Below, piece after piece: positions 1 to 40,037 of a stretch of DNA of 40,037 bases. Position numbers and translations under genes: made by a program. The DNA lies in the IMG/VR virus record IMGVR_UViG_3300023184_000264, positions 1 through 40,037 of that record. The stretch is one strand, 5' to 3'. How positions within the stretch are numbered: position 1 is the first letter of the stretch; each line of letters opens with the position of its first letter. The notes beneath the pieces are model-generated. The model was not told the DNA's origin and ran no database searches. It saw only the letters and a program-made list of their open reading frames with translations. Source of the DNA: a virus.

Positions 1-127
1 TCCAACTTGATTTTACCCCTGTTGGTACTGCTGGTGCTGCTGACTATGTGGATATTACGGGTGTTCAACTGGAACAGAACTACCAGCCAACCCCGTTTGA
101 ACAACGACCATACGGTGTAGAACTAGC
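1..127. repeat. 127-base end repeat, copy 1
   Basis: Bases 1-127 are identical to 39842-39968. The first difference is at 128 (C here, A at 39969), a synonymous change in an Ala codon. The exact 127-base length, beginning at the first base of the window, is what a de Bruijn graph assembler run at k=127 leaves at a branching vertex. It therefore most likely marks a circular or permuted genome with two downstream variants, not a biological terminal repeat. It lies inside the tail fibre coding sequence. Confidence 0.9.
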
Positions 128-473
128 CCTATGCCAACGGTACTATGAAGATTCAATTACTGTCGTTGGACAAGCAGGTTCATATGCTGCTGGACTTGGT
201 GGTAATACTTATTGCTCAGGGGTTTTTTTTAAGACTACAAAACGAATTGCACCGAGTTCAACAAATGGTGCAAATGATACCCCTGGGAATATTCGTCTTT
301 GGGATAATACTGGAACTGCTGGAAGAGCCTCTCTTTATAGAGCAGGTTGGGCAACTACAACTACGGCGACAATTGACTGGTCTGGCACTTGGGGCTTTAA
401 CCTTACAACAACGGGAAGTATAACGGATGCAGCGATGGTTGCATTCAGATGGGCATTTAGTGCGGAGTTATAA
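1..473 (+). CDS. Tail fibre protein, C-terminal part (variant A)
   Basis: This is the 3' part of a tail fibre gene that is open from the first base and lacks its start here. It encodes the end of a carbohydrate-binding-like beta domain (..VDITGVQLEQNYQPTPFEQ..), then the motif ELALCQRYYE, then a roughly 100-residue tip ending FRWAFSAEL. The gene starting at 39295 at the other end of the window has the same beta domain and motif, in the same frame. Joining the ends through the shared 127 bases gives one continuous 339-residue protein (39295-39968 plus 128-473). ELALCQRYY is a recurrent motif in phage fibres, and sequence after it usually varies. Its role is probably host-surface binding at the tail tip. 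A separate paralogous fibre gene is the alternative to a circular join. The family is confident; the exact ligand is unknown. Confidence 0.85.
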   Translation, partial: QLDFTPVGTAGAADYVDITGVQLEQNYQPTPFEQRPYGVELALCQRYYEDSITVVGQAGSYAAGLGGNTYCSGVFFKTTKRIAPSSTNGANDTPGNIRLWDNTGTAGRASLYRAGWATTTTATIDWSGTWGFNLTTTGSITDAAMVAFRWAFSAEL

Positions 474-631
474 TGTATAAAACATACACAAGTCCAATGA
501 CGGGCGTAATTCAAGTTGTTCGTTTATTGGATAATGCTTTTATTCAACCTCACGAATGGCACCCCGATTATCAGGCGTATCTTGCATGGGTCGCTGAAGG
601 TAACACCGCTGAAGAATGGACAGGTGCGTAA
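473..631 (+). CDS. Small tail-fibre-associated protein
   Basis: A 52-residue protein starting at an ATG that shares its first base with the fibre gene's TAA (TAATG). It begins MYKTYTSPMTGVIQVVRL and ends YLAWVAEGNTAEEWTGA. The YLAWVAEGNT stretch resembles short segments found in proteins encoded just behind phage tail fibres, including assembly-chaperone-like proteins. I infer a role in fibre assembly or as a small fibre accessory. There is no Shine-Dalgarno, so translation probably depends on reinitiation from the fibre gene. The gene is real by coupling and position; its function is uncertain. Confidence 0.75.
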   Translation: MYKTYTSPMTGVIQVVRLLDNAFIQPHEWHPDYQAYLAWVAEGNTAEEWTGA

Positions 632-1191
632 TGGGTATCACACAATCAATCGGTGCTAGTTCACTAATTAAAGCAGGCGTATGTACAAGTAGCACACGCC
701 CTGCATCACCATATGCAGGTCAAACAATTTTTGAAACAGACACCAACAAAACGCTTGTATGGAATGGTTCTGCTTGGATAATCACAAACAGCCCATATAT
801 TAACTATGCATCATCACAAGCATTTACTGGTTTCACAAAAGGTAATGCAACTATTGTCTCTAGATATGTTAAAGAAGGAAACTTTGTTCATTTCTGGGGG
901 CGATGCACACTTGGTTCGACATCTTCCATGACGGGTCCTTTAGATATTGCTTTACCTGTCCCTATTTCTGCATCGTCAACCATTATTGACCCTGTTGGAA
1001 CTTGCAACGCATATAACGGTTCGTTGATTTATATTGGTCATCCAATTAACTTGTTTGGTGGTGATGTCCGTTTGACTTGGTTGGTAACATCAGGCACTTA
1101 CGCAACACAATCAGACACAAATTCCACTGTTCCTTTTACTTGGAAAGCAACAGATTATTTTATGTGGAACTTTTTTTACGAGGCGGCATAA
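631..1191 (+). CDS. Receptor-binding or tail-tip protein, paralogue 1
   Basis: A 186-residue protein. An in-frame GTG-type start at 616 exists, but the ATG at 631 overlaps the upstream TAA by one base, as at the neighbouring junctions, so I chose 631. Residues about 15-50 carry a conserved module (GVCTSSTRPASPYAGQ, then ETDTN.. and VWNGSAW) that also occurs in the next gene. In many phages this module is the particle-anchoring or early beta part of small tail or capsid decoration proteins. The rest is beta-rich and unlike its neighbour (FTKGNATIVSRYVKEGNFVH), consistent with a variable ligand-binding part. The role in host recognition is inferred from position and paralogy. Confidence 0.8.
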   Translation: MGITQSIGASSLIKAGVCTSSTRPASPYAGQTIFETDTNKTLVWNGSAWIITNSPYINYASSQAFTGFTKGNATIVSRYVKEGNFVHFWGRCTLGSTSSMTGPLDIALPVPISASSTIIDPVGTCNAYNGSLIYIGHPINLFGGDVRLTWLVTSGTYATQSDTNSTVPFTWKATDYFMWNFFYEAA

Positions 1192-1814
1192 TGGCTATTA
1201 GTAATAATTCAACTGGGTTACGCCCTGGTGTATGCACGTCATCGACACGCCCGACAGCCCCGTATGAGGGTCAGATGATTTACGAAACAGACACGGACAT
1301 GCTTGGTGTTTGGAACGGTTCATCCTGGCGGTACTTCGCTTCAAGTGCCACAACTAACGGGTCTGTATTGCAGGTGGTTACTAACCAGCCAGCATTTTCC
1401 GACCAAAATATAACAAGCACTTCTGAAACCATGCTTGTTAGTAGCCTTGCAACGATTACCCCCAAATCTGCTTCGTCAAAAATAGTAATATTTTTTACTT
1501 TTGGCGCATACCCAACCAATTTTCTTAACTACTATTCTTTGTTTATTCGTAGGGGTGCTGTTGGTTCGGGAAACAAAATAAGTTCTACTGGTTCAACTTT
1601 TGGTGACTGGACACACAACTATCAAATGGTTGCCAATGCTTCTTTTGGTGTTACTTCTCACCAACAATACGCCATTCACGCTTTTGATACCGCTGGCACC
1701 ACTTCACCTATTACTTATTCTTTAACTGGCAAAAATGATTCTGGCAATGCGGGTGCGCTTGTCTTGTGGTCGGGTTCCACAAACCGCATTACTTTGATGG
1801 AGATTGCGGCATGA
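1191..1814 (+). CDS. Receptor-binding or tail-tip protein, paralogue 2
   Basis: A 207-residue protein starting at the TAATG overlap with the previous gene. The N-terminus (LRPGVCTSSTRPTAPYEGQ, then YETDTD and VWNGSSW) is clearly paralogous to the preceding protein, while residues beyond about 55 are different. The C-terminal part is Ser/Thr/Gly-rich and predicted beta, ending SGSTNRITLMEIAA. A conserved base with a divergent head is the usual layout of duplicated receptor-binding proteins. It is the last of the coupled tail-fibre row: the next gene follows after a 33-base gap with its own ribosome binding site, so a functional module probably ends here. Confidence 0.8.
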   Translation: MAISNNSTGLRPGVCTSSTRPTAPYEGQMIYETDTDMLGVWNGSSWRYFASSATTNGSVLQVVTNQPAFSDQNITSTSETMLVSSLATITPKSASSKIVIFFTFGAYPTNFLNYYSLFIRRGAVGSGNKISSTGSTFGDWTHNYQMVANASFGVTSHQQYAIHAFDTAGTTSPITYSLTGKNDSGNAGALVLWSGSTNRITLMEIAA

Positions 1815-1847
1815 ACTGTAACAACAAACACTATATAGAGGATCTGT

Positions 1848-2297
1848 ATGAGCGACACAAGTAATTTTGACTATTTAGGATATGGCAAGCGTAAGCGGGC
1901 AGCTGGCAACCAGTATGGTGCCAAAGCAGCCCAGTCTGCCTATAGTCAGTTTCTGTCTCAGCAGCGTGGCGACCGCAAAGTGTTTGATATTAACAAACAG
2001 TTTGAACAGGCAGCCCCTGGAGTTGTTGGAAGTTTTACTAAGCGTGGTTTGGCTGGTCCTGGTGTGCAGTCAGGTATCTATAGTAAGGGTTTAACTGATT
2101 TTGCTAATCAGAAAACTGAAGATATTAACGCTAGCCAGTTGGGGACTGCTGGAGATATCCAACAGTCTAAACTTGGTGATGCGCAGACTTATGCTGACTA
2201 CCAGGCTCAGCTGGCTCAGTTAGAGTTTGAAAAGAATAGTAATATTGCAAATACAGCAGCGTCTTTGACTGCTTGGAAACCGTTTTTAGGAGCGTAA
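1848..2297 (+). CDS. Small internal-virion-like protein
   Basis: A 149-residue protein with a GGAT ribosome binding site upstream. It is rich in Gln, Ala, Gly and Ser, lacks signal or membrane segments, and contains the pattern SFTKRGLAGPGVQSGIYSKG followed by a long Gln/Ala helix (DAQTYADYQAQLAQLEFEK). Similar Ala/Gln-rich proteins lie between the tail genes and the giant virion protein in podovirus-type phages, where they are ejected with the DNA. I infer that role from composition and position only; no family is recognised with certainty. Confidence 0.7.
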   Translation: MSDTSNFDYLGYGKRKRAAGNQYGAKAAQSAYSQFLSQQRGDRKVFDINKQFEQAAPGVVGSFTKRGLAGPGVQSGIYSKGLTDFANQKTEDINASQLGTAGDIQQSKLGDAQTYADYQAQLAQLEFEKNSNIANTAASLTAWKPFLGA

Positions 2298-2299
2298 TT

Positions 2300-3421
2300 A
2301 TGGCAGCGAAAAAGAAAACCTCACCACCTCCTGCTCCTACGAGTACGAAGTTAACACCGTATAAGATCACTCCTGTTAAGGGTGGTACTATTTCTTCTAA
2401 GGATGCTGGTCCGACTAGTCGTGTAACTAATGCCCCTAAAGAAAAAGCTTTATTGGCTAAACTTCCCACTGTTCCTGAATTAGCTAAAATTAAAGCTGAT
2501 GCGGTTGCTGCGGCTGCTGCTAAAGCTGCTGGTTCTAGTTCTGGTCGTAATGTTTTGAATGACTACACCCAGCAACTTCAGTCTTTGCTTACAGGTGGTA
2601 CTTATGGTAAGTCTTATGATGATTTGCAATCTCAACTTGAGGGTATTTATGGTAATGCACAGTCTGATTTAACAAATAATCGTAATACAGATATTGCTGG
2701 CTTAGGTGCTCTTTATGGTGGTGCACAAACTGCTTTGGATGCCAGAAACAAAACTGGTCTTGCTAACTTACAAACTGGATACGACACTGCACGTACTAGT
2801 CTTGGTGATTTAAATACACAGGCTGGTAAAACCATTAATGCTTCTATGGACAGTTTGCAAACAATGCTTCAGGGTCAGGCTAATCCTTATGCGGATTTGC
2901 AGGCACAAGCTGTCAATCCTACTGCACAGTTGTCGTCATTTTTGCAAGGTCAAAATGTTGGGGATCAGCAGACGCAAGATTATGCTCAAGTGCTGAATGC
3001 ACAGAATGCGGGTTCTGCTGGTGCGTTTAATAACTTGGCTGGTGTATTGCGTAGCATTGCTGGAGCCGATAAACAGGGTGCTTTGAATGATGTTGCTGTA
3101 CAGCGTGATGCTTCTACTCGTCAACTTGCTAGCAACAACCAAGCTTACGGTAATCAACTAACACAGGGTTTGCTTGCTGACCAGCTGAAGATGGGTCAAA
3201 CTTATGATGCTAATACCTTCGACCTTTCAAAGGGTCAACTAAGTGACACTTCTAATATTAATCAAGCTTATGGTCAGAATAGAAATACTTACAATCAGGG
3301 ATTGATGAATGCTACTCAGGGTATTGCTTCAGATAAAACTGGTCAACAGAATGCTTTAATAACTCAATTGTTGGCTTCTATTGCTAAAGGTGGAGTTCCA
3401 AAGAAAGGTAAGTTGTTCTAA
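2300..3421 (+). CDS. Ala/Gln-rich internal-virion-like protein
   Basis: A 373-residue protein. An AGGAG eight bases ahead of the ATG at 2300 decides the start over an upstream in-frame codon at 2273. The N-terminus is basic and Pro/Lys-rich (MAAKKKTSPPPAPTSTKL). From about residue 90 on it is a long, Gln/Asn/Ala/Gly-rich region with loosely repeated YG.A/NLQ..Y helices, and the end is basic (KKGKLF). This looks like an ejection or core protein that packs alongside DNA inside the capsid. It overlaps the next gene by one base. The function is inferred from context. Confidence 0.75.
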   Translation: MAAKKKTSPPPAPTSTKLTPYKITPVKGGTISSKDAGPTSRVTNAPKEKALLAKLPTVPELAKIKADAVAAAAAKAAGSSSGRNVLNDYTQQLQSLLTGGTYGKSYDDLQSQLEGIYGNAQSDLTNNRNTDIAGLGALYGGAQTALDARNKTGLANLQTGYDTARTSLGDLNTQAGKTINASMDSLQTMLQGQANPYADLQAQAVNPTAQLSSFLQGQNVGDQQTQDYAQVLNAQNAGSAGAFNNLAGVLRSIAGADKQGALNDVAVQRDASTRQLASNNQAYGNQLTQGLLADQLKMGQTYDANTFDLSKGQLSDTSNINQAYGQNRNTYNQGLMNATQGIASDKTGQQNALITQLLASIAKGGVPKKGKLF

Positions 3422-4473
3422 TGACTGATCAAGAAATACAAATGCTTATGGCTCTTGCTGCTGCAAAACAAGGAAACAAAAATGTTGCTGGAGTTCTGGG
3501 AAATCTAGATAACCCGATGCTTGCTGTATTAGCTGGTGCTTATGATCCACGTACTGCTTCTGGTGCACAAGGTGGTGGTGGACCTTTCTGGTCTAAGTAT
3601 TCACAATCACAAGATCCTGTTATTCAGGATATTATTGGAAAAATATCTCAAGGTTTTGATAAGTATCAGTTGAATAGTTATATTGATTCTCTTGCTGCTC
3701 AAGGTCAGGATTTGGGTTCTTTTCAAGTTGCCGATTTAAAGGGTGTTGCATCTTCTTTGCAAAAAGAATATGTTGATGGTCCTTCTACTTCTGGTGGTGC
3801 CGCATCTAAGGATCCTTTTTCTAAAGCTGGCATTCCTAATCCTGGAGAATTGTATACACAAGAAAACGTTCCTTTGTCTGCCCCCAATACTAAGCATATT
3901 CAAGATATTCAAACTAAACTCGCTGCGGATACAGCAGGGTATGGTGATGCTGCGTATAATGCTTCTGTAGCACGTAATGATTTGTCTTTGGGTGTTGCTT
4001 CAAAAGAAGGCGATAAAAAATTAAAAACTAGTGATGTTTTTAAATGGCTTGAACAAGCGATGGGTAAAGGTAAGGGTGCTCTTGCTCTTAATCGTGTTCG
4101 TGCTCATTACACTAATACTCATCAAGGTGAAATTTCATTGTCTGATTTAAATAAATCTTTAAATGAAGCTGGTGCTAAAGTTTACAAGAATTCAAATCCT
4201 AAGGGTGTTGATGTTGCAAAGTTCAAACAGGGTGTTGCTGAGGTTACTGGTAAAGCTAAAGGATCTCAAGGTTTGGGATATAATAAAAATGCACAGCAAA
4301 AATATGATGCTGCTATGACGCAAAAAGTTGGTATGGAATATCTTGATGCTGCTGCTCAGCAGCGTCAACAGGCTATTCGTGAAGGACAAATGCAGGCTAC
4401 TGCCCAGTCTGGAGCCACTCCTTCTACTGATGCTATGAAACAAATCCTTAAATTTATTGCTGCAACTAAGTAA
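3421..4473 (+). CDS. Internal-virion-like protein
   Basis: A 350-residue protein coupled by TAATG to the preceding gene. It is soluble and mostly helical, with Gly/Ala/Gln-rich linkers (residues 30-60 and 300-340) around a more globular middle that includes ALNRVRAHYTNTHQGEISLS. It is the third of a run (149, 373, 350, 2652 aa) that mirrors the set of internal virion proteins placed before the large ejection protein in podoviruses. No enzyme motif is visible. A scaffold or tail-interior protein is possible instead. Confidence 0.75.
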   Translation: MTDQEIQMLMALAAAKQGNKNVAGVLGNLDNPMLAVLAGAYDPRTASGAQGGGGPFWSKYSQSQDPVIQDIIGKISQGFDKYQLNSYIDSLAAQGQDLGSFQVADLKGVASSLQKEYVDGPSTSGGAASKDPFSKAGIPNPGELYTQENVPLSAPNTKHIQDIQTKLAADTAGYGDAAYNASVARNDLSLGVASKEGDKKLKTSDVFKWLEQAMGKGKGALALNRVRAHYTNTHQGEISLSDLNKSLNEAGAKVYKNSNPKGVDVAKFKQGVAEVTGKAKGSQGLGYNKNAQQKYDAAMTQKVGMEYLDAAAQQRQQAIREGQMQATAQSGATPSTDAMKQILKFIAATK

Positions 4474-4491
4474 CGAATTGGTCAACAGTAT

Positions 4492-7400
4492 ATGGCTAAT
4501 CCTTACAATGACCCTCGTTACGCAATGGCTCAAGCCATGCGTCAACAAAAACAGGCTTCACTTGCTCCAACTCCTTTAGGACCTGCTCCTAGTGCTTCGG
4601 CTGTTGCATATGGACGTCAAGCTAGCAATATGGCTGCTTCTAATCCTAGTTTGCGTGATGCTATTGCTGCTATTGGTCAGGGTAAAAAATCTGCTGCTCC
4701 AAAGGGTGGCATTATGGGGACTGTTCTTGGCAATCCAATTGCTCAGGGCATTTTAAAACCATTGGGTGTTCTTGCGTTGCCAGGTAAAGCTGTTGTTTCA
4801 ACTCTTCGTGAAGGTCTTGATGCTATTGATGGTAATCCAAATACAAAAGCGTCATTTAGTGATTTAACTAAACAAATTAAGGATCCTGGTTTTGGGTTTG
4901 GTAAAGCATTCCATATTGACACTGGAAATAAATGGCTTGATCGTGCTATTGGACTTGTTGGGGATGTCGCTACTGACCCTATTACTTATGCAACTTTTGG
5001 TGCTGGTAAATTTGCTGGTTATGCTGGTAAACTTGATCTCGCTGAAGCTGTACTTAAACATACTGGTGATGAGGCTCTTGCTGCTGCTGTTGCTCGTAGT
5101 GGTCGTGCTGCTATTAAGAGTGAAGAGTTGTTGACTCAACTTGGTGCTAATCGTCATGGTTTGTATATGTTTGGTAAGCGTCTTGAAGTTGGAAAGATGG
5201 GTCAGGGTTTACGTATTCCTGGTACTGGTGCTATTGGTCAGATGACTGAAAATGGTATTGCTAAACTTCGTTTACTTGGTTCTGAAACTCGTTTGGGTGC
5301 TTTTGTACAAAAAATTACTTTGCCTGCTGACGATCTTGCTGCACGTCAAGCTTTGTTGCGTGGTACCACTGCTGGTGGTGTACCTATTTCCGATAAAACT
5401 AGTGCTGCGTTAATTGGTTATTTCACTGCTAATCCTTTGCAGCGTAGAATCACTGGTGAAGTTTTGCAAGCTGAACGTCAGAATCTTATGCAGATTCTTC
5501 AATCAGAAGGTGCACAGGGCCTTAATGCCTACAAGGATACTATTTATAAGTATCTTGAAAATCCTGCTTTGTTGGCATCTGCTCCTGCTGATGTTCAACG
5601 TGCTGCAGAAGTTTGGGGTGCTGGTTTTTTTCATTCATATGAAAATAAGATTGGTGAGTCTTTAAAGGCTGTTGATCCCGCTGCTGATTTTAAAGCCGTT
5701 ACTGATTATTTTCCACATATACAAACTGACGAAGCTATTGCTTATCGTGCTAATCCTAATAGTCCTCATGCTCGTGAGTTGAATACTATTTATGCTCGTG
5801 ATCCTATGGAGGGTGGTAAGAACTTCAAGACTCGTACTATGCAAGAAGGAGACATGTGGTTTGGACACAAGTTAACTATTGAAGATATTAAGAGTACTGA
5901 ACGTTTAAATGAACTTGCCAATGCTGGTGGGTTTACTGGGAACTTTTTTGAGACAGATATTTCTAAAGTTGCTACTCGCTATGTAGAAGAATATGCTAAG
6001 GAAGCTGGTGTTATTGCCAAGCATCAACATCTTGCGGATGCTGGTTTTTGGGATCGTGCACAGGCAGTTGAGATGGGTACATCTTTTGTCGATGGTGAAC
6101 TTGTTAAGAATGTTAAAAAGAATGTTGCGTCTATTTCTTCTGATTTGCGAGATGCACATAATAATCTTGCTAAATCTTGGCTTGGTTTATCTAGTGCTGT
6201 TACGGAACATCAAGTTGCTTTGACTAAGCAACTTGCTGAATTAACGTCTCCTACTGGTGCTTTGGGTTCTAAGGAGTTGTTGCTTTCTACTGAGGCTGCC
6301 TTGAATGATATTCTTTCTAGTTCTATGAATATTGGTGCTGATCAACTTAGTTTAGTTGGTGCTGCTATTGGTACTTCTAAAAACAAAATGGCTGAATTAT
6401 TTGGTTACACATACAAAGCTGGAAAACTTGTTGCTAAGGATACTGGTTTAGAGGTTATTGATTCTCCTCATGTTCTTGGTGGTTTAACTAATTATTTAGA
6501 TAATCTTCAGCAAGAAGTTTTACAACTTGAACATTCTATGCGTCCTTTAGAGTCTGATCTTACTGGTCAAGCATTGCAGGATGTTTACAAAACTTCTGAA
6601 GTACAAATGAAGTTGTTACAGCAAAAACTTGAACAAACTAGTGCCAAGGTTGAGCAAATTGTTGCTTTTGGTAATCAACTTGAAGATTCGCTTCAAAAGG
6701 TTATTAATGGAGAAGTTGTTGGTAATGTCAGTACTGATGTTACCAATATTCTGGGTGTTATTGGCGCTGATGGTGTTCTTAGTAACTCTCATGCTCGTGA
6801 ACTTATTGGTGGTCAGTTTGATATTGGTCAATCTTTACAACAGTATCTTACTGGGGTTGTAAATAAAGATGGTGGTTTGTTTCAGCAATTAACTAGTGTT
6901 ACTCCTTTGGCTAAGGATACTGTTACTAAAATGCCAATTAGTTCTTATTATGATAATATTGCTAAAGTATTTACTGGTGAAATGGCATTTAATGATGTTC
7001 GTTCTATGGGTATTTTTGCTTTGCTTAATGATTCTCGTTTATATGGGCAAAATATTCCTGGATTTTTACAAAATGTTAGAGAGGAATTAATTACTCAACT
7101 TAGACAGGCTGATGAAGTTCAGTCTATTTTGAAAGATATTGCTTCTCAACAGCAAGCTGGTGGTCGTCTTACTGCACGTAAACTTTTTGAATCACAGATT
7201 ACTCCAGCGTATGATAGAGCTTTGTTGTATACTGAACAATCTAAAGGCATGACTGATTGGCTTGGTAAATTTAAGTCTACTGAAATTGGATTGAAGAGTT
7301 TGGATTCACCTATTGATTGGTCTGTTGTTGATAAGTATGTTGAAGCTAATCCTTGGTTGGCTGATTTTACTCCTACTGCTTCGTATGGTTCATCTATTGA

Positions 7401-10400
7401 GGACTTAATGGGTTCAAATGTTCCTAACTCGCAGTATCTTGCAGATAGGTTAAGTAGTTCAGGCGCTCCTCAGTTTACTCCTCCTGCAACATATGGTGAA
7501 TTAGTTTCTCAAGTTGAAGAAGCTCTTTACAAGAAAGAACTTCTTCTTAATGAAAAGTTCTTTGAGTTTGGTAGTGGTGTTGGTGCAAAATCTTATACAG
7601 GTAAGGAACTTGTTGATACGCATGCAAAGATTCAAAATATTAATGATGAGATTCAAAGACTGCGTTCAAAGAAGGCTAGTGGATTAAAATCACGACTAGA
7701 AAATCTTGGATATAACAAACAAGATATTGGAACTGTTGCTGGCCGTGAGCAGCGTGCTGCGATTGCAGAACAAGCTAAATTTACAGCTTTGTCTAAAGAA
7801 GATTCAGCTAAATATGCACAACTTGTACAAATGCGTAATGAGTTAACTGGTGGTGGAACTCGTATTAATCCTAACTGGTTTGTTGATGGAACAACATCAC
7901 GCAAAGCTTTGGGTAATGCTTTAACTAATTATACTATGGTTTCTGAAGTAAACTCTCGTTGGGCTGCTGTGACAGCAATGCTCGGTGTTCATGGTGTTGC
8001 ACCAACTGAAAGAATGTTTACGCAAATTACTGAGAATGTTGGTAATAAATTTATTCCTGTTATTGAACAAAGTTTGCATGATTCTCGAAATGCGATTGGA
8101 ATATTAACACGTCTTGATGCTGAAATGGCTGCAAAACTTTCTGAAGGTGGTGCTGGAGTTTCTGCTGGTAAAATTTTTGCTGACCATATGAACTCTTTAT
8201 CTGTTCAAGAATATGATACACTTGCTTCGGCTATTGGACATAAAAATATGGCTACTGGTGATGCTTATGCAATGCGTCGTGGACGTCTTGATGCTATGAA
8301 GCTTGGTACAACTCCACAAGAAAAAAGAGCTCTTGAGAACAAATATCTTGAAGAAACTGTTCGTCCTTGGTATGAATCTGCTTTCCCAGGAAAAAAGGTT
8401 TCTAAAGAAAATATGAAAACAGCTCTCAAGTCTGAATCTAAATCTTCTGCAAAATCTGCTCGTGCTACCATGATGACTGCATGGTCTGAAACTGCAGATG
8501 CTTCTATGGTTAAACGCTGGTTTGAAGATCAGATTGGTGTATCTGCTGTTCAGGCAAAAAGCAGCATGGTTAGTGGTCGTGTTGGCGAATCTGGTAGTGA
8601 ATTTTCTACTCGTGTTGTCAGTGGACATAATGTTTTGGATGTTAAGATAAAGAATCTTCAAGAAGCTCGTATACGTTTTAAACGCATGCTTTCTCCAGAT
8701 ATGAATATTGCAGAATTTTTTAATGATCCTTCTGCTGTTCAACGTACACCAACCTTTTATGCGTATATGCTTCAAAAAGAAGCAGATACTCTAGCTGAAC
8801 GTATTGCCGTTAAAGAATCCGCCACTGGTTCTGCTGGTGTTATTGTTGACAGATTAAAATCTGCAAAAGCTACTGCTGCTACTTATAAATCTGAAGCTGA
8901 TTTACTTGCTGCTGGTGTTAAAGTTCCAGATAATTTTGTTGCTAAACTTGATGCTATTAAACCACGTATTTCTGCTATTGAATCTGCTGACAGTGCAGTT
9001 TCTGCTGCACAGTCTAAACTTGATGATGTTGTTGGAAAAAGTAAGGAACTTCAGGATTCTATTACAGCAAAGAATGAAGCATGGATTGCTTCTGGCAAAT
9101 ACAAGGGAAAGCGTCCTTTAACAGATGGTGAAACCGCTAGTATTGCTAAGTTAAAATCTGAACTTGCTTCTGCAAAAAAAGCCGTTGCTGATACAAGTAA
9201 AGCAAGAACTGCTATTCCTAATCTATCTAAGGGTGAATCTGATTTTTATGATATTGTAAAGACTGAAATGGCACGACCAGCTCCTGAACCAGTTGTTACA
9301 CGCAAAGCTAATCCTTTAACTGGTCAAGGTCAACGCACAAAACCTGGTGTTGTTGATCGTCCTTATGCTGATCAAGCTAAGAAGAGTCTTGATGAATATA
9401 ATGCCATGATTGAAAGTACTATGCATTCAAAAGCTAAAGCTGATCAGGAAATGGTTAATGCTATTGATGCTTTGGCTGGTCATCAACTTCCTGCTTATCG
9501 TCATGGTTTTATTGACCCTCAAGGACGTGTTGTAACTTTAAAAAATGGAGAAGTTCTTACTTTTTCTGAGGCTGAACACAGATCGTTGTATCATGGTCCT
9601 GGTGGTCGTGTTCGTAATCAGGTTTTACGTGAAAATGCTGATGCTGCTATTCGTGATACTAAGAGTCAAATTGAAAAGTTAAGTGTTCTTAAACAGCAGT
9701 ATCAGGATACACTTGCTCGTACGTATACTTTAAAGTTATCTGCTACTGATGTATCTGCTTTACAACAGGAGATTGCTTCTATTGAAAGTAAACTTGTTGG
9801 TTTAAATAAAGACATTGTTGGGTTTACTATTGATAGAGAATCCGCTCTTGCTTCTACGCAAGCTATGGCTCTTGAGAAGATGCGTATTTTGGTTAATGGT
9901 TCTAAAACAAATGGTGCTGTTTTTGATCAGGCTGGTTTGTCACAATTTGCTAAGTTTGAACACCCAACTCAAGCTAATATTGTTAGTCGTGTTAGTCCAG
10001 GTAGAAACATTTTTGATTATTTTGATAAGAATCCACGGTATGGTGCTTCTGCTAAAGAAGCTACTCGTCGTCAAGCAGCAATTGCTAAAGCGTGGGCTGA
10101 AACTCCAGAGTTTAAGTATTTAGATAAACTTTCTGTTAAAGAAAAAGATGTCTTTGTTCGCATGTATCAAGATATGACTAGTAGAACTGACTCTATGCTT
10201 GCTCATCAACAAGAGTTGACTGCACAAGCTAATCGTGCTGTTGCTGATAGTGCTACTGCTGGTCATGCTGTTGTTGAAGCACAGAAATCTGTTCAAGAAG
10301 CTGCACAGCAAGCTTCTGATAGATTGGCTGTTACTACTGGATCCGCTCCTGTAGATGCTATGGGTAATCCACTTCCTCAACCTACCACTCCTTTTGAGGC

Positions 10401-12450
10401 TAAACAGTATTCTGATTCTATTGTTCAACAGGCTACTCCTAGTGGTCCTGTTATTGTTCCTGCTTCTGGTGCTGAAAATACTGTTTTGGCACAGGCTGCT
10501 GATGCTCGTGTTTCTGCTGAGGGTGCACGTAATCAAGCTTGGACGCAGACACAGCAGGCTAAAGCTAAGTTGGCTGAGTGGAACACTCCTCGTGTTGGTC
10601 CTCGTGGTGAGAAACTTCCTAGTCCTCGTGTTGAGGCAATGAAACAAGCGGAAGGTATTTATAAAGCAAAACTAAACAGAACACAAGCTGTTCAGGATGT
10701 TATTGATGCTGCAACTAATGCTCGTGAAGGCATTCGTACTAAGATTGAAATCACTTCTGGTGGTGCTGCAGAATTTATGACTGCTGTTAATAATGAACGT
10801 GAACTTGCTGCTGCTTTGAAATCACAACTTGATGAGATTGGTGTACTTGTTCGTACACTTCCACCTAAGGATGCTGTTGATGTTATGAAATCACTTTCCA
10901 AGACAAAGGGAGTTAAGTTAAGTCCTGAACGTATTGGTAATGTTTTACAAACATACCGTGATTGGTCTGTTGATAACTTCCATGTATTTGAAAAACTTGG
11001 CAATGATCCTCAAAACCCTGTATTTAAAGCTTGGGCTGCTGCAGGTATTGCTGATGCTCATCTTATTGATTTGGAACTTACACATTCACAAGAGTTACTT
11101 GCTTTGGCTGGTGCTTCTACGCCCGAATGGATTAATAGAGTTGTTACTCCAATGTCTGATGGTTATTTAAAAATTGCTAAAGAAAATGGTATGTTAACAG
11201 ATAAGAAACTTGTTGATGCACGTCGTTTTCCAAGTTTGTATGGAAATAGTGAAGCTGTTGATTTGTTGAATGGCATTGCACGAATTAATAAGCCTGGTGT
11301 TGCTATGGATCTTGGTAAATTTATGAGTGGATATACTGGGTTCTTTAAAGCATATGCTACTCTTAGTCCTGGATTTCATATCCGTAACGAAATCAGCAAT
11401 ATCTTTTCAATGTTTGCTGCTGGTGCTGATATATCTAATATGCGTGAAGGTTTTAAACTGTGGCGTATAATGGATAATCATTTTTCACAAGGTGGAAACC
11501 TTGAATCTTTTGTTAAACTTTTAAGTGATGCAGATAAAGAACTTGGTCATAATAGTGGTTCTATTATGTTAGGAATGGCTGGAGGCAAAACACAAGACGC
11601 ACTTCAGGGTTTTATGCATGAAGGAAATAAACTTACAAGCAATAGGGCTTTGAATGCTTCACAAAAAGTTGGTGGCAAACTTGAAAGTTCTGCCCATTTT
11701 ATGTTGGCTTATGATTCACTTAAAAAAGGTTTTAATGTTGACCATGCATTTAACAGAACTAAGCGTTACTTGATTGATTATTCTCAGAAATCATTATTGG
11801 ATGAAGCAATGAAAGATATAGTTCCATTTTGGATGTGGATGAGCCACAACCTGCCTTTGCAGGTTGTTAATCGTTGGGCAAACCCTAAACCATATTTAAT
11901 GTATCAGCGTGTTGTTAATAACATTAATGCTGGACAGGATAGTTCTCAAACACCAGATTATTTAAAGAATGCTATTAATCTTGGCAATAACAAATACATA
12001 AATCCTGATTTACCTTTTAGTAAAGTGAATGATCAAATTGATCAAATTACTGATCCTCGTAAGCTGTTGGGTTATTTAAACCCTGGTATTCGTGTTCCTA
12101 TTGAAATGATGACAAACGCAAATACATACACGGGCAGGCCTTATGATAAGACGTTTGTTAAACTTGATGGTGCTAGAGCTTTGTTGTTACCTTTGTTGCA
12201 GGCTGCTGGTCAAGTTAAGTATGATTCTGCTGGTAATGCTGTTGCTACTTCTAAGTCTATTGCAGCAGTTGAGGGTATGGTTCCATTCCTTGGGCAAGCA
12301 GAACGTATTAATTCTAAGGGATTTAATTCGTATATTGGTTTACCAGTTGCTACTGCTACTCCAGCACAAATTAGTGGCATGAACTTTGGTAAAATGCAAC
12401 AACTACAGGCACTTGCTGCACAGCAGGCAAACATTCAGAAAGCGAAATAA
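4492..12450 (+). CDS. Giant internal virion / polyvalent protein (2652 aa)
   Basis: A single intact frame of 2652 codons, about a fifth of the genome. The first 170 residues are low-complexity then helical with glycine-rich hydrophobic stretches (GIMGTVLGNPIAQGILKPL). The middle (about 570-780 and 1450-1950) is dominated by coiled-coil-like Lys/Glu/Ala/Gln helices. The C-terminal part holds the motifs SPGFHIRNEISNIFSMF (about 2290) and PFWMWMSHNLPLQVVNRWA (about 2444), then PGIRVPIE. That kind of Pro-Phe-Trp, Arg-Asn end is, to my recollection, typical of large polyvalent or internal virion proteins that are ejected and insert in the envelope. I see no lysozyme-type catalytic motif, so a muralytic role is not supported. 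The ribosome binding site is poor, and the start follows the previous stop by 18 bases. Confidence 0.85.
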   Translation: MANPYNDPRYAMAQAMRQQKQASLAPTPLGPAPSASAVAYGRQASNMAASNPSLRDAIAAIGQGKKSAAPKGGIMGTVLGNPIAQGILKPLGVLALPGKAVVSTLREGLDAIDGNPNTKASFSDLTKQIKDPGFGFGKAFHIDTGNKWLDRAIGLVGDVATDPITYATFGAGKFAGYAGKLDLAEAVLKHTGDEALAAAVARSGRAAIKSEELLTQLGANRHGLYMFGKRLEVGKMGQGLRIPGTGAIGQMTENGIAKLRLLGSETRLGAFVQKITLPADDLAARQALLRGTTAGGVPISDKTSAALIGYFTANPLQRRITGEVLQAERQNLMQILQSEGAQGLNAYKDTIYKYLENPALLASAPADVQRAAEVWGAGFFHSYENKIGESLKAVDPAADFKAVTDYFPHIQTDEAIAYRANPNSPHARELNTIYARDPMEGGKNFKTRTMQEGDMWFGHKLTIEDIKSTERLNELANAGGFTGNFFETDISKVATRYVEEYAKEAGVIAKHQHLADAGFWDRAQAVEMGTSFVDGELVKNVKKNVASISSDLRDAHNNLAKSWLGLSSAVTEHQVALTKQLAELTSPTGALGSKELLLSTEAALNDILSSSMNIGADQLSLVGAAIGTSKNKMAELFGYTYKAGKLVAKDTGLEVIDSPHVLGGLTNYLDNLQQEVLQLEHSMRPLESDLTGQALQDVYKTSEVQMKLLQQKLEQTSAKVEQIVAFGNQLEDSLQKVINGEVVGNVSTDVTNILGVIGADGVLSNSHARELIGGQFDIGQSLQQYLTGVVNKDGGLFQQLTSVTPLAKDTVTKMPISSYYDNIAKVFTGEMAFNDVRSMGIFALLNDSRLYGQNIPGFLQNVREELITQLRQADEVQSILKDIASQQQAGGRLTARKLFESQITPAYDRALLYTEQSKGMTDWLGKFKSTEIGLKSLDSPIDWSVVDKYVEANPWLADFTPTASYGSSIEDLMGSNVPNSQYLADRLSSSGAPQFTPPATYGELVSQVEEALYKKELLLNEKFFEFGSGVGAKSYTGKELVDTHAKIQNINDEIQRLRSKKASGLKSRLENLGYNKQDIGTVAGREQRAAIAEQAKFTALSKEDSAKYAQLVQMRNELTGGGTRINPNWFVDGTTSRKALGNALTNYTMVSEVNSRWAAVTAMLGVHGVAPTERMFTQITENVGNKFIPVIEQSLHDSRNAIGILTRLDAEMAAKLSEGGAGVSAGKIFADHMNSLSVQEYDTLASAIGHKNMATGDAYAMRRGRLDAMKLGTTPQEKRALENKYLEETVRPWYESAFPGKKVSKENMKTALKSESKSSAKSARATMMTAWSETADASMVKRWFEDQIGVSAVQAKSSMVSGRVGESGSEFSTRVVSGHNVLDVKIKNLQEARIRFKRMLSPDMNIAEFFNDPSAVQRTPTFYAYMLQKEADTLAERIAVKESATGSAGVIVDRLKSAKATAATYKSEADLLAAGVKVPDNFVAKLDAIKPRISAIESADSAVSAAQSKLDDVVGKSKELQDSITAKNEAWIASGKYKGKRPLTDGETASIAKLKSELASAKKAVADTSKARTAIPNLSKGESDFYDIVKTEMARPAPEPVVTRKANPLTGQGQRTKPGVVDRPYADQAKKSLDEYNAMIESTMHSKAKADQEMVNAIDALAGHQLPAYRHGFIDPQGRVVTLKNGEVLTFSEAEHRSLYHGPGGRVRNQVLRENADAAIRDTKSQIEKLSVLKQQYQDTLARTYTLKLSATDVSALQQEIASIESKLVGLNKDIVGFTIDRESALASTQAMALEKMRILVNGSKTNGAVFDQAGLSQFAKFEHPTQANIVSRVSPGRNIFDYFDKNPRYGASAKEATRRQAAIAKAWAETPEFKYLDKLSVKEKDVFVRMYQDMTSRTDSMLAHQQELTAQANRAVADSATAGHAVVEAQKSVQEAAQQASDRLAVTTGSAPVDAMGNPLPQPTTPFEAKQYSDSIVQQATPSGPVIVPASGAENTVLAQAADARVSAEGARNQAWTQTQQAKAKLAEWNTPRVGPRGEKLPSPRVEAMKQAEGIYKAKLNRTQAVQDVIDAATNAREGIRTKIEITSGGAAEFMTAVNNERELAAALKSQLDEIGVLVRTLPPKDAVDVMKSLSKTKGVKLSPERIGNVLQTYRDWSVDNFHVFEKLGNDPQNPVFKAWAAAGIADAHLIDLELTHSQELLALAGASTPEWINRVVTPMSDGYLKIAKENGMLTDKKLVDARRFPSLYGNSEAVDLLNGIARINKPGVAMDLGKFMSGYTGFFKAYATLSPGFHIRNEISNIFSMFAAGADISNMREGFKLWRIMDNHFSQGGNLESFVKLLSDADKELGHNSGSIMLGMAGGKTQDALQGFMHEGNKLTSNRALNASQKVGGKLESSAHFMLAYDSLKKGFNVDHAFNRTKRYLIDYSQKSLLDEAMKDIVPFWMWMSHNLPLQVVNRWANPKPYLMYQRVVNNINAGQDSSQTPDYLKNAINLGNNKYINPDLPFSKVNDQIDQITDPRKLLGYLNPGIRVPIEMMTNANTYTGRPYDKTFVKLDGARALLLPLLQAAGQVKYDSAGNAVATSKSIAAVEGMVPFLGQAERINSKGFNSYIGLPVATATPAQISGMNFGKMQQLQALAAQQANIQKAK

Positions 12451-12451
12451 T

Positions 12452-12889
12452 ATGAAGTACTACAATTGGCAGAAACCATCGAAACTTGACTATGTGAAGT
12501 TTCGTGTTGCATCACCAAACCTTGAGGTGTTGAATCGCTATCTGGCGAAGCGTTGGGGTGGTACTAACCTGGGGATTTTTGTGAAGCGCCCAGTTCGTGG
12601 TGGCACCGTTCCTTCTACTCATTCGTTTGGAGCGGCTCTTGATTGGCGCTACGACACCCGTGAGGAGGGTAAAGAAGTTATGGATTGGCTAGTACTGAAT
12701 CATGAAGTACTGGGCGTCCAAGTTGTACAAGACTACGTTGGTTGTTGTCTGTGGATTGTTGGTATTGGCTGGAAGCATGCCCAACCAGATCCTACAGGAT
12801 TTGGTCAGCCGTGGGCTAAGTGGATACATATTGAAACCTCACGTGAATCTTGGGGAGACTCACGCAAGATTTCAGAACGTATTAAGTAA
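12452..12889 (+). CDS. M15-type peptidoglycan peptidase, probable endolysin
   Basis: A 145-residue protein starting two bases after the giant gene. It shows the zinc-peptidase M15/VanY-like signature: H57 in THSFGAALDWRY with D64 seven residues on, and H126 in WIHIETS near the C-terminus, which together would bind Zn2+. The family cuts peptide cross-links in peptidoglycan (D,D- or L,D-peptidase). There is no signal peptide, so release would need a holin; the small membrane protein at 29571 is the best candidate. It is the last rightward gene, and its stop abuts the stop of the opposing gene. It may act together with the Rpf-like enzyme at 19113. The fold is confident; the exact bond cut is not. 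Confidence 0.8.
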   Translation: MKYYNWQKPSKLDYVKFRVASPNLEVLNRYLAKRWGGTNLGIFVKRPVRGGTVPSTHSFGAALDWRYDTREEGKEVMDWLVLNHEVLGVQVVQDYVGCCLWIVGIGWKHAQPDPTGFGQPWAKWIHIETSRESWGDSRKISERIK

Positions 12890-13168
12890 TTACTCTTCCC
12901 AAATATCTATATTGTCACGCTTCAGTGCGTACTCCATAGTTCCTAGCAAGGACATCAGAACGCTTGTTCCTATCATCCATGATGTGGGGTCTCCCATGCG
13001 CATTCCGTAGCCTGCACGTACAGCATCTAGCATATCTGCTTGTGTCATCATAACACTCATCTCGTAATACTCTGAGTCTTGGTTTATGATGCGTTCAGCT
13101 TTTGCTTCTATTTGATTAATATCTTCTTCTGGTAAGAAGTTTTTAATCCAGTCATTTTGATCTGTCAT
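12890..13168 (-). CDS. Hypothetical acidic protein
   Basis: A 92-residue protein, the most promoter-distal leftward gene. It has an acidic, helical N-terminus (WIKNFLPEEDINQIEAKAER), a central TQADMLDAVRAGYG segment and a hydrophobic stretch (WMIGTSVLMSLLGTM) that could pack as an amphipathic helix; it is too short and polar-flanked for a confident membrane call. It overlaps the preceding gene by 17 bases. Family and function are not recognised. Confidence 0.7.
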   Translation of the reverse strand: MTDQNDWIKNFLPEEDINQIEAKAERIINQDSEYYEMSVMMTQADMLDAVRAGYGMRMGDPTSWMIGTSVLMSLLGTMEYALKRDNIDIWEE

Positions 13169-13322
13169 TTTTAATCACTATCCAATCGTGAGGCAATCCA
13201 TTTACAAACACTCCTAAACCAAGTTCGGTATTTTGAACACCGTAATGCTTGGCTAGAATGGTTTGCAGTTCTTGGACGCTCACCGCAATATGGAATGCGA
13301 CCGTGAACTGCGTTGCTTTCAT
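13152..13322 (-). CDS. Small hypothetical protein (56 aa)
   Basis: A 56-residue frame (MKATQFTVAFHIAVSVQELQ.. ending HDWIVIKNDRSK) whose ATG overlaps the upstream gene's TGA in an ATGA junction, and whose end overlaps the next gene by 17 bases. A competing frame at 13171-13359 is Arg/Ser/Cys-rich, starts inside the upstream gene and looks like a shadow. The translation here has a balanced, foldable composition with alternating hydrophobic beta-like residues. Function is unknown. Confidence 0.7.
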   Translation of the reverse strand: MKATQFTVAFHIAVSVQELQTILAKHYGVQNTELGLGVFVNGLPHDWIVIKNDRSK

Positions 13323-13510
13323 TCTGGTTCTTGCTGCTCCATACGCATTGAATCTTCAATCTTGGTTGCTATTTCTACGATTGACTCTACTGCTGGAACT
13401 CCAAACCTATCTTCAAGGTAATGAATGATTGCAAAGATATTTGCAACAATCCAGTACACATCTACTGGGTCTTTCTGTTCTGTATTAGCTATGTCCTGGT
13501 GTTCTGTCAT
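13319..13510 (-). CDS. Small acidic hypothetical protein
   Basis: A 63-residue acidic protein (MTEHQDIANTEQKDPVDVYW.. ending MRMEQQEPE) with a clear AGGAG upstream. Residues 18-50 form a predicted amphipathic helix pair (VDVYWIVANIFAIIHYLEDR). Its start lies inside the 3' end of the preceding gene, and its stop forms an ATGA overlap with the next, so it belongs to a tightly coupled run. No family is recognised. Confidence 0.7.
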   Translation of the reverse strand: MTEHQDIANTEQKDPVDVYWIVANIFAIIHYLEDRFGVPAVESIVEIATKIEDSMRMEQQEPE

Positions 13511-14291
13511 AATCTTCTCCTAACTGAAGGTTGAATGTTTGGTCAATCAACATTAGGGCTACTACACAATATCCTACGATATCGAGAAGCGTGTCAAATA
13601 CTGATTCGTTTTTTGCATATTTGTTTTTGAGGTTTGCATACCGTTCTACTTTGTCTGACAGGCGTACGATGATACCGTACAGCCCGAACTTGTTTATATT
13701 TTCGTGACCGTAATCATATTGTTTACTGCATAGTGTTTGAAACACTGTTTCTAAGTCCCATGATTCAATTGTTTTGAGTTCGTTAATAGCAGATACAGCC
13801 ATGGTCTCAAATATCTTTTCTGTGTTCTTTCCTGGGAACACAGTTTTTTCTCCTACTATTAATGCTACAATCCACGTACGTAGTGATGGTATGTCTGCCC
13901 CTGCTAGGACGTACATGTCTGGCTCAATGTGTGATAGATATGACAGCCACTGCATGGCTGACTGATCCCATGTCGTTGCTACTCGTACTGATTTTCTGAT
14001 TGTTGTGTCGTTGCTCATTGTTTCCTTGAGTTTCTTGAATGCTTGGTTTCGTAAACGCCAAACATGTGTTTTAGTTATTGATAGTTCGTCCGCTATAGAC
14101 TGGAGTGAACGTCCCTCGTTCATGAGGGCGTTCACAATCCATTGTTCACGTGGCAGAAGTTGCTCTACATGCATCATTACTGCGTCACGTAGTTCCATGA
14201 GTCCCTCTTGAGGTTCGTAGGGTTCTTCGTATGGCATGGTTTCCATTAACGCTTGGTATTCGTTTTCGGGAACCCTGTAACTAGTAGACAT
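13485..14291 (-). CDS. Sigma-region-4-like HTH protein with C-terminal Nmad1/DUF1599-like domain
   Basis: The open frame extends up to 14390. I place the start at the ATG at 14291 (MSTSYRVPENEYQ) because earlier ones overlap the upstream gene; no start has a convincing ribosome binding site. Residues about 45-92 are a sigma-70 region-4-like helix-turn-helix (LLPREQWIVNALMNEGRSLQ, then IADELSITKTHVWRLRNQAF). The last 90 residues read YDYGHENINKFGLYGIIVRL, then DKVERYANL and NESVFDTLLDIVGYCVVAL. This resembles the all-alpha Nmad1/DUF1599-type or dNTP-pyrophosphohydrolase-like proteins of actinophages. It would thus couple DNA binding to nucleotide metabolism in one chain. The HTH part is confident, the C-terminal assignment moderate. 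It could regulate the late switch. Confidence 0.75.
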   Translation of the reverse strand: MSTSYRVPENEYQALMETMPYEEPYEPQEGLMELRDAVMMHVEQLLPREQWIVNALMNEGRSLQSIADELSITKTHVWRLRNQAFKKLKETMSNDTTIRKSVRVATTWDQSAMQWLSYLSHIEPDMYVLAGADIPSLRTWIVALIVGEKTVFPGKNTEKIFETMAVSAINELKTIESWDLETVFQTLCSKQYDYGHENINKFGLYGIIVRLSDKVERYANLKNKYAKNESVFDTLLDIVGYCVVALMLIDQTFNLQLGEDYDRTPGHS

Positions 14292-14325
14292 AATTTGACT
14301 ACGGTAGTTTTCAGTGTCGTGATTA

Positions 14326-14808
14326 TTAGGGCTGTCTGTGTACTGCATAAGCGTTGGCATCGTATTTCGTTGGTTCAGATGGGAAGTCATCTACTAACAG
14401 TTTAACATATGCTTTCTTGTTGTCATCAAAATGATCGATTGTGCCCTTGGAGATGCAGGCTTCTTGCCATGCTTCTAGAGGTGATATCCACCATCGTTTT
14501 TTTGAGGAGTCGTAAACAAACAAATGTACGGGAGCCATTTGTTGCCAACGGGCAAGTGCGTTCATTTTTTCTATCTTGAACTTTAATGTTTTGTCACGAC
14601 CTACGCCCATGACTTCAATCATGCCGTCAACCGTGAGGAAATCTGGCAGGAACCGCATGATGTACGGCAGTGATTGTGTGTGCAGGTTGGGTCGGTTCAG
14701 TCCTAGTCGGTGGTGTGCGGGAAATATATCTTCAAATACTTTCTCTGCGACGTCTCCCATTGCGCCGAAGCGTACGTGGAATGGTGATTGGTGGAATGCG
14801 TTACTCAT
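14326..14808 (-). CDS. Probable PD-(D/E)XK-type nuclease
   Basis: A 160-residue protein. Residues 18-80 contain a pattern compatible with the PD-(D/E)XK fold: E22 in an N-terminal helix (GDVAEKVFEDIF), D56 in FLPDFLTVDG, E65 in MIEVMGVG and K74/K76 after it. A helix with Trp/Gln (NALARWQQM) and a beta strand (PVHLFVYD) follow. It sits in the replication/recombination operon beside RusA, overlapping it by 8 bases, which fits a DNA-processing nuclease. The motif reading is mine and moderate; a small Holliday-junction or repair nuclease is likely. Confidence 0.6.
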   Translation of the reverse strand: MSNAFHQSPFHVRFGAMGDVAEKVFEDIFPAHHRLGLNRPNLHTQSLPYIMRFLPDFLTVDGMIEVMGVGRDKTLKFKIEKMNALARWQQMAPVHLFVYDSSKKRWWISPLEAWQEACISKGTIDHFDDNKKAYVKLLVDDFPSEPTKYDANAYAVHRQP

Positions 14809-15148
14809 GTTTTGTTACCAGTAGTCGTTGGACGAGTTTATCGTCAGTGTATGCAATGCCGTTCAATCCGTCCAGGATTGATTTGGCATAGTTGTCGATA
14901 TCTCCTCGCAGTTTACTCGCTGGTCCATCTAGCGTTTTAACTGTAATAGTTACCTTGTCTTTGTATAAGCCTATCACCATGCTGACTGGTGTGTCAGCAC
15001 ATGGTCCATGCCATGATGAACCAATGTATCTTTCAAATACAAGGGTCTGTTCTGGGGTGAATACTCTGCCTCGCCTGCCAAGCCGTGGGCGTTGTTTAAC
15101 TTTTGGCTTGACGGGGATGGTTTGTTTGTGGTTGATTGGTTCTGTCAT
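14801..15148 (-). CDS. rusA: RusA-family Holliday junction resolvase
   Basis: A 115-residue protein of normal RusA length. It shows the family pattern: a basic N-terminus (KVKQRPRLGRRGRVFTPEQT) and the catalytic segment RGDIDNYAKSILDGLNGIAY followed by TDD. D83, D85 and D102/D103 are the metal ligands, and K89 matches the conserved lysine. RusA cuts four-way junctions symmetrically as a dimer, resolving recombination or replication intermediates before packaging. Its ATG overlaps the stop of the upstream primase (ATGA), so the two are translated together. Confidence 0.92.
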   Translation of the reverse strand: MTEPINHKQTIPVKPKVKQRPRLGRRGRVFTPEQTLVFERYIGSSWHGPCADTPVSMVIGLYKDKVTITVKTLDGPASKLRGDIDNYAKSILDGLNGIAYTDDKLVQRLLVTKHE

Positions 15149-16068
15149 GGTGTTCCCATTGTAATTACGTATGATCTTTCTATTAGTTTGATTAGTTCTG
15201 ATTCACCATCTGCTCGGTCTTGGAACTTACCCCATCGTGCATCTGCTGAACGCACAACCACCAACGCTTCGTTGGGTGGTATGTTTGCGTCACGCATTTT
15301 ACAAGCAAGTCGGAACAAGGTGGAGGAACGGTCGTTTCCTTCTATTGGTCCGTCTCTCCACATGATGTATGGTATAGCTCCGACTTTGCGCAGGATTTGT
15401 TTAATGTCTGCATTGTCGTCCGTGTTTGTTATGTGTACTCGCTGTGGTGGTCTCCACAGGCTTGCTAGAGTGTTTAGCTGTTGTTCGGTGGCTAGGTTGG
15501 CGTTGGCTTCTTCTAGGAACTGTGTTAGTGACATAATGTTTTCATCGTTGTCTAGAATGTAGCGTTCGGCTGGTGTTTCCTTGCGGGCATTAGGGTAAGG
15601 TAGGCGTACATAGTTGCCGTATCCTGTTCCTGCTGTTTCCTGCTTGGGGTTTACTTCCTTGGCTGGGTAGTTGATTGCTTGGTGGGCTGCCAGGAATGCT
15701 CGCCGCATTGTTGCGGCTGGCACTAGTGAGTCTGCGAACACCCAGATGTGATATCCTTTGCGTGTTCGTTCAACCCATGATGTTATTCCTTTAACGGCGA
15801 AAGACATCTGCAAGTTACGTGCTGCATCTAGGTCGTCTACGTCAATGTCTGAACATCCCCACACACAATACCAGCTGGCTTTGAATGGCAGCAGTGGGTA
15901 CACACCGATGAGTTCGTCACCTTGTAGGTGTTCTAGGAACTTGTCTTGTGTTAGTGGCTGCTTGACGCATCCACCACCCCATGAACCGTATACATCGCCT
16001 CTGCCTCTGAATAGTTTTGTAAACGATTCTAGAATGGCTGGGCTGATGGTAGTTCCGCTTGACTCCAT
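15145..16068 (-). CDS. Archaeo-eukaryotic-type primase
   Basis: A 307-residue protein. The start at 16068 is chosen because AAGGAGC lies seven bases ahead; longer in-frame starts overlap the helicase gene further. An AEP-type primase core is visible: SDIDVDDLDAARNL (D74, D76, D78/79, metal binding), then RTRKGYHIWVF with H107, then GNYVRLPYPN. The C-terminal 90 residues (NDRSSTLFRLACKMRDA.. GKFQDRADGESEL) look like a helical PriCT-type extension. It would make primers for the host polymerase together with the adjacent helicase. Its layout resembles the primases grouped with TOTE/phage AEPs. The primase call is confident, the subfamily less so. Confidence 0.82.
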   Translation of the reverse strand: MESSGTTISPAILESFTKLFRGRGDVYGSWGGGCVKQPLTQDKFLEHLQGDELIGVYPLLPFKASWYCVWGCSDIDVDDLDAARNLQMSFAVKGITSWVERTRKGYHIWVFADSLVPAATMRRAFLAAHQAINYPAKEVNPKQETAGTGYGNYVRLPYPNARKETPAERYILDNDENIMSLTQFLEEANANLATEQQLNTLASLWRPPQRVHITNTDDNADIKQILRKVGAIPYIMWRDGPIEGNDRSSTLFRLACKMRDANIPPNEALVVVRSADARWGKFQDRADGESELIKLIERSYVITMGTP

Positions 16069-17096
16069 TGTGCGCTCCTTAAATACTGGTCGGGTAGTTC
16101 TCCGTTCTTGAGTTCCCATAGTCGTCCTGTTTTAACATCTATCTCAAAGTCCACATCGTCAACTAGCATTCCTGCTGGTCGTTTGTTTTTTAGCAGAGAC
16201 AGAGTGATTGTGTACTCGTGTACTTTCTGGTCATACATGAGCATCTCTAAACGCTCTTGTGCTTTCTCTGTGTGGTTTCTATCTAGGCGTTCTCTTAGGT
16301 CGTTTATTTCTGCTCCGATTTCCATCTTCTTTCGGCGTACACCAATGATCGATGTTGCTTGTTGTTCTCCACCGTAGGCACCTGAGGAGATGGTTAGTTT
16401 GCGTCCATCTGCTCCTGAGGTTCGTGAAGTTTGGTGTAGCACTAACATTGGGATGTCGTGTCGTCTACCGAATCCTTTTAAGAATCCTGCTTTCTCGGGT
16501 ACTTGTTCTCCTGCTTCTACAAGTTCAAGGTAGTCAACTACTGCGAGGTCGGGCTTGTCGCCCCACACATCACACACTTCGTTGTATGCTCGTTCCATGT
16601 CTGCTGGTATTAGTGGTTGGTCAAAGACTGCAAGATTGGGGAAGTCCTCCTCTGCTGTTTGGCGCAGTAGGTCAATGGCTTCTTTGTCGTCGTTAGCGAC
16701 ACGCATCTCTAGTTGACGTGCATCAATGTTGTGATGCATGCATGTCAGTTTAGTTAACACTAGTGTCTTGGGTTCATCGGGGATAAACAACGCTATCTTC
16801 TTGTCTCTGTTGTTGCGTAATGCATGTAACAGAACCAGAGTTTTACCACCGTGGCTGTATCCGAGCATCATTGCTAGTTCTCCTGGGGCTATGCCACGCA
16901 TCTCAGCATCTAGTGGCTCTATGCCTAAATAAACTCTGTCTTGTGGTGATTGTGCCCAGCGCACATACGAGTGTGCTGCTTCTGTGAGTGGTACGTAATG
17001 GCGGTACTCTTTAGGAATAGAAGAAGCAGGGGGCGTAGTTCCCCCTGCCTCAACTTCATTCCACCCCGCCTGTATTTGATCAAGCGAGAGTCTCAA
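16029..17096 (-). CDS. DnaB-like replicative helicase (RecA-fold ATPase)
   Basis: A 355-residue protein starting with TTG, preceded by GGGAG five bases away, directly after the previous stop. Walker A is GYSHGGKT (79-86), Walker B is DLAVVDYLEL (D188), and LVLHQTSR follows (about 218-225), the DnaB/SF4 order. There is no N-terminal primase-interaction domain of normal DnaB size, so this is a single RecA-like motor with a short N-terminus. It would unwind DNA at the phage fork, and the primase gene overlaps its 3' end by 40 bases. A RadA/DnaB hybrid type cannot be excluded from sequence alone. Confidence 0.85.
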   Translation of the reverse strand: MRLSLDQIQAGWNEVEAGGTTPPASSIPKEYRHYVPLTEAAHSYVRWAQSPQDRVYLGIEPLDAEMRGIAPGELAMMLGYSHGGKTLVLLHALRNNRDKKIALFIPDEPKTLVLTKLTCMHHNIDARQLEMRVANDDKEAIDLLRQTAEEDFPNLAVFDQPLIPADMERAYNEVCDVWGDKPDLAVVDYLELVEAGEQVPEKAGFLKGFGRRHDIPMLVLHQTSRTSGADGRKLTISSGAYGGEQQATSIIGVRRKKMEIGAEINDLRERLDRNHTEKAQERLEMLMYDQKVHEYTITLSLLKNKRPAGMLVDDVDFEIDVKTGRLWELKNGELPDQYLRSAQWSQAELPSAQPF

Positions 17097-17495
17097 TTAC
17101 GCTCCCTTTGGTGGCCAGTAAGCTTTTTCCTTGTCGTTCACTGCTTTGAACCAAGGACGCTTTGGGTTGGCTGCAAGGTCTGCACGATTGTCGTACACTT
17201 CTGTAACACCGTCACGCTGACATGAAGATACAAGCCACTCTGGGATTGGACCCTGCTGGTCGTTCTTGATGCTGACTGTAAAGCCTGTGGTTGTTGCTTG
17301 TGGGAATGCCTTGGCTACCATTGCTTCTGGTGTTGCTTGTGCACCACCATAGATTGCTTCCATAAGCAGTTCTGTTACTGCATCAAATGCATCAGCAAAC
17401 TGTGCAATTGCTGAGTTTACGTCTTTGTCGCTTGTGGCAAGTTCGCTAGCAATTTTTGCTGCTACTTGTGTGATGATTGCTTTTGAGTTGTCCAT
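17097..17495 (-). CDS. Possible ssDNA-binding accessory protein
   Basis: A 132-residue protein with an N-terminal helical half (KIASELATSDKDVNSAIAQF) and a C-terminal segment VYDNRADLAANPKRPWFKAV then KAYWPPKGA. The latter recalls small phage proteins encoded between a Cas4-like nuclease and a helicase, in which a C-x-x-C zinc ribbon ends in a Trp-Pro tail; here the cysteines are absent. I infer a DNA-binding accessory of the replication set from that resemblance and from its place between the nuclease and helicase genes. AGGAG lies about 11 bases before the ATG. The function call is weak. Confidence 0.6.
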   Translation of the reverse strand: MDNSKAIITQVAAKIASELATSDKDVNSAIAQFADAFDAVTELLMEAIYGGAQATPEAMVAKAFPQATTTGFTVSIKNDQQGPIPEWLVSSCQRDGVTEVYDNRADLAANPKRPWFKAVNDKEKAYWPPKGA

Positions 17496-18367
17496 TATTG
17501 GGCTATCTCCTGTGTGTTGTTGTTTGTGAAGTCACTGATGCGGGCTCCTTTGCATATCGACCAGTATGTGCACCACTTCTCAGAACAGAGTCCATGTTGG
17601 TCGTTTGTCATCCACGGAGTATCAAGTCCGAGTTTAACAAATGGTTGTACTATAGAGTCTACCTGATGTTTAAACCAGTCAACGTGGCTAGCTGTTCTAA
17701 TAATTGGAACAACCTGTCCTACGCTGTTGTTGGTTCGTGTCATGACGCCATAGTTAAATCTTACTGGGTACCCTGGTGCCCATCCCATCTCCACGCTGGC
17801 ATACGAATATGCTGACGCCTGAATGGACTGTCTTTGTTTCTCGCCTTGAGAATATTTACGTCCTGCTGTTTTCCAGTCCCACACCAACCCGTTCGGGTCT
17901 ACGTAGTCCATGGTGCCACCAAGCCAGACTTCTGTTTTCTTTTGTGCATCAAAAGGTAACGAAGTGTCGTCTGGGAAGTCAAACAGTTTAACACCAAACT
18001 TGGCTTCAACCTGTCCACCTTCTACAACTTGAGGCATTATGTCACGCTCAAATGTTGCCATTAGTTTTTGAACATACTCACGCATGTGTGCAGGACCATT
18101 GGTTGAGTTAATCTTGTAAGGTTCCTCATCCATAAGTCGGGTTAGTTCTGTGTCTGCTACTGTGTAACCTTCCGTGACTGTACCTCCCGTCAGGTAGTAT
18201 TCAATGCCTCTGTGAACGGCGGTTCCGATGTGTGTAGCGTCTGAACCTTGTCGCCATTCTGGTAGCGTCACAGCAAGCCGTGAACGCTCGGGGCATATCA
18301 TAACATCGTTAAGCCATGATTGTCGTACCCATATTTTTCTGTGGGTTTCTAGTTCTTCAATTCTCAT
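17495..18367 (-). CDS. Cas4/RecB-like PD-(D/E)XK exonuclease with Fe-S cysteines
   Basis: A 290-residue protein with a strong AAGGAG ribosome binding site. Motifs appear in order: GTAVHRGIEYY (H52), E121, GGTMDYVDPNG (D154), VWDWKTAGRKY (D164, K166) and the downstream helix QASAYSYA with Gln. Four cysteines in the Cas4/AddB arrangement (C25, then C261, C266, C272) would hold an iron-sulphur cluster. Such enzymes resect DNA ends for recombination or degrade DNA. It is in the replication operon next to the helicase, so phage recombination is more likely than CRISPR adaptation; no cas1/2 or array is present. It overlaps the upstream stop by one base. Confidence 0.88.
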   Translation of the reverse strand: MRIEELETHRKIWVRQSWLNDVMICPERSRLAVTLPEWRQGSDATHIGTAVHRGIEYYLTGGTVTEGYTVADTELTRLMDEEPYKINSTNGPAHMREYVQKLMATFERDIMPQVVEGGQVEAKFGVKLFDFPDDTSLPFDAQKKTEVWLGGTMDYVDPNGLVWDWKTAGRKYSQGEKQRQSIQASAYSYASVEMGWAPGYPVRFNYGVMTRTNNSVGQVVPIIRTASHVDWFKHQVDSIVQPFVKLGLDTPWMTNDQHGLCSEKWCTYWSICKGARISDFTNNNTQEIAQ

Positions 18368-18822
18368 TAAAGTTCTCCTTTTTGTTGTAGTCGTTTTCTT
18401 AGATGGGTTACATACGATTTGTTTATCGTATAGCCAAACTCGTCAATAATTTCTTGACGCAGTGGTGTTGGCTGTATGCCTCTCCTGATTCCTCTGACTA
18501 GATAAGCATACACATCCGTTGGTAGGAAGCGTGATGGTGTTATGGTATGTTCGATCATTGGCGCAATGTCCATCTTGCCTCGCAGGTTCTCTGCTTCTTG
18601 ATGTTTCCTAAACAATCTAATTGGTGGTGTCGCTTTGTTTACCAGTTCACACCAGTGTGGTATTGTGCCATCCCATTTGCCAAAGTAAGAGAGTGCTTCA
18701 CCGTTCAACATTTCGTGTGGTATCGCTAGATACTTTGGGGATACTGGGGCTGTGATGTTTACGTCACATAAGCATAAAGGGTCGTGCGATATGACATCGC
18801 AACCCTCGGGTGATAAGGTCAT
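18367..18822 (-). CDS. Hypothetical protein, possible C-terminal winged helix
   Basis: A 151-residue protein with AGGAG five bases before the ATG. The N-terminal 45 residues contain three Cys in GCDVISHDPLCLCDVN. The C-terminal 60 residues (LPTDVYAYLVRGIRRGIQPT, then EIIDEFGYTINKSYVTHLRK) look like a DNA-binding winged helix. It is the first gene of the nuclease-helicase-primase run, overlapping the Cas4-like gene by one base. A replication-initiation or operon regulator role is plausible but is inference. Confidence 0.65.
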   Translation of the reverse strand: MTLSPEGCDVISHDPLCLCDVNITAPVSPKYLAIPHEMLNGEALSYFGKWDGTIPHWCELVNKATPPIRLFRKHQEAENLRGKMDIAPMIEHTITPSRFLPTDVYAYLVRGIRRGIQPTPLRQEIIDEFGYTINKSYVTHLRKRLQQKGEL

Positions 18823-18862
18823 GTTCTCCTGTCATGTATTTGTTATTCATGTCTCGTGGTGC

Positions 18863-18879
18863 GCCACCCCTAAGGTGGC
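18863..18879. other. Hairpin GCCACC/GGTGGC in leader of replication run
   Basis: A perfect 6-bp inverted repeat with a 5-base CCTAA loop, lying 3' of the small zinc protein gene and about 40 bases before the gene starting at 18822. No T tract follows on either strand, so it is not a classical terminator. A very similar hairpin at 26497 does have a T tract. It may be an RNA processing or stabilising element between the two leftward sub-operons. Confidence 0.5.
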
Positions 18880-18927
18880 TCACCTGCGTGGTCGGGTACT
18901 TCCCCCCTCCGTTGGTTCCCCCCAGGC

Positions 18928-19077
18928 TCACAGCCTAGCATTAGGCTTGGGCTTCTTGTCAACGGGCTCCATCTCAACGGCTTTCTTTCCTCGCTCATGC
19001 CAGTGAGTTGGTGGCTTGAATAAGGCTAGGTCTGTACCTATCCAGTGGGTGCATTTAGGGCACTGCCAGTAGTTCAT
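18928..19077 (-). CDS. Small zinc-ribbon-like protein (49 aa)
   Basis: A 49-residue protein (MNYWQCPKCTHWIGTD.. ending KKPKPNARL) with AAAGGTGG nine bases ahead of its ATG. CPKC with a following THW, and a later THWHE, suggests a single zinc knuckle. The tail is Lys/Pro-rich. It lies between the Rpf-like gene and the replication run. The gene call rests on the ribosome binding site and composition; a nucleic-acid or protein adaptor role is a guess. Confidence 0.65.
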   Translation of the reverse strand: MNYWQCPKCTHWIGTDLALFKPPTHWHERGKKAVEMEPVDKKPKPNARL

Positions 19078-19112
19078 GGCTGATTACCACCTTTCGTGGC
19101 TTAGAACGCTTC

Positions 19113-19685
19113 TCAGCGTCTCTGATGGGACTTGGCGACCACCTTGTCCCACGCCGTCCAAGGCGCTGGGACGGGTGGTTTGAGATAGTCGTTGTTTTTG
19201 ATGCAGCCCCAGCCGTTAAATCCAACTGGCTGTTGAAAGTAGCCATTAGGAGCCAACCATCCATGCAACGCAATCCTGTTCGCAACAGTGATTTGTTCTA
19301 GTCGTGTTGCGAGCCATTGCTTGGGTGCAAACTCTTGTCCACCGAACCCCCGCCATGTCTGAAGAAAAATACCGAGACCACCAGCGAATTTGCCACGGTC
19401 TTTCCAATTGCTCTTAGTTTCGCATTGAGCGACCTTGTCCCAGTATTTGTTGTGGGGTCGTTTGAGTGTAGCCAGCCACGATATATCCCACTTACTACTG
19501 TTTCGTGTTTGTACTGCTTGGGTGTGGACTTGTGGTGCTTGTGTGGTAGATGTGATAAAAACATATACAAATTCTTTCTTTACTGTTGTTATGGGTGAAG
19601 CCGATGCTGGCTTGTTGTCCGATAGCCAGAAGGCTAGCATGAGGGTTAATACTAAAATGATTTTAAGTATAGTAGATTTGTTCAT
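19113..19685 (-). CDS. Secreted Rpf-like transglycosylase
   Basis: A 190-residue protein with GGAG seven bases before the ATG. Residues 1-29 are a signal peptide: basic start, hydrophobic core IILVLTLMLAFWL, and an ASA|SP cleavage site. Residues about 80-162 match the resuscitation-promoting-factor/transglycosylase domain: WDKVAQCETKSNW with catalytic E89, GGLGIFLQTWRGFGG, the Q/A-rich helix, and GFNGWGC, with C88 and C161 a likely disulphide. Rpf enzymes cleave peptidoglycan and, in Actinobacteria, help dormant cells resume growth. Here it is encoded in the leftward (early) block, separate from the endolysin. It could act in lysis, wall remodelling or waking of dormant hosts; which one is not visible. 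The domain assignment is confident. Confidence 0.87.
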   Translation of the reverse strand: MNKSTILKIILVLTLMLAFWLSDNKPASASPITTVKKEFVYVFITSTTQAPQVHTQAVQTRNSSKWDISWLATLKRPHNKYWDKVAQCETKSNWKDRGKFAGGLGIFLQTWRGFGGQEFAPKQWLATRLEQITVANRIALHGWLAPNGYFQQPVGFNGWGCIKNNDYLKPPVPAPWTAWDKVVAKSHQRR

Positions 19686-19896
19686 GATTGGTCTCCTTCA
19701 TAAACTGAATTAAGGCAAGTTCCAGTTTATGCTTTGATGTCATTAGTAGAGCGTACTCCTCTGATACGCCGTCTTGCCATTTGGTGGATGATACTCTGCC
19801 AACTTTCTTGGCTACTTGGTCACAGCCGATACTGAGAGATTTAATGGTTGCTCGTAGTTCGTCAATGGTGAGTTGTGTGTTTATGGTTAGTTCCAT
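19663..19896 (-). CDS. Small hypothetical helical protein
   Basis: A 77-residue protein whose start lies 31 bases downstream of an operator copy (19928-19943) and behind an AGGT. Its sequence (MELTINTQLTIDELRATIKS.. HKLELALIQFMKE) predicts beta-alpha then two helices. It overlaps the Rpf-like gene by 23 bases, so the Rpf-like enzyme is probably transcribed from the same operator-controlled unit. No family is recognised. Confidence 0.7.
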   Translation of the reverse strand: MELTINTQLTIDELRATIKSLSIGCDQVAKKVGRVSSTKWQDGVSEEYALLMTSKHKLELALIQFMKETNHEQIYYT

Positions 19897-19927
19897 GTCG
19901 TTACCTATTTTGTTGCATTGTGGATAT

Positions 19928-19943
19928 CTTTACAGGTGTAAAG
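19928..19943 (-). promoter_or_regulatory. Operator copy E
   Basis: CTTTACAGGTGTAAAG on the plus strand: 7-bp arms around a 2-base centre. It is one of five identical copies (others at 22991, 24132, 24714 and 25202), all with GG at the centre on the plus strand, so all share one orientation relative to leftward transcription. It precedes the 77-residue gene and the Rpf-like gene. It is likely bound by a dimeric phage regulator. Confidence 0.85.
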
Positions 19944-19946
19944 TTT

Positions 19947-20501
19947 CTAAAAGGGTTCAGGCGCAACGGATTCAGGTAGCGTATACAGGTTGTCCTCCAC
20001 ACGACCAGACAAGTAAGTACACACACTAGACCTAAGGCTTGACCAAAGCAGTTTGGTTGAGCGTTCTCTGTACTCGTCAGCAAGTTCACGCCACATCATT
20101 TTAAATGTTTCACGGTCTAGTTCTGGCAAAGACCACACAGAGTCGTTATATTCTGATTTGTGCATTAACTCTTTGTGTGTTTTAACAATTTCCCAGTCTG
20201 CGTCAAACACATTAACATCTCTAGCCATGTTGTTCCACATAGACATTGCGTTGTGCATTGTTAATGGATCTGTATTCACATAATTAATGTTACCCAAACC
20301 TTCCGATACTGTTGTTTGTATCGTGCGTACACGACCACTACAGAATAAGTCCTCGTTTTCTGTGCTGAACTTGTCTGCTTGTGTTCGTACACCGTCACGA
20401 ATAAGGGCTAGTGCGTGCCGTTCTATTTCCCATTCTGTAATGTCGGTGTCTGACGAGTCAATAGTTAATTCTATTGTCATGCTGATTTGATATGATTTCA
20501 T
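19947..20501 (-). CDS. Hypothetical protein (184 aa)
   Basis: A 184-residue acidic protein with AGGAG seven bases upstream. The N-terminus is a beta hairpin (MKSYQISMTIELTIDSSDTD) and the middle is helical with Trp (EIVKTHKELMHKSE, MMWRELADEYRERSTKLLW). Its stop lies three bases from operator copy E. It is the last gene of the amidoligase sub-operon. Family not recognised. Confidence 0.7.
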   Translation of the reverse strand: MKSYQISMTIELTIDSSDTDITEWEIERHALALIRDGVRTQADKFSTENEDLFCSGRVRTIQTTVSEGLGNINYVNTDPLTMHNAMSMWNNMARDVNVFDADWEIVKTHKELMHKSEYNDSVWSLPELDRETFKMMWRELADEYRERSTKLLWSSLRSSVCTYLSGRVEDNLYTLPESVAPEPF

Positions 20502-20800
20502 TTGTTTCTCCTAAGTAGGTTTCTTTTTTGTTTTGGATACCACGAGCAGTAATACACGCAGTACATTTTGTCTGTGTCAATGACTAGGTTGTTGCCGTCG
20601 TCATAGACAAGTGGATATGCCGTAACGCTGATACGATTGTCGTCTACCCAAAGATTAACATCTTCCCTGTTCATAGGGTTGATATCTTTCATGTTGTATG
20701 TATCCCACACATCATCGTATTCGCTGTACTTGTTTTTTGATTTCCATTGCTCAGCCATTTGTTCAGCGTAAGCATAGATGTCTTTATGTTTATTTCTCAT
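20498..20800 (-). CDS. Hypothetical protein (100 aa)
   Basis: A 100-residue protein with a strong AGGAGG. The N-terminal 30 residues are a basic/aromatic helix (KHKDIYAYAEQMAEQWKSKN), followed by an Asp/Tyr-rich beta part (VDDNRISVTAYPLVYDDGNN) and a basic Arg/Lys tail. ATGA overlap couples it to the next gene, and it follows the glutamine amidotransferase by 9 bases, so it may be part of that module. Function unknown. Confidence 0.7.
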   Translation of the reverse strand: MRNKHKDIYAYAEQMAEQWKSKNKYSEYDDVWDTYNMKDINPMNREDVNLWVDDNRISVTAYPLVYDDGNNLVIDTDKMYCVYYCSWYPKQKRNLLRRNK

Positions 20801-20809
20801 TGTTCCCTC

Positions 20810-21763
20810 CTAGAAGAACCAATCGTTAGTAGAGTCGTAGTTGCCTTTAGTGTGTGACGGCACATACAGTTGGGACTCACGATAGTCGTCAACAATGTCA
20901 GACTGCGCACCCATGCATCTACACAACATGCGTGGCTCTGAACAGAACCAACAGCAGTCGCATTGTGAACACAGGTCAGCATAGTTTACATTCTGCTCGT
21001 TGATGTACTCAATGTGGTCACAATTGGCACAACGCCATAGTTCACCCCACACCTCATTACCGTCATTGTCAATGTATGTACAATCCTCAACAAGTAAAGA
21101 CTGGTTGTCCCACATGTCGTTGTCGTATGTTGTCGGAGTGTAATCTTTTGGTGTTTTACTAGTAGATGACCAGCCAGTAGTGTACATGCCAGACCCTGAG
21201 TAACTGTAACGGTCGTACTTGTAACTATTGTTTGACCACCACACACCATCAACCCAATGCCCATCGTTCTCGTTGATGATGTAATAGTCATCTTGAACAT
21301 CAGGATTAGCAGATAGGAAAACAAGTTTAGAACCGTCAGCGAACTTAGATAATTTCTTGCGTGTTTTCTTACTGTTAAGTGTTGATGCACCACCCCAACT
21401 AGGGAATAGTTCCTTAGCAAAGATGTGCGTGTCACTCATACCGTTGCGAGCCGCAATCGGCAACATGCCGTTGTGTGCTACAACCGTGTTAATGTCCTTG
21501 CCAATCTGAAACGGGTGACAGTTGTTAATGTTAGTACCACCGTGTGTGGTAATTCTGGAGTGAAACAAAGCAGGACCAGAATGAATTGCTCGTGTCTTGA
21601 GGAAGTTATCCAACACGGCATCAAAGTTGAGCCCACTACCTTTCACAATATGTGTACCAGCATGAACAGCGTAACCAAACCCGTCAGGATTGTTTACAGC
21701 ACCAATAGCCAACTCATCCGTGTCCGCTGTTGTGTACTCCTGCATGAATGTCAATAGACACAT
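20810..21763 (-). CDS. Class II glutamine amidotransferase with Cys-rich C-terminal domain
   Basis: A 317-residue protein. It starts MCLLTF, placing the nucleophile C2 directly after the initiator Met, with no propeptide. Class II (Ntn) GATase motifs follow: NPDGFGYAVHAG, FHSRITTHGGTNIN (R70), and VVAHNGMLP (N98, G99), close to GlmS numbering. These enzymes release ammonia from glutamine and hand it to an acceptor site. Residues about 170-215 are Tyr/Ser/Trp-rich linker; residues 245-283 contain nine cysteines (CANC, CSQCDCCWFC, CRC) likely binding zinc. AGGA sits eight bases ahead of the ATG, inside the end of the amidoligase gene. The adjacent ligase is the obvious partner; the substrate is unknown. 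Confidence 0.87.
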   Translation of the reverse strand: MCLLTFMQEYTTADTDELAIGAVNNPDGFGYAVHAGTHIVKGSGLNFDAVLDNFLKTRAIHSGPALFHSRITTHGGTNINNCHPFQIGKDINTVVAHNGMLPIAARNGMSDTHIFAKELFPSWGGASTLNSKKTRKKLSKFADGSKLVFLSANPDVQDDYYIINENDGHWVDGVWWSNNSYKYDRYSYSGSGMYTTGWSSTSKTPKDYTPTTYDNDMWDNQSLLVEDCTYIDNDGNEVWGELWRCANCDHIEYINEQNVNYADLCSQCDCCWFCSEPRMLCRCMGAQSDIVDDYRESQLYVPSHTKGNYDSTNDWFF

Positions 21764-21765
21764 TC

Positions 21766-22953
21766 TTATATTCCTTTCGCTGTGGCGTAAGCGTCAAATG
21801 CTTCGTAGCCGTTTTGTTTTGTCCATTGACGGAAACGATCCCAGTCATGACTCTCTTTAATTTTGATGTTGTACATTTGACTGATGCTGTACTCCGCTAC
21901 TGCGTGTACTGCTTCCAGTCGTGCTTGAATAGTTTTGGGGTTGAGCGTACCCTTAAAGAAACGCAACTCTAATGTGTGGCGTGGCTGTAAGTTAAGCGCA
22001 ACATATCTGTCGTTGTTGCATTGTCTTGGTGAGCCAGGGCGCAAGCCCTTGGCGTAACGCAACATTTGCGTAGCCTCAAAGTCATCCCATTGTGCGTATG
22101 TTGAACGGCTACGACCAGCAAGTGTTTTCCATTCCTCGGTGTTGCGATAAAACATAGACATGAAACGATACAAAGATGATGACCTCTCCTCAAAGAATCC
22201 CTTGTTGATGTGAACATGAAGCCCACAGGTTCTTGTAGTAGCAGAACGCATACCAATGTCAGACAACTCACGCAATCGTGCGAGTGGTAATACATTTTGT
22301 ATGTACTCCTTAGTCATGGGGTGAGATACAACCTCAAACCCATTGCTAAGAGAACCGTCATGCTTGAGATAACAAGAGTCACCAAAGATTTCTGTAGCAA
22401 GTTCAGCACCCTCGTTGATGTCGCAACCGTCTGCTTCCATTTCCAACTCAAAACCAGTAACGCTGATGCGTCGTGGCTCTCGCATGGTGACAAACATCTT
22501 GCTGTCCTTGGTTAGAACATCAGTACGCATACCATGAAAGATAGGGTCAGGACGGAAACTGTAGTCATGAATGAGTCGTGAACCTTCTTGTTGTTCATCT
22601 TCACATGAACATTCAGGTCCGTTGTCAATATGATAAACACCGTCACAGTATTCACAAGCACCGTACTGGTCGTAACACGATTCGCATCGCATCTCGTCCC
22701 AACCAATGTCCATCATGGTGTCACGCTCTACATACGATTGGCAGTCGCTACAGTATGTGTATTCGTCGTCGCAATCTGAACAAAAGTATTTAGCGTTACC
22801 TGTTGCTAATGCTTCATAGATGTCTTGGCGTCGCCAGTATGATGTGTTCTCGTCAAGACGAATAACTAATGCTGATATTAGATGGTCGTCCTCGCAGATA
22901 CAGCACTGGGCTAAGTTGCTTGGTGGCTCTGTTGTTGTTTCTTGTGTTGTCAT
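21766..22953 (-). CDS. Amidoligase (Amidoligase_2 type) with N-terminal Cys-rich domain
   Basis: A 395-residue protein, first gene after operator copy D, with a strong AGGAGGG ribosome binding site. Residues 17-118 carry about 15 cysteines in C-x-x-C pairs (CCIC, CSDCDDEYTYCSDC, CESC, CEYC, CSC), a zinc-binding array. The COOH-NH2 ligase core follows: GFELEME (167-173), D199 with GFEVVSHP (E207, H211), CGLHVHI (243-249), RYVALNL and LELRFFKGT (E329, R331). This is the glutamine-synthetase-like fold that ligates amines to carboxylates using ATP. Known relatives occur beside GATase II genes and are proposed to modify peptides or cell-wall components. I infer that the pair makes an amide on an unknown substrate. 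Confidence 0.87.
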   Translation of the reverse strand: MTTQETTTEPPSNLAQCCICEDDHLISALVIRLDENTSYWRRQDIYEALATGNAKYFCSDCDDEYTYCSDCQSYVERDTMMDIGWDEMRCESCYDQYGACEYCDGVYHIDNGPECSCEDEQQEGSRLIHDYSFRPDPIFHGMRTDVLTKDSKMFVTMREPRRISVTGFELEMEADGCDINEGAELATEIFGDSCYLKHDGSLSNGFEVVSHPMTKEYIQNVLPLARLRELSDIGMRSATTRTCGLHVHINKGFFEERSSSLYRFMSMFYRNTEEWKTLAGRSRSTYAQWDDFEATQMLRYAKGLRPGSPRQCNNDRYVALNLQPRHTLELRFFKGTLNPKTIQARLEAVHAVAEYSISQMYNIKIKESHDWDRFRQWTKQNGYEAFDAYATAKGI

Positions 22954-22990
22954 TGTACCCTCCTAGGGTGTTGTATTTTTACTTGTAAAT

Positions 22991-23006
22991 CTTTACAGGT
23001 GTAAAG
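22991..23006 (-). promoter_or_regulatory. Operator copy D
   Basis: CTTTACAGGTGTAAAG, 37 bases ahead of the amidoligase start. Between it and the ribosome binding site the leftward strand is A-rich (ATTTACAAGTAAAAATACAA). The site is identical to the other four copies. Its place makes it the control point for the amidoligase-amidotransferase unit. Confidence 0.85.
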
Positions 23007-23050
23007 ATTGTTGGTGGATAGAATATTTACAGTAGTCAAATCGTCAATGA

Positions 23051-23311
23051 TTACTGGGGTTTGTGGTAGACATTTCCATTGATGTCGCACAGCGTGCGGT
23101 CAAAGATAGGAGAGATACGCCACATCAAACCTACATTGTTCTCACGCTCAAACTCAAGCAAGTCATCTTCATCAACATAAGTCAAACGCTCAGTAACAGT
23201 ATTCACTGCTTGCCAATACTTAGGCTTGACACCTCCCTTGCGTGCTCGTTCTACGCAACGAGCGAGGTCGTTGTCGTACTGTTTGCGTGATGATGTGTTC
23301 TGTGATTTCAT
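23051..23311 (-). CDS. Hypothetical protein (86 aa)
   Basis: An 86-residue protein with AGGAG seven bases before the ATG and a TAATG overlap with the upstream stop. The N-terminus is basic and helical (SRKQYDNDLARCVERARKGG) and the C-terminal half is a beta-rich acidic part ending GNVYHKPQ. It lies just ahead of operator copy D. No family recognised. Confidence 0.65.
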   Translation of the reverse strand: MKSQNTSSRKQYDNDLARCVERARKGGVKPKYWQAVNTVTERLTYVDEDDLLEFERENNVGLMWRISPIFDRTLCDINGNVYHKPQ

Positions 23312-23718
23312 TATTTATCTCCTAATTGTATTGTAAGCCAGTCGTCTCCAACTGTTTGTTGTAGCATCTCGTCATCTTCAAGTGACCAGAATTCGTTTGT
23401 TGACAAATCAACACCCAAGCCATGTAGAACAGCATCATACATCATGACAACACTCTGCATGGTTTCCTGAAGTGTATCTTTGCGTGACACATTGTAAACA
23501 ACTGCTTGATTAGTTGCCTCCTCAATGTTAGCAAAGAAATCAGTCCTACCATCGTAATAGTAAATACTGTTTTGCATTTCTTTCAAGTCAGCCAACGCCT
23601 TGTACGCCAAACTTTCCTGATGTCTAGTGTTGTTCCACCTATCCCTAAGTGTGCAATACAAAGTAACCAACCTAGTTAGTTCCTCTGATATTTGTTGTGT
23701 TAGTGCGCCGTTATCCAT
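23311..23718 (-). CDS. Hypothetical helical protein (135 aa)
   Basis: A 135-residue acidic protein with AGGAG nine bases upstream. It is largely helical, with a coiled-coil-like start (ALTQQISEELTRLVTLYCTL). It ends LGDK, as does its upstream neighbour, because the ribosome binding site of each following gene (CTAGGAGATAAATAA) is read in the same frame at the end of the preceding gene. This is neat translational coupling, not homology. Function unknown. Confidence 0.7.
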   Translation of the reverse strand: MDNGALTQQISEELTRLVTLYCTLRDRWNNTRHQESLAYKALADLKEMQNSIYYYDGRTDFFANIEEATNQAVVYNVSRKDTLQETMQSVVMMYDAVLHGLGVDLSTNEFWSLEDDEMLQQTVGDDWLTIQLGDK

Positions 23719-23719
23719 T

Positions 23720-23989
23720 TTATTTATCTCCTAGATATGTAGGTAGGTTGCTTATGCCGTCAGGCTTGTATTTGCTAAGTAAGCGGTCAAACAATAAAGC
23801 ATAAGCCATCTCGTCATCTTGCTGTACATCTAATGGGGTGTCAATAATTTTATGCCATGAACCCATGTCATCATTCCATATTGGTTTGTTGTACGGAACA
23901 TTCACAGAACTATCTAGTGCGAAAGACACAACACCATCAGTGATTGTGGCTCGCACCATAAAGTAATGCTCGTAATTATCAGTAGTCAT
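23720..23989 (-). CDS. Hypothetical protein (89 aa)
   Basis: An 89-residue protein. The start at 23989 (MTTDNYEHYF) is set by AGGAGG six bases ahead; an ATG two codons earlier abuts that site, and a longer in-frame start at 24019 has no site. It has a beta-rich start (HYFMVRATITDGVVSFALDS) and a helical end. The start overlaps the previous gene by 11 bases. Its unit begins at operator copy C. Not recognised. Confidence 0.65.
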   Translation of the reverse strand: MTTDNYEHYFMVRATITDGVVSFALDSSVNVPYNKPIWNDDMGSWHKIIDTPLDVQQDDEMAYALLFDRLLSKYKPDGISNLPTYLGDK

Positions 23990-24176
23990 AGTCATCCTCC
24001 TCAAAAGAAAACAGTTCATAGTCTGAAAGGAAATCTCTCAAACGAATAGGTTGCTCATCTGAATAACGATCAATGTCTAACTTGTGTAAACATTGTTCAA
24101 GGAACCACATAGTGTGATTTCGTAGTCGCATCTTTACAGGTGTAAAGAATAGGGTGAAGCGTAAACGCTTGTTCAT
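23979..24176 (-). CDS. Small acidic-tailed protein, operator within 5' end
   Basis: A frame of 65 codons ending with an acidic tail (ELFSFEEDDYDY). The ATG at 24176 forms an ATGA overlap with a tiny upstream frame. However, operator copy C (24132-24147) is then read as part of the protein (TPVK), and another ATG stands directly next to the operator at 24131 (MRLRNHTMWFLEQ). If transcription starts at the operator, the protein is the 50-residue form from 24131 on a nearly leaderless message. Neither start has a ribosome binding site. The gene is likely, the start unresolved. Confidence 0.55.
   Translation of the reverse strand: MNKRLRFTLFFTPVKMRLRNHTMWFLEQCLHKLDIDRYSDEQPIRLRDFLSDYELFSFEEDDYDY
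24132..24147 (-). promoter_or_regulatory. Operator copy C
   Basis: CTTTACAGGTGTAAAG, identical to the other copies. On the leftward strand an ATG follows immediately (24131-24129). This position differs from copies A, D and E, where a ribosome binding site lies between operator and start. Confidence 0.85.
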
Positions 24177-24256
24177 CGTAGTATGATACTTTCTGTTAGG
24201 TGGAATATGATATGTACTGCTACGCAGAACATGAAGTGTTGGATAAAGTGTTTCAT
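24173..24256 (-). CDS. Possible 27-residue membrane peptide
   Basis: A very short frame (MKHFIQHFMFCVAVHIIFHL.. ILR) in the space between two small genes, ending in ATGA overlap with the frame at 24176. The core FMFCVAVHIIF is hydrophobic enough for a small membrane peptide. There is no ribosome binding site, so the call is weak. Confidence 0.3.
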   Translation of the reverse strand: MKHFIQHFMFCVAVHIIFHLTESIILR

Positions 24257-24265
24257 GATTAGAGA

Positions 24266-24397
24266 CTACTGTGCGTAGTCAGCCTCATCATCAAACGATT
24301 CTGTGTTTTCTTCTGGTGAGTCAATCACGGGAATGAGCAAGTCAATAAATGACTCCCACTCAGCAATGATGTTCTCTTGTGTTTCTACTGGCAACAT
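24266..24397 (-). CDS. Small acidic protein (43 aa)
   Basis: A 43-residue acidic protein (MLPVETQENIIAEWESFIDL.. ending DDEADYAQ) with GAAAGGG eight bases upstream. An amphipathic helix is followed by an Asp/Glu tail, which can suggest DNA mimicry or a small inhibitor but is not specific. The 72 bases before it hold a hairpin (CCACG/CGTGG arms at about 24442-24461). Confidence 0.55.
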   Translation of the reverse strand: MLPVETQENIIAEWESFIDLLIPVIDSPEENTESFDDEADYAQ

Positions 24398-24469
24398 GAT
24401 GTTACCCTTTCTGTTTTGTCCCCATTAGTGGAGAGTCATGCCCACGAGCCGAAACCCGTGGACACTCAC

Positions 24470-24631
24470 TCAACTATCAAGCATTATGTTTTCCAGCATA
24501 AGAATGTAATGAGCCTTGGCATCAGTAAGTTTCATGTGTAACCAAGAACCAAACTCAACATCAAGCAAACGCTCACAAGTGATTGCAAGCATTTTTTCCG
24601 CATACAACTGCGGGCTTTCTTCATTAGACAT
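24470..24631 (-). CDS. Small helical protein (53 aa)
   Basis: A 53-residue protein (MSNEESPQLYAEKMLAITCE.. ending ENIMLDS) with AAAGGAG six bases ahead. It is entirely helical in appearance. It is the first sizeable gene after operator copy B, with an 82-base leader in between. That leader holds a possible 13-codon frame (24662-24703, MKRREAYSTCECC) and a small GC hairpin (ACGCC/GGCGT). Confidence 0.6.
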   Translation of the reverse strand: MSNEESPQLYAEKMLAITCERLLDVEFGSWLHMKLTDAKAHYILMLENIMLDS

Positions 24632-24713
24632 CACTGTCTCCTTTGTTTATCTAACTAATCGTCAGCAACACTCACAGGTGCTGTACGCCTCACGGCGTTT
24701 CATAGGGTAGATA

Positions 24714-24729
24714 CTTTACAGGTGTAAAG
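24714..24729 (-). promoter_or_regulatory. Operator copy B
   Basis: CTTTACAGGTGTAAAG, placed two bases after the stop of the gene at 24732-25247 and ahead of the leader of the 53-residue gene. It is identical in sequence and orientation to the other copies. Confidence 0.85.
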
Positions 24730-24731
24730 AA

Positions 24732-25247
24732 TTATGCGAACCGCATGTTCTTTGCAATGATGAGCGCAGTCTTACGCTCAACACCGTTAGCAACCAACTC
24801 TTTCACAAGGTCAGCACCTGAAATAGTGCGAACCTTGTAGTTCGTAGTGTCCTTCACAGTCATCTTCGGCTTAGCCTTAGACGCTTTGATATGACCCATT
24901 GACTTCCACTCTTTCGGACCGCCGAGAAGATTCTCAACCGCCCAAGCAATCGTAGAGATTTGCTGAGCAATCGTGGACTCTTTCCAGATGTCAATATTCT
25001 TGCCTCGTGACTCACGCACAGCGAGCCTTGCGTACTCAGCAATATTCTTGAAGTCTTTACTATCAAGATAGATAGCGTGCCACGCCGTTACTCGTGACAA
25101 CTCCGCTACATTCACCCCCTTCACAAGTGAAACAAAGTTGGTGGTCTTGCGTGTAGAACGCTTGTCTGTTGTAGTAGTAATTGGATTCTCCTTTGAGAGT
25201 TCTTTACAGGTGTAAAGATTTTGTATGTATGTATCTGATAGCCCCAC
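24732..25247 (-). CDS. Hypothetical protein, candidate operator-binding regulator
   Basis: The open frame runs from a GTG at 25247 (AGGA five bases ahead), which would put operator copy A inside the coding sequence. A better ribosome binding site, AAAGGAG, lies six bases before ATTACTACTACAACAGAC at 25181, which looks like ATG-ACT-ACT with a G-to-T change; an ATT start there would give a 149-residue MTTTTDKRSTRK.. protein beginning after the operator. The protein is basic and helical (NIAEYARLAVRESRGKN, QQISTIAWAVENLLGG) and ends with a possible HTH (GADLVKELVANGVERKTALI). It is flanked by operator copies A and B, as expected of an autoregulated DNA-binding protein. No family is recognised; the regulator role is inference. 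Confidence 0.65.
   Translation of the reverse strand: MGLSDTYIQNLYTCKELSKENPITTTTDKRSTRKTTNFVSLVKGVNVAELSRVTAWHAIYLDSKDFKNIAEYARLAVRESRGKNIDIWKESTIAQQISTIAWAVENLLGGPKEWKSMGHIKASKAKPKMTVKDTTNYKVRTISGADLVKELVANGVERKTALIIAKNMRFA
25202..25217 (-). promoter_or_regulatory. Operator copy A
   Basis: CTTTACAGGTGTAAAG, 20 bases ahead of the candidate ATT start at 25181 with AAAGGAG between. It is the first copy met by leftward transcription after the 330-base non-coding stretch, so it probably controls the head of the early cluster. Confidence 0.85.
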
Positions 25248-25578
25248 CCAGTTCCTAGACTGGATAGGTGTCAGGCATTGTGCCCTACATAGTATGTTTC
25301 TGCGCCCATTATCCGCATTGTTATGTATGTGCTAGAAGGCTCACGGATACAGACGAACAGACCCCCAGGGTACGGGCCCCCTGCCGCCATCGGTTAAAAG
25401 GGACTCCTCTTACGCAGGGCGAGAGCTACAGTTTTTTATAGATTGGGGTTTTGGGGGATGCAAAATAGGGGCCCCCTTTGTTTTCATAGGGACTCTGGTT
25501 GTGTTTGCTATATGTGATATGGTTTTTGTGGGGTTTGGATAGGGCTAACTGTGCAGAAGCGTGACTGTGGGGGACGGT
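25248..25578. other. Non-coding early control region
   Basis: About 330 bases with no convincing gene. It holds several small inverted repeats: CCAGT/ACTGG around 25249-25264, CAGGG/CCCTG around 25366-25383, and the palindrome GGGGCCCC at 25469-25476. Runs of G and T on the plus strand around 25436-25455 and 25530-25545 give strong strand asymmetry. No tRNA cloverleaf was found by eye. A leftward promoter or a replication origin is plausible here; no iteron array is seen. Confidence 0.5.
25271..25390 (-). CDS. Doubtful 39-residue frame
   Basis: A frame starting MAAGGPYPGGLFVC and ending YYVGHNA. GAGGAG lies 14 bases before its ATG, too far for normal use. It covers the GC-rich hairpin part of the non-coding region. 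Listed only as a possibility. Confidence 0.2.
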   Translation of the reverse strand: MAAGGPYPGGLFVCIREPSSTYITMRIMGAETYYVGHNA

Positions 25579-25863
25579 TTAGTTGCTATGTTGTTGTCCT
25601 AGTATTTCTATGGATGTGATCCATCCAAGAGGAACGTGGTTAATGTCTCCTACGCATTCTGGGTTTGGTAGTTCTGATTCAAAGATTGTGCCTACTAAAG
25701 TTAGGTATCCTTCTTGGCAGTCTTTCCAGTATCGTCCAAGTGTGGTGGCTGTGGACTCTTTAGGTTCATAGTCGTTTGTGTCGTGCCAACCTGATGATGG
25801 GCTGTATGCGTCTTTCCATTTGATTCGCAGTTCGGTCCACTCTGGGATGTTGTCTAGCATCAT
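25579..25863 (-). CDS. Hypothetical protein (94 aa)
   Basis: A 94-residue acidic protein. I chose the ATG at 25863 (MMLDNIPEWTELRIKWKDAY) because it forms an ATGA overlap with the upstream stop; a longer start at 25896 overlaps that gene more. It is Trp-rich with beta character (LTLVGTIFESELPNPE, LGWITSIEILG). It is translationally coupled to the Cys-containing gene before it. Not recognised. Confidence 0.65.
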   Translation of the reverse strand: MMLDNIPEWTELRIKWKDAYSPSSGWHDTNDYEPKESTATTLGRYWKDCQEGYLTLVGTIFESELPNPECVGDINHVPLGWITSIEILGQQHSN

Positions 25864-26261
25864 GATGGTTTGGTGATTGGTCCATTCGTTACCCAAGCAT
25901 CACAGGTTCGTTCTCCTGCGCATTTAAAGTCAAAGATATTGCAGAATCCTAGTTTGGCTTGATGGATGGTTCCCCATCCTTCTTCAAATCCTTCTGTGCC
26001 TAATGCTGTTGCTATGCAATCAAGCATTTCTGGTGTGCGTACAAATGCTGCACAGTTTTTGCAGCGTGCCTTTTTTGCTTCTGCTGGTGTAACATGAAAT
26101 ATTTCAGATTTCTTTTTCCAGAATCCATTGTTTGGTTCTGCTGGTATCATTGGACCATAGTTAGCATTGTCAATAGCTGTTTGACGGTTTTTAATGTTGA
26201 CGGTTATGTCTTGTGTTGCTATTGGACAGCCGTTGGCTGCCATATCTTTTGTGTCAGCCAT
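25860..26261 (-). CDS. Cys-containing protein of aquatic-phage type
   Basis: A 133-residue protein. The segment NYGPMIPAEPNNGFWKKKSE then VTPAEAKKARCKNCAAF is a recurrent signature in phage proteins I recall from marine and freshwater viruses. Six cysteines follow a C-x-x-C ... C ... C ... C ... C layout (CKNC, LDCIA, FC, KCAGERTCDAW), suggesting a metal centre. The protein is soluble. It is joined by a TAATG overlap to the small basic protein before it. The biochemical role is unknown to me. Confidence 0.75.
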   Translation of the reverse strand: MADTKDMAANGCPIATQDITVNIKNRQTAIDNANYGPMIPAEPNNGFWKKKSEIFHVTPAEAKKARCKNCAAFVRTPEMLDCIATALGTEGFEEGWGTIHQAKLGFCNIFDFKCAGERTCDAWVTNGPITKPS

Positions 26262-26434
26262 TATTTCTTTTTCTTACGCTTGTTCGCTTGTGATTGTTCG
26301 GACAATGCAATAGCGATGGCTTGCTTACGGCTGGTCACTACGGGACCACCCTTTCCAGAATGAAGAGTGTGGGTTTTAAACTCATGCATAACCTTATTGA
26401 TTTTTGTATTTGCTTTTTTAACTGGCTTCTTCAT
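26261..26434 (-). CDS. Small basic DUF6496-like protein
   Basis: A 57-residue protein (MKKPVKKANTKINKVMHEFK .. ending QANKRKKKK), the first leftward gene. The pattern MHEFKTHTLHSG then SRKQAIAIALSEQ matches the small family I know as DUF6496, common in phages and bacteria, function unknown. Both ends are strongly basic, suggesting nucleic acid binding. AAGGA lies just before its ATG. Confidence 0.75.
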   Translation of the reverse strand: MKKPVKKANTKINKVMHEFKTHTLHSGKGGPVVTSRKQAIAIALSEQSQANKRKKKK

Positions 26435-26496
26435 GGTTCCTTTTCTGGTACGGGGCTACGCTTATGCTCGCCCCGATGTATATGCTAACGGGTTAC

Positions 26497-26523
26497 AACC
26501 ACCCTTAGGTGGTTTTCTTGTTT
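26497..26523 (+). terminator. Rho-independent terminator, rightward
   Basis: A perfect 7-bp stem AACCACC/GGTGGTT with a CTTA loop, followed by TTCTTGTTT. The T tract is on the plus strand, so it would stop rightward transcripts coming from the left, where every gene is leftward. It could shield the terminase promoter from antisense transcription or act as an attenuator in the late leader. Confidence 0.65.
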
Positions 26524-26543
26524 CCCCCCCTATAGTCCCCCCC

Positions 26544-26582
26544 ATCGTAACCTGAGAACCATTCTCACTTTTAGGTTACGAT
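26544..26582. promoter_or_regulatory. Nested inverted repeat before the late block
   Basis: Outer arms ATCGTAACCT/AGGTTACGAT (10 bp, perfect) enclose an inner hairpin GAGAA-CCA-TTCTC. It ends 15 bases before the terminase small subunit ATG, and TATAAA lies between. It sits in the divergent gap between the early and late blocks and may be a regulator binding site, an RNA structure on the late leader, or a packaging/replication site. Confidence 0.6.
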
Positions 26583-26597
26583 TATGACGTATAAAGT

Positions 26598-27023
26598 ATG
26601 AGAGAAGAACTTATTCTTACGCCTACGCAGCAGCGTTATTTAGATTGGCTGTGCACGCCCCCAATGGAACGTATACCTAATTCTAAGATGCGTATGGCTG
26701 TTGAATTGGATGTTGATGTTAAGACGTTGCGACGTTGGGAGAAAAAACCTGCGTTTCGTGAACAGTGGCAAACACGTGTAGATGATATCCAGGGCTCTCC
26801 TGAGCGCACACAGGGTGTTCTGGACGTATTGTATGCTAAAGCTATTGAAGGCGATACAAAGTCCGCTCAGCTCTATCTGCAGGCTACTAATCGTATGGCT
26901 CCGCCTACGATTGAGATGCGTACTGATCGTAAGACTTCTGAGTTGTCTGATGCTGAGTTAGATGAGTTGATTGCTGCTATGGCATCTAGGGAGAAGGAGT
27001 CTCGTACTCTTCGTGTAGTGTAA
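26598..27023 (+). CDS. Terminase small subunit
   Basis: A 141-residue protein, first gene of the late block and immediately upstream of the large subunit. The N-terminal 60 residues include an HTH-like segment (LTPTQQRYLDWLC, then VELDVDVKTLRRWEKKPAF) that would recognise the packaging site. The helical part (VLDVLYAKAIEGDTKSAQLY) matches phage small terminases of the phBC6A51-like kind. There is no Shine-Dalgarno: the ATG follows TATAAAGT after a hairpin, so the message may be nearly leaderless. Confidence 0.82.
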   Translation: MREELILTPTQQRYLDWLCTPPMERIPNSKMRMAVELDVDVKTLRRWEKKPAFREQWQTRVDDIQGSPERTQGVLDVLYAKAIEGDTKSAQLYLQATNRMAPPTIEMRTDRKTSELSDAELDELIAAMASREKESRTLRVV

Positions 27024-27145
27024 TGGATTTGGAGGAGTGCGACCGCTGTGGCGAGGAGTACCCTATGAGTTGGGTTGGTTGCCCATATTGTGATAGTGGT
27101 GAGAAACCACATTTTCGTCTTGATGAGGATGACTTTTGGAATTAA
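27023..27145 (+). CDS. Small zinc-ribbon protein (40 aa)
   Basis: A 40-residue protein (MDLEECDRCGEEYPMSWVGC.. ending LDEDDFWN) starting at a TAATG overlap with terS and overlapping terL by 10 bases. C6-x-x-C9 and C20-x-x-C23 form one zinc ribbon; the tail is acidic. It is inserted between the two terminase genes, where small accessory proteins often lie. Function unknown. Confidence 0.7.
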   Translation: MDLEECDRCGEEYPMSWVGCPYCDSGEKPHFRLDEDDFWN

Positions 27146-28710
27146 ATGAATTACTGCAGGAACGTGAGTGGCGTTTATGCAAAGGACCTGATGATGCGTC
27201 CCCTTCTGATTTGGCTGATGCTTTTGAGCATTTCTGTTCTACGTATTGGTTTATTAGACATCCTGAGCGTGGGCGTATTTTATTTGAGATGCGTGAGGCA
27301 CAGACAGAGACTGTTTATGCTTGGATAGCTAATCGTAATAGTATCGTATTGAAGGCTCGTCAGATTGGCTTTTCTACTTTGGCTGCGGCTTTTGCTTTTT
27401 GGGAGGTGTTCTTTTGGCCTGACCGTTTTGAGGTTATGCTTAGCCGTACTGAACGTGAGGCTGCTAAGTTGCTTCAAAAATCTAAGTATGGTTATAAGAT
27501 GCTTCCTGATTGGATTAAACAACGGGGGCCTGGTTTGGCTTCCGAGAATCAACTGAAAATGGTGTTTGCTAATGAATCTGCTCTTGAGTCTCTTCCTAGT
27601 GGTAATGACCCTGCTCGTGGTGAATCCGTGTATCGTGTCTTTATTGATGAGATGGCGTTTCTTCCGAACTCTGAGGAAGCCTGGGCGTCTATTGAACCTA
27701 TTGCCGATGTGGGTGGTCGTATCGTATGTCTATCCACCGCTAAAGGTGAGGGGAATATATTTCATCGCCTTTGGGTTGGGTCCCAGAATGGAACGAATGA
27801 TTTTAAGGGTATTTTTTTTCCGTGGTCGGCGGGCGATCGTGATGAGGCATGGTACGAGGTAAAGAAGGCACAACTGCCTGATTGGCAGCTTGCACAGGAA
27901 TACCCTAGCGATTCTGATGAGGCTTTTGTTCGTTCTGGTCGTCCTGTATTTGACCTTGATGTTCTTAGAGCTTTGGAACTTGTTGAACCCGACCGTGGGC
28001 ATTTGTATTTAGATAAACACCTTGAGTTTAGGCGTGATGGTGGTCCATTGTCTGTATGGGTACCCCCAGAAGCTGAAGGTGTGTACTGTATAGGTGCTGA
28101 CGTCGCTGAAGGTTTATCTTATGGTGACTATAGTGTTGCTCATGTTATTGATGCCACCAACGGTAACGTTGTGGCGATGTGGCATGGACATGTGGATCCT
28201 GACTTGTTTGGTTCTGATGTTCTCATGGATTTGGGTGACTGGTATAATGGTGCTTTAATTGGTGTTGAGAACAACAACCACGGCTTAACAACATTAAAAG
28301 CTTTACAACGTACTGGGTATAGAAACATATACAGGCAGCGTAGGCTTGCTAGTCGTAATCCTCAGGTTACTGAGATTCTTGGTTGGCGCACTACATCTGC
28401 TTCTAAGCCTCTTGCTATTGATGAACTAGCTAAGGCGTTGCGTGATGGTGAACTTGGTTTGACGTGTTCTAAAACTGTGGCTGAGTTGCGTACTTTTATT
28501 CGTGAGGATAATGGCAAGATGCATGGTTCTCCTCATGACGACCGTGTTATGTCTTTGGCTATCACTAATCAAATGTTGAAGCATGTGTGGCTTCCTGAGT
28601 ATGCGCCTAGTTATTCTCCCGCTCCTTATACTATGGACTGGTTTGCGGAGCGTATCCCTAAAGAAAAGAAAGAAAAACTTGTTATTGGTTCTTTCAATAC
28701 AAGAAAGTAA
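27136..28710 (+). CDS. Terminase large subunit
   Basis: A 524-residue packaging ATPase/nuclease. The start is TTG with GAGGA seven bases ahead; the ATG at 27146 is out of frame. The ATPase shows a variant Walker A (LKARQIGFST, 72-81), Walker B (YRVFIDEMAF, D171 E172) and coupling motif (LSTAKGEG). The RNase H-like nuclease shows GADVAEG (D322), GDYSV (D331), GVENNNHG (E378) and HDDRVMSLAI (D468/D469). It moves DNA through the portal and cuts concatemers. All key residues are present. Confidence 0.97.
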   Translation: MELNELLQEREWRLCKGPDDASPSDLADAFEHFCSTYWFIRHPERGRILFEMREAQTETVYAWIANRNSIVLKARQIGFSTLAAAFAFWEVFFWPDRFEVMLSRTEREAAKLLQKSKYGYKMLPDWIKQRGPGLASENQLKMVFANESALESLPSGNDPARGESVYRVFIDEMAFLPNSEEAWASIEPIADVGGRIVCLSTAKGEGNIFHRLWVGSQNGTNDFKGIFFPWSAGDRDEAWYEVKKAQLPDWQLAQEYPSDSDEAFVRSGRPVFDLDVLRALELVEPDRGHLYLDKHLEFRRDGGPLSVWVPPEAEGVYCIGADVAEGLSYGDYSVAHVIDATNGNVVAMWHGHVDPDLFGSDVLMDLGDWYNGALIGVENNNHGLTTLKALQRTGYRNIYRQRRLASRNPQVTEILGWRTTSASKPLAIDELAKALRDGELGLTCSKTVAELRTFIREDNGKMHGSPHDDRVMSLAITNQMLKHVWLPEYAPSYSPAPYTMDWFAERIPKEKKEKLVIGSFNTRK

Positions 28711-28727
28711 CGACTATCATCTATAGT

Positions 28728-28955
28728 ATGGCTTCTTTTCTGTGTGATCAATGTTTATCTGCGTTTGTAGAGGATTCTTTGCCTCGTCGTGGTTCTATTT
28801 GTTTCAAATGCCACCTTCAAGGTATTCGTATTGGCTTTACTCAAGGCAAAGAAGAATTTAAGGGCCCTACTATTGGTGAGCGTCAACGCAAGACTGTTGC
28901 GGATGCTGCTGCTAAAGGTATTGTGGCTGAACCTGTCGGACAGCGGTGGGTGTAG
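28728..28955 (+). CDS. Small Cys-motif protein
   Basis: A 75-residue protein with CDQC (6-9) and CFKC (25-28), likely one zinc site, and a C-terminus ERQRKTVADAAAKGIVAEPV ending QRWV. Proteins of this type are common next to terminase genes in aquatic phages. Role unknown. Confidence 0.75.
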   Translation: MASFLCDQCLSAFVEDSLPRRGSICFKCHLQGIRIGFTQGKEEFKGPTIGERQRKTVADAAAKGIVAEPVGQRWV

Positions 28956-28961
28956 ATTGTC

Positions 28962-29162
28962 ATGGAGTCTTGGATTGTTCCAGTTTTGGTCGCCATCATT
29001 GGAGGTCCATTAATGGTTCTGATGCAGATTTTACGTAAAGAGAACTCAACTCAACATGCTGAAGGGCGTGAGTTGTTAAAAGAGGTTATCCATAAGGTGG
29101 ATAATGTTGGAACAAAAATTGACAACCATATTGGTTGGCATGACGGAATAAAGGATTCATAA
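28962..29162 (+). CDS. Small single-span membrane protein
   Basis: A 66-residue protein: residues 4-22 are a membrane helix (WIVPVLVAIIGGPLMVLMQ), followed by a charged helix (EGRELLKEVIHKVDNVGTKI). A one-span membrane anchor with a cytoplasmic coiled coil fits a lysis accessory or antiholin, but no family is certain. TAATG overlap follows. Confidence 0.7.
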   Translation: MESWIVPVLVAIIGGPLMVLMQILRKENSTQHAEGRELLKEVIHKVDNVGTKIDNHIGWHDGIKDS

Positions 29163-29311
29163 TGAAAACTCCAAAATCAGTTAAACCACAAGCAGTTGCA
29201 AAGCCTATGCGCAAATCAGATAGTGGTCGTGCACACAAGATCGTTAATGGTCTTGCTGGAATGGGTAAACCTTCTGTAAAAAAGAGCATTAAAAAGGCTT
29301 TTAGGGATTAA
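29162..29311 (+). CDS. Small basic protein (49 aa)
   Basis: A 49-residue Lys-rich protein (MKTPKSVKPQAVAKPMRKSD.. ending KSIKKAFRD) with its ATG overlapping the previous stop. Highly basic with Gly-containing middle (IVNGLAGMGK). Probably nucleic-acid binding or a virion component; not recognised. Confidence 0.65.
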   Translation: MKTPKSVKPQAVAKPMRKSDSGRAHKIVNGLAGMGKPSVKKSIKKAFRD

Positions 29312-29313
29312 TA

Positions 29314-29574
29314 ATGAAACAAAACGATAAAGCAAAAGCTTCTAAAGCTGCAATGGCTAAAGCACAAGCTGCTGGTAATAAAGCATTTAGCAAATCTCCA
29401 GGTCAAGGAACCACAAGTGATGGAACAATTTTTTATGAAACAAATTCTTTGAAAAATGCTTTCATAAACCAAGCTGCGGCAATGTCTAAAAGTCTTAATA
29501 CGCCAGCTAAAAAAGCTGTTGCTCCTAAATCAACTGCTCCTGTTAAAAAAGCTGCTCCTAAGAAGAAGAAATGA
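29314..29574 (+). CDS. Lys/Ala-rich basic protein (86 aa)
   Basis: An 86-residue protein with AK/KA-rich ends (MKQNDKAKASKAAMAKAQAA, and PVKKAAPKKKK) around a neutral middle (GTTSDGTIFYETNSLKNAFI). The composition is histone-tail-like, suggesting binding to packaged DNA or the capsid interior. ATGA overlap with the holin-like gene. Function inferred from composition. Confidence 0.65.
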   Translation: MKQNDKAKASKAAMAKAQAAGNKAFSKSPGQGTTSDGTIFYETNSLKNAFINQAAAMSKSLNTPAKKAVAPKSTAPVKKAAPKKKK

Positions 29575-29762
29575 AAATTACTCAAGCTCAAAAATGCGCA
29601 TTCGCATCATACATTCGTGCTTCACTAGCCACAGTTCTTGCTGTTGTATTAGCTGGAGAGACATCACCTAAGGCTCTTGGGACTGCTGCTGTTGCAGCAT
29701 TCTTGCCTCCAATTATTCGTTGGCTAAATCCAGGAGACGCATCGTTCGGAAGGACTAAATAA
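29571..29762 (+). CDS. Holin-like membrane protein
   Basis: A 63-residue protein with two membrane segments (ASLATVLAVVLAG, 17-29, and LGTAAVAAFLPPIIRWL, 36-52) and a short charged tail ending FGRTK. Size, topology and the GETSPKALG hinge resemble small phage holin-like proteins of aquatic phages. It is not beside the endolysin, so holin function is inference. It is four bases ahead of the portal gene. Confidence 0.65.
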   Translation: MKITQAQKCAFASYIRASLATVLAVVLAGETSPKALGTAAVAAFLPPIIRWLNPGDASFGRTK

Positions 29763-29765
29763 ATA

Positions 29766-31592
29766 ATGGCTCCAAGACCCAATAAAGATGTACTTGCAGA
29801 TTATCGCAAGAAAATAGATCACTCACGCAAATGGCGTAAGGAAGAAAAATACGACAAACTCTGGCGCCGAATGATTGACTTATACAAAGGCAAGCAGTTT
29901 GGTGAAATGAGTAATGAAGATCGGATGCTTATCAATGTTTCTTTTTCTACTATTAATGTTATTGGGCCCAGTGTTGCTGTCAATCACCCCAAAATTACTG
30001 TTGGAGCACGAAAGTCTGAGGATGGGGATAAAGCAATTATTACTGAAGCCATTGTTAACTATTGGTGGCGTCATTTTGATTGTCAAAAACAATTGCGTCG
30101 TGCTGTTGACGACTATCTTATTCTCGGTCATGCTTGGCTTAAAGTGGGTTATCGATTTGTTGAAGAAGCTAAAGTAAAAAGAATAACAACAGATGAAGAT
30201 GCTGAAGTAGAAGATCCTGCACAGGGTATGTCTTTAGAAACTGAAATGGTTATTGTTGAAGATCGTCCTTTTGTTGAGCGTGTTTCTCCTTTTGATGTTC
30301 TTATAGATCCAGATGCCACATGTGTTGAAGATATGAAATGGATTGCACAACGCACTCGTCGTCCAATGGTAGAAGTTCGTAATGATCCTAGGTATCTTCC
30401 TAAATCTCGTAAAGATGCACAAGCTAGTCATTATTCTAAATGGTCAGCTGAAGATGGTAAACCACGCCAGTCACGTCAGGAAAATGATGCATATGTTGAT
30501 GTGTGGGAATTTTATGATGTTAAACGACAAACTATGGCTGTTTTTTGTGATGGTGGAGATGCGTTCTTGATTAATCCAGTTAAGATGCCATATGCTTTTG
30601 GTCATCCTTTTGTGATGATGCGCAACTATGATATACCAGAACATTTTTATCCTATGGGTGAACTTGAAGCCATTGAGCCTCTGCAGTATGAGCTGAATGC
30701 TACACGTTCACAAATGATGAACCATCGTAAGCGTTTCTCACGCAAGTGGTTATATAAGGAATCAGCGTTTGATCAGGATGGTCGTTCAGGACTTGAATCT
30801 GACGAAGATAACGTTATGGTCCCTGTTGTATCTGACGAACCTCTTAGTGCTGTTGTTATGAACATGCCTGCGGTAGTTAACCCACCAGACATGTATAACG
30901 TGTCTAGTATGATTCTTCAAGATATTGACCGTATTTCTGGTGTTGCTGAGTTTATGCGGGGAGGCTCATCTGAGATTAGCCGCACTGCTACAGAATCGGC
31001 TATGATGCAGGATGCCATGAATGCTCGCACATCTGATAAGCTTGCAGAAGTTGAACGTGTTATTGCTGGATGCGCTAAGCGTCTTATTGGTTTGGCTCAA
31101 CAGTATATGACGGGTGACCATGTTGCTCGTGTTGTTGGTTCTAGTGCTATGCCTATTTGGGTTAACTTTGACCGTGACTATATTTTAGGAGATTTTGATT
31201 TTGAAGTTGAAGCTGGTTCCACACAACCTGTTAATGAATCTTTCCGTCGCCAAATGGCATTACAAATGGTTGATGCTATGGCGCCGTTTGTTGGCGCAGG
31301 TGTTGTGGACATGGCAGCGTTAGCTCGTCATGTTTTGCAATTTGGTTTTGGGGTTAAATCTCCTGAGGCTTTCATGGCTCCACCTCCACAACCTGGTGCT
31401 ATTGGTCCTGATGGTAAACCAGTTCCTGGTGCTCCACCAGCTCCTCCTGCTCCTGCACCTCCTATGCCTGGTATGATTCCAGGTCAAGATCAGGTTGCTA
31501 CTGGTGGCATGCCGCAACCAAGTTCTATTCCACCACAAGTGTTAAGCGCAATTGCTGCACAAACTGGTGGTTTACCAAACACACAAATGTAA
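29766..31592 (+). CDS. Portal protein
   Basis: A 608-residue portal, placed between the terminase and scaffold as usual. Typical stretches are YDKLWRRMIDLYKGKQF at the start, NVSFSTINVIGPSVAVNHPK, the mid-protein FPMGELE-like segment (EHFYPMGELEAIEPLQYELN), and FMRGGSSEISRTATESAMMQ. The dodecameric ring forms the DNA channel and the neck for the tail. The last 90 residues are Pro/Gly-rich (APPAPPAPAPPMPGM), a flexible tail. Confidence 0.93.
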   Translation: MAPRPNKDVLADYRKKIDHSRKWRKEEKYDKLWRRMIDLYKGKQFGEMSNEDRMLINVSFSTINVIGPSVAVNHPKITVGARKSEDGDKAIITEAIVNYWWRHFDCQKQLRRAVDDYLILGHAWLKVGYRFVEEAKVKRITTDEDAEVEDPAQGMSLETEMVIVEDRPFVERVSPFDVLIDPDATCVEDMKWIAQRTRRPMVEVRNDPRYLPKSRKDAQASHYSKWSAEDGKPRQSRQENDAYVDVWEFYDVKRQTMAVFCDGGDAFLINPVKMPYAFGHPFVMMRNYDIPEHFYPMGELEAIEPLQYELNATRSQMMNHRKRFSRKWLYKESAFDQDGRSGLESDEDNVMVPVVSDEPLSAVVMNMPAVVNPPDMYNVSSMILQDIDRISGVAEFMRGGSSEISRTATESAMMQDAMNARTSDKLAEVERVIAGCAKRLIGLAQQYMTGDHVARVVGSSAMPIWVNFDRDYILGDFDFEVEAGSTQPVNESFRRQMALQMVDAMAPFVGAGVVDMAALARHVLQFGFGVKSPEAFMAPPPQPGAIGPDGKPVPGAPPAPPAPAPPMPGMIPGQDQVATGGMPQPSSIPPQVLSAIAAQTGGLPNTQM

Positions 31593-31638
31593 CAAAAAAC
31601 TACTACTATAGAGCAACCCTAGGGACTCTGGAGAAAAT

Positions 31639-32418
31639 ATGGAAACTGAAAATTTTGATTCAGAAATTGTTGACCCCGTTGAATACGACGGACAAGTTGA
31701 TGGTGGAGATGAAGTTGCGGAACCTACAGAATACGAATACCTTGATACGGATCAGTATGCTGACAAATATGTCAGAGTAACTGTTGATGGTGAAGAGGTT
31801 GAAGTACCTTTTGGTGAAGCTGTTTCGGGTTATCAACGTCAAGCGGATTATACCCGCAAGACACAACAATTAGCTGAAGAGCGTAAGAGCGTTCAATTTG
31901 CAGCGGCAATCCAACAAGCGTTGGACAATGACCCAAATGCAACTATTGATCTACTTAAAAACCATTATGGTCTTAACCAAGTGGATTCCTTTGAAGAGGA
32001 TGATATTTTTGCGGATCCAATGGAAAAACAGTATCGTCAACTTGATAGTCGTCTAAAGTCCTTTGAGGACCAGCAGGCGTTTAATGAGTTAGAACGCAAT
32101 CTAAATAATCTACAGCAGAAATACGGTGAGGATTTCGATGCTAACGAAGTTGTTGCCCAGGCTTTAGCCGTGGGTTCTACAGATTTGGAAGCAGTGTATA
32201 AGCAGTCAGCTTTTGACCGCATGTACTCTCGGGAACAAGCATCACGGCAAATACAGGCTAGCAAAGCTAAACAAGAACAAGAAATTGTTCAAGCCAAGCG
32301 TTCTAGTGGTATTGTAGCTGGTGGTTCTAGTGCTCAGGGAAACTCAGTGGATTCACAACCTATATCATCTTTAAGAGATGCCTTTACAGCAGCTAAACAG
32401 CAGCTTGGCATTTCCTAG
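31639..32418 (+). CDS. Capsid scaffolding protein
   Basis: A 259-residue, strongly acidic N-terminus (EIVDPVEYDGQVDGGDEVAE) followed by a conserved FGEAVSGYQRQADYTRKTQQ segment, then Gln/Glu-rich helices and a Lys/Gln-rich C-terminus (QASKAKQEQEIVQAKRSSGI). Order portal, scaffold, capsid is diagnostic. It guides procapsid assembly and is lost before or during packaging. GGAG lies before the ATG. No protease motif. Confidence 0.9.
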   Translation: METENFDSEIVDPVEYDGQVDGGDEVAEPTEYEYLDTDQYADKYVRVTVDGEEVEVPFGEAVSGYQRQADYTRKTQQLAEERKSVQFAAAIQQALDNDPNATIDLLKNHYGLNQVDSFEEDDIFADPMEKQYRQLDSRLKSFEDQQAFNELERNLNNLQQKYGEDFDANEVVAQALAVGSTDLEAVYKQSAFDRMYSREQASRQIQASKAKQEQEIVQAKRSSGIVAGGSSAQGNSVDSQPISSLRDAFTAAKQQLGIS

Positions 32419-32442
32419 AAACTTTTCCCAGGAGGAACTACT

Positions 32443-33378
32443 ATGGCAGTTAATGCTAACTTTGATGCACTGTTGTCAACAACACTTGCAAACTACCGTG
32501 ACAAGCTCACGGACAACGTGTTTACAGCACGTCCACTTACTTATTGGCTTATGGACAAGGGCCGTATCCGCACCGAAACTGGTGGTACGAAAATTGTTGA
32601 GCAGCTTATTTACGGCAAGAACAGTACTGTTGGACCATACGCTGGTTATGACACTATTTCTTTGACCGCTCAAGACGGCATTTCAGCTGCTGAATACGAT
32701 TGGAAGCAGTATGCTGCATCAATCGCTATCAGTGGTATTGAAGAAGCTAAGAACAATGGAGAGCATGCTATAATTAACTTGCTTGAAGCTAAAATCATGC
32801 AGGCTGAAGAGTCAATGCGTGAAGGTTTCAACACAATGTTCTATGGTGATGGTTCCGCTACTAACGCATGGAACGGTCTCGGCAACATTGTTGAGTCTGG
32901 TAACACTGTTGGTGGTATTAACTCAGCTACTTCTGGTAACGAGTTCTGGCGTTCATATGAACAGAACACTGCTGAAGCTTTGTCTCTTGCAAACATGACG
33001 ACTGCTTATAACAGTTCGTCTGTTGGTAATGACCATCCTGACGTTATCCTTACTACTCAGACATTGTTTGAAAAGTACGAATCATTGTTGACGCCTAACC
33101 TTCGTTATGCAGATACAAAGACCGCAGATGCTGGATTCCAGAACTTGCTGTTCAAGGCTACACCAATCATGTACGATACAGCTTGTACCGCAGGTGTTGT
33201 GTACTTCTTGAACTCTAAGTACCTAAAGCTTGTTGGTCATTCTGACAAGTGGTTCTCACAGACTGAATTCATTCGTCCTGAGAACATGGATGCACGCTAT
33301 GCGCTCATCATGTGCTACGGTAACCTTGTTTGTTCAAACCGAGCAAAGCAAGGCAAGCTGACTGCAAAGACAGCTTAG
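32443..33378 (+). CDS. Major capsid protein
   Basis: A 311-residue protein with a very strong AGGAGG ribosome binding site and a terminator directly behind it, as expected for the most abundant product. It begins NANFDALLSTTLANYRDKLT and contains GGTKIVEQLIYGKNSTVGPY, an E-rich long helix (INLLEAKIMQAEESMREGF) and SDKWFSQTEFIRPENMDARY. An HK97-like fold is expected from context and size. C-dense codons differ mildly from the T-rich neighbours, consistent with high expression. Confidence 0.93.
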   Translation: MAVNANFDALLSTTLANYRDKLTDNVFTARPLTYWLMDKGRIRTETGGTKIVEQLIYGKNSTVGPYAGYDTISLTAQDGISAAEYDWKQYAASIAISGIEEAKNNGEHAIINLLEAKIMQAEESMREGFNTMFYGDGSATNAWNGLGNIVESGNTVGGINSATSGNEFWRSYEQNTAEALSLANMTTAYNSSSVGNDHPDVILTTQTLFEKYESLLTPNLRYADTKTADAGFQNLLFKATPIMYDTACTAGVVYFLNSKYLKLVGHSDKWFSQTEFIRPENMDARYALIMCYGNLVCSNRAKQGKLTAKTA

Positions 33379-33395
33379 TCGTTGTACTTCGGACT

Positions 33396-33427
33396 GGGTG
33401 GGCTTCCTTCGGGTTGCCCACCCTTTT
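33396..33427 (+). terminator. Rho-independent terminator after the capsid gene
   Basis: A perfect 8-bp stem GGGTGGGC/GCCCACCC with a 12-base loop, followed by TTTTC. Outer TTGTAC/GTACAA can extend the pairing. It would lower transcription into the tail genes relative to the capsid gene or stabilise the capsid mRNA end. Confidence 0.9.
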
Positions 33428-33454
33428 CGTACAAGTAACAAATCCTGCTAGGGT

Positions 33455-33673
33455 ATGACCTTTAAAACCGTTAATGCCCTATATGGAACTCCCGTCATGG
33501 GGAGTCTGCCAGTTAATCAATCTGCTGGATCTAAAATTCAGGTTGGTGGTGTACCTTATTTGGGACGTCAACGTTGTATTGCTAATGATGATACATGTGA
33601 AGGTCCTAAAGCCAAAGGTACCGAGTATTGTATTGGGCATTTGCGTGCTAATGAAAAGAAAGAAACTGAATGA
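33455..33673 (+). CDS. Small Cys-containing protein (72 aa)
   Basis: A 72-residue protein. Cysteines and a His near the C-terminus (QRCIANDDTC .. EYCIGHLR) could form a zinc site. The N-terminus is GTPVMGSLPVNQSAGSKIQV. It sits between capsid and adaptor genes; it ends with ATGA overlap. A head decoration or connector accessory is possible; not recognised. Confidence 0.7.
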   Translation: MTFKTVNALYGTPVMGSLPVNQSAGSKIQVGGVPYLGRQRCIANDDTCEGPKAKGTEYCIGHLRANEKKETE

Positions 33674-34368
33674 GTACTGCTGCTGAACTTAAAGATTTTG
33701 TTTATAATATCTTAGATCTTGATGCTGCTGATCTGCCAACTTCGTTGGTGTATCAGTATTTGAAAGATGGGTTTCAGCGTGTAATCAATCTTGAGCGCCG
33801 TTGGCCTTTTCTTGAAACAACATATACTCTAAATACGACAGCTAGCCAACGTGACTATGCCATATCTGTTATTGGTAGTGGTGATTTACGTGAAGTAATT
33901 TCTGTTGTAGATACAAGTTCAAGCGGAAATAGGTTATCTCTTATTTCTATTGATGAAGCAGAAGCTGTATGGCATGGTTCGTTTGATACACCTAGTCGCC
34001 CATTGTTTTTTTCTGAATGGAGTGAAACAATTAAGTTGTATCCTAAACCTGATAAAGTTTATGCTTTAGTTATTCGTGGATATCGTAAACCAAGTTACAC
34101 CCCTTTTGTCACAACAACCTTAGAGGTTGATTGTGATGAGCGTCTGCATCTTGCTATTGCCTACTATGCTATCTCTCAGGCTTATAAGCGTCAGGAAGAT
34201 AACGAGATGGCTAGCATGTACAAGCAGTCTTTTGAGGAAGCTGTTTCTCTTGCTCGTAAGGATATGATGCGTGCTTCTGGTCATCGTCCTATGATTATGT
34301 CTAGGGGTGCTGCACGTCCATCCGAGCATTACTGGTTGCAGTCTCTTGGTAGAACGCTAGGTCAATAA
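33670..34368 (+). CDS. Head-tail adaptor (tail tubular A-like)
   Basis: A 232-residue protein. The N-terminal helical part (LKDFVYNILDLDAADLPTSL, then YLKDGFQRVINLERRWPFLE) and the later LHLAIAYYAISQAYKRQEDN helix are typical of podovirus adaptor proteins that ring the portal. Its place before the nozzle gene fits. ATGA coupling before, TAATG after. Confidence 0.85.
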   Translation: MSTAAELKDFVYNILDLDAADLPTSLVYQYLKDGFQRVINLERRWPFLETTYTLNTTASQRDYAISVIGSGDLREVISVVDTSSSGNRLSLISIDEAEAVWHGSFDTPSRPLFFSEWSETIKLYPKPDKVYALVIRGYRKPSYTPFVTTTLEVDCDERLHLAIAYYAISQAYKRQEDNEMASMYKQSFEEAVSLARKDMMRASGHRPMIMSRGAARPSEHYWLQSLGRTLGQ

Positions 34369-35984
34369 TGGCTACCAATCTTAAAGTTCTTCGTCAGGAC
34401 GATTTCACTGGTGGTTTAAATCTTCGTGCTGACCAGTTTCAGTTGGCTACTAATGAGTCACCTAAAATGTTGAACGTTGAAATTGATCCTCGTGGTGGTA
34501 TTTTTAGCCGTGGTGCTATGCGCCGTACAAACACGACTGCTATTACTCCTACTAATTGGAATCCTACTAGTTTGTATTCTTTTTTTGCTTCTACCCACAG
34601 ACTAATGTTGAGCACTGGTTATAATGCTAGTGTGAATGGTGACGTGTTTTGGTCTAGTAACTGTTCCTCATACGCTAGTCTTGCTATTCCTGTGACTACT
34701 TCTTTTGGTGCTTCTTTCGCTTCTTGGGGTGAAGATCTTTATATTGCTACTGGTTCTGGTAGTGTGTCTTACAAGTGGGATGGAACCACCAAGACTGCTT
34801 TGACAGCTTCTGGTCCAACCTTTCAAAACTCTTATACTGCCCCTACTTTGCCTGCAGTATTCTTTCCCAAAGCTAATCACGTTGTTACCCATGCAGGTAA
34901 AATCTTTGCTGCTAACACAAATGAAAACGGCGTAGCATACCCCAACCGTATTAGGTGGTCACACCCCAACCTTCCTGGTAACTGGGCCGCTGATGACTAT
35001 ATTGACATTAACACTGGTTCTGTAGGTATCACAGCTCTTGCTGTTTTCTCTGGTCATATTGTTGTTTTCAAAGAGGACGCAGTATTTGCTATCTTTGGTT
35101 ACGACTCAGACACTTTTCAAGTTGTTGAAGTTTCACGTTCTGTTGGCGCTGTAAATCCTGGTTCTGTTGCAACTACAGAATCTGGTGTTTATTTCTATTC
35201 ACACCCTGATGGTTTAATGCTTTACAATGGTAATGGTATTGTTGACTTGTTTCAACCTTTGCGTCCCGCTTTAGTTAATGGTTATGTTAACTCTGCAGCA
35301 ACAAACGCCATTAACGTCAACTACGTTAATCGTCGTGTTTGGGTTTCGTTGCCATACAGTGAAACAACAAGCGCAACCACACCAACCGTTTCTTTTGTGT
35401 ATGATAATACAGTAAACAAGTCTGGTGCTTGGCTAATGTTTTCTTCTTACGATGGTTGTGGTATTTCTGCTGGTTTAACTTTTACACAGACAGACGGTAC
35501 AACCAAGCATATTGTTGCTCACCCTACACAGCCGTACACATTGACCGTAGATAACCACGGCAATGCTTTAGATAATGTAACTGGTACAGACAACCAGTTC
35601 ACTAGTCGTTACCGTACACGCTGGTTTGATGCTGGTTCATACGCTCAAAACAAAATGTTTAGACGCCCTAGTTTAGTTGTTAAGCAAACACCTTCTGCGT
35701 CACAGTTGAATGTTGTTGTTTATGGTAACTATGAAGAAGCTGAAGATGGTGAAATGAAACAGTATATTATTGATATTCCAGCGTCTGGTGGTAGCATGTT
35801 GTGGGGTTATGCTCTTTGGGGTTATGCTACTTGGGGTGCTGCAAACCCTGGATCACAGGTTGTTAATGGTCGAAGTGTTGGACTTGCAAAGTCTGTACAG
35901 TTAGAATTTGTTGGTTCGCCAGCACAAACGTGGGGCGTCAATAGTTTCACATTAAAGTATAATCCTAGAAAGGTTAAAGCATAA
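34368..35984 (+). CDS. Tail nozzle / stabilisation protein (P22 gp10- or T7 gp12-like)
   Basis: A 538-residue beta-rich protein beginning [20 protein letters not shown] followed by [20 protein letters not shown], a signature of podovirus tail tube nozzle proteins. A propeller-like series of beta segments follows ([39 protein letters not shown]). It closes the short tail and anchors fibres. This gene is the best single argument for a podovirus morphology. Confidence 0.85.
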
Positions 35985-36859
35985 TGGCTAGTTTAAGTAT
36001 TCCAAACTCATTTACAAACAACACGGTAGCCAGTGCTACTGAGGTTAACGCTAACTTTACATCTGTAAAAACTTTTGCGGAAACTGCTGTTGTTCAGGTT
36101 GATGGTTCTGTTCAGGCTCCTACTGCTGCTATTGCAAACTTAGCCGTGACAACGGCGAAGATTGCTGACTTGAATGTTACTACGGCTAAGATTGCTGATG
36201 GTTCTATTACTGTTGGTAAACTTGCTTCTGGTGTAGCAATATCTGGTCCTACAGGGGCTACGGGTGCGACTGGCGCTACGGGTCCTACTGGTCCTACAGG
36301 TCCTACGGGCGCTACAGGAGCTACAGGAGCTACAGGAGCTGCTGGTACTAACGGAACTAACGGTGCCACTGGCGCTACTGGCGCAACTGGTGCTACGGGT
36401 CCTGCTGGACCCATTACGGACTCTTTAACCATTAACCAAAACTCTGGTAGTGCTATTGGTGTGCATGTTGTTCGTGACTTGTATCAAGCAAATTATGATG
36501 CATATCGAACAACCAATGGTGCAGGCGCTATTAACTTTGCTGTTGATTATACAGGAAGAGTTTTTCACTCTGGATTGACGGCAATATCTGACAGGACAAA
36601 AAAACAGAACATTAAAACATCCGACAAAACACATTTAGTCAATGCCATTTCATTGTTGGTACCTAAAACTTTCAACTGGATAGATCACCCTGAAGAAAAC
36701 CAAGTTGGTTTTATAGCACAAGAAGTTCAAGAAGTTCTACCAATTGCAATACGTGAACACGAAGGAATACTCGGAATTGATTACAACGTACTTGTTACCG
36801 CCCTAGTAGCAAAATGCCAAGACCTAGAAACACGATTGGCAGCGTTAGAAGCTAAATAA
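35984..36859 (+). CDS. Tail fibre with collagen-like repeats and S74 chaperone domain
   Basis: A 291-residue protein. The N-terminus ([20 protein letters not shown]) is a fibre attachment type; residues about 87-143 are Gly-X-Y collagen-like repeats ([10 protein letters not shown] units) forming a trimeric stalk; residues about 195-291 are an intramolecular chaperone of peptidase S74 type: [12 protein letters not shown] with the Ser202/Lys207 dyad, [13 protein letters not shown] and a C-terminal coiled coil ([11 protein letters not shown]). The chaperone trimerises the fibre and is usually cut off before the Ser. Both catalytic residues are present. Confidence 0.92.
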
Positions 36860-37242
36860 TGGCTATAGAAACACCAAGGAACAATCCACCAATACAAGGA
36901 TGGACAGCACCACTGCTGGAGCAGTTGCGTTCTGCAGACGCACGCACCTTACAGCATGTTTTCACATCATTAAAAGATTACCTAGGTGGCGTACAACAAA
37001 CCATCAGTTCAAACTATTACAACCTAGGTGTCGGGTCTGTATCTGCGGGAACAGCTGGCGCATCTATCACAGGAACATTCCCAAGTCAAACATTAAACCT
37101 GACATTACCTACAGGCCCTACTGGACCAACAGGTCCTACAGGTCCTGCTGGTCCTAATGGTTTCTCTTCTTTAAATCTAGATGGTGGAGCACCAGATTCT
37201 ATATACGGTGGAACACCACTAGTTGATGCGGGGTATGCATAA
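36859..37242 (+). CDS. Short collagen-like tail protein
   Basis: A 127-residue protein. The first 50 residues ([20 protein letters not shown], then [15 protein letters not shown]) are helical, then a Ser/Thr/Gly beta stretch, then five Gly-Pro-Thr type triplets and a short end ([20 protein letters not shown]). It probably is a fibre adaptor linking the nozzle and the following long fibre. TAATG coupling on both sides. Confidence 0.75.
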
Positions 37243-38960
37243 TGGCTGTAGTAGTTCAACATCGTAGAGGAACAGCAGCACAATGGACTGCTGCTAACCC
37301 TATATTGGCACAAGGTGAACCAGGATATGAATACGATACTGGTAAGTTTAAGATTGGTAACGGAGTAAATACATGGAGTGCTTTAGCATACTCTTCAGGT
37401 ATTCAAGGCGCAACAGGCGCAACGGGATCTCAAGGTATACAAGGTATTCAAGGACCAGTTGGTCCAATAGGGGCGACAGGTCCTACAGGTGCTACTGGTG
37501 CCACAGGTGCGGCTGCTACCGTGGCTGCTGGGACTACTACGACAGGAGCAGCGGGCAGTTCAGCTTCTGTAACTAATGTTGGTACTAGTGGTGCTGCTGT
37601 ATTTAACTTTACAGTACCGCAAGGAAACGTAGGTGCAACAGGCACCGCAGCGACAATTGCTGCAGGTACAACAACAACGGGCGCAGTTGGTACTAGTGCT
37701 GCTGTAACGAACGTAGGAACGTCAAGTGCCGCTACCTTTAACTTTACCATACCCGTAGGCGCTACGGGCGCCACAGGCGCTACAGGGGCCACTGGGGCTA
37801 CTGGAGCAACAGGTCCTCAAGGACCACAGGGTATCCAGGGTATAACAGGAAATACAGGTGCTACAGGTACTGCTGCAACTATTGCTGCAGGCACCACCAC
37901 TACAGGTGCTGCTGGTACTTCTGCTTCTGTAACCAATTCTGGTACTAGCGGTGCAGCAGTATTCAACTTTACTATTCCTACTGGTGCAACTGGTGCCACG
38001 GGTGCCACAGGTGCTACGGGTGCTGCTTCTACTGTTCCTGGACCTACGGGACCTACTGGTTCTACGGGACCAACAGGTCCTACGGGCCCTACGGGATTGA
38101 CTGGTCCTACGGGATTAACTGGTCCTACTGGGGCGACAGGTCCTCAAGGTATTCAAGGTGTAACAGGTACTACAGGAGCTACGGGCGCAACAGGTGCCGT
38201 GGGTCCTGGTGTTGCTTCGGGCGGTACTGCAGGTCAGATTCTTTCCAAGATTGACGCTACTAACTACAATACACAGTGGGTTGATATTGCTCCTGGTGCT
38301 GCATATACAAGCGTCTTAAAGCACGAGGTAAAAGCTGGTGAGGCTATTACCAAAGGTCAAGCAGTGTATGTGTCATCTGCTAACGGCACTAACATGATTG
38401 TTTCTAAAGCCAGTAACGCTACTGAGGCTACGTCCTCTAAGACTATGGGTTTGCTAGATGGAACTGTTGCTTTGAATGGTTTTGCTAATGTGGTTACAGA
38501 AGGTCTATTGGCTGGTTTAAATACGAGTACTGCTACTGCTGGAGACCCTGTGTGGCTTGGTACCAGTGGTAACTTGATTTATGGTTTGGCAAGTAAGCCT
38601 ACCGCCCCTGCTCATCTTGTTTTTATTGGTATTGTGACTAAAGTCAATGCTTCTACTGGTGAAATTTTTGTTCGTGTTCAGAATGGTTTTGAACTCAGAG
38701 AAATACATGACGTTTCTATTACTAGCCCTGCTAATGGGCAGGTTTTGAAATACAACGGGACTACGGGATTGTGGGAAAATGGCCTGGGTGCCACGACCTT
38801 GGATGACTTGACGGACGTAACGATTACCACTCCTAGTAGTGGGCAGATTGTTTCTTATAATGGATCTCAATGGGTTAATGCTGCTGCACCACAAACTGGT
38901 GCATCAACACAAACAGCATCTAATCTGATGACTTATACAATGATGAATATGGAGTTTTAA
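37242..38960 (+). CDS. Long collagen-like tail fibre
   Basis: A 572-residue protein. Residues 1-50 ([20 protein letters not shown], then [17 protein letters not shown]) match the N-terminal domain seen in major tropism determinant and related tail proteins. Residues about 55-325 alternate collagen-like G-X-T blocks with three 36-residue modules (separate entry). From about 360 on is a beta-rich head ([39 protein letters not shown]) common in phage fibres, ending MNMEF. It has no S74 domain. Likely a trimeric host-contact fibre. Confidence 0.88.
37512..37979 (+). repeat. Three 108-base in-frame modules in the long fibre
   Basis: Copies at 37512-37619, 37647-37754 and 37872-37979, each exactly 36 codons, of the form [14 protein letters not shown] then a SA-VTN-GTS segment and FNFT-V/I-P. 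They are separated by collagen-like linkers of different lengths. DNA of the copies differs mainly at third positions, so the duplications are old and under protein-level selection. Confidence 0.85.
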
Positions 38961-39295
38961 TGGCTAGTGGTGATGTGTTCCCGAAAATGTTGACTGTCCC
39001 CACACAGGTGGGTACATCAACGACAACTTTGTTTACTGTGCCTGCGGGTCGCCAGTACACGATTAAGCAGATTGTGATTTGCAATACGGATGGGGTGGAC
39101 AGGTTGATCACGTTGGCTCGTGGTACGGCGGCGACTGCTGCTAACTGCTTTACTTATAATTTGCCTGTGGCTGGTTACGACACGATTGTGTTGGATACTG
39201 GTTTGGTATTAGAGGCTGCTGAAACTGTGCAGGGTTTATCGGATACGGCTTCTAAAGTGACTGTGACTATCACGGGTTGGGACCGTACTATCTAA
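38960..39295 (+). CDS. Small beta-sandwich tail protein
   Basis: A 111-residue protein ([20 protein letters not shown].. ending VTVTITGWDRTI). It is beta-rich with the pattern TLFTVPAGRQYTIKQIVICN typical of small phage proteins that decorate the capsid or tail. It is TAATG-coupled to fibre genes at both ends, so a tail location is more likely. Confidence 0.8.
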   Translation: MASGDVFPKMLTVPTQVGTSTTTLFTVPAGRQYTIKQIVICNTDGVDRLITLARGTAATAANCFTYNLPVAGYDTIVLDTGLVLEAAETVQGLSDTASKVTVTITGWDRTI

Positions 39296-40037
39296 TGGCT
39301 ATTTCTAGTGTTTTGGGTTCGTCTGCGTTGTTGCCTGCGGGCTTGGGGTTCCGCAATGTTCTGATTAACGGCGACTTTAAGGTATGGCAACGAGGAACAT
39401 CAACGGCATTTACTGCTACTGCTTCAACCTCGTTTCTTGCTGACCGTTGGAGTGGCTACCGAGGTGTTGCTGGTTCAACACAATCACGAGTTTCTTCTGG
39501 TCTTACGGGTTTTCAATACGCACTAAGAATGCAAAGGGATTCGGGGAACACATCAACAAGCCGAATATATATTGGTCAAAGTTTAGAAACATCAACTATT
39601 GCTACTTTTGCAGGAAAAAGAATGGCTTTAAGTTTTTATGCTAGGGCTGGTTCAAACTTTTCTGCTACTTCTAGTTTGTTTAGAGTAATGGTTTTTTCTG
39701 GTACGGGAACAGAGTGTAATGTTGTTCATGTTACTCCGACAAGTATTACAACAGATTTGGATACCACTTTTACTTTGAGTACAAGTTGGCAGTTGTTTAC
39801 CGCTTACTACAATGTTCCATCTGGTGTTACGCAACATGGCATCCAACTTGATTTTACCCCTGTTGGTACTGCTGGTGCTGCTGACTATGTGGATATTACG
39901 GGTGTTCAACTGGAACAGAACTACCAGCCAACCCCGTTTGAACAACGACCATACGGTGTAGAACTAGCACTATGCCAACGGTATTATGAAACTTCATACA
40001 ACGGAGTAGCCAAAGGGACAAACACTGCGGTGGGTGT
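39295..40037 (+). CDS. Tail fibre protein, N-terminal part (variant B tip), cut by window end
   Basis: A gene starting at the TAATG overlap (MAISSVLGSSALLPAGLG) and open to the last base. The domain FRNVLINGDFKVWQRGTSTA then FLADRWSG and the end VQLEQNYQPTPFEQRP is a jelly-roll, carbohydrate-binding-like unit widespread in phage fibres. After ELALCQRYYE it reads TSYNGVAKGTNTAVGV, unlike the version at 150-473. If the ends join at the shared 127 bases, the full protein with tip A is 339 residues. Confidence 0.88.
   Translation, partial: MAISSVLGSSALLPAGLGFRNVLINGDFKVWQRGTSTAFTATASTSFLADRWSGYRGVAGSTQSRVSSGLTGFQYALRMQRDSGNTSTSRIYIGQSLETSTIATFAGKRMALSFYARAGSNFSATSSLFRVMVFSGTGTECNVVHVTPTSITTDLDTTFTLSTSWQLFTAYYNVPSGVTQHGIQLDFTPVGTAGAADYVDITGVQLEQNYQPTPFEQRPYGVELALCQRYYETSYNGVAKGTNTAVG
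39842..39968. repeat. 127-base end repeat, copy 2
   Basis: Identical to bases 1-127. After it the sequence differs from copy 1 by synonymous changes (Ala GCC/GCA, Tyr TAC/TAT) through the conserved motif, then diverges completely from the codon after RYYE. It marks the closing point of a circular map of about 39,841 bp. Confidence 0.9.

Follow-up and report, generated by a model that had tools for sequence, protein, structure and literature searches.

The window analysed in this work, by which we mean the whole stretch of DNA of 40,037 bases, comprises the entire virus record G000 and represents a podovirus-like phage, with genes for a P22/SU10-type portal, an SU10 adaptor, a terminase and collagen-like and Mtd-type fibres. 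The genes are arranged in two blocks. The rightward block (approximately 26.6–40.0 and 0–12.9 kb) encodes a likely endolysin and a giant protein of 2,652 aa in addition to the packaging and structural proteins, and the leftward block (12.9–26.4 kb) encodes RusA, an AEP primase, DnaB, a PDDEXK exonuclease, a sigma-region-4 protein, a glutamine amidotransferase-like protein (GATase) and an amidoligase. The DnaB-like helicase shows that the leftward block is a replication block. No tRNA was found in the window. The giant protein (4492–12450) has no Pfam match at E 0.1, and its relatives are found in the same place throughout the group; the protein P0008 is without a Pfam family and its PHROG is of unknown function. 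The features that are important for this study are as follows, where the slot denotes the place of the Rpf gene before p18367 and the exonuclease gene:

12452–12889, plus strand: likely endolysin, a 145-aa M15-type peptidase with no signal, right after the giant gene
15145–16119, minus strand: AEP-type primase
16029–17096, minus strand: DnaB-like helicase
17495–18367, minus strand: PD-(D/E)XK exonuclease, the downstream boundary of the slot
18367–18822, minus strand: p18367, a conserved protein downstream of the slot
18928–19077, minus strand: small zinc-ribbon-like protein directly downstream of Rpf (Pfam match below cut-off)
19113–19685, minus strand: putative exported Rpf-family muralytic enzyme, 190 aa
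19266–19454: Rpf domain of this enzyme (residues 78–140)
19596–19685: signal region of this enzyme (approximately residues 1–30)
19663–19896, minus strand: p19663, a small conserved protein of 77 aa, with a 23-nt overlap with the Rpf start
19928–19943, no strand: palindrome CTTTACAGGTGTAAAG, candidate operator of the p19663–Rpf unit
20810–21763, minus strand: class-II GATase, upstream of the unit
21766–22953, minus strand: amidoligase (PF12224)
22991–23006, no strand: palindrome CTTTACAGGTGTAAAG, before the amidoligase gene
24132–24147, no strand: palindrome CTTTACAGGTGTAAAG
24714–24729, no strand: palindrome CTTTACAGGTGTAAAG
25202–25217, no strand: palindrome CTTTACAGGTGTAAAG
28962–29162, plus strand: holin candidate, a conserved 66-aa single-span membrane protein, between the TerL and portal genes

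The initial annotation had placed an Rpf-like enzyme at 19113–19685 on the minus strand, and these coordinates are exact, with the ATG at 19685, the stop at 19113 and a good Shine-Dalgarno (GAAGGAGA) ending 6 nt 5' of the ATG. Its assignment to the Rpf family is likewise borne out, both by the HMM for PF06737 (51.7 bits against a cut-off of 27, E 1.5e-13, residues 78–140) and by the RpfB fold seen in the predicted model. The PHROG match of the protein is phrog_29757, 'transglycosylase', and its sequence matches in the PDB are RpfB, RpfC and RpfE chains (best E 5.4e-8). In the AlphaFold model, residues 71–170 have block-mean pLDDT values of 92–98 (79.2 for the whole chain). The predicted domain matches the RpfB catalytic domain (4emn_B) with Z 13.7 and an rmsd of 1.4 over 77 residues, and the next fold below the Rpf chains is that of c-type lysozyme (Z 7.1). 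In an alignment of 31 Rpf sequences, from which near copies were excluded, E89, T110, W94, W159, C88 and C161 are invariant; the catalytic Glu, E89, which had been described as intact, is thus present in every sequence.

The protein shares with the cellular Rpfs (M. tuberculosis RpfB, RpfC and RpfE) the fold, the catalytic Glu, the adjacent disulfide Cys and the positions of the hydrophobic pocket. However, the cellular proteins end in GAWPVC and those of the window clade in a GWGCI[KR]N-like sequence, and the sugar-contacting residues also differ. When residues of RpfB (taken from an excerpt of PMC11978375) were mapped by hand onto the phage protein, using the PDB alignment and the structural-match range and leaving Ala351 out of the comparison, three of the five compared residues (Gln310, Asp312, and Gln347) were found to be replaced. 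The position of Gln310 is Gly in 31 of the 31 aligned phage sequences, that of Asp312 is Tyr, Ala or Phe, and that of Gln347, which lies beside an alignment gap, is Phe, His, Arg, Leu or Thr; the Thr at the position of Thr315 is kept. These replacements indicate that the cleft differs from that of RpfB and, due to the changes in the sugar contacts, the muralytic activity of the phage Rpf is not assured. Residue 312 is reported to be variable among the mycobacterial Rpfs as well (PMC4648573, in part).

A search with the window Rpf protein led to six contigs with 87–92% identity, and relatives of the terminase were found at 53 loci. Rpf is present in the same place in nine further contigs that carry both flanks, six of which came from the Rpf search itself and three from the terminase alone. 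In comparisons of the window with four close relatives, excluding the row for L017 (wrong end), the dN/dS values for the domain part were 0.11, 0.16, 0.08, and 0.19, and the first 75 codons were looser (0.5–1.5). The Rpf domain, with its predicted catalytic site intact, is by these ratios under purifying selection. A recent stray gene is ruled out by the dN/dS values well below 1 in the domain and by the same placement of the gene in the nine further contigs.

The N-terminus of the protein has a hydrophobic core from approximately residue 5, followed by ASA at residues 28–30 (hydropathy by script and by eye), and the signal peptide of the initial annotation corresponds to this signal-like region. 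From its sequence, the protein would be expected to cross the membrane by a Sec signal. A hydrophobic N-terminal core is also present in 27 of the 28 slot or block enzymes, both Rpf and SLT-type, the exception being that of G085, for which the start was chosen by script; some copies (G005, G051, G094, and G010) have, by eye, lipoprotein-like signals.

The Rpf gene was also described earlier as part of an operator-controlled leftward unit in the early block. The leftward orientation and the presence of a palindrome repeated five times are observed, whereas the operator role and the early timing are inferred. The 16-bp palindrome CTTTACAGGTGTAAAG occurs in five exact copies in the window, every one of them within the leftward block, and that at 19928–19943 lies 31 nt before p19663. 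When up to two mismatches were allowed, seven matches were found, both imperfect ones in the late block, compared to a mean of 0.32 in shuffled sequences, where at least seven matches occurred in 0 of 100 shuffles. The palindrome may serve as an operator, and the leftward unit may be expressed early. Sigma-70-like promoter sites in the region of 12.4–27.2 kb were at chance level (27 versus 26.0 in shuffles).

Among 19 related loci surveyed, a palindrome with arms of 6–7 was repeated at least three times at 16, of which L110 and L137 (arm 6, three copies) may be due to chance, the shuffle control for this survey being for arm 7 at one locus only; a repeated palindrome was absent at L107, L109, and L134. 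Palindromes in 3–6 copies were seen in the leftward block at L001, L006, L100, L101, L102, L104–L106, L108, L111, L253, and L239. Their sequence differs for each phage lineage (e.g., CTTTACA-2-TGTAAAG, CTCCCCA-4-TGGGGAG, and ACTGATA-6-TATCAGT), as if the putative regulator and its palindromic sites had diverged together in each lineage. In a further survey with arm 7, 15 of 18 leftward stretches, some of them partial (G055 and G059), had no repeated palindrome, as was also the case for both of the late-block controls. Control by palindromes does not appear to be general in this phage group.

The likely endolysin carries the M15-peptidase motif S.H..G.A.D, and its assignment is based upon this motif, its position and an alignment with a larger protein from G007. 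The window protein has no Pfam match; the VanY family scored above its cut-off in 10 of 37 related records, and a profile comparison of the two M15 types was weak (probability 19, E 0.0012). An M15-type gene is present in 27 of 30 genomes, in 26 of these with the motif and in G087, where the stretch is cut, by similarity only, and it adjoins the giant gene in all 23 genomes in which both were mapped. In G009 (L085:6858-7886) and G010 (L087:7827-8855) the endolysin place is occupied by a GH25 lysozyme rather than an M15-type protein (PF01183, E 2.4e-34 and 5.9e-34, respectively). The Rpf gene and the likely endolysin are 6.2 kb apart and on opposite strands, in agreement with the earlier statement that the enzyme is encoded away from the endolysin. 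The 66-aa membrane protein, which is a plausible holin, belongs to phrog_32850 of unknown function and has relatives in most of the terminase loci; a weak relative of it was observed a few kb from Rpf at five loci of another lineage (L130, L131, L133, L135, and L136).

To compare the slot, 30 genomes with a DnaB gene were used, for which stretches of 20 further records were added after a terminase-profile search. Four stretches were partial (G012–G014 and G087), and the count leaves out G003 and G093, where the site is outside the stretch, G089, G097–G100, and G058, of which the last is Rpf-positive by PF06737. In 17 of the 30 genomes, the window included, an Rpf gene is found before the p18367 and PDDEXK genes, and p19663 immediately precedes it in 16 of these genomes. 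In nine other genomes (G086–G088, G090–G092, and G094–G096), the slot is occupied by a signal-bearing SLT-type lysozyme, in eight right after p19663. As some of the records were found by searching for Rpf, the numbers 17 and 9 do not represent frequencies. The SLT slot proteins are 136–185 aa long and have the motifs RES(R/K)C and GL.Q(I/V)N. By hmmscan, all nine matched SLT or SLT_3, seven of them at or above the curated Pfam cut-off, those from G088 and G094 being below both cut-offs. In two additional genomes an SLT-type protein is encoded at another site of the leftward block (G007, E ~1e-12; G010, E 8e-14), an assignment based upon the profile of the nine slot proteins and the motif alone. 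A six-frame genome search with PF01464 found 4 of the 11 SLT genomes, the others resting on single-protein hmmscan and the nine-slot-protein profile.

None of the 28 genomes contained both Rpf and an SLT-type protein, as judged by PF06737 on whole records and the SLT profile on the compared stretches: PF06737 was not found in the whole records of the 11 SLT genomes, and the SLT profile had no match in the compared stretches of the Rpf-bearing podoviruses. Neither enzyme was seen in the remaining two, viz. G009, whose contig starts at p18367 and is without the slot, and MW202803, which is complete. At 95% DnaB identity the 30 genomes fall into 21 clusters, eight with Rpf, nine with SLT in the slot, two with SLT elsewhere and two with none found. 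In the DnaB tree the Rpf label needs three changes, at least two of which are forced by strong branches, and in the capsid tree it needs four, at least three of them forced in this manner. Based upon these changes, more than one exchange of the slot occupant has probably taken place. Since the locus keeps a glycan cutter while the enzyme family changes, exported glycan cutting is probably the property under selection, and what is conserved at the slot looks like this property, not Rpf identity.

The genes around the slot enzyme are also largely shared. In 24 of the 26 slot-bearing genomes, the exceptions being G084 and G094, p19663 is located directly before the exported enzyme gene (Rpf or SLT), mostly overlapping it, and it is possible that p19663 is a partner or regulator of this enzyme. 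Of the 26 slot-bearing genomes, 23 have a recognizable GATase and amidoligase, the stretch from G092 ending short of these genes; they were not detected in G059, G084, G007, G009, G010, and MW202803.

A profile search revealed 45 loci with Rpf-family proteins, including those found earlier. For 36 of these loci the ORFs were listed, and most of the proteins are 150–300 aa long and show, by eye, a hydrophobic stretch at the N-terminus. Seven records of 57–268 kb (L113, L114, L120, L121, L127, L129, and L132) encode Rpf and SLT-type domains in one signal-bearing protein; the SLT part of these fusions was matched by the nine-slot-protein profile (E 2e-14 to 3e-9), and for L121 both PF06737 and PF01464 were confirmed by Pfam. 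In a tree of Rpf domains, which was constructed without cellular rows, 34 IMG/VR proteins branched apart from five of cultured phages, one of them a tape-measure copy, with support of 100/99, a separation to which a long-branch warning applies.

The Rpf domain had earlier been put forward as the best clue to the host in the window, and we find it to be a fair one. On the one hand, a PF06737 match was found in one of 14 named control genomes, that of Corynebacterium glutamicum, and WhiB is present in 18 of the 43 Rpf-bearing IMG/VR records, among them all seven fusion records; this co-occurrence supports actinobacterial hosts for the Rpf type of those 43 records. On the other hand, no WhiB was found in the window or in the 19 podovirus-group records among the 43, and PF06737-type motifs are reported in staphylococcal SceD and IsaA as well (excerpts of PMC7150955). 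The host is probably an actinobacterium. Two pattern-based scans of GTDB (84,980 species), which would miss diverged copies, showed no relative, and thus provided neither a host genome nor a cellular donor. Cultures of freshwater actinobacteria that have served to isolate phages are described in PMC10202952, although the phages of that study belong to another family.

The closest precedent that has been tested is the Tgl protein of kayviruses. According to the excerpts of PMC7150955, Tgl is secreted via a signal peptide, is muralytic and is transcribed by the host polymerase like an early gene; it lyses S. aureus only in combination with nisin, an agent that dissipates the proton motive force. 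Tgl was shown to act like a second endolysin, and joint action with LysK, the late endolysin, is proposed. The window protein resembles it, as described there, in its signal (here signal-like), its lysozyme/lytic-transglycosylase fold with one catalytic Glu, and in the presence of a separate late endolysin of other specificity (here a likely one). There are also differences. Early transcription is known for Tgl, whereas for the window Rpf it is presumed. The kayvirus tgl gene is part of the lysis module, three genes away from lysK, but the Rpf gene lies among the replication genes, outside the lysis module. Tgl is a 230-aa, IsaA/SceD-like protein, part of which resembles the wall-binding region of IsaA, whereas the window protein has a plain Rpf domain and, at its C-terminus, a conserved GWGCI motif. 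Lastly, the host phylum of Tgl differs from that presumed for the window, and Tgl has been tested, whereas the window Rpf is known from sequence. By analogy, the window Rpf may work like a secreted accessory endolysin of the Tgl/Lys44 type, although we do not call it a kayvirus-type tgl gene. The sister-phage SLT lysozymes share with it the place before the PDDEXK exonuclease, the signal-like start and a glycan-cutting fold, but they belong to Pfam SLT or SLT_3, with no PF06737 match in those records.

Other Rpf-like sequences of phages differ in their context. In tblastn searches 114 phage records were matched, none covering >80% of the query, and the best-ranked were mycobacteriophage tape measure proteins. 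The Rpf of these proteins is of the same domain family, but it is a part of a virion protein, whereas the window Rpf is a separate gene away from the structural genes. An excerpt of PMC1796659 reports that tape measure proteins contain Rpf-like motifs; for TM4, the infection phenotype examined there relates to motif 3 and not to the Rpf-like motif 1 of Barnyard. A signal-like start and Rpf in a separate small gene, as in the window, are found in the Rhodococcus phages Weasels2 and Shagrat, the Streptomyces phage BRock and the M. abscessus prophage prophi79-1. However, the Rpfs of cultured actinophages end in GAWP(V/T)C, two of them with a LysM-like part (by eye), unlike the window clade.

In view of these results, we favor, with somewhat better than even confidence, the interpretation that the Rpf protein is an accessory, Sec-exported endolysin, i.e., a glycan cutter that weakens the wall of the phage's own host and acts together with the late peptidase. 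In this scheme, a glycan-strand cutter with the Rpf fold (lysozyme/lytic-transglycosylase class) would be made along with the replication genes from the palindrome-controlled leftward unit, cross the membrane by its signal peptide and come to sit in the wall of the infected cell, where it would nick or prime the glycan strands as the still living cell goes on repairing them. A holin would then collapse the membrane potential, the late M15-type peptidase would reach the wall and cut the peptides, and the glycan and peptide cuts together would open the cell. We infer that the enzyme is exported and active, that it is made early, that a holin takes part and that the enzyme and the peptidase cooperate. 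The last of these is plausible because RpfB, which cuts glycan, and RipA, which cuts peptide, are reported to cleave walls synergistically (PMC2262848, in part). It had been stated earlier that simple lysis is at odds with early or middle expression of an exported muralytic factor, but the kayvirus precedent does not support this view, as Tgl, according to PMC7150955 (excerpts), is early-transcribed, secreted, and lytic with nisin; hence, an early exported muralysin does fit lysis. The accessory-endolysin interpretation is weakened by the distance of the Rpf gene from both the likely endolysin and the holin candidate, unlike tgl. Additionally, the pairing of a peptidase with a glycan cutter is not obligatory, since the complete distant relative MW202803 has a peptidase, but no exported cutter was found in it. 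The strict view that Rpf supplies a glycosidase missing from the endolysin was rejected, because most of the Rpf-negative relatives also have M15-type endolysins and because G010 carries both a GH25 endolysin and an SLT-type protein, so that the exported enzyme is not simply a missing glycosidase; what remains tenable is a weaker form, in which an exported glycan cutter is usually accompanied by a peptidase.

Other interpretations of the enzyme were weighed against the same evidence. If early loosening of the wall kept a starved or slow host growth-competent, or made it so, lysis would not be its main role. This reading is rather improbable, although the gene stands with the replication genes, stand-alone signal-bearing Rpfs are found in non-structural regions of the Rhodococcus phages Weasels2 and Shagrat, and, in an excerpt of PMC10986025, four of six host rpf genes are up in R. 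erythropolis during infection by phage WC1, a rise that its authors link to preventing dormancy. The WC1 evidence, as given there, concerns host genes and not a phage gene, and the replacement by SLT suggests that Rpf identity is not kept, yet muropeptides made by SLT enzymes could signal too. A broader early role, in which the Rpf or SLT cutter conditions the wall together with p19663 and usually the GATase and amidoligase, so that a slow-growing actinobacterium stays permissive for growth during replication and lysis is secondary, has a modest chance of being correct. The amidoligase and GATase upstream of the unit, detected in most slot-bearing genomes, also underlie the proposal that the enzyme and this pair form an early wall-modifying set against competing phages, and for phage pairs of this kind a role in wall modification and in the prevention of superinfection has been suggested (excerpt of PMC10580990, citing Iyer 2009). 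However, G059 and G084 keep Rpf where the pair was not detected, and a cutter by itself would be more likely to open the wall than to close it; we regard superinfection control as unlikely.

The initial annotation also suggested that the enzyme could wake dormant actinobacterial neighbours into susceptible growth, as its Rpf family membership and signal-like N-terminus might indicate. No specific support was found for this, and an SLT-type lysozyme takes the same place in nine related genomes. Rpf-specific signalling would hardly survive such an exchange, unless the signal lies in released muropeptides, which may be products of both enzymes; a resuscitation-specific role was rejected as unlikely on this ground. 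Moreover, the sugar contacts are changed, the lipoprotein-like signals of some copies would tether the enzyme rather than release it, and other phages of the neighbours would gain as well, making a secreted waking signal quite improbable. Still lower is the likelihood that the enzyme is an ordinary late lysis protein and that its gene came to lie here by chance. The enzyme is muralytic by homology, the stand-alone gene in the Streptomyces phages BRock and GiJojo ends ~1 kb from the annotated endolysin, and at L115, in another lineage, a stand-alone Rpf lies among structural-looking genes (by eye); but in the window and its mapped relatives, Rpf points the same way as the genes for DnaB, primase, RusA and exonuclease and opposite to the structural ones.

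The replacement of Rpf by another glycan-cutting fold at one locus indicates that muralytic activity, and not a resuscitation signal, is the likely target of selection, and in this way a comparison of genomes speaks to the possible purpose of Rpf genes in phages. A further suggestion is that lysis in two steps, with an early exported glycan cutter and a late peptidase, extends beyond staphylococcal phages. The slot enzymes provide a defined set for testing the walls of hard-to-grow actinobacteria. Two findings, an Rpf clade specific to phages and the exchange between Rpf and SLT at a single locus, are apparently new: among the open-access PMC matches listed, no report mentioned the clade, its location with the replication genes, the exchange or a test of a phage-borne stand-alone Rpf, and the main text of PMC6802176 on freshwater phages has no occurrence of Rpf, resuscitation or transglycosylase. 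BFVD holds 'Transglycosylase-like' proteins of uncultured phages, and stand-alone signal-bearing Rpf genes have already been deposited, viz. Weasels2 gp46, Shagrat gp107, BRock gp43, and prophi79-1 gp102. Of these, Shagrat gp107 (L142:3926-4432) is annotated as 'glycosyltransferase', and it consists, by eye, of a signal peptide, an Rpf domain and a LysM-like end.

Follow-up and report, generated by a model that had tools for sequence, protein, structure and literature searches.

The stretch of DNA analysed here, referred to below as the window, is the 40,037-base IMG/VR virus record IMGVR_UViG_3300023184_000264. Its gene content comprises podovirus-like structural genes and a minus-strand block on the replication side. 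The structural half of the genome contains an ORF of 2652 residues (4492-12450), for which there were no PHROG matches. On the minus strand, two ORFs lying 2 nt apart encode a predicted amidoligase and, after it, a predicted class II glutamine amidotransferase (GATase). The features of the locus are as follows.

22991-23006, no strand assigned: CTTTACAGGTGTAAAG, a site resembling an operator, which precedes the ligase start by 37 nt.
21766-22953, minus strand: amidoligase, 395 residues, first gene of the module (Amidoligase_2 match, AlphaFold2 model, Foldseek).
22603-22905, minus strand: Cys-rich array at the ligase N-terminus, residues 17-117, presumed to bind zinc and weakly LIM/treble-clef-like.
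21880-22476, minus strand: GS-like catalytic core of the ligase, residues about 160-358 (GFELEME, DGS..GFE, CGLHVH, ELRFF).
20810-21763, minus strand: class II GATase, 317 residues, second gene (GATase_4 match, Foldseek).
21218-21763, minus strand: Ntn-hydrolase core of the GATase, residues 1-182 (C2, R70, N98, G99, D111).
20915-21031, minus strand: eight-Cys module at the C-terminus of the GATase, residues 245-283, presumed zinc module.
20498-20800, minus strand: ORF of 100 residues, sharing a unit with the ligase and GATase, not a conserved part of the module.
19947-20501, minus strand: ORF of 184 residues, likewise in the unit and not a conserved part of the module.

The site CTTTACAGGTGTAAAG is present in five exact copies in the window, starting at 19928, 22991, 24132, 24714 and 25202, and in six when one mismatch is allowed (the copy at 36055), against 0.05 expected. 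The exact copies all fall in the minus-strand early region, and the sequence is likely to be a phage operator. Both the copy number relative to chance and the position of one copy 37 nt before the ligase bear out the preliminary description, which had placed the module behind an operator. The next copy downstream of the ligase site (19928-19943) is located just past the 184-residue ORF, and the two flanking sites therefore delimit the ligase, the GATase and the two small ORFs as one unit, as had been proposed and as the ORF positions confirm. The further suggestion that the two small proteins might be substrates or partners of the enzymes did not hold in general. Homologues of the 100-residue ORF were found in the closest relatives only and those of the 184-residue ORF in the closest relatives plus one weak match (locus L020), and the neighbourhood survey thus led both to be rejected as general substrates or partners.

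The ligase matches the Pfam family Amidoligase_2 (PF12224) with an E-value of 3e-9 and a score of 37.6 bits, above the curated cut-off of 22. An AlphaFold2 model built with 55 relatives in the alignment reached a pLDDT of 85.8, and a Foldseek comparison of this model with the PDB identified the YbdK/glutamine synthetase (GS) fold (E 1.6e-5, probability 1.00). The best matches were YbdK, glutamine synthetase and gamma-glutamylmethylamide synthetase, with the depupylase Dop lower down, and the TM-scores were modest (about 0.4) because the N-terminal array was included in the model. The motifs GFELEME, CGLHVHI and ELRFFKG are positioned at residues 167, 243 and 329, respectively, and E169, E171, E207, H246, H248, R281, N321, E329 and R331 are invariant in both the distant and the deep ligase alignments. 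These positions correspond to the ExE, HxH and ExR motifs, which we take to be those of the GS superfamily. The ligase is therefore probably an ATP-dependent enzyme with a GS-like fold that forms amide bonds, as predicted from sequence and model. The earlier assignment as a GS-fold COOH-NH2 ligase with these motifs is upheld by the family match, the fold and the motif positions; neither of the outcomes named in advance as fatal to it, a missing GS-like site or loss of conserved residues in homologues, was found.

The partner protein matches Pfam GATase_4 (E 4.3e-6, 26.3 bits, above the cut-off of 23), and its predicted model has a pLDDT of 78.6, with low values at residues 185-220 and at the end. 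Foldseek matched this model to the glutaminase domain of GlmS (E 1.1e-7) and also to PurF and EgtC. C2, R70, N98, G99 and D111 are invariant in 54 relatives of the GATase, so that the description of a class II GATase with the first four of these residues is sustained by residue position, family, fold and invariance alike. Overall, the catalytic motifs of both enzymes are unchanged across 54-55 relatives.

Each protein also carries a cysteine array outside its catalytic core. Thirteen cysteines are present in residues 1-125 of the ligase compared with four in the other 270 (Fisher p about 1e-4), and the GATase has ten in residues 226-317 compared with two in the preceding 225 (Fisher p about 1e-4). 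Ligase residues C17, C20, C58, C61, C68, C71, C90, C93, C100, C103 and C115 are 85-100% conserved in 55 sequences, and GATase residues C245, C248, C265, C268, C271, C274, C281 and C283, with the spacing C-x2-C-x16-C-x2-C-x2-C-x2-C-x6-C-x-C, are 98-100% conserved in 54 sequences. Such conservation excludes chance and indicates that the arrays are functional; together with the enrichment, it substantiates the earlier observation of an extra array on each protein. From spacing and conservation, both arrays are presumed to bind zinc. Comparison of the ligase array profile with LIM domains gave weak similarity driven by cysteine spacing (best E 0.005, to a LIM protein), and a match to the Pfam B-box fell below the cut-off. 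Similarity between the ligase and GATase arrays themselves, considered as a possible sign of a common origin, was also weak and Cys-driven, with a probability of 42-56% in profile comparison.

Profile scans yielded at least 543 relatives of the ligase in IMG/VR and at least 543 in genomes, and the best 80 of each were read, with ORFs called mechanically. In the viral set, every ligase with readable sequence beyond it is directly followed by a GATase, with the single exception of Clostridioides difficile phage AR1086 (L012 4665-5777), in which a related ligase is found without a Cys array and without a GATase neighbour. Among the best 80 bacterial loci, a GATase match is present in 73, a few of these being short fragments; two further loci end at a contig edge, one is unreadable with the frame open throughout, and in four (L156, L160, L163 and L187) the GATase was not found despite sufficient room. 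AR1086 and the four bacterial loci lacking a recognisable GATase suggest that the ligase can act alone or use another source of ammonia. Only the ligase and GATase are constant among the loci, and the other neighbours vary. Quick FastTree trees of the core domains from 120 ligase/GATase pairs agree closely (Mantel r 0.88, compared with 0.15 for the best of 500 permutations), and this agreement is also seen for the viral pairs alone (r 0.90, best permutation 0.12). The matching trees indicate that ligase and GATase travel as one unit.

The same set of pairs bears on the relationship between the two arrays, which the preliminary description had suggested might dock on each other. In 34 of the 120 pairs the GATase has no tail, and in every one of these (34/34) it is partnered by an array-bearing ligase, which rules out mutual array docking as a general rule. 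Moreover, in one tailed pair (locus L022) the ligase array is much reduced. The arrays are thus not obligate partners of each other. With the exception of L153, the tailed GATases group as a single clade in both trees, at a support of 0.72 in the GATase tree and only 0.31 in the ligase tree, and the members of this clade are phages and elements linked for the most part to actinobacteria. The older and general array is that of the ligase; in the simplest reading it binds the target, the GATase tail being a later addition.

The hosts of the phage groups were assigned from marker genes. In the larger group of aquatic phages, a WhiB-like gene adjoins the module in 51 loci; the WhiB-like family is typical of actinobacteria and their phages. 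The group of phages to which the window belongs has instead a gene for an Rpf/transglycosylase-like protein (window 19113-19685; PF06737, E 1.5e-13), which has an N-terminal hydrophobic stretch and is kept in the 22 nearest loci, duplicates included. This marker gene suggests actinobacterial hosts for the window's group as well. Within bacterial genomes, the 62 clostridial-type loci carry untailed GATases, often with a DUF960 gene upstream, and a resolvase, integrase, NikA or relaxase gene lies in the fetched flank of 52 of them. In loci L148-L188, from Ruminococcus and other Clostridia, untailed pairs were observed in mobile elements, often after DUF960 and near a resolvase, and one R. flavefaciens genome holds six ligase loci. 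Tailed GATases predominate in the actinobacterial loci (Nocardia, Actinokineospora, Allokutzneria, Actinoplanes and others), and the loci examined lie near TraG/TrwB, Prim-Pol or ArdC genes. In Actinokineospora (L113 6745-7668), the gene directly after the GATase is ArdC-like, of the anti-restriction type, and includes an IrrE domain, and a second ArdC-like gene is present in locus L128. In Nocardia vaccinii (L121 2-6736), three ligase genes are arranged in tandem on one contig, the third of which could be read with its GATase.

A full match to the tailed GATase was found in only one of 395 genomes of the actinobacterial class, namely the starting genome. The other 394 gave short matches alone, mostly within long ORFs of GlmS/PurF size, and a housekeeping amidotransferase was ruled out on this basis. 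The sporadic presence of the module, and its neighbouring conjugation, integrase, resolvase and relaxase genes, indicate that it is mobile and accessory rather than housekeeping. The copies from actinobacterial genomes group with mycobacteriophage Marvin in both trees (support 0.96 and 0.99), which implies exchange between phages and conjugative elements. Absence from ordinary chromosomes and sharing between phages and conjugative elements make a role in metabolic housekeeping unlikely. Known anti-phage defence systems were also considered and rejected, as the PADLOC profiles gave no match beyond a chance-level one.

Phage amidoligase/GATase pairs are already known from phiEco32, LUZ24, Marvin and the OM43 phages. 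By direct tblastn, the pair was located in gut phage contigs, in the OM43 phages MEP401/402 and in Mycobacterium phage Marvin together with its cluster. Among the closest known counterparts is gp105/gp106 of Marvin, a cluster S siphophage of M. smegmatis, which has the same two genes in the same order with both Cys arrays at about 30% identity, although its ligase has a longer C-terminus. The window pair shares all the hallmarks of the Marvin type, being adjacent, ordered ligase then GATase, and Cys-rich in both members. The Marvin records give only the annotation 'glutamine amidotransferase domain protein' and leave the arrays unmarked. The Methylophilales (OM43) phages MEP401 and MEP402 encode an adjacent amidoligase and GATase (gp06/gp07), described in PMC10580990, with a Cys-rich segment before the ligase core; unlike the window protein, their GATase has no eight-Cys tail. 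The early clusters of LUZ24 (gp18/gp19) and phiEco32 also contain an Amidoligase_2 protein and a class II GATase, but the LUZ24 ligase lacks a Cys array and its similarity is marginal (E 3e-6 to 2e-3 in a three-sequence search). Both clusters add ATP-grasp and gamma-glutamyl cyclotransferase genes, and LUZ24 also a second ligase, none of which the window module has. Genes for ATP-grasp and gamma-glutamyl cyclotransferase proteins are absent around the window pair and are not recurrent neighbours in its relatives, and a multi-ligase cluster of the phiEco32/LUZ24 type was therefore rejected. The GATase of LUZ24 (gp19; L211 5903-7435) also ends in CxxC...CxxC, though its ligase has no array, and this end is possibly an independent zinc ribbon.

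Beyond phages, the YbdK carboxylate-amine ligases and the GS superfamily share the predicted fold and the GxHxH and ExR motifs with the window ligase; to our knowledge, they have neither a Cys array nor a dedicated GATase partner in an operon. The glutaminase domains of GlmS, PurF and EgtC share the fold and the Cys-Arg-Asn-Gly site with the window GATase, which differs in standing alone as a subunit and in having an eight-Cys tail where the others have a fused synthase domain. Individual phages with amidoligase/GATase pairs have been on record since 2009, their function being a matter of guesswork. Iyer et al. 2009 described the pairing of the two enzymes in phages, as reported in PMC10580990 and PMC11318856. 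As far as checked, with Iyer 2009 and Mageeney 2012 known through later papers, the twin arrays, the spread of the module, the joint inheritance of its genes and its occurrence in phages as well as conjugative elements are undescribed. The twin-array form emerges as a widespread and tightly co-inherited unit, represented by over 540 ligase relatives in each of the two collections scanned. Marvin and the gut Ruminococcus elements provide tractable models in which to look for the target.

Taken together, these data lead us to favour, tentatively and at somewhat less than an even chance, a two-subunit glutamine-dependent amidoligase of phages and conjugative elements that would amidate a macromolecule bound by the array. 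In this scheme, the nucleophile C2 of the GATase would hydrolyse glutamine to glutamate and ammonia, and the GS-like ligase would use ATP to convert a carboxylate to an acyl phosphate and join it to the GATase-derived ammonia as an amide (R-COOH + Gln + ATP -> R-CONH2 + Glu + ADP + Pi); in principle, the pair would resemble an asparagine synthetase split into two proteins. The GS-like ligase may instead use an amine other than ammonia. The zinc-type ligase array would hold the target, for which a host protein or peptide, or one belonging to the element, is the most likely candidate, and in the actinobacterial clade the eight-Cys module gained by the GATase could add contacts to the target or the complex. 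Expression would be early, with replication-side genes under the repeated operator, and the benefit to the element would possibly be host take-over or protection from host factors. The chemistry and the pairing of ligase and GATase are well supported by sequence homology. A macromolecular target is suggested by the arrays, whose several CxxC pairs fit macromolecular binding, and the benefit by the distribution of the module; we also infer ammonia transfer between the subunits, zinc binding and early timing. A more specific version, in which the arrays grip a protein of the element or a host protein of defence or gene expression and the pair amidates acidic side chains or the C-terminus, is rather unlikely. 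If true, protein amidation would constitute a post-translational means of host take-over or evasion, seemingly undescribed for phages.

Several other functions can be envisaged for the pair. A cell-wall role, proposed for phiEco32 (Iyer et al. 2009, as cited in PMC10580990 and PMC11318856), would involve amidation of free carboxylates of peptidoglycan precursors (D-iGlu, meso-DAP), blocking superinfection or tuning lysis. The main carriers of the module are actinobacteria and Firmicutes, and an Rpf-like transglycosylase is encoded near the pair in the window phage. Peptidoglycan is amidated in actinobacteria and Firmicutes, a reaction carried out by AsnB/LtsA-type class II GATases. However, pairs are also present in phages of the Gram-negative OM43 bacteria, conjugative elements have no obvious need for a block to superinfection through the wall, CxxC arrays are unusual for enzymes acting on wall precursors, and no Mur-like or lipid-II-binding domain was found, so that this role appears unlikely.

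An auxiliary metabolic function has been suggested for Marvin (Mageeney 2012, in the account given by PMC10580990) and for Phage-ZRK32 (PMC10945688), whereby the pair would make or salvage a small metabolite or aid nitrogen assimilation during infection. YbdK-type ligases do use small substrates, but large conserved Cys arrays would be needless for these. Moreover, the module is found across unrelated hosts in phages, plasmids and conjugative elements, no other pathway gene being conserved nearby, and the ATP-grasp or glutathione-synthase-like and gamma-glutamyl cyclotransferase genes of LUZ24, phiEco32 and ZRK32 are missing here, making such a function quite unlikely. Modification of nucleic acids is improbable. 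In this case, arrays of the zinc-ribbon type would bind to either DNA or RNA, with amidation falling on a base that bears a carboxyl group or on a position in tRNA or rRNA. The module adjoins replication genes both in the window and in MEP402, and Zn-ribbon RNA-binding families are among the sub-threshold matches to Marvin gp105, although this resemblance is weak and due to the cysteines; the part of the window ORFs that was scanned contained no carboxylated-base gene of the QueD/E, DpdA or hydroxymethylase types. Finally, it is very doubtful that the ligase joins an amino-acid or peptide amine in place of ammonia and that the GATase fold has the activity of an amidase or transpeptidase, removing or exchanging the joined group: some class II Ntn folds are hydrolases without a synthase partner, the hydrolase EgtC is among the Foldseek matches, and the GS-like Pup ligase and Dop, the latter a fold match, act on protein isopeptides, but none of the glutamine-site residues C2, R70, N98, G99 and D111 varies, and GlmS and PurF, which use glutamine, match best.
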